Below are positions 1 to 37,723 of a DNA stretch of 37,723 nt, piece by piece. Under the pieces are notes generated by a model, which was not told the origin of the DNA, ran no database searches, and saw only the letters and a list, made by a program, of their open reading frames with translations. Numbering within the stretch: the stretch's first letter is position 1; every line of letters begins with the position of its first letter. Position numbers and translations under genes: made by a program. Origin of the DNA: Bacteroidales bacterium (GTDB lineage: Bacteria; Bacteroidota; Bacteroidia; Bacteroidales; WCHB1-69); assembly GCA_017525245.1 (NCBI GenBank), contig JAFXTE010000068.1:1-37723 (forward strand), given 5' to 3'.

Positions 1-3000
1 ACCGTTCTGCTGACGGTAGCGGATGTTCCAGTTGCTCACGTTGGCGTTGTTGTTCCAAGTGACATCGAAACTCTCTTTGGTGATGTTGCTTGCGGTGAGG
101 CCGGTGGGAACATCGCAAGGCTCAAAACCCTGTTCGAGGGTCGTGAAGGTCATCTCGTTGCCATAGACGGTGGTGCCGTCGAAGGTGATGAACGCCTTGT
201 AGGTGTAACCCGTGTTCGGGGTCAGACCAGAGAGGTTGGCCGTGAAGGTGTTGCCCGTGCCGGTGCCGGCAATCTGCGTGTAGGTGCCGCCCGTGGTGGC
301 CTTCCACTCAAAGCCCTTGGCCGTGATGGACACGTTGTCGGGATTCGTGATGGTGGCGTTCAGCGTGGCGGTCGTCTGCTCAATATCGGAAGCGGCAACG
401 GTGGCTACGGTAGGATCGGTAATCACAGGGCCGGAACCGCTACAATCGGTGGTGAAGGTGAATGTGGTGTAGGCCTCCATGTCGGAAATGGTGTAGAGCT
501 GCGTGCCGTCAGGTCCGATCAAGGTGAAACCGGCCTCATCGTCGAATGAACCAGATGTCCACACTAAAGAGGTGGAGATACCGTCGCAGAGGTTCACAGT
601 AATCGAGTCGTAAGACTGTGTGCTGCCACCGCCATGATTGAGCGCTTCAACAGTGGTTACCGAGATGCCGTTTTGTTGGATGTCTAAAGAAGCGCCATTC
701 CAACCGTCACCATAGCTGTCACCCAGCACGAACGTGTATGCGCATTGGTCGGCTGCGGCGCATGTGGAGGTGGCGAAAGTGGTGGCATCGTAAGCGGAAG
801 GGTTGGAGTTTTCGGGATCGCATTCAGCCTGCACACGCACGTCATAGAGCGTGGCGGCGGTGAGGTTGTTGATGGTGTAGGACGGGGTTGTCACAGGAAC
901 AATATTCCATGTTGTTTCAGAAACTTCCTTGTACTCCACATTCCAGTTCATCTCGTCACCGCCAGGTGTCCAAGTCACCGTAGCATTCGACATGTCGATG
1001 TTGCTGACCATGATGCCGGAAGGAGCCGGACAAGTGGGTGCGAAACAGTTGGAGTTGAAAGTATAAAGGCTGCCCTCAGAGGGAGATGCTTGGGTGAACA
1101 AAAGAATTCCGAACGGATCGGTTAAAGTGAAGGAACATTCACTGTTATACATACTGCTATGCCATTCCAGTTCGGTGGAGACATTGTCGCACAAAGAGAC
1201 TGTCGCGGAATCTGAATAACCTGAGGCCAGACCCACATTGGCCACCACGATGCCGTTTTGCTTGACGATGATGTAGCCACCATTCCAGCCGTCACCGTAG
1301 GTATCGTTGAGCGAGAAGATGTATTCGCACTGGTTGGCGGTGTCGCAAAGTTGGGTAGAGGCCTGGAAGAATCTCCACGGGGAAACGTCGCTGCCACCAC
1401 AGTCGGCTTGCACACGGATGTCATACATCGTGGCGGGATTCAGGTTGTCCAACGTGAAGGGAGTTTCGTTTGCCACAGTGGTGTTCCAGACTGAATCGGA
1501 AGCCTCCTTGTACTCCACATTCCAGGAAGCCTCCTCAAAACCAGCGATCCAGTTGAGTGTTATGGAGGTCATATCGTTGCTCTCCATGGTGATGTGGGAA
1601 ACAGGCAGACAGCTGGGCAGCTCCTCTAACGTGAGGTTGTCAATGTAAATGTCATTGTAAGCATAGCTGTTTGAAGAGTGGTTTTTGAAAGCGATTCTGT
1701 TCGCACTTCCGGTGTAGTTGTTGAACATCACTACGTAGGGGGCAGCCGGATATTCATCGGTAAGCTCAATGGTGTCAACGGGCATGAAAGAGCTGGAATT
1801 GTAGATGTCGGAAATCAGGCCCACAATTATCTGTGCGTCATAGTAATCAAGATCAGAAGCTTTGGCGAAGAAAGAGACTTGAAGCGTGTTTATAGGCATC
1901 TGAACAGTATCAATGGCCGGCAGGATAGCCAGATTCTCATAATAGTTGTAGAAGTACAGAGATTGTGAACCCTGATATGCGTTGTAAGAGTAAGTGTCAA
2001 CATACGGATAAGTGATGGATGCCAGGCCTCTGTCCCAACACGTGGGCATCGGATATGATTCTGTGCCACCGAAATTGTTGTCCTCGAAATCCCATAAGCG
2101 GGGCACACTGTTGATGGCCGCACACTCGGTCTGGATGGCCAGAACCGGTGACCATGCGCTGGTGTCGCCGTCTGAGCAAAGAGTTCTCACATAGACGTAA
2201 TAGTTCGTTCCTGAGGTAAGATCCTCCAATGTGACGGTGGTGGTGGTAATATTGACAGTGGTCATAGTAGTGTCGGTGGTGCCGTACATCAGTTCCCACG
2301 CTTCATCGCCACTGCCGCCAGGTGTAAAGCTGATGGTGGCAGACGCCGTGTCCACATTAACAACAGTCATGTTGACGGGTTGGGCGCAGGCAATGTCCGT
2401 TATCGTGATGTTGTCGATAGTGGCAGCAGGGTTCGTGCCGAGACTGCTGTCATTTCTCCACATAAAGAACAAACGTTTGGTAGAGTTTGAATAGGTTGAT
2501 CCTAAGGAGAAGGAGGCGTGTTGCCAGTTGGAAGACTGGTTGAGTTGTGCCAGCTGAGTTGCGCCGGAAGGTTGTGAGTTGTTACCTTCAGTCACAGGTG
2601 CCGGATTGCCGATATAGACTCTCAGATAGTCGTATGAAGATTCGCCCTCGCCTTTCCAATCAAATGCGAGTTCAAATTCGTTAGCGTCAGAGAATTGGAT
2701 GTCGCGATAAGCCCAGGATACGGAAGTGGCGCCGGTATTGTAAGCGTTGGTGGCACCGGAATCCGAGGAAATGTACATGGAATAAGCGCTGCCGTCCATC
2801 GTGACAATAGCGGAATCAATAAACCATTGGTTGGTCTGCCATTCTTGGACAAACGTCCAATTGGCATTCTCTTCAGAATCCTCGAAACCACAAATGTAAG
2901 GCACAGTGGCGGGGACAGTGCTCAACGTGAGGAACGTCATCACGTTGGACCAGGCACTGAAACCTTCATCGCATTCTGTTCTCACATACACATCGTATGA

Positions 3001-5247
3001 GGTGTTGGTGCTGAGACCGTCAAAGGTGTAGCTTGGGGTAGTGGTCATTTCTGCCGTGACCGTGTCGGGATTAAATCCCTGCGGACCAAGAACCACTTCC
3101 CAGCCGCTCTGACTTTCAAGGGCACTCCAAGCAACGGTGACGGAACTTGAGTCAATCGTTTGAGCCCATACAGATTCGGGACGTGAGCAATCAGGCAGGT
3201 TTTCCAAGGTCACCTCGTCAATATACAGCGTTTCCCATTCGTCAGGATTTCTGAAGGCGATATATTTGCCGCTTCCGTTATAGCTGGCGAAAGAGACCTC
3301 GTAGTGCCTATAAGCATCCGTCAAGGTAATCGGGCTGCCCACAGGCACAAACGTGGATGCCGAGTAGGGGTTTGTCATCACGCCCACTTGAAGCGTGGTG
3401 CCGGCCTCGTATGCCTGTGCGTAGAAAGAGAGCTGGATGTTGTGGATGTCAATCGCTTCGTCATCGAGTTGAGGAAGCGCCACAGTGTTCGTGTAATAGA
3501 AATACAATACACGTTCACCTTGGTAAGCATTGTAATTGTTGATATATGGGTATTCTGCATGTTCGTTGCCTCTTGTCCAGCAGAACGGGAGTGTTGAACC
3601 GGGTGCGGAAACCTCAAAATCCACCGAGTAAGGTAACGTGTCAATGGCTGCACAAGCCGTGGAGAAAGTCGCTACTTCACTGGTTTGGAGAGAGCCGTCA
3701 TCACACACAGCAACCACATACCATTGGTATTGAGTGGAGTGGATCAGATTTTCAAGCAACAGGAAAGTGTCAGACACGGCCAGTTCTTCCGTGTAGGCCG
3801 TATCATGATATTCCTTGTAATAAACATTGAAAGTGGTGGACGTGCCGGGTGTCCAAGCGAGCGTTGCTGTGTTGGTTGTGATGTCGTTAGCGGTGAGTCC
3901 GACAGGAATTGAACATTCCGGGAGCAATGTCACCTCAATGTCGTCCACGTACCAACCATAATAGGTGCTGTTCTGATAGGCTATAGCGATGTAGGCAGTA
4001 GAGTCCAAATCAACAGGGATGTCGCTGAAATCCACAATGTCTCTGTGGAAGTTGTCATCGCCTATGGATGCGCCCGTGTGGGTCACCAATGGCACAAAGG
4101 TGCTCTCGTCTGTGGGATCGGTGATATATCCGATATAGAAAGTGCCCGATAATTCCGCATCTCTTCTGGAATAGAGGGAGAGTTGCAGGTTGGTGAGATG
4201 CTCGTCAAGCAAAGGTAATACAGCGTACTGCATTTGAGAGGGATTGTTGTAATAATCCGTATAGAAATAGAAGGCGTTGTTGCCACTGTGGCTGTTGTTG
4301 GAATTAATAACAGGATAATTGTAAGAATAACTAACGTAAGGATTGATGAATTGCCAACAGGTAGGCTGTGTGTAAGCGACAAACGATTCAAAGCCTTCCG
4401 AATAGGGGGTAAGGGTGATGCCACAGGCGGTGCGGAAAGAGGTGGAAACCGCATAGCTGTTTTCGTCGCCGCAGTTGGCCCGCACATAGGCCGTATAAAA
4501 CGTGTTCGCGGTCAAGTCTTCAAGCTCGTAAGAGTTGGTTGAGACAGGAATCCATTCGACAGTGCTCAAATCTTCCGTGCCGTTGCCGACAAAGACTTCC
4601 CAAGCGGTTTCCTGATCACCCGGCTGCCAAGTGAAAGTGGCCGTGGTCTGGGTGATGCTATCGACAGACAAAGCGGTGGGCGCCAGGCAGTTGCCGAAAA
4701 CGAACATTGTTTTGGGCAGGAAGTTTTGAACTCCGGAATCGGAGTTATATTGGTACATACTCGCACTTGCCTGCGAAACCCCGAGGAAAGAAGCGGAGGA
4801 ATAGCTTGCGCCGACCGTTGCGATGTCCAGTAAAAGATTACCGCCGTTATAAGTGAAGGCGGAATCGAGTACGAATGTCAACGTGCCGTTGGTGATTGAA
4901 AAGTTGCCTGAATAGACTTGGGAAACAGGGGTCTGGTCCTGCGTGGCTGAAGAGAACGATGCGTTTGCCGTGATGCCCAAGCTCAGCGTGACCGTGGAAG
5001 TCCAGGCACTGCTCGGCTCGCTGGAGAGGTAAAACATGATGGTGTTGATGTCTTCACCCACCAACTCCGTCAACATACTTTCCGGATAGATAATCTGGTT
5101 GTGCTGATCCGCGTCTAACCAAAGTCCATAGACCGGAATGTAAGCATTGGTGGCGCTACCATTGGCCACCGTGACCGATTGCGCCGACAACGTCAGACTG
5201 CTAAGCCCGAATAACGCTGTCAGCAGAAAGAATAAGATTTTTTTCAT
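1..5247 (-). CDS. Giant T9SS-type secreted multidomain protein A (C-terminus beyond window)
   Basis: The reading frame is open from the ATG at 5247 to base 1 (1749 codons) and has no stop in the window, so the C-terminus lies outside. It opens with a Lys-Lys signal peptide ending in SAQ, so it should be exported across the inner membrane. Residues about 22-180 form an N-terminal domain shared with protein C (motif IPVYGLWLDADQHNQIIYP). The rest alternates fibronectin type III-like modules (ending in patterns such as YxVRVxxxC) with jelly-roll 'cleaved adhesin'-like modules, then two Cys/DSYGDGWNG modules near 520-760 and 1080-1350. The last visible residues, WNIRYRQQNG, match the final fn3 module of C, so roughly 100-130 residues including a T9SS sorting domain are probably missing. 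Role is inferred as cell-surface or secreted adhesin or binding protein; no catalytic motif was seen. Confidence 0.88.
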   Translation of the reverse strand, partial: MKKILFFLLTALFGLSSLTLSAQSVTVANGSATNAYIPVYGLWLDADQHNQIIYPESMLTELVGEDINTIMFYLSSEPSSAWTSTVTLSLGITANASFSSATQDQTPVSQVYSGNFSITNGTLTFVLDSAFTYNGGNLLLDIATVGASYSSASFLGVSQASASMYQYNSDSGVQNFLPKTMFVFGNCLAPTALSVDSITQTTATFTWQPGDQETAWEVFVGNGTEDLSTVEWIPVSTNSYELEDLTANTFYTAYVRANCGDENSYAVSTSFRTACGITLTPYSEGFESFVAYTQPTCWQFINPYVSYSYNYPVINSNNSHSGNNAFYFYTDYYNNPSQMQYAVLPLLDEHLTNLQLSLYSRRDAELSGTFYIGYITDPTDESTFVPLVTHTGASIGDDNFHRDIVDFSDIPVDLDSTAYIAIAYQNSTYYGWYVDDIEVTLLPECSIPVGLTANDITTNTATLAWTPGTSTTFNVYYKEYHDTAYTEELAVSDTFLLLENLIHSTQYQWYVVAVCDDGSLQTSEVATFSTACAAIDTLPYSVDFEVSAPGSTLPFCWTRGNEHAEYPYINNYNAYQGERVLYFYYTNTVALPQLDDEAIDIHNIQLSFYAQAYEAGTTLQVGVMTNPYSASTFVPVGSPITLTDAYRHYEVSFASYNGSGKYIAFRNPDEWETLYIDEVTLENLPDCSRPESVWAQTIDSSSVTVAWSALESQSGWEVVLGPQGFNPDTVTAEMTTTPSYTFDGLSTNTSYDVYVRTECDEGFSAWSNVMTFLTLSTVPATVPYICGFEDSEENANWTFVQEWQTNQWFIDSAIVTMDGSAYSMYISSDSGATNAYNTGATSVSWAYRDIQFSDANEFELAFDWKGEGESSYDYLRVYIGNPAPVTEGNNSQPSGATQLAQLNQSSNWQHASFSLGSTYSNSTKRLFFMWRNDSSLGTNPAATIDNITITDIACAQPVNMTVVNVDTASATISFTPGGSGDEAWELMYGTTDTTMTTVNITTTTVTLEDLTSGTNYYVYVRTLCSDGDTSAWSPVLAIQTECAAINSVPRLWDFEDNNFGGTESYPMPTCWDRGLASITYPYVDTYSYNAYQGSQSLYFYNYYENLAILPAIDTVQMPINTLQVSFFAKASDLDYYDAQIIVGLISDIYNSSSFMPVDTIELTDEYPAAPYVVMFNNYTGSANRIAFKNHSSNSYAYNDIYIDNLTLEELPSCLPVSHITMESNDMTSITLNWIAGFEEASWNVEYKEASDSVWNTTVANETPFTLDNLNPATMYDIRVQADCGGSDVSPWRFFQASTQLCDTANQCEYIFSLNDTYGDGWNGGYIIVKQNGIVVANVGLASGYSDSATVSLCDNVSTELEWHSSMYNSECSFTLTDPFGILLFTQASPSEGSLYTFNSNCFAPTCPAPSGIMVSNIDMSNATVTWTPGGDEMNWNVEYKEVSETTWNIVPVTTPSYTINNLTAATLYDVRVQAECDPENSNPSAYDATTFATSTCAAADQCAYTFVLGDSYGDGWNGASLDIQQNGISVTTVEALNHGGGSTQSYDSITVNLCDGISTSLVWTSGSFDDEAGFTLIGPDGTQLYTISDMEAYTTFTFTTDCSGSGPVITDPTVATVAASDIEQTTATLNATITNPDNVSITAKGFEWKATTGGTYTQIAGTGTGNTFTANLSGLTPNTGYTYKAFITFDGTTVYGNEMTFTTLEQGFEPCDVPTGLTASNITKESFDVTWNNNANVSNWNIRYRQQNG

Positions 5248-5319
5248 ACGAATAAATTTTGTGAATAATAATATAATTGATGTCTTATTGTTTTTTGTTA
5301 GGAACGATAAATTAAACTG

Positions 5320-5327
5320 CAAAACTA
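5320..5327 (-). promoter_or_regulatory. Bacteroidota -7 promoter element for protein A
   Basis: On the minus strand this reads TAGTTTTG, matching TAnnTTTG, and is followed by CAG as in the other promoters here. It lies about 73 nt upstream of the ATG at 5247 and just downstream of the terminator of gene B. No clear -33 TTTG was seen. Confidence 0.6.
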
Positions 5328-5370
5328 CGATTATTTTCTATTTAAATTGTATTGTTAATAACTTGTTGAC

Positions 5371-5401
5371 AAAAAAGGCCGCCCGGAATTCGGACGGTCT
5401 T
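5371..5401 (-). terminator. Intrinsic terminator after gene B
   Basis: On the minus strand, an 11-bp stem with one mismatch and one G-T pair (arms 5391-5401 and 5375-5385, loop AATTC) is followed by a run of T. It lies about 90 nt past the stop of gene B and before the promoter of A, so A is probably a separate transcription unit. Confidence 0.75.
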
Positions 5402-5414
5402 GGTTTGTCGGTTC

Positions 5415-5444
5415 TGTAGAGACGTTTCCTGAAACGTCTCTACA
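5415..5444. repeat. Perfect palindrome, GTAGAGACG family
   Basis: Two 14-bp perfectly complementary arms (5415-5428 and 5431-5444) are separated by 2 nt. The ends read TGTAGAGACG and CGTCTCTACA. It belongs to a family of GTAG-ended palindromes in this window (5464-5487, 5584-5613, 13972-13998, 19341-19370), all at or near the 3' ends of the T9SS cargo genes. Confidence 0.8.
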
Positions 5445-5463
5445 AAGGGGGGGTATGTGATAT

Positions 5464-5487
5464 GGGCGTATGCGATACGCCCCTACG
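5464..5487. repeat. Palindrome, GTAGGGGCG family
   Basis: Arms GGGCGTAT (5464-5471) and ATACGCCC (5475-5482) with a 3-nt loop, followed by CTAC. It sits a few bases past the stop codon of gene B and resembles the palindromes embedded in the sorting-domain coding sequences. Confidence 0.65.
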
Positions 5488-5490
5488 GGA

Positions 5491-7272
5491 CTATTTTTTG
5501 ATGAAGGTCTTCGTTGCCACGCCCTCGTCCGTGGTCACGCGCACGAAATACATGCCGTTGGCGAGACCGGAGACGTTGATGCGGATGGACGAATAATTAT
5601 TCGCCCCTACAACGGTGCGGACGACCTTCCCATAAACGTCAATTATCTCGATACCCTCCAATTGTACATTGTTCATTGTACATTCTACATTGACAACGTC
5701 GTTGGCCGGGTTCGGGTAGAGGTTGATGCTGTTGAGCAGGTGGTTTTCGATTCCCACGTTGGTGGTCTGTGCGTAAGTGCCGCTCCATTCGCTGTAGTTG
5801 CCGTCGCCGCAGTTGGCCTGCACATGAATATCGTAAAAGGTCAAGCCTGTAAGCCCTGTGATGGTGTAGCTGTTCGTGTTGACGGTAACGACTGTCCACG
5901 GGTTATCAGCTGTACGGTGACGGACATTCCAATCAACTACATTGGGGTTGGCATCCCATGCAATAGAGATAGCCTCGTTTTCAATATTTGTGGTGTGCAG
6001 GTTTGCCGGAACATCACATGGTTCCACATCAAGGGTCGTGAAGATTACATCGTTGCCGTAGTGGGTGCCGTTGGCGGTGGTCACGAAGGCGTGGTAGGTG
6101 TAGTTCGTGTTCGGGGTCAGGTTGTTGAGCGTGGAGGTCATCGTGGTACCGGTGGCCGTTAACACCGTGTAGGTGGCTGCGGAAGCGGCTTTCCATTCAA
6201 AGCCCTGCGCCGTGATGGGCACGTTTTCGGGATTCAAAATGATGCCGTTCAGCGTGGCAGTGGTTTGCTCGATGTTGGAAGCAGGATTGGTGACAGCAGT
6301 GGGCTCGATGACGCAATTGGTGTTGAACGTGTAGGTGGTGTAGGTATTCATGCCGTTGTGGGTGAACGACACGTTAGGGCCGACGACGGAAAATCCGGCC
6401 TCGTTTGCGTATTGTCCGGCATTCCAGACAATGGAGGTGGAATAGCTTCCGCAAAGCGGTACCGTTTCAACGGCAAGACTGTCATTGACCAGCTCTAATG
6501 TGGCCACGGTGACGCCGTTTTGGATAACTGACAGGGAACCGCCACTCCAACCGTCACCGTAACTGTCGGTGAGGGTGAAGGTGAAGGTACATTGGTCAGC
6601 CGCATCGCAGCCGGCGGTGGCGAAAGAGGTCTCTCTGTAGTCAGACACCTCACCTCCACCACAGTTGGCTTGCACGCGCACATCGTAGTTGGTCAGGTTG
6701 GTCAGGTTGGTCAAGGTGTAGGGGTTCGTGGTGACAGGAACGACCGTCCAAGTGGCATCGGTGCTGACTTTGTACTCCAAGTTCCACGCAGTCTCCGTAC
6801 CGGCAACAGTCCAACCCACCTCGGCAGAATTGGTGGTGATGTTGGTGACCGTGATATCGGTGGGTCTCGGACAAGGCGGCATGCAGTTGGTGGTGAATGT
6901 TGTCAATGTGCCGGACGGGGTGCCGGAAGAGGCGTAGATAGTGTCACCTTCATGATCAAGCATCACGAAACTGCATTCATAGTCATAACCACCTCCTGAA
7001 TTCCATACCAAAGAAGTGCTCACGTTGTTGCAAAGCATCACCGTCACTACATCGGTGTACAGTCCTTCGGCGAGTGTCACGTTGGCCACTATGGAGTCGT
7101 TTTGCAGAATAGAGATACTACTGCCGACCCAGCTGTCGTCCCATTCGCCGTAGAGGATGAACGTGTAGGTACACATGTTGGCTGAATCACAGCCGGTTGT
7201 CTGTGCTGACAACGGCGCGTTCATCAGGCCGCACATCAAAATTGCCAGCATAAATTGGAAAACTTTTTTCAT
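5491..7272 (-). CDS. T9SS-secreted fibronectin type III protein B with sorting domain
   Basis: A 593-residue protein. The start is the ATG at 7272 (MKKVFQFML), because the in-frame ATG at 7335 overlaps the -7 promoter element. A signal peptide ends near SAQ. Next come a Cys-rich module (CTYTFILYGEWDDSW), an fn3-like module, a second Cys/DSYGDGWSG module, then two more fn3-like modules. The last ~80 residues are a type A T9SS C-terminal sorting domain with the hallmark LYPNPANDVVNV, IIDVYGKV and NGMYFVRVTTDEG stretches, ending in KTFIKK. By family knowledge the sorting domain is removed and the protein attached to the surface or released. It is the shortest of the five paralogues. A palindromic repeat and a heptamer repeat lie inside its sorting-domain coding sequence. 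No enzymatic motif was seen. Confidence 0.93.
   Translation of the reverse strand: MKKVFQFMLAILMCGLMNAPLSAQTTGCDSANMCTYTFILYGEWDDSWVGSSISILQNDSIVANVTLAEGLYTDVVTVMLCNNVSTSLVWNSGGGYDYECSFVMLDHEGDTIYASSGTPSGTLTTFTTNCMPPCPRPTDITVTNITTNSAEVGWTVAGTETAWNLEYKVSTDATWTVVPVTTNPYTLTNLTNLTNYDVRVQANCGGGEVSDYRETSFATAGCDAADQCTFTFTLTDSYGDGWSGGSLSVIQNGVTVATLELVNDSLAVETVPLCGSYSTSIVWNAGQYANEAGFSVVGPNVSFTHNGMNTYTTYTFNTNCVIEPTAVTNPASNIEQTTATLNGIILNPENVPITAQGFEWKAASAATYTVLTATGTTMTSTLNNLTPNTNYTYHAFVTTANGTHYGNDVIFTTLDVEPCDVPANLHTTNIENEAISIAWDANPNVVDWNVRHRTADNPWTVVTVNTNSYTITGLTGLTFYDIHVQANCGDGNYSEWSGTYAQTTNVGIENHLLNSINLYPNPANDVVNVECTMNNVQLEGIEIIDVYGKVVRTVVGANNYSSIRINVSGLANGMYFVRVTTDEGVATKTFIKK
5584..5613. repeat. Decayed GTAGGGGCG palindrome inside the sorting domain of B
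   Basis: The core GAATAATTATTC is a perfect 12-bp palindrome. The right flank CGCCCCTAC matches the intact copy at 19341-19370, while the left flank is degenerate. It is read in frame as part of VVGANNYSSIR, in the loop before the final INVSGLANGMYF strand. Confidence 0.7.
5662..5696. repeat. Five 7-bp tandem repeats inside the sorting domain of B
   Basis: Consecutive heptamers TTGTACA, TTGTTCA, TTGTACA, TTCTACA, TTGACAA. Because three heptamers equal seven codons, the array stays in frame and encodes the VNVECTMNNVQ stretch right after the NPAND motif. Confidence 0.8.
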
Positions 7273-7332
7273 TCTTTTTGGATTTTGTGAAACAATATAA
7301 TTGACGAAATTGTACAATGAAAAATATGGCTG

Positions 7333-7340
7333 CAAAGTTA
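7333..7340 (-). promoter_or_regulatory. Bacteroidota -7 promoter element for protein B
   Basis: On the minus strand this reads TAACTTTG followed by CAGCC, a perfect TAnnTTTG match, 60 nt upstream of the ATG at 7272. The upstream in-frame ATG (7335) falls inside this element, which decides the start. Confidence 0.75.
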
Positions 7341-7388
7341 TGATATATTTTTGATTAAAGCGGGATGTTGATAAGTTGTTGATAAGTT

Positions 7389-7426
7389 AAAAAAAAAGGC
7401 CGTCACCATAACCGGCAACAGCCTTT
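7389..7426 (-). terminator. Intrinsic terminator after gene C
   Basis: On the minus strand, a 13-bp stem with three G-T pairs (arms 7414-7426 and 7395-7407) and a 6-nt loop is followed by about nine T. It lies about 135 nt past the stop of gene C and has an almost exact copy at 13683-13720. Confidence 0.85.
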
Positions 7427-7560
7427 GTCTATATCGTATCAATACCCCCCTGCCCTTCGGGCATCCCCCCTAAAGGGGGGAATGGGGCGTCTAAGTTACA
7501 TCCCAGACAACTGTTGCTTCAGTGTCTGTTTGGTTCCCCCCTTTAGGGGGGCTAGGGGGG

Positions 7561-10500
7561 TTATCGTTTCACGAACGTTTTCGTCGCCGTTCCCTCATCC
7601 GTGGTCACGCGCACGAAATACATGCCGTTGGCGAGACCGGAGACGTTGATGCGGGTCGGATTGTCAACCACGTTCACAGTATTGATTACCTTACCGTAAA
7701 CATCGATCACCTCAACCGATTGAACATTGAACCTTGAACTTTGAACCATGACGTAATCGTTGGCAGGGTTCGGGAAGATGGCGATGCTGTTGAGCAGGTA
7801 GCTGTTGAGGCCGTCAACCAGCGTCGTGACGGTCAGCAGGTCGCTCCATTCACTGAGATTGTTGTCACCGCAGTCGGCCTGCACCTGAACTTCGTAGCTG
7901 GTTTCAGCAGCAAGACCTGAGACAGAGTATTGGTTCGTACTGGAGGTTGCACTGATCCATTGACCGTTCTGCGGACGGTAACGGATGTTCCAGCTGTTCA
8001 CGTTGACATTTTCGTTCCATGAGACATCAAAACTCTCTTTGGTGATGTTGCTTGCGGTGAGACTGGAAGGTACATCACACGGTTCGGGAGTGTCTTCAGG
8101 AAGCGTGGTGAAAGTCACCACGTCACCGTAATAAGTCAAGCCGTTATAGGTCATGAATGCTCTGTAAGTGTATTGTGTGCTAGGAGTCAGGCCGTTGAGG
8201 TTGTGGGTCAACGTCTCGCCGGTCACGTTAACAACAGTGTATGAGAGGGCGGAGGATTCTTTCCACTCGAAGCCCATGGGCGTGACATTTACATTGCTGG
8301 GATTTGAGATCGTACCATTCATCGTGGCTGTCGTCTGCATAATGTCAGAGGCGGCGTTGGTTGCCACGGTCGGTTCGGTGAAGACAGGGCCGGAACCGCT
8401 ACAATCGGTGGTGAAGGTGTGGAGAACGCCAGCAGAAGGTGTACCGGTGGTGGCGAAAATCTCTGTGCCGTTGGGATCGGAGACGGAGAAACTGGTCTCA
8501 GAGTCATAGTTCCCTGAATTCCACACTAAAGAGGTGGAAACGTTGTCGCAGAGAGCAACCGTTTCTGTTGCACTGGAGCCCGACAAGGAGAGTGTGGCCA
8601 CGGTAACGCCATTCTGTTGTACATTTAAGGAAGCACCATTCCAGCCGTCACCATAACTGTCGTTAAGAGTGAACGTGTAGGTGCATTGGTCGGCGAGTTC
8701 ACAATTGGCGGTGGAGAAGGAGGATTCTCGATAGTCAGAGACATCGCCGCCACCGCAGTCGGCCTGGACGCGGATGTCGTAAGAGGATCCGGCGGTCAAA
8801 CCAGTGAGCGTGTAAGGATTCGTGGTGACGGGAATCACCGTCCATGTGGCGTCAGTGTTCACCTTGTATTCTACATTCCAAGCCGTCTCCGTGCCCGTTG
8901 AGATCCAGCTCACCTCTGCAGTTGTGGTTCCGATATTGGAGACCGTGATGCTGGAAGGTCTCGGACAGGTAATCGGTGTACAGCTGGTAGTGAAAGTGGT
9001 CAGCGTGCCGGACGGAGTGCCTGAGGAGGTGTAGATAACATCCCCATAGGAGTTGAGCACTTCAAAACTGCATTCGCTTGCATAACTACCTGTGTTCCAG
9101 ATTAATGTAGTGGGCTGATTGTCGCAAAGCGTCACAGGCACAGTGGCGGAATCTCCGGATGAAAAACCGACGGTGGCCACGGTAATGCCGTTCTGCTGAA
9201 CAGTGATGTTGTTACCGTTCCAACCATCACCATAGCTGTCGGCGAGGTTGAAGATGTATTCGCACTGATCAGTCACTTCGCACATGTTGGTGTTGAAGTT
9301 CACAGATGCAGGCTGGGAGGTGCCGTCAGCACCGCAGTCGGCCGTGATGTAAACAGTGTAGGCGGTGCCGGAGGTCATACCCGTCAGATCGTAGGTGTTG
9401 TCTGTAACAGTGGCTGAAGTGCCTTCACCAGGGGTGAAACCGGCCTCACCGTATTCGATGGTGTAGCTGTCGGCGTTGCTGAACCAGGTTACAGTGGCAC
9501 TGGTCATGCCGATATTGGAGACCGTCAGGTTCTGAGGAGCAGGACAAGCCACCAAAGTGGTGAATTGGATGGTCAAGGTGGCGTCAGGGTTGTCAACAGT
9601 GGTGCCGCAGTCGGTGATAACATACACATCGTAGGTGGTTTCGGGGGTAAGGTTGCTCAAAATAAGAGTAGTGGATGAGGCGGGTTCCGTGCTCCATTCG
9701 CTGTCGGTGGAAGCCTTGTAATAGACAATCCATGCGGTGTGGGTCGGATCGTTGTCCGTCCAGGAGATGGTGGCGTTGTGGCCGTCAATATTGGTGGCTG
9801 TCACACTGGTCTTCACGGGTGAAGGACATCCGGGGACGAGTCCTACGGTGAAATCGTCCACATTCCAGGACTGAGGATACATTCCCGTGCCAGTGGGATC
9901 GACATAGCGGAGAGCGATTCGGCCGGAGGTGGCTGTTGCGCCGTTGAGGTCGAACGGTCCCATATAGTTGCCGTTACCGGCGGAGCTGCCGCCGCGAGGA
10001 CCGGGCATACCGGCATCAGCAATCACCAACTCGAAAGTGGAGGTGTCCATGACATTGGTGATCACACCGATTTGGATGTGACCCGTGGAAACGGAGGTCG
10101 CGGTAGCCCAGAATGAAAGACGCAACGTGTTGATGTCGTTGGAGAACTCAGGCAGTACCAACATGCACTCAGTACCCTTGAATTCCGCGGAATTGACACC
10201 AGAATGGCAAGCATCGCCGTAGTTTCTGTACACCATCGGGAAGGTGCCGTTATTGGCTGTATAAGTGACCGGAGTTTCCCAGCAGATGAAGGAAGAGCTG
10301 GTATAACCCTCGAAGTCTTCGAACCACGGGGTGTCTTCTGTCACCGTGACAGCACCGCAGGAGGTGTTGAAGCTGATGGCCTCAGACATCACGGATGAAT
10401 CGGTGGCACAGAGGGCGCGCACGGAAACCGAATAGCTGGAGCTGGCGTTCAAGTCATTGATGACAATAAAGGTATCGGTAGTGTTATAGATGTTGCCGCC

Positions 10501-13500
10501 CACATACACGTTGTAGGAGTCTGCATTGCCGCTCCAGGAAATGGTAGCGCCTTCCATGGTCAGGTCGCTCACGTACAGATTGGAGATGGGCAGGCACTCA
10601 GGCAGATAGTCAATCACCAGATTGTCAATCAAGCAACCGCTATTGCCACAGTTGTCGGCGCGGAAAGCGATGTATTGGCCGTTACCGAGGTAATTGTTCA
10701 AGTAAACGGTGAAATGCTCCCAACCGCAGCTGTAATAGGAGCCGATACAAGAAGGTAGAATCGTATCAATCACTTCGAATGTGTCATCATCCTCGGGGTC
10801 GGTCATAATGCCAATCAAAAAAGCACCATCAGTGGCGGTTTTACGGGCATCGAACTCCACCTTGAGGCTGTTTAACGGGATGCTGCTGTCGAACATCGGC
10901 AGAGTGGCCTGCGTGTAGCAGCCCGGCGTGTAGCCGAAGTCAAGGGCTTTGCTGCCCCATGCCCAAACCTCGCCGACGTTTTGATAGACATAGTGTTGGC
11001 CAGAGGAATCGCTGGTAGAACGGGTCCAGCATACAACATAACCATCTACAGGTTCGCCCTCGAAGTCTTCGCTGAACGGCAGCACAGAGATACCTTCATC
11101 ACCGCAAAGGGTGCGGAATTCCGCTGTGGCAGAAGGGTTGGATTCTTCACCGGAACAGTCGGCGGTGACATAAAACTCATACTTGGTATTGCCGCCAAGA
11201 CCGGTGATATCCAAAGACTCATCCGTGGCGGTCTCCATTGACCATTCGCTGCCGCCCACAGGACGGTAATACACGTTCCAAGCGGTGGCGCTGCCGTTCT
11301 CCTGCCAGTTCAGCGTTGCGGAGGATGACGTGATATTTGTAACGGTCAGGTTAGAAGGTTGTGCGCAGGCGAAACCTTGGATGCTGATGTTGTCGATAGC
11401 GGCCGGCGGGTTCGTGCCGGATGATCCATCATTTTTCCAGAAGAAGACAATCTTTTTGGAGGTGCCGGCTACATTCTCAAGCAAGAAGTCGGCGTGTGTC
11501 CAGTCGCCCACATTATATTTTTGGGAGAGCAGGGCCGTGCCGGAAGGAACAACATTGGTGGGAACTTCCGCGCTTGCATCCATCAAATATACGGACAGAT
11601 AGTCATAAATGGCGTAGGAACCACCTTCGCCCATTGTCTTGTAGTCAAAAGCGAGGTGATATTCCAACGACTCGTCGAAAGCGACATTGAGGATTGCGTA
11701 TGCGTATGAAGTGTTTGAGGTGTTGTAATTGTTGGTTACACCGTTGTCGTTGGAAATATATAAGGAATGTCCTTCCGCAGTCGGATCGTCAGCATCGGGA
11801 TTGAAGGTGGCAGTGCCAACAGCCCATTGGTTGTCGCCAGTACCTTGGAAAGTGAATTCCGTGACAGGATTGTCCTCGCCTTCCTCGAAGGTGCGTGCGT
11901 AAGGCAACTCCACAGGGAGACCCGGGGTGGAGAAAGTAAGTTGTGCGAAGGAAAGGGCATACGTGCCGTCACCGCAATCTGTGCGCACATACCAGGTGTA
12001 GCTGGAAGAGGGATTGAGGCCGGTCAGGGTATAGACATTGTCTGTGAGGGATGCACCGTAAACGATGGTGGTGTCTTCGCCGCCGTTCTCCCAGTAAACA
12101 AGGTCATAGGTGCTGCCGTCCACCTCGTTCCAGGTGAGGTCGGCGGCGGTGGCTGCCACGTTCACGTTGGCCAGGCCAGTGGGCTCCGCACAGTCGGGGA
12201 TGAACGTCACGGTGAAGTCGTCGAGGTTCCAGGATTGAGGATACAGACCGGAACCCGTGGGGTCAAGGTAGCGGAGAGCAATGCGGCCGGAAGTGGCTTG
12301 GACGTTGTTGAAGTCGAACGGTCCCATGAGGTTGCCGTTGCCTGCGGAACTGCCACCACGCGGACCGGGGACGCCAGCATCAGCAAACACCAGCTCAAAA
12401 GTGGAGGTGTCCGAAGCATCGGTGACCACACCGATCTGTATGTGTCCGGTAGTAACGGAGGTCGCGGTGGCCCAGAATGTGAGACGCAGGGTGCTAAGGT
12501 CATTGGAGAACTCAGGCAACACCAACATGGCCTCCGTCCCTTTGAACTCGGCCGAATTGCCTCCTGAATGACAGGCTTCGCCATAATTCCTGTACACCAA
12601 GGGGAAAGTGCCATTGTTTGCCGTATAGGATACAGGAACGGCCCAGCACTGGAAGTCGGAGCTGGTGTAGCCCTCGAAGTCTTCAAACCAAAGATCTGTG
12701 ATGGTGATGGCGTCACAGGAGGTCAGGAAGTTCTTTACTGAAGACCAGTTGGTCTCCGTGTTGTCACTACAAACGGTCTGCACACGCACTTTGTAAGAAG
12801 AAGAAGGATTCAAACCGGACAGATCAACGGTGGTGTCGTATGCCGTAATGCTTTGAGCATTAGCCCAGTCGCTCTCAGTGGAGAGCATGTATTCAACGTT
12901 GTAGGAGGAAGCATTGTCGCTGCCAAGCCAGGAAATCGTGGCACTGTTAGTGGTAATGGCTGTGACGGTTAAGCCAGTAGGCTTCGAGCATAAAGAAGGT
13001 GTCCCGTAGCTGAATGTGGTCTTGGGAATGAAATTCTTTTGAACGCTACCCCAGTTGTAAGAATAGTCGTTCAAGCTGGCACCAGTTGATGTGATTCCAT
13101 AGAAAGAAGCTGATGCGTAGTTACCAGAAGTGTTGGTGAGGTCAAAAAGTAGATTGCCACCCGAGTAATTGAACGGGGAATCGAACTCCACCGTCATCAC
13201 ATTGTTGGCGATGACAATGGCACCGTTATATACTTCCGTAAGAGTCGTCTCATTGTCAAAATTCTCTCCTGAAAATGAGGGGTTCGTTGAGATACCCAAA
13301 CTGATGGTAATGGTGGATGTGAATGAAGGGTTGCTGCTCAGATAAAACTCCATCTGGGTGATGGCGTATCCTTGCATGTCAGCTAACAGGCTGTCAGGAA
13401 AGATAATCTGTGTGTGCTCTTCTGAATCCATGTAATAGCCGTAGAAAGGCACGTAATCGTTGGCTTCAGTGCCCTCAGCCACCGTCAAGATGTTCTGCGC

Positions 13501-13566
13501 TGACAACGGCGCGGCAACGAAGCCGAGCATCAGAATCGTCAGCATAAATAGTAAAACTTTTTTCAT
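7561..13566 (-). CDS. Giant T9SS-secreted multidomain protein C
   Basis: A 2001-residue protein. The start is the ATG at 13566 (MKKVLLFML); the longer in-frame start at 13629 overlaps the promoter. A signal peptide ends at SAQ, followed by an N-terminal domain shared with protein A (YVPFYGYYMDSEEHTQIIFP). The body alternates fn3-like modules with at least four jelly-roll cleaved-adhesin-like modules. Two of these (DNA 12190-12700 and 9820-10335) are near duplicates sharing stretches such as GHIQIGV and PGPRGGSSAGNGN. Three Cys/DSYGDGWNG modules follow toward the C-terminus, then fn3-like modules and a T9SS sorting domain (IFPNPANDYV, VIDVYGKV, GMYFVRVTTDEG, ending KTFVKR). It is inferred to be an adhesin or binding scaffold on the surface; no catalytic site was recognised. 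It has its own promoter and terminator. Confidence 0.93.
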   Translation of the reverse strand: MKKVLLFMLTILMLGFVAAPLSAQNILTVAEGTEANDYVPFYGYYMDSEEHTQIIFPDSLLADMQGYAITQMEFYLSSNPSFTSTITISLGISTNPSFSGENFDNETTLTEVYNGAIVIANNVMTVEFDSPFNYSGGNLLFDLTNTSGNYASASFYGITSTGASLNDYSYNWGSVQKNFIPKTTFSYGTPSLCSKPTGLTVTAITTNSATISWLGSDNASSYNVEYMLSTESDWANAQSITAYDTTVDLSGLNPSSSYKVRVQTVCSDNTETNWSSVKNFLTSCDAITITDLWFEDFEGYTSSDFQCWAVPVSYTANNGTFPLVYRNYGEACHSGGNSAEFKGTEAMLVLPEFSNDLSTLRLTFWATATSVTTGHIQIGVVTDASDTSTFELVFADAGVPGPRGGSSAGNGNLMGPFDFNNVQATSGRIALRYLDPTGSGLYPQSWNLDDFTVTFIPDCAEPTGLANVNVAATAADLTWNEVDGSTYDLVYWENGGEDTTIVYGASLTDNVYTLTGLNPSSSYTWYVRTDCGDGTYALSFAQLTFSTPGLPVELPYARTFEEGEDNPVTEFTFQGTGDNQWAVGTATFNPDADDPTAEGHSLYISNDNGVTNNYNTSNTSYAYAILNVAFDESLEYHLAFDYKTMGEGGSYAIYDYLSVYLMDASAEVPTNVVPSGTALLSQKYNVGDWTHADFLLENVAGTSKKIVFFWKNDGSSGTNPPAAIDNISIQGFACAQPSNLTVTNITSSSATLNWQENGSATAWNVYYRPVGGSEWSMETATDESLDITGLGGNTKYEFYVTADCSGEESNPSATAEFRTLCGDEGISVLPFSEDFEGEPVDGYVVCWTRSTSDSSGQHYVYQNVGEVWAWGSKALDFGYTPGCYTQATLPMFDSSIPLNSLKVEFDARKTATDGAFLIGIMTDPEDDDTFEVIDTILPSCIGSYYSCGWEHFTVYLNNYLGNGQYIAFRADNCGNSGCLIDNLVIDYLPECLPISNLYVSDLTMEGATISWSGNADSYNVYVGGNIYNTTDTFIVINDLNASSSYSVSVRALCATDSSVMSEAISFNTSCGAVTVTEDTPWFEDFEGYTSSSFICWETPVTYTANNGTFPMVYRNYGDACHSGVNSAEFKGTECMLVLPEFSNDINTLRLSFWATATSVSTGHIQIGVITNVMDTSTFELVIADAGMPGPRGGSSAGNGNYMGPFDLNGATATSGRIALRYVDPTGTGMYPQSWNVDDFTVGLVPGCPSPVKTSVTATNIDGHNATISWTDNDPTHTAWIVYYKASTDSEWSTEPASSTTLILSNLTPETTYDVYVITDCGTTVDNPDATLTIQFTTLVACPAPQNLTVSNIGMTSATVTWFSNADSYTIEYGEAGFTPGEGTSATVTDNTYDLTGMTSGTAYTVYITADCGADGTSQPASVNFNTNMCEVTDQCEYIFNLADSYGDGWNGNNITVQQNGITVATVGFSSGDSATVPVTLCDNQPTTLIWNTGSYASECSFEVLNSYGDVIYTSSGTPSGTLTTFTTSCTPITCPRPSSITVSNIGTTTAEVSWISTGTETAWNVEYKVNTDATWTVIPVTTNPYTLTGLTAGSSYDIRVQADCGGGDVSDYRESSFSTANCELADQCTYTFTLNDSYGDGWNGASLNVQQNGVTVATLSLSGSSATETVALCDNVSTSLVWNSGNYDSETSFSVSDPNGTEIFATTGTPSAGVLHTFTTDCSGSGPVFTEPTVATNAASDIMQTTATMNGTISNPSNVNVTPMGFEWKESSALSYTVVNVTGETLTHNLNGLTPSTQYTYRAFMTYNGLTYYGDVVTFTTLPEDTPEPCDVPSSLTASNITKESFDVSWNENVNVNSWNIRYRPQNGQWISATSSTNQYSVSGLAAETSYEVQVQADCGDNNLSEWSDLLTVTTLVDGLNSYLLNSIAIFPNPANDYVMVQSSRFNVQSVEVIDVYGKVINTVNVVDNPTRINVSGLANGMYFVRVTTDEGTATKTFVKR
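7720..7747. repeat. Four 7-bp tandem repeats inside the sorting domain of C
   Basis: Heptamers TTGAACA, TTGAACC, TTGAACT, TTGAACC on the plus strand, encoding the SSRFNVQS stretch on the minus strand. They sit at the same place of the sorting domain as the TTGTACA arrays in B, D and E but use a different heptamer. Confidence 0.75.
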
Positions 13567-13626
13567 GCTTTTTGAATTTTGTGAAACAATATAATTGACG
13601 AATTTGTACAATGATAAATATGGCTG

Positions 13627-13634
13627 CAAAATTA
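13627..13634 (-). promoter_or_regulatory. Bacteroidota -7 promoter element for protein C
   Basis: Minus strand TAATTTTG followed by CAGCC, matching TAnnTTTG, 60 nt upstream of the ATG at 13566; equivalent in position to the promoter of B. Confidence 0.75.
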
Positions 13635-13682
13635 TGATATATTTTTGATTAAAGCGGGATGTTGATAAGTTGTTGATAAGTT

Positions 13683-13720
13683 AAAAAAAAAGGCCGTCAC
13701 CATAACAGGCAACAGCCTTT
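13683..13720 (-). terminator. Intrinsic terminator after gene D
   Basis: On the minus strand, a 13-bp stem (arms 13708-13720 and 13689-13701, loop of 6 nt) with three G-T pairs is followed by about nine T. It ends the presumed E-D operon. Confidence 0.85.
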
Positions 13721-13854
13721 GTCTATATCGTATCAATACCCCCCTGCCCTTCGGGCATCCCCCCTAAAGGGGGGACTGGGGCGTCTAAGTTACATCCCAG
13801 ACAACTGTTGCTTCAGTGTCTGTTTAGTTCCCCCCTTTAGGGGGGCTAGGGGGG

Positions 13855-16800
13855 TTATCGTTTCACGAACGTCTTCGTCACAACGCCATCATCCGTGGTC
13901 ACGCGTACGAAATACATGCCGTTGGCGAGACCGGAGACGTTGATTTGGATCGGGGCGGACGCGGGGGATTGGGCGGACGCGATGAATCGCGTCCCTACGG
14001 TGGTGATGATTTTACCATAAACGTCAATTATCTCGATACCCTCAAATTGTACATTGTTCATTGTACATTGTACATTGACAACGTCGTTGGCTGGGTTCGG
14101 ATAAAGGGTGATGCTATTGAGCAGGTAGTTGTCGATACCGCTGTTGGTAGCCGTGGCGATGAGGATTTCAGACCATTCGCTGAGGTTGTCCTCGGCACAA
14201 ACAGCCTGTACCCTGACTTCATAATCTTCGTTGTTTATCAATCCGTTAATTGAATAGCAGGGGGAACCTGTGACCACCACCGTGGTCCATTCGCCGTTGT
14301 TCAGCAGACGGTATTGCAGATTCCATTGAGATACATTGGCGTTGTCTGTCCAGCATACGTTAATGTCGCCTTCATCTTTTAATGCAATGATTTGTTGCAA
14401 ATCGGTTGGGGCATCACATGGTTCGGGAGTGTCTTCCGGCAACGTGGTGAAAGTCATCTCGCTGCCATAAACGGTTTCTCCGTTGAAGGTGATGAACGCC
14501 TTGTAGGTGTAGTCCGTGTTCGGGGTCAGGCCGGTGAGGTTAGCCGTGAAATAGTCCCCACTGCCAGTGCCTGCAACCTGTGTGTAGGAGCCGCCCGTGG
14601 TGGCCTTCCACTCGAATCCCTTCGCCGTGATAGTCACACCGTCAGGATTCGTGATGGTGGCGTTCAGCGTGGCTGTGGTCTGCTCGATATCGGAGGCTGC
14701 TGCAGTGGAAACGGTCGGGTCAGTGATTTCCACGACGGTGGTGTCGCCGCTTCCGCTGATGGAGAAGTTGCGGATAATGGCGGCAGGGTCGTTGCCACCG
14801 CTGTTGTCGTTTCTCCACAAGAACACCAGTTTGGCCTTGCCGTTTGTGCCGGGCACGGCCATCTTTTCACTCACATGGATGGCGTTGTCCTGTGTCAGGT
14901 GAATCACGTAGGGGTAGTTTGCGCTTCCGCCAGTCAATGACTTGTAAGTGGAAAAGTCGAGGGCGTATTGGGCGTTGCTATGGGAGGACTGGGCGTTGGA
15001 ACCTGAAGTGCTGGCCTCGAAGCTCTCGTTAGTGGGTGCAAGGAAAACTTTAAGGTAGTCGTAAGGCGTGATGGCACCCTCGCCCGCCAGTGTCACATCG
15101 AACTCCACAAGCAGGGAATCCATGTTGGCAGGGACGGCAAAGAGTTTCTCGGCCATCACAACGGTGGAGGCGTTCTTGGTGTAGGAGGCATCAGTGCCGT
15201 TGTTGGTGACGAATAGCGCGCTTGCGGTCTCGCCGCTCGGCGTGCCGGCCGTCCAGTAGTTGGTGCAGGTGCCGTTAATCAGATTCCAGTCGCTTGCACT
15301 GGCAAAGGTCGTTTGATAGGGCAGCGGGGTGGGGGTGTCTGTGGTGTAGAAATGAGCGATAGCACTCGACAGCGGTTCGGTACCCTCGCAGGCGGTTTCC
15401 ACATACCAGTCGTATGCCGTGGCAGGGCTCAGATTGGTCAACTCAAATTCGTTGTTGCTGTCCAATGAGATATTGGGGTCGCTTTGCCAGGTCGCTTCAG
15501 ATGACTCTTTGTAGTAGAGGTTGAAGTTGGAAGCCGTGGAGACCCAGGAGAGGGTCGCGGAAGTGATGTCCGGATCGGCGGTCAGTGACATCGGGCGGGA
15601 ACAAGCCGGGACGTGATCGAGCGTCACGTCGTCCACGTAGGTGTTGTTGTAGGCCGAACCAGTGGCCCTCACATGGAATGCCACGTATTTGCCGTTGCCG
15701 TTGTAGGTGTTGAGCGGGAATTCGTAAAGGGTGTACTCATCGGTCAGGTCGTAGGAAGCCACGGCGGTGAATGTGCTCACATCCGTCGGGTCGGTCATCA
15801 CACCCAACTCAATCGCACACTGGTAGCTGTTGCTTGACATTCTCGCGTAGAGGGAAACCTGCAAGCTGGAAATAGGCAGCGCGGCAGTGTCGATGTCGGG
15901 GAGGATGGCAAATGAATTGGAATTGCTGTTGTAGAAGTAGAGCTTGTGTTCTCCGCTGTGGGCATAGTTTGTGTTGACATACGGGTAGTTGTTGGTACTC
16001 GCTTTTGCCCAGCAAGATGGGAGAGGATAAGAAGAGGTTCCGCCGAAGAGGTTATTCTCAAAATCCCAGGTCATAGGAACGGAGGCGATGTCCATGCACT
16101 GCGTGATGAAGCTGCTGGTGGTGAAGCTTGGGGAAAGGGTGCCGTCCGTGCATTCAGCAGCCACGTACCATTCATAGTATGAACCGGACGTAAGGTTGCC
16201 AAGCGTGTAGATTCCGTTCTCGTTCAGGGTGATGCCAGACAGTGCCGTGTAAACGCTGTCCGTGGCGGGTTTGTAGTACAGTGTATAGCTGTTGGCTGTG
16301 CCTGTCCATCCGAGATCCGCGCTCGTGGTGCCGATGTTTGTGGCGGTCAGGCTCTCGGGATTAACGCAGTCGGGAATCGGCATCACTTTGACGTTATCGA
16401 GATACCAGAACCATTCCGTGGTACATTCGTATCTGAATGTGATGTAGTAATGAACGTTGGGCATCGTATCCACAGAGTCGAATTTCACCGTATAGTTGTG
16501 GTAGTCGTTGTTGCCAATCTGTGCGCCTGTGATGCTCCATAAAGAGGTGAAGGTGCTTGCGTCTTCAGGATTGGTCACGTAACCCACGCTGAAAGTGCCG
16601 GAGTTGGCTCCTTCTCTTCTGCACCAGAAATTGACCTGAAGGGTGTTGATGTCATCGGCAAACTCAGGCATCACAGCATACTGCGGGGAGGCAATGCTAT
16701 AGTTGTTGTTGAACTTCAGCATCTGCGCACCATCGTATGCGTAATTGCTGATTGCACCAGGGTAGTTTTGATAAGGGTTGATGACATTCCAGCAGTTCGG

Positions 16801-19206
16801 GATGGCGTTGGTGGCTAAATTTTCGAAACCATGGAAATAAGGGGCGTTGGCGGCACCGCACAAAGTGTTGAACGTGGTGCTTGGGGTCGTAACGATGGAA
16901 CCGTCACTGCAGACAATGCCGAGATACCATTCGTAAGTTGTGGAAGCGCTCAGGTCTTCGAGCAGATAAACGCCATCCGTGAGTGTGGCATTCTCCACCA
17001 TTGTGTAATCTTCGTTGGCAGCGGTCTTGTAATAGAGGTTCACGATGCCGTCGTTGGTCATAGTCCAGGAAAGTTCAGCGGAAGAGGTGGTGATGTTGTT
17101 GGCTGTCAAACCGGCGGGCGGCGTGCAAGAGGGGGCGTTCTCCTCATTATATACGCTCACGTTGTCGATGTAACATCCGTCAGCAGAAGTTCCATTACCA
17201 ATAGCTTTGAATTTCAATTGGATGATGAACATACCGCTCGGGAGGGGCAGGGAGTCGAAAGTCCAGCTTGAGGCAACGTCCGTATAGGTCCGCAGTTCGG
17301 CCCAGTCGGTTTCGGCGCCTGGAGTGGCTGAACGCATATAGACGTGCAATTCGTCCGCAATCCCGCTTCCGAAATAGTCGGCTCTGAGTTGCTCGAACTT
17401 CAAGTAGGGGGTGCTCACGTTGGAGATGTCCAACAAAGGAGAGAAGGCTTCAACTTCGTAGGAGCCGAAGCTGTGTCCGAGATGGTTGGAACTCACGCTC
17501 CAGCTCGTACCGCCATTTGTCGGAAGAAGCCAGCATTCGGGTTCGATGGTGAAGTCCTGAACGTAAGGGCTCTCGTCTGTGACCATGATGGCTCCGCACG
17601 CCGTGGTGAATGTCGCGGTGGAGGAAGCGGAAACAGAACCGTCATCGCAGACAATCTCCACATACCAGTTGTAGGTGGTGGAAGGAGTGAGGCCGGTCAA
17701 GGTGTAACCTTCGTTCTGGAGTACGAGATTTTCCACCACGTTCCATGCGGTGTCATCGGCCACCTTATAATAAATATTGTAAGTTCCGCCGATGTTCGAC
17801 CAGCTGAGGTTAGCCGTGGTGCCTGTGACTGCGGTAACGCTCAACTCGTTGGGGATGACGCAGTCGGTGCCTTCCTGAACCATGAAATTGTCAATGAAGA
17901 GGTAATAAGCCCAATCAGAAAAATAGTTGATGGCAATGTATTTCGCATCGCCGGGTATGTCAGTGGCGAGGTATTGGTTCCAATCGGTGCTGTTGTTGGA
18001 CATAGCGGGCTTCCATGTGAAAGCGCTGATGGATGGTGTGGTGGTGGAGTAGCCAACCTTGAAATTTTCAACCAAGGTGTTGGAGTTTTTGTAGTCGAAA
18101 CTTACGATTTTGGAATCAGTGACGGGCAGCTCCGGCGTAATCACATATTGATTATAGTCTGTTGCCTCGCTATATGAGGAGAAGCGCAGGGAATGTGTGC
18201 CATCGGAGGCGAATTGGGTAGAGATGGCAATGCTGTTCGGGTTTGACGAACTTGCGTTGCCGGCCAACCAGCAGGAGAGGTCGTTCACGTTCTCGAAACT
18301 TTCAACCAACGGAAGGATTGCAATACCGCAGTCAAAGCAGTAACCACTCACCGCAACTGTCTGGCTGAACGTTCCGGCGGTGATAGTGATCGTGTCCTGA
18401 TGAGTGCCTGTGGCAGTGGGGGCGTAACGCACGTACAGATCGCCGCCGCCGACAGGCAGGGTGGCGGTACTTCCGAAAGTGGTGTTGTCCGCGGAAATCT
18501 CAAACGGCGCCGCAACACTGGCAGATACAGTTCCTGGAATGTTGTTGGCTACAACATGTACGGTTTGCGCAGAAGAAGTTATGTTGAGTTCCACACTGCC
18601 GAAGGAAAGTTCCTCGGGAGTGACCATTAAGACGGATTCAGAAGAGGTGGAATAGACTGTGATGTCATCCAATACAACAAGGAATTGGTCCGTGCAGTTG
18701 AAATGGCGGAACGCGATATAGACCGTGTTGCCAGCATAACTGGTCAGATCCACCGTGCGCATGGTCCAGGTGCCGTGGGCCGCCGTCGGAGTTTCCTCGA
18801 AAAGAAGGGTGAACGCCGATGTGTCGGTGGCTGAAGTGGTGGAAACATAGACTCCATAGTGGTCACCTGGATAGGACTCAGCCACAGTGAACCAATAGGT
18901 CAGCGAACTTGTCCCCGACAGTTCAATGGCCGGTGTTACCAGCCAATTGTTTGGAGTGAGAGCATCGTAGGTGGAGTTTTCGTACGAATACGAGGCGTAT
19001 GCGCCTGTGCCCGTATGTCCGGACGAAAGGTCTCCTTGCACGGAAATGTGCTCCCAGTTGTTGCCGTCCTGGTCCGCGTCAATGATTGTCCATCCCGTAG
19101 GCAGGGATGTCCCTTCAAAGCTTTCGGTGAATATCGGCACTTGCGCCCTGACACCGAAAGTCAGCATTGACAGGAATAATGTCAAAAACAGAAATGTCTT
19201 TTTCAT
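13855..19206 (-). CDS. Giant T9SS-secreted cleaved-adhesin protein D
   Basis: A 1783-residue protein starting MKKTFLFLTL with a signal peptide ending in VRAQ. Residues about 22-190 form a cleaved-adhesin (choice-of-anchor J) domain like those of P. gingivalis HagA and gingipain adhesins: GWTIIDADQDGNNW, NWLVTPAIEL, YGVYVSTT, LLFEETPT, VYIAFRHFNC. A small immunoglobulin-like domain (LSFGSVELNITSS to DITVSGYC region) follows, then alternating jelly-roll and fn3-like modules, and a T9SS sorting domain (LYPNPANDVVNV, IIDVYGKI, GMYFVRVTTDDG, ending KTFVKR). The sorting domain carries an extra Ala/Ser/Pro-rich stretch encoded by a palindromic repeat. It lies 34 nt downstream of gene E with no promoter between, so they are likely co-transcribed. 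The role in adhesion or heme/protein binding is inferred from the family only. Confidence 0.93.
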   Translation of the reverse strand: MKKTFLFLTLFLSMLTFGVRAQVPIFTESFEGTSLPTGWTIIDADQDGNNWEHISVQGDLSSGHTGTGAYASYSYENSTYDALTPNNWLVTPAIELSGTSSLTYWFTVAESYPGDHYGVYVSTTSATDTSAFTLLFEETPTAAHGTWTMRTVDLTSYAGNTVYIAFRHFNCTDQFLVVLDDITVYSTSSESVLMVTPEELSFGSVELNITSSAQTVHVVANNIPGTVSASVAAPFEISADNTTFGSTATLPVGGGDLYVRYAPTATGTHQDTITITAGTFSQTVAVSGYCFDCGIAILPLVESFENVNDLSCWLAGNASSSNPNSIAISTQFASDGTHSLRFSSYSEATDYNQYVITPELPVTDSKIVSFDYKNSNTLVENFKVGYSTTTPSISAFTWKPAMSNNSTDWNQYLATDIPGDAKYIAINYFSDWAYYLFIDNFMVQEGTDCVIPNELSVTAVTGTTANLSWSNIGGTYNIYYKVADDTAWNVVENLVLQNEGYTLTGLTPSTTYNWYVEIVCDDGSVSASSTATFTTACGAIMVTDESPYVQDFTIEPECWLLPTNGGTSWSVSSNHLGHSFGSYEVEAFSPLLDISNVSTPYLKFEQLRADYFGSGIADELHVYMRSATPGAETDWAELRTYTDVASSWTFDSLPLPSGMFIIQLKFKAIGNGTSADGCYIDNVSVYNEENAPSCTPPAGLTANNITTSSAELSWTMTNDGIVNLYYKTAANEDYTMVENATLTDGVYLLEDLSASTTYEWYLGIVCSDGSIVTTPSTTFNTLCGAANAPYFHGFENLATNAIPNCWNVINPYQNYPGAISNYAYDGAQMLKFNNNYSIASPQYAVMPEFADDINTLQVNFWCRREGANSGTFSVGYVTNPEDASTFTSLWSITGAQIGNNDYHNYTVKFDSVDTMPNVHYYITFRYECTTEWFWYLDNVKVMPIPDCVNPESLTATNIGTTSADLGWTGTANSYTLYYKPATDSVYTALSGITLNENGIYTLGNLTSGSYYEWYVAAECTDGTLSPSFTTSSFITQCMDIASVPMTWDFENNLFGGTSSYPLPSCWAKASTNNYPYVNTNYAHSGEHKLYFYNSNSNSFAILPDIDTAALPISSLQVSLYARMSSNSYQCAIELGVMTDPTDVSTFTAVASYDLTDEYTLYEFPLNTYNGNGKYVAFHVRATGSAYNNTYVDDVTLDHVPACSRPMSLTADPDITSATLSWVSTASNFNLYYKESSEATWQSDPNISLDSNNEFELTNLSPATAYDWYVETACEGTEPLSSAIAHFYTTDTPTPLPYQTTFASASDWNLINGTCTNYWTAGTPSGETASALFVTNNGTDASYTKNASTVVMAEKLFAVPANMDSLLVEFDVTLAGEGAITPYDYLKVFLAPTNESFEASTSGSNAQSSHSNAQYALDFSTYKSLTGGSANYPYVIHLTQDNAIHVSEKMAVPGTNGKAKLVFLWRNDNSGGNDPAAIIRNFSISGSGDTTVVEITDPTVSTAAASDIEQTTATLNATITNPDGVTITAKGFEWKATTGGSYTQVAGTGSGDYFTANLTGLTPNTDYTYKAFITFNGETVYGSEMTFTTLPEDTPEPCDAPTDLQQIIALKDEGDINVCWTDNANVSQWNLQYRLLNNGEWTTVVVTGSPCYSINGLINNEDYEVRVQAVCAEDNLSEWSEILIATATNSGIDNYLLNSITLYPNPANDVVNVQCTMNNVQFEGIEIIDVYGKIITTVGTRFIASAQSPASAPIQINVSGLANGMYFVRVTTDDGVVTKTFVKR
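13971..13998. repeat. Palindrome embedded in the sorting domain of D
   Basis: Arms GGACGCGAT (13975-13983) and ATCGCGTCC (13986-13994) with a 2-nt loop, followed by CTAC. An 11-bp direct repeat, GGGCGGACGCG, occurs at 13953 and 13971. On the minus strand this adds the residues GTRFIASAQSPASAPI before the final INVSGLANGMYF segment, a stretch absent from C. Confidence 0.75.
14047..14081. repeat. Five 7-bp tandem repeats inside the sorting domain of D
   Basis: Heptamers TTGTACA, TTGTTCA, TTGTACA, TTGTACA, TTGACAA, in frame and encoding VNVQCTMNNVQ. Confidence 0.8.
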
Positions 19207-19240
19207 TGCAATTTGATTTTGGTGTATAAATATTGTTTGT

Positions 19241-22200
19241 TTAACGTTTTACAATAAACGGTTTTGTTGCCACACCCTCATCCGTGGTCACGCGCACGAA
19301 ATACATGCCGTCGGCGAGACCGGAGATGTTGATGCGGGTCTGTAGGGGCGAATCATTATTCGCCCCTACAATGGTGCGGACAACCTTTCCGTACACATCA
19401 ATTACCTCGATACCCTCCAATTGTACATTGTTCATTGTACATTGAACATTGACAACGTCGTTGGCCGGGTTCGGGAACAAAACGATGCTGTTTTCCAAAT
19501 GGTTCACGATGCCCACGTTGGTGGTCTGCGCTGTAATGGAGTTGGACCACTCGCTGAGACCGTTGTCGCCGCAGTTGGCCTGCACTTGGATTACATAAGT
19601 GGTCAAACCCTCAAGATCGGTGATAGTATAGCTGTTGGTGCTGGATGTCTGAGTGCTCCAGTCGCCGTTGGCAACACGGTAACGGATATTCCAGCTGTTC
19701 ACGTCCGCATTGGCGTCCCAAGCAATGGAGATGGCGTGGTTTTCCACATTGGTGGCGGTGAGCCCAGTAGGCATCTCGCAAGGCACGGGCGTGTCTTCGG
19801 GCAGGGTGGTGAAGGTGACAATTGTCGTCCATTCGCTCACGCCGCCGTCGCTACAGTTAGACCTCACACGAGCTTGATAAGAGGTGTTAGGAGTCAGACC
19901 GTTTATGGTGTACCATGGGTGGTCGGATGTGACTTCTGTCCAGTCGGCGTCCTCGGCGGCCTTGTACTGCAAAGTCCATGACGGCACGGAATTGTCGAGT
20001 GTCCAGGCGGCGACTGCCGAGGTCTGCGTGATACCCTCTGTCGCAAACGAAATGTATTCAGGGGCATCGCAAGGCTCGGTACCGGCGTTAGCTGCGGCAA
20101 TAGTGATGTCATCCAGAACAATGCCGTATCCGTCGGCGGCATCACCGGTGAAGGCAATTTGGTAAGTGGCCGTCGGGTTGGGCAACGCGATGGAATCCAT
20201 GGTCCACTGGCTTACTGCGGAAGAATAAACCGTCAGCATCTGCCACTCGGAGGTGGGGGAGGTGCGATAATATACGCTGAGGTGATCTTGGTCATTACCC
20301 CAGGGCTTTTGTGCGTACCAATAGGAGAGGTAGGGATTTGTTATGTTGGAGAGGTCAAAAACGGGCGATATCAGACGGGTGATACTTCCATTGTAGTTCT
20401 GCGAATAGAAGAAGGCATTGTAGTTTCCGCTGTGCGCACCTTCGATGCCGGTACTGCTTTGCGTGCCATTCTCTATTGTCCAGTTGATAATATCGATTAC
20501 TTGCTCTTGAGACCAGCAGTCAGGCATGGCACCATCGTGCTCAAAATCTTCGGTGTAGGGGAAGGTCGTGAACGCATCGCAAGGAACGTTGAAAAGGGTT
20601 GATGCCCACAATGATTGGTTGTCGGAGCCACAGATTGCCTGCACACGCACCTGGTAGGAGACACCAGCCGCCAGACCGTTGAGGAGGTAGGAGGCGGTGC
20701 CGCTGACGTTAGTGGTCGTCCAAACAGAGTCTGCCGCTTCTTTGTACTCTAAAATCCAGTCGCTCTCCTCACCGCCTGGCATCCAGCTGATCTCAGCGCT
20801 GTTGGTGGTGAGATTCGTGGCGGCAAGGTTTGTGGGCATCGGACAAGAAAGCGTCTCAACGGAAACATTGTAGATGATGGCAGCCGGTTGTGTGCCGTCG
20901 CTCTGATCGTTCTTCCACAGGAAGACTAATTTGGCCGTGGAATTGGCCGTCGGATTCGTGTTCGGATTGGGCATGGTGACGGACACATGCACAGTGTTGT
21001 CACCGGTAAGGTTGAATTTATACGGGAAAGAAGAAGATCCGCTGTATTGCAGATAGTCGGAGAAGTTCAACGCGAAATTCGAATAGTTGTTGGCGGCGTA
21101 GTACCTGTTGGTGTTAATTGCCGGATAAATCGAGTCGGAAGGAGCGAAAAACACTTTCAGATAGTCGAAAGTACTTTCGCCACCCACATTCACGTCGAAG
21201 CTGATGAACAGTTCGTCGGCATCTCCGATGGTGAAGAGCTTCTCGGCGGAAACCACGGAGAAGGAGTTCACGTGGTATCCCGGGGTGGTGCCGTCGTGGG
21301 TCACGAACAAAGCTGCCGTACTGTCGCTGACGGAACCGATCTTCCAAAAGTTACTGCAACTGCCGTTGTAGAATAACCAGTTCCGGTCATTTCCTTCGCT
21401 GAAATCTGTGCTGTACGGGAGGCTGGTGGACTCCATTGTGGTGGCGAAGGTGATGCTGGCCGCAGGGGAGTAGTCTCCATCGCAATCACTATACACATTG
21501 ACAGTGTAAGAGGTGCTGGCGGCGAGGCTGGAAAGGCTGAACGTGGTGTCGGAGGTATTTTCTGTAATCCAAGCAGTGTCGCTTTCGGCCTTGTACTCAA
21601 CCAGATATTCGGAAGCAGAGCCCGTCCAGGTCAAGTCAGCAGATTCGGAGCTGACATTGGAGGCGGCAAGGTTTCCGGGAGGCGGGCAGGAAGCGCAGCT
21701 AACCGTCAGTTCGAAACCGGCCGATTGCATACCGCCGTCAGAGGTGAACTTAATGGTCAGCGGGCCTGCTGAAGACATGGTGCTGGGGACTGTCCCGTTG
21801 CCGCAGAATTCGCCTAACAGCGTGCCATTGGTTCCTGCACCGTCATAAATGCGGAGGTAGTCCCAGTTGTTTTCCGTGGCATACGTTCCGGAAACGGCAA
21901 CCGAGCTGCCTTCGGTTTCAGGGTAGATTACCAGGATGGCGTTGCAGTTTGAGCTGTAGTTGCCGTTGGCTCCGCCGTTGTCATAGATAATCAGCGAGCA
22001 GGAGGTCAGCGTGTCGGAACCGGTTATCCCCATGTTGTATGTGCCCGGGGTGGCGGAAATCGGACCTGCCCAATTGCTCTGTTCGTCGCCGCAGTTGGAT
22101 TGTACGTAGAAATCATAGCTCATCGCACTCAAGTTGTTGATGGTGTATGGATGAGAGGTCGCATTCACCAATGTGGCGTTTTCCGCACCGTGTTGGAAAC

Positions 22201-24529
22201 CGCTCGGACCATATTCGATGTTCCAGGCGGTGGCGCTGCCGCTTTCGTCCCAATTCAGCGTCACCTCATTTCCGGTGACACTTACGAGCGTCAGGTTGGC
22301 GGGTTTCTGACAAGTGGCGAGGTTGCTTACTGTCACATTGTCGATGTGCAAGTCGTTGTCGCCGTTGGAAACGGTGGATTCACCATAGAAGGCAATCATC
22401 ACGGTTTGTCCGGCATAGTCGGACAGCGGGATGGTGACCTCCTGGCCGGCGGCGGGAATCTGGTTGAAAACATAGTCGCCGTTGCCGTCGTTGCTCCACA
22501 CCGTGGCGTTGTCGGCATTCCAGGAGTCGCCGTTGTCAGTGGAGATAAGGACCATGAATTTGTCGTCAGGTTGTCCGGTCGGATTCGAGATAGGATTGGC
22601 GTTGTTATAGCCAGTCAGTGCCATGTCAAAAGTCAGCGCGGGATTGGACAGCGCAGAAAGGTCAATGGCTGGAGTAACTAACCATTTGTTGCAGGAGGCT
22701 CCGTAAATGTTCAGCTTAGCGTGTCGTAGTCCAAAAACGTATGAACTGTTGAACACCCAGTTGCTGGAAGTGGCAGGGGAGAGTTCTGTGCCGGTGAAAA
22801 CAAGGTCGGCCAGACCGGTGTAGGTTCCCCAGCAAATCGGAAGATTGGCGGACGCATCGAAATTCTGGCTGAATGGCGCGACGAAAACAGCGCACTCTGT
22901 GGTGAAAGAGGACGTGGTCATGCTTTGGATTGTGGAACCGTCGTCACAAACGGACTCCACGTACCAATAGTAAGTGGTGGCAGGAATCAAATCCTCTAAT
23001 GTGAAGCCGTCCTCGCCGAGCGTAACATTTTGGATGACAACCCATCCAGTGTCAGCAGAGGTTTTGTAATACAGATTGTAACTGTCGGCATTGCCTCCCC
23101 ATGAAACGATGGCGGAGGTGCTTGTCACTTGTCCGACAGCCAAAGCGGTGGGGAACCCGCAAGAGGGGATTTCCTCCACGTTGATGTCGTCCACAAACCA
23201 GTACCAGTTTTTATTGTTGTCATACTTGAAAGCGATATGGCGGGTGGCGTAAGGGTCATCGACCACATTTTCAAAACTTACGATGTAAGGGTGCGGGTTG
23301 TTGTCACCGATTTGGGCGGCGTTGATGGACCACATTGACACGAATGTGCTGCTGTCGGTGGGGTCGGTAACATAGCCCACATAAAGTGTGCCGGAATTGC
23401 TGCCTTCACGGAATGTGTTAAAGCGTATCTGCAGGTTGGAAAGGTCATCGGGCATCTGCGGCAGCACTGCGTAGATAGGTTGGTAGTTGTTGAAGTCGCA
23501 CTTGAACATCAGTACGTTATCGCCCAAAGAGGTGTAGTCGTCGGTGGTCTTTGGATAGCCGTCAAACGGGTTGATCTGCGACCAGCATTCGGGGATGGTG
23601 TTTTCCGGGATGTCGTTGAAATTTTGCACATAGGGTAGGGTGAAGTTGCCACAGTCAACGCTATTGCCAAAGAGGTACACATTCGCGTTGGTGGTACCGT
23701 CGGAGAGGGTGAGGATGGCGGTGTCTTCGCCGGCAAATATAGGATTGTATCGGACATAAAGTGCGGTGTCGGTGTTCAACATCGTTACGGTTTGCCCGTA
23801 AGTTGTGTCGTCCATGGAAACCTCGAAGGGTTCCACAGTACTTGCTGTGATGTTGCCTGTGATGTTGTAAGTGTTCACATGCAGCAGTTGGGAAGCGGTT
23901 GGGGCTCCCAACGGCGCGTTGCTGAAGTGCAAGTTCATGGGGTGAGTGGTGATGGTCGGCTCAGTAGTGGAACTCGTGATGGTGATGTCATCAAGGGCGA
24001 TGAGCATTTGACCCGTGCAGTTGAAGTGGCGGAACGCGAGATAGATCGTGTTTCCTGTGTAATTCTCCAGACTCACCGTGTGTGTTGTCCAGGAGTTAGT
24101 CTGTGATGTCGGGGTTTCCTCAAACAGCAAGGTAAAGGCAGTGGGGTCTGTTGCAGAGGTCGTGGACACATAGACCCCATAGTGGTCGGCGGGAAATCCG
24201 TATGCAACCATACGCCAGAACGTCAGCGTGCTGCTGCCTGTCAAGGAAATGGCCGGGGTGACCAGCCAGTTGTCGGGAAACAGATCCTCACCAATCCATG
24301 CGTCGTAGGAATACGACACAAAAGCCCCTTCTCCGGTATGGCCGCCCATCAGGTCGCCATAAACGGAGCTGTGCATCCAATTCTGCCCATCGTTGTCGGC
24401 ATCTATAATCGTCCAGCCCGAGGGCAGACCGTTTCCTTCAAAACCCTCACTGAAAACAGTGATTTGCGCTTTTCCAGGGAAAACAAACATTGCCAATAAT
24501 AGTGGCAAAAGGAGTAGCGTCTTTTTCAT
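19241..24529 (-). CDS. Giant T9SS-secreted cleaved-adhesin and CUB-domain protein E
   Basis: A 1762-residue protein. The chosen start is the ATG at 24529 (MKKTLLLLPLLL, signal peptide ending GKAQ) rather than the ATG 45 nt upstream, which would put 15 polar residues before the signal. The N-terminal cleaved-adhesin domain closely resembles that of D (GWTIIDADNDGQNW, NWLVTPAISL, LLFEETPT, LAFRHFNC), followed by an Ig-like domain near 205-300. Further jelly-roll and fn3-like modules follow. Around residues 833-940 a CUB-like domain is visible (SLIIYDNGGANGNYSSNC, WDYLRIYDG, GEFCGNGT, IKFTSDGG). It ends with a T9SS sorting domain (LFPNPANDVVNV, VIDVYGKV, GMYFVRVTTDEG). It is first gene of the likely E-D operon. 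No clear TAnnTTTG promoter was found upstream, where a heptamer repeat array lies. Confidence 0.93.
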   Translation of the reverse strand: MKKTLLLLPLLLAMFVFPGKAQITVFSEGFEGNGLPSGWTIIDADNDGQNWMHSSVYGDLMGGHTGEGAFVSYSYDAWIGEDLFPDNWLVTPAISLTGSSTLTFWRMVAYGFPADHYGVYVSTTSATDPTAFTLLFEETPTSQTNSWTTHTVSLENYTGNTIYLAFRHFNCTGQMLIALDDITITSSTTEPTITTHPMNLHFSNAPLGAPTASQLLHVNTYNITGNITASTVEPFEVSMDDTTYGQTVTMLNTDTALYVRYNPIFAGEDTAILTLSDGTTNANVYLFGNSVDCGNFTLPYVQNFNDIPENTIPECWSQINPFDGYPKTTDDYTSLGDNVLMFKCDFNNYQPIYAVLPQMPDDLSNLQIRFNTFREGSNSGTLYVGYVTDPTDSSTFVSMWSINAAQIGDNNPHPYIVSFENVVDDPYATRHIAFKYDNNKNWYWFVDDINVEEIPSCGFPTALAVGQVTSTSAIVSWGGNADSYNLYYKTSADTGWVVIQNVTLGEDGFTLEDLIPATTYYWYVESVCDDGSTIQSMTTSSFTTECAVFVAPFSQNFDASANLPICWGTYTGLADLVFTGTELSPATSSNWVFNSSYVFGLRHAKLNIYGASCNKWLVTPAIDLSALSNPALTFDMALTGYNNANPISNPTGQPDDKFMVLISTDNGDSWNADNATVWSNDGNGDYVFNQIPAAGQEVTIPLSDYAGQTVMIAFYGESTVSNGDNDLHIDNVTVSNLATCQKPANLTLVSVTGNEVTLNWDESGSATAWNIEYGPSGFQHGAENATLVNATSHPYTINNLSAMSYDFYVQSNCGDEQSNWAGPISATPGTYNMGITGSDTLTSCSLIIYDNGGANGNYSSNCNAILVIYPETEGSSVAVSGTYATENNWDYLRIYDGAGTNGTLLGEFCGNGTVPSTMSSAGPLTIKFTSDGGMQSAGFELTVSCASCPPPGNLAASNVSSESADLTWTGSASEYLVEYKAESDTAWITENTSDTTFSLSSLAASTSYTVNVYSDCDGDYSPAASITFATTMESTSLPYSTDFSEGNDRNWLFYNGSCSNFWKIGSVSDSTAALFVTHDGTTPGYHVNSFSVVSAEKLFTIGDADELFISFDVNVGGESTFDYLKVFFAPSDSIYPAINTNRYYAANNYSNFALNFSDYLQYSGSSSFPYKFNLTGDNTVHVSVTMPNPNTNPTANSTAKLVFLWKNDQSDGTQPAAIIYNVSVETLSCPMPTNLAATNLTTNSAEISWMPGGEESDWILEYKEAADSVWTTTNVSGTASYLLNGLAAGVSYQVRVQAICGSDNQSLWASTLFNVPCDAFTTFPYTEDFEHDGAMPDCWSQEQVIDIINWTIENGTQSSTGIEGAHSGNYNAFFYSQNYNGSITRLISPVFDLSNITNPYLSYWYAQKPWGNDQDHLSVYYRTSPTSEWQMLTVYSSAVSQWTMDSIALPNPTATYQIAFTGDAADGYGIVLDDITIAAANAGTEPCDAPEYISFATEGITQTSAVAAWTLDNSVPSWTLQYKAAEDADWTEVTSDHPWYTINGLTPNTSYQARVRSNCSDGGVSEWTTIVTFTTLPEDTPVPCEMPTGLTATNVENHAISIAWDANADVNSWNIRYRVANGDWSTQTSSTNSYTITDLEGLTTYVIQVQANCGDNGLSEWSNSITAQTTNVGIVNHLENSIVLFPNPANDVVNVQCTMNNVQLEGIEVIDVYGKVVRTIVGANNDSPLQTRINISGLADGMYFVRVTTDEGVATKPFIVKR
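19341..19370. repeat. Intact GTAGGGGCG palindrome inside the sorting domain of E
   Basis: Two perfect 13-bp arms (19341-19353 and 19358-19370) with a 4-nt loop, ends TGTAGGGGCG and CGCCCCTACA. It is translated in frame as part of VGANNDSPLQTR, at the same loop as the copies in B and D. Confidence 0.85.
19421..19455. repeat. Five 7-bp tandem repeats inside the sorting domain of E
   Basis: Heptamers TTGTACA, TTGTTCA, TTGTACA, TTGAACA, TTGACAA, in frame after the NPAND motif, encoding VNVQCTMNNVQ. Confidence 0.8.
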
Positions 24530-24604
24530 TTGTTTAGATTTTTGGTGAATTATTCTTATTTTGGTATTAGTCAACGGTGTGCGGTTCGCAGTTAGCTGAG
24601 GTAA

Positions 24605-24745
24605 GTTTCAAGTTTCAGGTTTCAGGTTTCAAGTTTCAGGTTTCAAGTTTCAGGTTTCAAGTTTCAAGTTATATGTCTAAAATCTAAATTCATAAATCCT
24701 ATAGTCTAAAGTCTAAAGTCTTACGTCTCACGTCCTACGTCTTAC
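24605..24745. repeat. Intergenic heptamer repeat tract
   Basis: This fills most of the gap between the RecD-like gene and gene E. Nine perfect-period 7-bp units alternate GTTTCAA and GTTTCAG at 24605-24667. From 24676 the period stays 7 while the word changes through TCTAAAA, GTCTAAA and GTCTTAC/GTCTCAC. The last units overlap the TAA stop (24742-24744) of the RecD-like gene. No promoter or hairpin terminator was recognised here. Confidence 0.85.
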
Positions 24746-26166
24746 GTCCCGAACATCTCCTCCTTGAACCCTAACAGATACACACTTTCGGTGCTTCGGG
24801 TGACGGCGGTGTACATCCAGCGGAGGTACTCTTTGTCGATGGTGTTGTCAGGGAGGTAACCTTGGTCGATGAGCACGTGTTTCCATTGGCCGCCCTGGGT
24901 CTTGTGGCAAGTGAGCGCGTAGGCGAACTTCACCTGCACGGCGTTCAGATAGGGGTCGTTCTTGATTTTCATGAAACGGGCGCGGGGATTCAGGATCTCC
25001 ATATAATCTTCAGCCACAGCATAGTAGAGCTTCTGATTGGCTTCGTTAGAAAGGGAAGGCCCGTCACAGTCCAAGCTTTCGAGGATGATTTTGATATCGA
25101 CGTTCGGGTGGTCGGGGTAGTCGCACAAGCGCACGGTCACGTCCGCGAAATGGAAACCGTAGAGCTCCTCCTGCTTCTGGATGGACATGATTTCCATGAT
25201 GTCGCCGTTGGCTAAGAAACCCGCCTCCGACAGCTCGTCCAACCAGTAGTAGTTGTTCTTCACCGCCATGATGTAATCACCTGTGGCAATGACGTTCTCG
25301 CGGAACAGCACCCGGCTGCGCACGGCGTTGTTGAACTGGAACGCCCGTTTGTTGGAGCGGGTCACCAATACAATTTCATCGCTGTCGTGGTTGTTGTAGA
25401 GGGTGTTGAGCAGCTCCTCCATCTCGCCGCCCTGGATGCGTCGGAAATCATCGAACGGGCGGCCGCTGAAAATCGGCAGGGAGAAGTCGCCGCCGTTGAT
25501 TTTGTCGCGCACCCGCGTGGCGTTGTAGAGGATGCCCGAATCCAACGACTGCCGCACCACATCGGTGAGCCGCGCCCCGAAGACGTTGACGTTGTAAGCG
25601 GATTTGAGGTAGTCGGCGTCGAGGGCGGGGCTTTCGTCGGCATGGACGGGCGGCAGCTGCGCGTCGTCGCCCACGAAGAGCATCCGGTTGCTGTCGCCGA
25701 GGAAGGCGAACTCCATCAGGTCGTCCAACAAGCTGTTGCCCACCAAGTCGTTAATGGAACCCTGTGCCGAAATCATCGAGGCTTCATCGACGATGAAGAG
25801 CGTGTGGCTGTCCTTGTTTTCGCGGCGCACAAACTTGTGGATGCCGTCTTTGCTATGTACGCGATAGATCCATTTGTGGATGGTGTATGCCTTGCGGCCC
25901 GAATATTGCGAGAGCACTTTGGCGGCGCGGCCGGTGGGGGCGAGCATCACGATGTGTACGCCGATGTCAGACAGCGTGTTCACCAAGGCGCTCACGAGGC
26001 TGGTTTTGCCCGTGCCGGCATACCCCGACAGCAGGAAGAGGAAATTCTCCCCTTTGTCGTAGATGAAATCGGTGAGTTGCTCCATGGCCTCGGCCTGACT
26101 GTCTGTCGGCTCGAACCCGAAGTTCTGTCGGAACTGGCTCTGGAATGCGCTTCTGCTTCTGTCCAT
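24742..26166 (-). CDS. RecD-like SF1B DNA helicase
   Basis: A 474-residue ATP-dependent DNA helicase of the RecD/ExoV-alpha type. The start is taken at the ATG at 26166, since the upstream in-frame ATG at 26196 overlaps the promoter. Visible motifs are Walker A GYAGTGKT (48-55), motif Ia-like LAPTGRAAKVLS (75-86), Walker B VDEAS (126-130), motif III VGDDAQLPPV (165-174), the C-terminal UvrD_C_2-type TCHKTQGGQW (419-428) and motif VI YTAVTRS (452-458). It should act in the cytoplasm on DNA ends or replication and repair intermediates. Size and motif set fit the short RecD-like helicases common in Bacteroidota, without the long N-terminal region of RecD2. It is divergently transcribed from the AddB/AddA-like pair. 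Whether it works with them is an inference. Confidence 0.92.
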   Translation of the reverse strand: MDRSRSAFQSQFRQNFGFEPTDSQAEAMEQLTDFIYDKGENFLFLLSGYAGTGKTSLVSALVNTLSDIGVHIVMLAPTGRAAKVLSQYSGRKAYTIHKWIYRVHSKDGIHKFVRRENKDSHTLFIVDEASMISAQGSINDLVGNSLLDDLMEFAFLGDSNRMLFVGDDAQLPPVHADESPALDADYLKSAYNVNVFGARLTDVVRQSLDSGILYNATRVRDKINGGDFSLPIFSGRPFDDFRRIQGGEMEELLNTLYNNHDSDEIVLVTRSNKRAFQFNNAVRSRVLFRENVIATGDYIMAVKNNYYWLDELSEAGFLANGDIMEIMSIQKQEELYGFHFADVTVRLCDYPDHPNVDIKIILESLDCDGPSLSNEANQKLYYAVAEDYMEILNPRARFMKIKNDPYLNAVQVKFAYALTCHKTQGGQWKHVLIDQGYLPDNTIDKEYLRWMYTAVTRSTESVYLLGFKEEMFGT

Positions 26167-26185
26167 TGTCGTCAATAAGAGGCGG

Positions 26186-26193
26186 CAAAGGTA
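26186..26193 (-). promoter_or_regulatory. -7 promoter element for the RecD-like gene
   Basis: Minus strand TACCTTTG followed by CCGCC, a TAnnTTTG match about 20 nt upstream of the ATG at 26166, implying a very short leader. Confidence 0.75.
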
Positions 26194-26237
26194 CACAAAA
26201 TTCGTGAACGTCGGTGTGAGAATCGGAAAATTTTATG

Positions 26238-26245
26238 TATATTTG
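26238..26245 (+). promoter_or_regulatory. -7 promoter element for the AddB/AddA-like operon
   Basis: TATATTTG followed by CCGCG, a TAnnTTTG match 49 nt before the ATG at 26295. Only 44 bp separate it from the divergent -7 element of the RecD-like gene, so the two promoters must overlap in their upstream regions. Confidence 0.72.
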
Positions 26246-26294
26246 CCGCGCCAAATCACAGAAATGATTAATCTACCGAAAATCATATTCAGAT

Positions 26295-28979
26295 ATGCTT
26301 AAACTTATTTTCAGCCCTTATTACGACGGGAACTGTTACGCAGGAAATCCCGCAAAACAACAATGTGTGCTCGGCACGAAGTATGTCGGACCGCTCGGTT
26401 TGTTGGACGAATTGGAGTTGCGGGCGGGACTCACAGGAAGGTATTCCGACGATTTCCAACGCGCCATCCTCTATGCACGCGCCATTAAAAAAGCCATTGA
26501 CGTCAACAACAATCTGTTTTTCGCCAAGTCGTTTGACAAAGACAAAATCAAGACGGCTTTCGTTGTGTTAGGCTGGCGTGATGCCCTTGTAAAAGCAGGT
26601 TGGAACAAGACAATTACGGGCAGCAGCCGTCTCGACGGATTGGCTTCCGTGGAAGCGTTTTTCACCGAAAAAGGCGAAGCCGACCGCTGGCGTGCCCTGC
26701 TGGAACTTTCTCGAAACAGTGCCCTGCTGGACAAAACCGACAGCATCGAGGTGGCTTGTAAGAAGGAACACTTGGAACCGCTGTACAGGCAACTGTTTGA
26801 CAATATGGAAAAAAACGATTGCATGATAAGCTACGCTCCGATGGATATTGCTAACAACCTGCACCAAAAAGCCAAAGTTCTATCGTTCAAAAACGACCTC
26901 GAGATGGCCGAATGGCTGGTGCAGCAGAAGCTGGGCGACAACGATGTGGTGGTTTGCGATGACTCCTCCATCCTCAATCTGGACTTGGCTCTGGAAGGCA
27001 AGCCTCAAGTTGGCGACGAAAGCAATGCCATAGGCGCTGTGATGCAGATTTTTACGTTAGGACTCCAACTGTTCAACAAGCCGCTCAACCTCAACACGTT
27101 GTTGGCCTATCTTCAACTGCCGTCAACACCTCTCACGTCGTTGTATGTGAAACGCACTAGTAAGAAAGATGGTACAGACTATTATTTGTCGTTGCGCCGT
27201 GTTCTTTTTGAACAATTGCTGAAAGACAACGGCATTGGTACAGCGTGGAATGAGCTTATCGATGAGGCGGTGTACGACTATGAAGGTCACGATATGTCCA
27301 AGTCGCCCCAAAGAGCCACTGCTTTGTTGTTCATCAACCAATGGACAAAGGTTGAAGAAATTGGCGACAAGCACACCGTGAAGAAGAAAATTGTTGTGGA
27401 TTTTCTCGATGCTATGAAAAAATGGGCAAAAAAGAATCTGTTCGACGAGAGCAAAGCCCTGCAATTCAACGCGGTGGCCGACAACTGTGATATTATGAAA
27501 ATGATTTTGGAGGATGAGCCGAATGTTATAGGCACAGCCGACCTTTCGCTGTGGACTTCGCAGATAACACATCCCGTGACGTTGTTAACCCTGCCGGCTC
27601 GAGTAGGATGCATAAACGTAACACGCTCCATTGCCGACATACATACCGCTCCAGACACCCTTTATTGGGCATGCACTACCCCTCAATACAACTTCAGGTA
27701 CGACCTTGAATTTCTTAGTCCTAATGAGATATCCATTCTCAAACAAAACGCTATTGATGTGTTGAGTCGTGAAACAGAGCTGAAAGCTATCCGCGAGGTT
27801 GTGTTAGGTGTATTGTCGAAAGTGAAGAAGCAAATCCTTATGCTCGAATGCGACATCATCGGAGGCAATGTGCCTGTTGAAGACCCCGTTGCCACGGAAT
27901 TGCGACTCACAGGAAAATTCAATATGAAACCCCAAGCTCCCGACCTGAAAGACTGGGGACAAAACAAAGTGATGGCCGATTCCACCAAGCAAGGAGAATA
28001 TAAAGTAGATTCTTCTGTGTTTAAGTTGCTCGATACGGAAAAAGAAAAAGGTGGTCTCAAACGGGAGATGGAAAGCTACAGCAGCCTCGACGAACTTATC
28101 CAAAGACCATTCGACTATGTGATGGATTATATTCTTGAATTACATCAATATGGCACGGCTGCAATGGCCGACATGGACACCGTGAAAGGCAACGTGGCAC
28201 ACGCTTATGTGGAAAAACTGACGAAAGACGGAAACAATGTTTTAGCGGATATGAAAAATCTGCACAGCACGGATTTCGAGAAACAAATCAACCTTCTGGC
28301 CGAAACACAAGGCACCATACTGCTTTTGGAAGAGAACGAATTGGAATTCAAGCGTTTCAAAACTCTTTTGAAAAAAAGTGTCGACACCTTACTTGATATC
28401 ATAGACCAAAACAACCTGACCATTGTAGGGGCGGAACAATATTACGAAGCCGAAGTGCCTACGATAGGGAAAATGAACGCCCGCATCGACTATGTGCTTG
28501 CCGACAACAACGGCGATTATGTGATTATCGATTTCAAATGGAACGAGAGCACAACTTACCAAAAGAAACTCGCACAAAATGATGCGTTGCAATTGGCGGT
28601 TTACAAGGCCGTAGTGGAAAAATATCTGGAAGACAATAATGACAAACACAAGGTCTGTTTTATGGGCTACTATGCATTGCCTCGACACACCCTATACACC
28701 GTTTACAACAACTTGAATCACAAAAACATAGAAATGGTCGTACCAGGTAGCAGCAACGATTTGATGAAGTTGGCCACTAATTCCTATTCTTATAGAATAA
28801 AGCAAATAAAATCTGGCATTATAGAAGAAGGAGAGAAGCTTGAACTCGCCAACTTGCAATATGTGAAAGACTCTGCAAGCAAGCAACTCTATCCACTTAG
28901 AGGCGACTACAATGATAACACTCTGAAAACCACTGGTTATGGCAATAAAAACATCGTATTGAAAGGAGGACTTGAATAA
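26295..28979 (+). CDS. AddB-like PD-(D/E)XK nuclease subunit
   Basis: An 894-residue protein. The C-terminal third carries a RecB/Cas4-like PD-(D/E)XK nuclease: GNVAHAYVE (His636), the catalytic Asp732 in NARIDYVL, IDFK with Asp746 and Lys748, and the QLAVY motif (Gln766). The N-terminal ~550 residues show no Walker A motif and resemble the inactive helicase part of AddB/RecC in position only. No cysteine cluster that would form the AddB iron-sulfur staple was found around the nuclease domain. Its stop overlaps the start of the AddA-like gene by one base (TAATG), indicating translational coupling and a likely complex. By family, such pairs resect double-strand breaks or degrade foreign linear DNA. 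It is shorter and more divergent than typical AddB, so a defence-type variant is possible. Confidence 0.75.
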   Translation: MLKLIFSPYYDGNCYAGNPAKQQCVLGTKYVGPLGLLDELELRAGLTGRYSDDFQRAILYARAIKKAIDVNNNLFFAKSFDKDKIKTAFVVLGWRDALVKAGWNKTITGSSRLDGLASVEAFFTEKGEADRWRALLELSRNSALLDKTDSIEVACKKEHLEPLYRQLFDNMEKNDCMISYAPMDIANNLHQKAKVLSFKNDLEMAEWLVQQKLGDNDVVVCDDSSILNLDLALEGKPQVGDESNAIGAVMQIFTLGLQLFNKPLNLNTLLAYLQLPSTPLTSLYVKRTSKKDGTDYYLSLRRVLFEQLLKDNGIGTAWNELIDEAVYDYEGHDMSKSPQRATALLFINQWTKVEEIGDKHTVKKKIVVDFLDAMKKWAKKNLFDESKALQFNAVADNCDIMKMILEDEPNVIGTADLSLWTSQITHPVTLLTLPARVGCINVTRSIADIHTAPDTLYWACTTPQYNFRYDLEFLSPNEISILKQNAIDVLSRETELKAIREVVLGVLSKVKKQILMLECDIIGGNVPVEDPVATELRLTGKFNMKPQAPDLKDWGQNKVMADSTKQGEYKVDSSVFKLLDTEKEKGGLKREMESYSSLDELIQRPFDYVMDYILELHQYGTAAMADMDTVKGNVAHAYVEKLTKDGNNVLADMKNLHSTDFEKQINLLAETQGTILLLEENELEFKRFKTLLKKSVDTLLDIIDQNNLTIVGAEQYYEAEVPTIGKMNARIDYVLADNNGDYVIIDFKWNESTTYQKKLAQNDALQLAVYKAVVEKYLEDNNDKHKVCFMGYYALPRHTLYTVYNNLNHKNIEMVVPGSSNDLMKLATNSYSYRIKQIKSGIIEEGEKLELANLQYVKDSASKQLYPLRGDYNDNTLKTTGYGNKNIVLKGGLE
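28963..28969 (+). promoter_or_regulatory. Strong Shine-Dalgarno for the AddA-like gene
   Basis: AAGGAGG lies 9 nt before the ATG at 28979, inside the 3' end of the AddB-like gene. This is unusually strong for a genus group whose genes mostly lack one, and fits coupled translation. Confidence 0.7.
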
Positions 28980-31975
28980 TGAAAAACATTACTTATATCA
29001 ACGCCGGAGCCGGTTCGGGCAAGACCTACCGCCTTACCGAAGAAATGGTAAACAAGGTCGAACATAAACTCTGCACCCCGTCGCAGATCATCGCATCCAC
29101 ATTCACCACCGATGCGGCTGCCGACTTGAAGAAAAACGCCCGTGAGAAATTCCTGCATCATAAATTGTTTTCCGCGGCGGCAGAGCTCGATTCCGCTGCC
29201 ATCGGCACGGTACATTCCATCGGTTTGCAATATATCAAGAAATATTGGTACAAACTGGGATTGAGCGCTTCTGTCGAAACCATCACTGAAGATGTCAAAA
29301 AGGGCTATCTCAACCGTACCCTAACCAAAGTTGTCACAGATGACGATGTGGCCGCATTCAGAGATTTTGTCGAAACCTTTGGCATCAAACAAACTGGGTC
29401 AACCAAATATAATTATAATTTCTGGAAACCATTGGTCCAGGGAGTTGTAGAAACAGCCGATGCCTTTGGCATCAACGACCTTTCCGTTTCTGAAAGCAAA
29501 TCGAAAGAATTGGCAAAACTGCTGTTAGGAGCCGACGGACGTTTTGCCTTTGTAAAAACCCCGACCAAAAGCGAAAACGATATGCGCGCCACGTATTATG
29601 GTTGCATTGAACGCATATTCAGAATCGCCCGTGAGTGGTCAAAACTGTTCGAACAGTTCAAGGAGGAACACGGATTGATTGAATTCAATGACATGGAGAG
29701 CAAGTTTATCCAACTGTTGCAGGACAAGGAAGTTCAGGTAGATATCTCGCAGTCGGTGAAATATGTTTTTGTGGATGAGTTCCAGGACTCCAACCCGAAG
29801 CAAATCCAGATTTTCGACATTCTGTCGGATTTGGTGGAACACAGCTACTGGGTGGGCGACCCCAAACAGGCCATCTACGGTTTCCGCGGCTGCGACACGG
29901 TGCTGGTGCAGGCCTTGACGGACAAAATTGTCAATGATACAAAAAACAAAGTCCCAGGCATGGACTTCGACACGTTGAAAGAGTCGCGCCGGTCGGTGAA
30001 GCCTTTGGTGGACACTACTTCAGCTGTTTTTACCAAGGTGTTTGACAATTTGGACCCTGACATGGTTGTGCTTACAGCCCATAGGAAAGAATTATTGCCC
30101 AACAATGTTCCTGCACTCTGGCATTGGGAACAGAAAAAGACACCAGAAACTGGCAGAGCCAGCAAAGGGAAACTCTTTGACTCCATCGCACGGCAGATAC
30201 GGGATATTGTGGATGGTAAAAGCGAAATCAAAGTTGTATTCGATAAAGACAATAATAAACCCCGTCCCGCCCAATATTCCGATATAGCTGTCTTGGCTAG
30301 GAGCAATGATGATGTCTCCGATATCACAAAAGCTTTGCAAGCCAAGGACATTCCTGTAGTAATGGAGAGCACTGTGGATGTCAACTGCAAAGAATTGCGG
30401 CTTGTGCGGCTGCTTCTCAACTACATAATCGACGACTCTCCGCTTCTCAAGGCCGAAATCGCCCATCTTCTATTCGGAGCGAAAACTGCCGATGTGATAG
30501 AGGACAATCAGAAAGTTCTGGGAGCACCCAATTTCAACAAATTGGCAGCTTTAAAAGAGAGACTTAAGACACTCCCGGTGAGCGACATCGTAAAGACGCT
30601 GGTCGTTGAGCTGGATCTGATAAATCGCTGCCAGAAATGGGGCAAAGCCGAGAAACGTCAACGCACCCTGCAGGCTGTGATCGAAGATGCCAAATCATTT
30701 GATGACAATGCCATAGCCTTGGGACAAGCCTCTTCCATAGAGCATTACCTTGAGCATCTTGACAAAGAAGGTGTTGTTGTCAAGGAGGGATTCTTCCGTG
30801 AAGGCGTCCGTGTGCTGACCTACCACCGCTCAAAAGGTCTTCAATGGAACGTCGTTATTCTCTGCTCTTTGGATGATGATTCGCTGAACGTGAAGAAACT
30901 GAAAAAACGCTTTGTCTTCGGGGTCAATTATGTGAGAACAACCGCTCCCACGGCTGCCAAACTCTATTCTGATTATTATCTCACCTGTCTTCCCTCTTTC
31001 TTTTCGTCACCTCAAAGCAATTTGCCCGAAGATATGATGAATGATATTGGCACATTAGGCACTTATTTGCAGTATGAAGACAGACTGCGCTATGAATCGC
31101 GACGCCTTTTATATGTTGGGGTCACGCGGGCGCGCGACTATCTCATCACCACTTCGTTAGAAGGGAAAAAGATGCAATGGCTGCTTGAATGCGGCATTCA
31201 ACCGGATATTAGCGGCTCTGCCAACTACAGAGCCGTTTGGGGTAACGGAACTGGCATAGAACTGTCGAAGTTTGTGCAGGTGGTTGATGATGGAACGTAT
31301 GTGAGCAAACCAGAACCGACGGATTATTACTGTCGCAAGGATAATCTGTCATCCCCGGTTTTTGATGAGAAATATCTTTCTCCGAGCAAGTTGGTGGATG
31401 ATGTCTTGGCTGATCAGGTGAAACCACAGGCGCTTTATCCTGTTCAGAACCAAGAGCCTCGTCCCATCAAAGTTGGCTCCGGTGACGAATACGATGTTAT
31501 GGGCACCTGCATTCACAATATCTTTGCCATCTATCGCCCTGAGGCTGACAGACAAGGGATGATCGGTAAAGCTCAAAAGATAGTGGATGCCTTTGGTATG
31601 GACAAGATGTTGCCGGATGCGGAAGGCATCGTCGATTCCATAGCTGAACTTTACCAATATTTGAAAAACCAGTATGGAAAACCTGTCAAAGTGGAACACG
31701 AGGTGCCGTTCCGTCACGACAATAACGGACAGGTCATCGCTGGCGAGATAGACTTGTTGTGGTACACAGCAGATAAAGAGTGCATCCTTATTGACTTCAA
31801 GAATTACCCCGGAATTATGAGCAAGGTTTTGGATAGCTCGAGTAAAGAATTCGTCGGTAAGTATGCAGCGCAGCTCAAGGCATACGAAGATGCATTGGTG
31901 GCTGCTGGAATGACCGTCAAGACAAAACTGATATACTATTCCGTGCTGGGGTGCTTGGTGGAGGTGACATTCTAA
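28979..31975 (+). CDS. AddA/RecB-like UvrD-family helicase-nuclease
   Basis: A 998-residue SF1A helicase fused to a nuclease. Motifs: Walker A NAGAGSGKT (8-16), Walker B VDEFQD (265-270), motif III GDPKQAIYGFRG (near 291-302), motif V TYHRSKGLQW (near 613-622), motif VI LLYVGVTRARDYL (near 709-721). The C-terminus (about 840-998) is a PD-(D/E)XK nuclease: GTCIHNIF, GEIDLLW (near 922) and ILIDFKNY (near 936-943). This is the layout of AddA and RecB, the main motor of break-processing enzymes. The Walker A context (INAGAGSGKTYRL) differs from the usual Bacteroidales AddA start as I remember it, suggesting a divergent second copy. Its start is fixed by the TAATG overlap and the strong ribosome-binding site. 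An intrinsic terminator follows. Confidence 0.88.
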   Translation: MKNITYINAGAGSGKTYRLTEEMVNKVEHKLCTPSQIIASTFTTDAAADLKKNAREKFLHHKLFSAAAELDSAAIGTVHSIGLQYIKKYWYKLGLSASVETITEDVKKGYLNRTLTKVVTDDDVAAFRDFVETFGIKQTGSTKYNYNFWKPLVQGVVETADAFGINDLSVSESKSKELAKLLLGADGRFAFVKTPTKSENDMRATYYGCIERIFRIAREWSKLFEQFKEEHGLIEFNDMESKFIQLLQDKEVQVDISQSVKYVFVDEFQDSNPKQIQIFDILSDLVEHSYWVGDPKQAIYGFRGCDTVLVQALTDKIVNDTKNKVPGMDFDTLKESRRSVKPLVDTTSAVFTKVFDNLDPDMVVLTAHRKELLPNNVPALWHWEQKKTPETGRASKGKLFDSIARQIRDIVDGKSEIKVVFDKDNNKPRPAQYSDIAVLARSNDDVSDITKALQAKDIPVVMESTVDVNCKELRLVRLLLNYIIDDSPLLKAEIAHLLFGAKTADVIEDNQKVLGAPNFNKLAALKERLKTLPVSDIVKTLVVELDLINRCQKWGKAEKRQRTLQAVIEDAKSFDDNAIALGQASSIEHYLEHLDKEGVVVKEGFFREGVRVLTYHRSKGLQWNVVILCSLDDDSLNVKKLKKRFVFGVNYVRTTAPTAAKLYSDYYLTCLPSFFSSPQSNLPEDMMNDIGTLGTYLQYEDRLRYESRRLLYVGVTRARDYLITTSLEGKKMQWLLECGIQPDISGSANYRAVWGNGTGIELSKFVQVVDDGTYVSKPEPTDYYCRKDNLSSPVFDEKYLSPSKLVDDVLADQVKPQALYPVQNQEPRPIKVGSGDEYDVMGTCIHNIFAIYRPEADRQGMIGKAQKIVDAFGMDKMLPDAEGIVDSIAELYQYLKNQYGKPVKVEHEVPFRHDNNGQVIAGEIDLLWYTADKECILIDFKNYPGIMSKVLDSSSKEFVGKYAAQLKAYEDALVAAGMTVKTKLIYYSVLGCLVEVTF

Positions 31976-32006
31976 CACACAATAACACTTATTGTTACTG
32001 AACGTT

Positions 32007-32043
32007 AAGGCCGCTGACCTCTGTAGGTTGACGGTCTTTTTTT
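32007..32043 (+). terminator. Intrinsic terminator after the AddA-like gene
   Basis: Arms 32007-32020 and 32025-32038 pair over 14 positions with one mismatch and three G-T pairs (loop CTGT), followed by a run of seven T. It closes the AddB/AddA-like operon. Confidence 0.8.
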
Positions 32044-32045
32044 CT

Positions 32046-32091
32046 GCTACTCGCAAATTTTGCCCTCACTTTGTTTTTCTTCCTATTTTTG
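32046..32091 (+). promoter_or_regulatory. Shared promoter module, copy 1
   Basis: GCTACTCGC at 32046-32054, and the -7 element TATTTTTG at 32084-32091 followed by CCGCG. A possible -33 TTTG at 32059-32062 is 21 nt from the -7. Two more copies with the same 38-nt phasing precede the genes at 35267 and 35893. Confidence 0.78.
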
Positions 32092-32124
32092 CCGCGTAAA
32101 ACTTTCATCATAAACCCTAAAAGT

Positions 32125-33576
32125 ATGTCAATAATAATCAAAGACAAAGAGTTCAGCGACGAGGAAATCATGGCTGAATATAGGAAAAGAAGCGACGAAT
32201 ACCACGAGTGGCGCCAGCAAAAGGCGGCGGAGTTCCTGCAAAGCAAGAAACGGAACAAATGCTACCACTGCTACGCCGTAGAAACAGAAACCGGCTATGA
32301 GGACGAATTCTTCATCCAGCTCGCCGACGACATCGTTGCCCGCGTGCAAGCCCTGAAGGAGGAAATCCGCAACGATCCTGAACTGAAAGACGACGAGGAC
32401 CGTGCCGATGAGTTCAGCGACCGCGTTTGTGAAATCGGCTATGACATCGAAAATGTACCGCAACCATGGCCGGATGACAATATCTTCACCAACATCGACC
32501 TTGATGATTACATTTACCTGTATCACTTTGATATCCACCTCTTCGACTGGAAAGGCGACGCGAACGGACGGCTGTTCCCGGCCACGGCGGACCTCACCGA
32601 CGAGGAATACATCGACCTGCTGGCGTTGCTGATCGACCAGCCCGACTGCTCGTTCCAGCACCTCGCCCACCTCAGCCCGAAGTTCAAGGCCATCCACGAC
32701 AAGGTGAGCGACTACCTCCATAACTATGACTTTACTGTGATGAAACAGTTCTGCCACGATCACGACTATGCCATTCGGATGACCGAACTGCGTCACGATG
32801 CCCAAACGCTGCTCAAACAGCTGAAAGACAACAAGGAGAAATACCCTTACATTGGCTTCCTGAAAGATTTTATGGTGAATTTGACCGTCATCATGAATGA
32901 GAGAAACGCTGACAAAACCTCATCGCAGACGGCGACAGATGATTCTTCGACGGATGGGACAGGAGGCGAGGACCAGCAGGAACGGCTTGCCAAACTCGCC
33001 GACTGGATCGACCAGTTCACCAAGGGAGACAATTTCCTTGCTGCGGATTTGCTGGAACGGGAGCTGAAGAGGCAGATTGACAAGGAAAAACTGAGAAAAC
33101 CTTACCCCATATTGGTGGAGCACGACAATTTGAATATAGAACTCCCTGGTCATAAGACAAAAAAAATATCTTTTGGACGTAGTGAAGCCAAAACTTTATA
33201 TATCTTCTTTTTGCGGCAGATTGAGCGTGCGAACAAGGACAGCAAGGTCTCCCCGTATCTGTCGCAAAAGGAGATGGAAGACTACGCTGATGAGTTGCGG
33301 AAAATCCACGAGTACTCCAGCGGCAAGAAACCATTCGACCTTGAATCTTGGTTTAAGAAGAGTTCCCAGTCAAACACGTTCTTCAATGCAGGTTCTCTCA
33401 TACGCAAATGGTTCGGCCAGTTCTATAACACCGATGAACTCAAGAAAAACTACGGCAAGTGCTACAGCATTGAAATAATGGGCAAAGACCGTTACGGCAA
33501 CCCGCGCTACGGCATCGATCTCGACATAGATGATTTTGACCTCGGTTGGTACAGCATTGACAGAAGGGGAATTTGA
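32125..33576 (+). CDS. Uncharacterised acidic cytoplasmic protein, 483 aa
   Basis: Not recognised with confidence. The start is the ATG at 32125 (MSIIIKDKEF); an in-frame TTG at 32071 lies upstream of the -7 element and would not be transcribed. There is no signal peptide or membrane segment. A Cys pair, KCYHCY (46-49), sits after a charged N-terminus, and a low-complexity Ser/Thr/Asp/Gly linker follows around residues 270-290. The C-terminal ~130 residues contain KKISFGRSEAKTLYIFFLRQ and end with RYGIDLDIDDFDLGWYSI. This recalls a small alpha-helical domain at the C-terminus of other Bacteroidales hypothetical proteins, where an analogous 'LEKALYLFFL' motif occurs; that comparison is from memory and unverified. 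It has its own promoter of the shared type and lies 53 nt before the DUF2779 gene. Confidence 0.82.
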   Translation: MSIIIKDKEFSDEEIMAEYRKRSDEYHEWRQQKAAEFLQSKKRNKCYHCYAVETETGYEDEFFIQLADDIVARVQALKEEIRNDPELKDDEDRADEFSDRVCEIGYDIENVPQPWPDDNIFTNIDLDDYIYLYHFDIHLFDWKGDANGRLFPATADLTDEEYIDLLALLIDQPDCSFQHLAHLSPKFKAIHDKVSDYLHNYDFTVMKQFCHDHDYAIRMTELRHDAQTLLKQLKDNKEKYPYIGFLKDFMVNLTVIMNERNADKTSSQTATDDSSTDGTGGEDQQERLAKLADWIDQFTKGDNFLAADLLERELKRQIDKEKLRKPYPILVEHDNLNIELPGHKTKKISFGRSEAKTLYIFFLRQIERANKDSKVSPYLSQKEMEDYADELRKIHEYSSGKKPFDLESWFKKSSQSNTFFNAGSLIRKWFGQFYNTDELKKNYGKCYSIEIMGKDRYGNPRYGIDLDIDDFDLGWYSIDRRGI

Positions 33577-33596
33577 GTATTTACCGTCAAATTTCG

Positions 33597-33604
33597 TGAC
33601 TTTG
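33597..33604 (+). promoter_or_regulatory. Weak candidate -7 element for the DUF2779-type gene
   Basis: TGACTTTG followed by CGCC differs from TAnnTTTG at one position. It lies about 26 nt before the ATG at 33630. The gene could also be read through from the upstream gene, since no terminator was seen between them. Confidence 0.4.
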
Positions 33605-33609
33605 CGCCA

Positions 33610-33630
33610 TTCATAATTCATAATTCGTCA
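33610..33630. repeat. Three heptamer units just before a start codon
   Basis: TTCATAA, TTCATAA, TTCGTCA run directly into the ATG at 33630, whose A is the last base of the third unit. Same 7-bp period as the other arrays in the window. Confidence 0.65.
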
Positions 33631-35138
33631 TGTCTGGTCTCTCAAAATCCAAATACACCAGTTTCCGCAAGTGCCCGAAATGCCTTTGGTTGGGTGCGTA
33701 TAAGTCGGAAGAACAACAAATTGACGCCTCCACGCAGAGCCGTTTTGAAACCGGCACCGCTGTGGGCGAACTCGCCAAAGGGCTGTTCGGTCCCTACACC
33801 GATGTCACCACACAGACTGATGACGGCCACCTCGACATCAAAGCGATGCTGGCTCGCACGCAGCAGTGTCTCCACGACGGCATCGACAACATCTGTGAGG
33901 CGGCCTTCTCGTACCAAGGGTGCTACTGCGCGGTGGATGTCCTCCGCAAAACCGACGACGGATACGCCATCTACGAGGTGAAAAGCAGCACCTCGGCCGA
34001 CAAAGAGGTCTATGCGCAGGATGTGGCCTTCCAAAAATGGGTGCTCACCCAGTGCGGCGTCAAAGTCACGGGAACCTACCTCGTCTGCATCAACAACCAA
34101 TACGTGCGCAACGGGGCGTTGGACATCCACCAGCTGTTCAGCATCAACGACATCTCGGAGGCGGAGGCGGTGGAATACCCGCAGGTGGCCGCCAACTGCA
34201 AGGCAGCCAAAGCAGTGCTGGACAACCCTGCGGAACCGGCCGTGCCCATCGGACCGCACTGCCACGAGCCCTACGGTTGTGGGTTTATGAGCTATTGTAT
34301 GCGCCAATGCGGTATCCCCGACAACGAGCCCACCGTTTTTGATCTTTACAGAGGTTCGTTTGAGAAACAGTTAGAACATGTACACAATGGTATCGTCTCG
34401 TTTCCCGATATTGTCAAATCCGGCATCAATCTTACGCCTATGCAGAAGATGCAGGTGGATTGCACGATGCATGGCACCAAGCATATTGACAAAGCCGCAT
34501 TGCACGAATTCCTGAACACGTTGAGTTATCCGATATACCATCTGGACTTTGAGACGATGCAGCTCGTTGTCCCGCCATACGACGGCACACGTCCCTACCA
34601 ACAGATTCCGTTCCAGTACTCGCTGCACATCGAACACGCCGACGGCACGTTGGAGCACAGGGAATTCTTGGGCAACGGGGTTGACGACCCGCGTCGGGCG
34701 TTGGCCGAACAACTCTGCAGGGACATCCCCGCGGACGCCTGTGTGACCGCTTACAACAAGAAATTCGAATGCGGCCGTCTCAGCGAGTTGGCGGATATCT
34801 TTCCGGATTTAAGTGCGCACCTGTTGAGCATCAGCAGCCATATCATCGACCTGCTGTCACCCTTTCAGAAAGGATACTGCTACTATCCGGCGATGGGTGG
34901 CGGGTTCTCCATCAAGGCGGTGTTGCCGGCCCTCTTCCCCAGTGACCCCGACTTGGACTATCACAACCTGGAGGGTTCGGTACACAACGGTGGCGAGGCG
35001 ATGGACATCTACCCGCGCATCAAGGATATGCCGGCCGACGAGGCCGCTGCTGCCCGCGAGGCCCTGCTCCGCTACTGCGAACTCGACACCTTCGCGATGG
35101 TGAAGGTGTTGGCGAAGTTGCGGGAGCTGGCGAAGTGA
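33630..35138 (+). CDS. DUF2779-type protein: Cas4-like PD-(D/E)XK plus DEDD exonuclease-like domain
   Basis: A 502-residue protein of two parts. The N-terminal half looks like a Cas4/RecB-type nuclease: TSFRKCPKCLWL (Cys15, Cys18), the catalytic IYEVKSS (Glu116, Lys118) with a following aromatic/Gln helix (DVAFQKWVL), and a cysteine group Cys211, Cys217, Cys223, Cys227 that could bind a 4Fe-4S cluster together with the N-terminal Cys. The C-terminal half has the DEDD exonuclease pattern: HLDFETM (Asp306, Glu308), AYNKKFECGRL, and YCELDTFAMVKVL near the end. This matches the DUF2779 architecture as I know it. Substrate and pathway are unknown. Its position next to the AddB/AddA-like pair suggests DNA processing or defence. 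A hairpin terminator follows. Confidence 0.82.
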   Translation: MSGLSKSKYTSFRKCPKCLWLGAYKSEEQQIDASTQSRFETGTAVGELAKGLFGPYTDVTTQTDDGHLDIKAMLARTQQCLHDGIDNICEAAFSYQGCYCAVDVLRKTDDGYAIYEVKSSTSADKEVYAQDVAFQKWVLTQCGVKVTGTYLVCINNQYVRNGALDIHQLFSINDISEAEAVEYPQVAANCKAAKAVLDNPAEPAVPIGPHCHEPYGCGFMSYCMRQCGIPDNEPTVFDLYRGSFEKQLEHVHNGIVSFPDIVKSGINLTPMQKMQVDCTMHGTKHIDKAALHEFLNTLSYPIYHLDFETMQLVVPPYDGTRPYQQIPFQYSLHIEHADGTLEHREFLGNGVDDPRRALAEQLCRDIPADACVTAYNKKFECGRLSELADIFPDLSAHLLSISSHIIDLLSPFQKGYCYYPAMGGGFSIKAVLPALFPSDPDLDYHNLEGSVHNGGEAMDIYPRIKDMPADEAAAAREALLRYCELDTFAMVKVLAKLRELAK

Positions 35139-35167
35139 CCTGTGGTTTCCATGCCTCCTATAGTGGA

Positions 35168-35214
35168 ATCGGGGTGCGTTATTTGCTACTCGCAAAAAAC
35201 GCACCCCGATTTTC
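35168..35214 (+). terminator. Long hairpin terminator after the DUF2779-type gene
   Basis: Two 19-bp arms (35168-35186 and 35192-35210) pair with a single mismatch around the 5-nt loop TACTC, followed by a T-rich run. The 3' arm and loop are also part of promoter module copy 2, so terminator and next promoter overlap. Confidence 0.75.
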
Positions 35215-35230
35215 TTTCTCCCTATTTTTG
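35185..35230 (+). promoter_or_regulatory. Shared promoter module, copy 2
   Basis: GCTACTCGC at 35185-35193 and TATTTTTG at 35223-35230, followed by CCGCA. Nearly identical to copy 3 at 35820-35865 and clearly related to copy 1 at 32046-32091. Confidence 0.78.
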
Positions 35231-35266
35231 CCGCATAAAATTCAGTTATTCACAAAATCAAAATTT

Positions 35267-35734
35267 ATGCCAATTTTAAAATTCAAAAACGGAGAATGGT
35301 GCGAAATGACACCGGAAGAAATCGAACAGGAAAAGATAATGGCAGAGCAGAAAAGCCAAGAGGACGAGAAAGCCCGAATGGAGAGGCAACAGGAACTGGC
35401 CAAGCAGTACGGTGCCGAAGTCTGGAACGCTTCCATAGAACCCAGCCGTATGGAGGAGATCTATGAGGTGTGTTCATTGGAGCCCCAAACCTTGTGCATC
35501 GACATCAGCGATGGCTTGATGACCTGCATTTGGGAAGACTACAGCAACAACGTTTACAAAAGGATAGACCTGTTGTACATCGACACGCTCGCTGTGCGCC
35601 GCTTGTTGAACTGTGAAAACAACACCGCCTTGTTTGACGAGATGAAGAAACGCTTCGGCAGTGAAAACGGCATCGAGCTGATTGGAAACTGGCTGACCGA
35701 AAACGGGGTGTATTTCAAGAGGGAGGAGGAATAG
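35267..35734 (+). CDS. Uncharacterised protein, 155 aa
   Basis: Not recognised. The start is the ATG at 35267 (MPILKFKNGEW), about 37 nt after the -7 element; a longer frame begins upstream of the promoter and is rejected. Residues about 15-50 are rich in Glu, Lys and Gln and probably form a helix or short coiled coil. The C-terminal ~100 residues (from EEIYEVCSLEPQTLCIDISD) look like a compact mixed alpha/beta domain. There is no signal peptide or membrane helix, so it is expected in the cytoplasm. It is flanked by its own promoter module and its own terminator, like a self-contained cassette. Confidence 0.78.
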   Translation: MPILKFKNGEWCEMTPEEIEQEKIMAEQKSQEDEKARMERQQELAKQYGAEVWNASIEPSRMEEIYEVCSLEPQTLCIDISDGLMTCIWEDYSNNVYKRIDLLYIDTLAVRRLLNCENNTALFDEMKKRFGSENGIELIGNWLTENGVYFKREEE

Positions 35735-35748
35735 ATATTACCGCACAA

Positions 35749-35819
35749 GCCGTTCCTGCGAGAAGGTAGATTGGATGAAAGACTCCTCCTTGACAGTTTG
35801 CGGGAACGGCTTTTTTTTT
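35749..35819 (+). terminator. Terminator-like 62-bp hairpin repeat, copy 1
   Basis: Outer arms 35749-35761 and 35798-35810 pair over 13 positions with two G-T pairs, around a ~36-nt internal region, followed by nine T. Bases 35749-35810 match 37024-37085 at 61 of 62 positions. Confidence 0.8.
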
Positions 35820-35865
35820 GCTACTCGCAAAAAACGCACCCCGATTTCATTTCTTCCTATTTTTG
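35820..35865 (+). promoter_or_regulatory. Shared promoter module, copy 3
   Basis: GCTACTCGC at 35820-35828 starts right after the T-run of the preceding terminator. TATTTTTG at 35858-35865 is followed by CCGCG. Spacing equals that of copies 1 and 2. Confidence 0.78.
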
Positions 35866-35892
35866 CCGCGTCAAACCAATAAAATTGAAGAA

Positions 35893-36072
35893 ATGGAAAA
35901 GAACAATCTCAAAGAAGAAGAATGGAACACCTATGAATGTGAAGTTTATCTTTCACACTGTTCCTGTATCACCAAGTATGTCAAGGCTCCGACCTTGGAG
36001 GCGGCCATCGCCTATTTGGAGAAAAAGTACCCGGAGGCGACCTGCGTTATAGAAGCGGACCACTGGAGGTGA
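35893..36072 (+). CDS. Uncharacterised small protein, 59 aa
   Basis: Not recognised. The ATG at 35893 (MEKNNLKEEEW) lies 27 nt after the -7 element, equal in layout to the other shared-module genes, which supports it as a real gene. The protein is acidic and has three cysteines in its first two thirds (two in LSHCSCITKY) plus one in EATCVIEADHW. The stretch APTLEAAIAYLEKKYPEA looks like one amphipathic helix followed by a strand. No secretion signal. No clear terminator follows. Confidence 0.65.
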   Translation: MEKNNLKEEEWNTYECEVYLSHCSCITKYVKAPTLEAAIAYLEKKYPEATCVIEADHWR

Positions 36073-36284
36073 TGGAATCTCCGGCTCGCGAGGGCAGGAA
36101 TTGACGAAAACAACCTTTCTCCGATTCCGAGTGCTAAAAAATGACACATCGTGCCGAGCGTATGATATTTTCGTAACTTTGCCGCGTCATTCTTCCCCGA
36201 CTCTGTTTAATGGGCTTCGGCAGGGGGAGGGGAAAATAAGGAAAATGTAAAAGCGAAAGTCCACTTTAACTAAATTATTGTAAT
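36073..36284 (+). promoter_or_regulatory. Intergenic region with -7 element and long leader
   Basis: TAACTTTG at 36174-36181, followed by CCGCG, is a perfect TAnnTTTG match about 103 nt before the ATG at 36285. The leader contains TTCCCC and GGGGAA segments around 36192 and 36229 that could pair. A GC-rich stretch at 36078-36096 (CTCGCGAGGGCAGG) resembles the repeats at 37101-37504. Confidence 0.6.
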
Positions 36285-36917
36285 ATGAAAGAAAAAGAAT
36301 CTAAAATTAAAAAAATAGGTGTTGAACACTATAATCTCATTCAATTCGGAGGGCGCAGTTTTTTCGTCCCGCTGCAATTCCACAATACAATCTATGTTTC
36401 TGATGATGGGAACAAGTTGGAGATAGACTTCGAAGGCGGAGCAGGTGCATACTGCCTTGTTAATGGTATCCGATGTTCAGAAGTTGTCAGTTATAATAAA
36501 AAAGACGATATGGTTTTCGCATTTGTTGAGGAATATACGATGAATGGTGTTCAATGTACAAGTCCTATAAGTGTGGGATTCAAATTTGACGATCGGGAAA
36601 TTGTTTATGGACGCAGCAAAAGTGTAGTTATACCACAACGACACTATGACGAATTGGCTTCCTCATTTCTTTCAGAGAATCCTCAATTAGACAGCCGGAT
36701 TCATGATTTTCTTCAAAAACATCCAGAATGCTTCGGAAGCGGTCCCACAAGAGGTGATTTTCCGCCTAATTATGTGAATGAATGGAATAGTGTTAATAAT
36801 CATCTTACTTTGCGTGAAACAGATGAGGAATACTGTGAACGTGTAGATATAGAAGATGTTTCGGATTTGGAAGACGACGTGCTACAACTGTTTTGCAAGG
36901 AAGAACTCGGAGCATAG
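36285..36917 (+). CDS. Uncharacterised protein, 210 aa
   Basis: Not recognised. It starts MKEKESKIKKIGVEHYN with a basic N-terminus and no signal peptide. The first ~115 residues read like beta-strands (GGRSFFVPLQF, NTIYVSDDGNKLEIDFEGG, SVGFKFDDREIVYG). The C-terminal ~90 residues are helical and strongly acidic (ETDEEYCERVDIEDVSDLEDDVLQLF). The gene is visibly richer in A/T and in codons such as AAA, AAT and GAT than the neighbouring genes, which suggests a different origin. It has its own TAACTTTG promoter and a long leader. It is followed, about 105 nt after the stop, by the second copy of the 62-bp terminator hairpin. Confidence 0.78.
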   Translation: MKEKESKIKKIGVEHYNLIQFGGRSFFVPLQFHNTIYVSDDGNKLEIDFEGGAGAYCLVNGIRCSEVVSYNKKDDMVFAFVEEYTMNGVQCTSPISVGFKFDDREIVYGRSKSVVIPQRHYDELASSFLSENPQLDSRIHDFLQKHPECFGSGPTRGDFPPNYVNEWNSVNNHLTLRETDEEYCERVDIEDVSDLEDDVLQLFCKEELGA

Positions 36918-36985
36918 CTTATAATTAGCTGTGCCACATTAAATTTTATTCGCACTCCTGTTTTCGTATCTTATTATCCGCTGAA

Positions 36986-36995
36986 TTCACGTGAA
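36986..36995. repeat. 10-bp palindrome TTCACGTGAA
   Basis: A perfect dyad between the 210-aa gene and the downstream terminator hairpin. Could be a protein-binding site or chance. Confidence 0.3.
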
Positions 36996-37023
36996 ATAAT
37001 CCCGTCGCATATAATAGTACCAA

Positions 37024-37091
37024 GCCGTTCCTGCGAGAAGGTAGATTGGATGAAAGACTCCTCCTTGACAGTTTGCGGGAGCGGCTTTTTT
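37024..37091 (+). terminator. Terminator-like 62-bp hairpin repeat, copy 2
   Basis: Differs from copy 1 (35749-35810) by one base, A to G in the 3' arm, and ends in six T. The G forms a G-T pair, so the stem is kept. It follows the 210-aa gene. Confidence 0.8.
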
Positions 37092-37100
37092 GTATGCTCT

Positions 37101-37163
37101 TGTGGGCAGGAGATTCCGTTTGGCGTAGCTACGCGCCCTCGCGGGTAGGAGGTTCCGCTTGAC
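37101..37163. repeat. Two adjacent copies of a GC-rich ~25-29-bp repeat
   Basis: Copies at 37101-37124 and 37135-37163 share GGGCAGGAG/GGGTAGGAG then ATTCCGTTTGGC or GTTCCGCTTGAC. A third copy is at 37476-37504. Confidence 0.7.
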
Positions 37164-37208
37164 GCTGGCGCGTCTCGCGGAATGGTGCAGCGTTTCATGA
37201 GGAACAAA

Positions 37209-37278
37209 GGGAAAAGGCGGGCGGCGTCCGCAATGGATCCGGCCACGGCACCATCCTCCCCGCCGCCCGTCTTTTCCC
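37209..37278. repeat. Large GC-rich inverted repeat
   Basis: Arms 37209-37226 and 37261-37278 are complementary over 18 bp with one mismatch, around a 34-nt loop that is itself GC-rich. There is no T-run after it. Confidence 0.7.
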
Positions 37279-37300
37279 CTTAACCCCGTCCGGCGGCGCG

Positions 37301-37595
37301 CACCATTCCGTTTGGCCAGACTGCGGTGACGGAAAAGAACGGCACTGACGGAGAACATTGTGCTGACGGGAGAAGAAGGGACTTGCGGGCCAAACGGAAT
37401 CTACGGCTCGCAAGAGTGGGAAGTAACGGCACACGACCAACTGCGGGGACGCGGTTGGCTTCAAACGTACTATGTGCCCTCGCGGGCAGGAGGTTCCGTT
37501 TGGCATTCCTGCCATTGCAAGCCAACACCTGTCTTGCTGGTTGTTGTCCGCACTTGCGTTTCCCGCAAACCCATTTTCGGCCAAACGGAATGGTG
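37301..37595. repeat. Dispersed TTCCGTTTGGCC inverted and direct repeats
   Basis: CACCATTCCGTTTGGCC at 37301-37317 is exactly complementary to 37579-37595, and its last 13 bases are complementary to 37388-37400. A direct related copy occurs at 37476-37504. No convincing coding region was found in 37092-37723; the short frames there on both strands follow the repeats. Confidence 0.7.
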
Positions 37596-37723
37596 CATTG
37601 GTTGCACGTCAGGGCGGTGTTTAACGTTACTCGGTGTTCCGACAACGCAGTGATTGACGATAAACAGACAATGCACCAAGGCAGTTGTCAACGATTAACA
37701 GGGTGACCCGAAAATCCAAACAT

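Follow-up and report, generated by a model that had tools for sequence, protein, structure and literature searches.

In-frame REP-like palindromes in a single loop of T9SS sorting domains in a genus of Bacteroidales

Introduction

Short palindromic repeats that are read as protein have been described in Rickettsia and Wolbachia, where the RPE and WPE elements lie between genes and also inside them in frame, mostly in unstructured segments of the protein (PMC3733652; PMC2996958). The GTAG REPs occur as several families per genome, mostly intergenic or near 3′ ends, with some copies in frame (Di Nocera et al., 2013; PMC3733652). That survey lists GTAG repeats from Proteobacteria, Cyanobacteria, Chloroflexi and the PVC group, and only CGTC repeats from Bacteroidetes; it also describes a precedent for the sharing of one slot, in that recB of X. 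campestris and recB of X. oryzae have unlike REPs at approximately one site. PARCEL repeats are palindromic coding repeats whose tandem tracts form amphipathic domains (PMC2996958). Within T9SS sorting domains themselves, the L-β5-β6 hairpin of PorU and PorZ is a loop insertion that was tolerated in export when grafted into RgpB (PMC11285876).

The palindromes reported here come from a 37,723-nucleotide stretch of one Bacteroidales contig (the window; GenBank assembly GCA_017525245.1, contig JAFXTE010000068.1). As far as the descriptions go, they resemble RPE and WPE in being short palindromes found between genes and in frame in genes. Unlike those elements, described at assorted positions in assorted proteins, they have one loop of one domain family as their main coding site, and at the same codons orthologs hold palindromes of different types. 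With the GTAG REPs, as surveyed, they share the GTAG tag, the palindrome, several families per genome, a location mostly intergenic and near 3′ ends, and some in-frame copies. In classical REPs the GTAG tag is outside the stem, whereas here it is part of the stem and pairs with CTAC at the opposite end; a further difference is that no RAYT neighbour was found among the Y1_Tnp genes examined. Like PARCEL as summarized in that source, they are palindromic DNA read as protein, but as a single element in a loop. They share with the PorU/PorZ hairpin the nature of a loop insertion in a T9SS sorting domain, although the loop is another one and the account of that hairpin considered here reports no mobile-DNA origin (PMC11285876). 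Coding REP-like palindromes are already known from the Rickettsia RPEs and the GTAG REPs; what is new, as far as we searched, is the concentration in a single loop of one domain family, together with the change of type at orthologous codons, and a literature search of titles and abstract openings gave no report of palindromes in T9SS sorting domains.

Results

The sorting domains of genes B, C, D and E of the window all score above the TIGR04183 cut-off of 23 bits (T9SS type A sorting domain; Table 1). An earlier note on this DNA had described palindromes read as protein in the sorting domains of B, D and E and none in C, and indeed the loop of C holds none and reads NTVNVVDNPTRINV. The copy in E, with its perfect arms, was recovered as described and the coordinates of that in D stand, with decay at the outer end of one arm. 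The copy in B is decayed, as claimed, but the extent given for it (5584–5613) needed correction; beyond the B stop codon (5491–5493) one non-coding copy was confirmed, while the other, placed at 5464–5487, proved to be imperfect and slightly shifted. The predicted fold of the sorting domain is a seven-stranded β-sandwich resembling solved sorting domains. In this model the element lies between predicted strands at residues 49–53 and 64–67, and residues 58–60 form the sole run of at least three residues with pLDDT <50.

Table 1. Genes, sorting domains and repeats of the window
Feature	Position	Strand	Basis
Gene B, T9SS-exported protein, 614 aa ORF	5491..7335	−	ORF list
Sorting domain of B	5494–5721	−	TIGR04183, 59.0 bits
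Coding palindrome in B, one end decayed, reads VGANNYSSIR	5583..5610 (about)	−	score 27
Non-coding palindrome TGTAGAGACGTTTC/GAAACGTCTCTACA, 14-bp arms, 47 bp beyond B stop	5415..5444		
Imperfect non-coding palindrome, GGGCGTATGCGATACGCCC type, 4 bp beyond B stop	5460..5486		
Second coding repeat in B, TTGTWCA heptamer array, reads NVECTMNNVQ	5662..5682		
Gene C, 2022 aa ORF	7561..13629	−	ORF list
Sorting domain of C, empty loop, no palindrome	7564–7779	−	TIGR04183, 58.6 bits
Gene D, 1783 aa ORF	13855..19206	−	ORF list
Sorting domain of D	13858–14106	−	TIGR04183, 51.0 bits
Coding palindrome in D, GTAGGGACGCGATTCATCGCGTCC then decayed, reads VGTRFIASAQ, then SPASAP	13971..13998	−	score 25
Second coding repeat in D, heptamer array, reads NVQCTMNNVQ	14047..14074		
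Gene E, 1777 aa ORF	19241..24574	−	ORF list
Sorting domain of E	19247–19480	−	TIGR04183, 53.6 bits
Coding palindrome in E, 13-bp perfect arms, reads VGANNDSPLQ, β4-β5 loop of predicted fold	19341..19370	−	score 31
Second coding repeat in E, heptamer array, reads NVQCTMNNVQ	19421..19441		

The palindromes of the window are members of a genome-wide family, GTAGRGRCG...CGYCYCTAC, with elements of 28–30 bp, GTAG...CTAC ends, many core types and a dyad of up to 14 bp per arm inside a 28-bp element. The genome-wide search suggested by the earlier note returned 146 strict copies, against 0 for the reversed control, and family copies were found in 35 of 35 other genomes of the genus searched. The bacteria that carry the elements are a group of ruminant-gut bacteria. 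A 400 kb sample, picked by coordinate away from the listed domains rather than at random and with genes called by a simple codon-score script instead of a published gene finder, held 27 intergenic, 5 gene-edge and 12 coding elements with a score of at least 23 (reversed control, 6). Thus, as in GTAG REPs, a GTAG tag stands at one palindrome end and the many copies are mostly intergenic and, as in the Rickettsia type, in-frame palindromes in genes coexist with copies between genes. The GAATNATNATTC type also occurred in two genomes from other families of the order (G036, G037), whereas a phylum-wide draw of 295 other Bacteroidota genomes gave 0 with it. For other families, by-eye comparison in G056 (23 strict palindromes, 85 sorting-domain matches) and G044 (22 and 59) placed none inside a match and one strict palindrome about 40 bp beyond a sorting domain's end.

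The 111 profile matches in the genome gave 97 sorting domains after three split pairs were merged and 11 weak matches below the cut-off were dropped. An in-frame element scoring at least 23 was present in 20 of the 97 (17 score at least 25), in every case between strands β4 and β5. Among 2,037 reversed or codon-shuffled domains 99.9% scored no higher than 22, with a maximum of 23; three of the 20 only equal this maximum, yet they have the VGTRFIAS letters of stronger copies. Since the domain scores exceed the null and 146 copies stand against none in the reversed control, chance is excluded. In a second species (G026), 12 of the 65 sorting domains examined (of 88 matches, the weakest being outside the 65) carry the element in the same loop, all in phase 0, versus 4 of 1,950 in the codon-shuffle null. 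Element starts in our genome fall in seven adjacent alignment columns, 41–47 of 133 (94 rows). Several unlike sorting-domain backgrounds carry the element, with upstream codons that differ among them; divergent domains and relatives thus agree with the single loop proposed from the window. Internal sorting-like domains (C78:6794, C68:24141, C50:1665) carry it in the same loop far from the gene end, which rules out closeness to the stop codon as the cause. The element was present in 4 of 32 domains of L159–L188, mostly top-scoring ones, and in 39 of 77 of L189–L268, a biased figure because the latter were recovered with an element-containing query.

The sorting domains hold 20 elements in 20.9 kb, as against 12 in the 340 kb of coding DNA of the 400 kb sample, a rate per kb about 27 times as high; the Poisson P is 5e-22, rising to 1e-6 when the independent insertions are taken to be only 8, and these values, like the permutation values below, ignore relatedness unless stated. 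There were 15 elements in the remaining coding DNA, about 500 kb, of regions retrieved for their sorting domains or palindromes, some of these regions having been chosen because they contain a palindrome. Copies without preference for sorting domains, which would have spoken against the earlier note, were therefore not what we saw: the preference is about 27-fold among coding copies, though most copies are intergenic.

Reading phase was nearly uniform, with 62 of 63 elements in phase 0; the single exception, in phase 1 and identified from its letters as L265, is doubtful. Reading in phase 2 always runs into the TAG of GTAG, and two of the six common types contain a stop in phase 1. Phase 1 is, however, readable in 37 of the 63, which rules out stop codons as the whole cause. 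The description of the palindromes as in frame is accurate, then, but the frame is partly forced by stops. The G[KR] and GxY motifs are a median of 27.5 residues apart in domains with the element (n = 20) and 23 in those that lack it (n = 68), and insertion is not a clean 10-codon addition. As a filled loop exceeds an empty one by only about 4.5 residues, no clean empty/filled pair displays the insertion event. A filled and an empty domain (C69:21704 and C69:27822) are 85.5% identical upstream.

The loop behaves as a slot in which palindromes are exchanged, and the most telling evidence is the series of orthologs of one gene (C62) across 17 close species. At the same codons, 15 of the 17 score at least 23, with five palindrome core types (assigned by eye) among the slots. 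Both arms differ jointly between these orthologs: the two-arm match was 11.4 of 14 within species and 8.7 between species, and 0 of 20,000 permutations reached as high a value (16 rows, including the G031 slot, which has a score of 19 and is a remnant by position only). The type in the G003 slot is the commonest among the G003 sites listed (9 of 25 listed, of 156), and that in the G012 slot accounts for 6 of 50 listed G012 sites (of 261). Likewise, gene E and L200 are 88% identical over 250 residues upstream, yet have different palindrome types. A loop conserved as protein without the palindrome, which would also have contradicted the earlier note, is not the pattern of the series, since it mostly keeps the palindrome while the peptide changes.

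The genome has three Y1_Tnp genes, none flanked by elements; one palindrome is 1.47 kb away (L126), with none in L127 and L128. Among relatives, 40 Y1_Tnp genes (of 57 matches) were examined and 0 of 40 had an element (score at least 25) within 300 bp, while two matches had elements 697 and 1,077 bp away. A classical REPtron, in which a Y1 HUH transposase gene is flanked by the same palindrome, was accordingly rejected for these 40 genes and the three of our genome, and the proposed link to an IS200-like or RAYT transposase found no support. Element copy number was correlated with the number of Y1 genes (Spearman 0.57, n = 23); its correlation with genome size was stronger (0.73), and the former therefore says little. 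An autonomous element between palindromes of the same type was also rejected for the pairs inspected: of seven pairs 0.3–3.5 kb apart, six enclose whole predicted genes, none transposase-like by eye.

Discussion

We consider it probable that REP-like palindromes spread in these bacteria and that the sorting-domain loop is a tolerated, re-used slot for them. The family would spread within the genus mainly into intergenic DNA, and genic copies would survive where the favoured phase (V-E/G-x...S-L-Q) can be read and about ten foreign residues are tolerated. The β4-β5 loop of the T9SS sorting domain, a domain with 88–111 matches per genome (three genomes counted), would be the main single tolerant place seen, with T9SS recognition presumably resting elsewhere, on the fold, the β3-β4 turn and the C-terminus. 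An occupied slot could be re-used when the resident is replaced by another core type of that genome, the flanking codons being little changed; other residents would decay to ordinary loop sequence. The copies thus appear to move as DNA and to replace the resident, the loop seems to be chosen through protein tolerance rather than as a DNA target, and the host seems mostly to tolerate the elements. The elements might be moved by a Y1/RAYT-type enzyme that works in trans, or replication-fork template switching from one palindrome to another might be responsible. More tentatively, and with somewhat more doubt than belief, we suggest a coding 'docking slot': an occupied β4-β5 loop would be repeatedly emptied and refilled by element-specific replacement, each palindrome of about 30 bp giving way to another with little effect on the flanks, such that the active palindromes of a lineage enter its secretion tags and are slowly domesticated as loop protein.

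If this is true, many proteins simultaneously owe a defined structural element of their secretion signal, and its renewal, to mobile palindromic DNA. The sorting domains of the 40 genomes of the genus would then be a natural replicate series of how selfish DNA becomes protein, which also addresses the mutual replacement of REP-like families and the freedom of the T9SS signal to vary. The type changes at a fixed position make precise replacement of small palindromes a testable question.

It is unlikely, in our judgement, that one or a few ancient insertions were spread among paralogs by duplication or gene conversion and kept palindromic by quasipalindrome correction, in which template switching copies arm onto arm, with no new insertions or swaps. 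Descent does have a part. Parsimony on the weak own-genome tree (three of the 97 domains were too short to be included) gave 11 presence changes, whereas 500 shuffles averaged 18.3 and none was as low, and starred branches force only three; paralog descent hence explains part of the 20. The VGTRFIAS copies have a common decayed end, as descent would leave, the DVYGK paralogs, which hold two element types, group together in the tree, and for the C62 orthologs a tree with only 2 changes of presence suffices. What such an account handles poorly is the presence of five dissimilar core types at a single orthologous site, their arms differing jointly and at least two of them matching types listed elsewhere in the same genome, together with the filling of the same loop in clearly different backgrounds; by reasoning, a change from TTTCATGAAA to GCGATTAATCGC is not readily reached by stepwise correction.

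We give little credence to selected diversification, in which varied loop peptides would benefit the host (escape from phage or host-factor binding, or T9SS tuning) with palindromes as the source of variants. The loop is modelled with low confidence, is probably flexible and varies between orthologs; the near-uniform phase hints at peptide-level selection or slot inheritance; and 20 elements in 97 loops looks denser than 27 in 60 kb of intergenic DNA, which bare tolerance does not predict. On the other hand, 77 of the 97 domains have no recognisable element and decayed copies persist. Type A sorting domains are also often cleaved off after export, which limits surface roles. The earlier note's suggestion of mobile hairpins tolerated in the loop, or used to vary it, is accordingly upheld for the repeated REP-like palindromes but not for their use, as tolerance fits the data about equally. 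Quite improbable, too, is a DNA hot spot, in which the machinery would favour a sequence within the DNA that encodes the G[KR]-V turn. Hits recur within a few codons of one position, and a T adjoins the element in 60 of 80 flanks of copies outside predicted genes, with a Y-T preference just outside the element; farther flanks of these copies have no clear motif, however, and upstream codons vary among sorting-domain backgrounds. Least of all do we expect the hairpin to act in DNA or mRNA (3′-end stability, supercoiling) with its reading as protein incidental. A scoring palindrome does lie within 150 nt past the stop in 14 of 91 sorting-domain genes (8 with GTAG-type ends, 6 terminator-like), but within sorting domains the coding copies keep to a single protein loop, and the element also occurs in internal domains that have hundreds of codons between them and the stop.

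Palindromes and their preference for sorting domains

The palindromes read as protein in the C-terminal T9SS sorting domains (TIGR04183) of genes B, D and E, and the two non-coding copies beyond the stop of B, were found essentially where the earlier note had placed them; inspection of the sequence confirmed that the sorting domain of C has none. Those of B, D and E and the copies after B belong to one family, with nine-base ends (GTAGRGRCG and CGYCYCTAC) and a varied core. The proposed genome-wide search identified 146 strict copies in the 3.68-Mb genome of the window. The strict form was also present in all 35 other genomes of the genus that were searched (2 to 261 copies each) and in 9 of 24 genomes from other families of the order (1 to 23 copies), while the reversed control gave zero copies in all 60 genomes. 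The genomes are drafts, mostly metagenome assemblies, and the pattern recurs in many of them. The closest named relatives are Bacteroidales assemblies of ruminant-gut origin (mostly rumen, omasum and abomasum), which suggests a ruminant-gut type for the window's genome.

In a 400-kb sample picked by coordinate, 27 copies with a palindrome score of at least 23 were intergenic, 5 lay across a gene edge and 12 were inside predicted genes; the reversed sequence of the sample yielded 6. Most copies are therefore ordinary intergenic palindromes, and the sorting domains are the exception. Among coding copies there is a strong preference for them: 20 of the 97 sorting domains of the genome carry the element, i.e. 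20 per 20.9 kb versus 12 per 340 kb of other coding DNA, approximately a 27-fold enrichment (P = 5e-22 with each copy taken as independent, 1e-6 if just 8 insertions are). No such enrichment was seen in the remaining coding sequence of stretches that had been retrieved on account of a sorting domain or palindrome (15 copies in roughly 500 kb). Among 91 genes of the window's genome that encode a sorting domain, 14 also have a scoring palindrome no more than 150 nt past the stop; 8 of these palindromes have ends of the GTAG type and sit where REPs usually do, and 6 are terminator-like.

Candidate causes

Proximity to the gene end was ruled out as a cause by three element-bearing domains that are internal to genes: they are found at residues 140-157, in proteins whose lengths are 592, 670 and 1190 residues according to our own gene-calling script. 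In all six internal sorting-domain-like matches (see table) the frame is stop-free for the next 600 bases, and the three that hold elements are all well ahead of the protein's middle. The TAG within GTAG shuts phase 2, and some cores shut phase 1 as well, so the uniform phase is partly trivial; reading frame alone was nevertheless ruled out, since 37 of 63 elements are open in phase 1, yet 62 of 63 are read in phase 0. Phases other than 0 were also found among palindromes outside sorting domains. A link to an IS200-like or RAYT transposase, for which a search had been proposed, was not borne out: neither the three Y1_Tnp genes of the genome nor those examined in relatives are flanked by elements, and genome size confounds the correlation of palindrome copy number with the number of Y1 genes.

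By eye, the sequence before the loop varies among element-bearing domains (DVYGK, DLQGRV, DIQGSL, DAFGRLL, DLAGRVMM, ITDITGR, IADMNGR). On a tree of the genome's own domains, element presence has to change 11 times, with just 3 changes forced by starred branches. Shuffling gave a mean of 18.3 changes, more than the 11 required, and shared descent therefore accounts for some of the 20 filled domains. In another species (G026), 12 of 65 domains carry the element in the same loop, again on several backgrounds. Loops with an element exceed those without one by only about 4.5 residues, and the original insertion event is therefore not cleanly visible.

Element types at orthologous codons

The gene at C62:35745-37457 has close orthologs in 16 other genomes (68-86% identity), and 15 of these 17 genes have a recognizable element at the same codons, some with point changes: TTTCxxGAAA in seven, GAATAATTATTC in four, GCGATTMATCGC in two, and GATAATTATTC and TTGCGCGCAA in one each. 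The remaining two slots are remnant-like (G031) or without an element (G063), and 13 more distant homologs that were fetched all fell under the score threshold. The cores differ while the flanking codons are still alignable. Arms match at a mean of 11.4 of 14 positions within species versus 8.7 when mixed across species; none of 20,000 permutations, which ignore relatedness, attained the within-species value. The gene tree requires 8 changes for all labels together and 2 for presence alone; presence thus fits one old insertion, and the novelty hangs on the type changes, known from this one series and single pairs. Slot types were compared with same-genome sites for G003 and G012: the G003 type is the commonest among the sites listed (9 of 25 listed, of 156), and that of G012 accounts for 6 of 50 listed, of 261. 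Gene E and L200, a fetched stretch, are 88% identical over 250 residues upstream of the domain and their loops read VGANNDSPLQT and VETLRATSLPT, respectively; the pair shows in miniature a slot difference of the same kind.

Most likely, REP-like palindromes spread across the genome, those in sorting domains are kept in one loop, in the phase giving V-[EG]-x...S-L-Q, and the occupied loop is later re-used by other palindromes. Movement of the elements is what the comparison suggests. Replacement seems confined to the element and a few bases, and the common arms are only nine bases long, which would argue against ordinary homologous exchange as its route. In-frame palindromes are described from Rickettsia and Wolbachia, and GTAG REPs within genes from several phyla; in one case, Xanthomonas recB, unlike REPs occupy roughly one and the same site (PMC3733652 and PMC2996958). 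As compared with such coding palindromes, what appears new is the concentration on a single loop within one domain family and the type differences at orthologous codons, as we found no report of either among the open-licence papers searched.

Other coding repeats

A second coding repeat, TTGTWCA heptamer arrays read as NVQCTMNNVQ, occurs in the same sorting domains; 13 of 17 arrays lie within such domains, in a set of stretches 60% of which had been chosen because of a sorting domain or palindrome. Short tandem expansions (SPASA, TGASA units) follow VGTRFIAS-type elements, as if slippage had been seeded by a decayed palindrome arm. Some coding palindromes outside sorting domains adjoin tandem repeats (AMNRNSD, ASDQHPI).

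Locations of internal domain matches and coding repeats (C-numbers, contigs of the window's genome; L-numbers, fetched stretches)
Feature	Location	Remark
Internal sorting-domain-like match	C78:6794-7012	above TIGR04183 cut-off
Internal sorting-domain-like match	C68:24141-24362	above TIGR04183 cut-off
Internal sorting-domain-like match	C50:1665-1883	above TIGR04183 cut-off
Internal sorting-domain-like match	C93:5041-5256	above TIGR04183 cut-off
Internal sorting-domain-like match	C52:37594-37809	above TIGR04183 cut-off
Internal sorting-domain-like match	C51:12855-13070	above TIGR04183 cut-off
TTGTWCA heptamer array	window 5662-5682	sorting domain
TTGTWCA heptamer array	window 14047-14074	sorting domain
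TTGTWCA heptamer array	window 19421-19441	sorting domain
VGTRFIAS-type element with tandem expansion	C73 (L062)	sorting domain
VGTRFIAS-type element with tandem expansion	C92 (L074)	sorting domain
VGTRFIAS-type element with tandem expansion	C60 (L055)	sorting domain
VGTRFIAS-type element with tandem expansion	C100 (L028)	sorting domain
VGTRFIAS-type element with tandem expansion	window D, about 13953-13975	
Coding palindrome outside sorting domains	L119 (C52:69196-69329)	
Coding palindrome outside sorting domains	L093 (C105:15383-15809)
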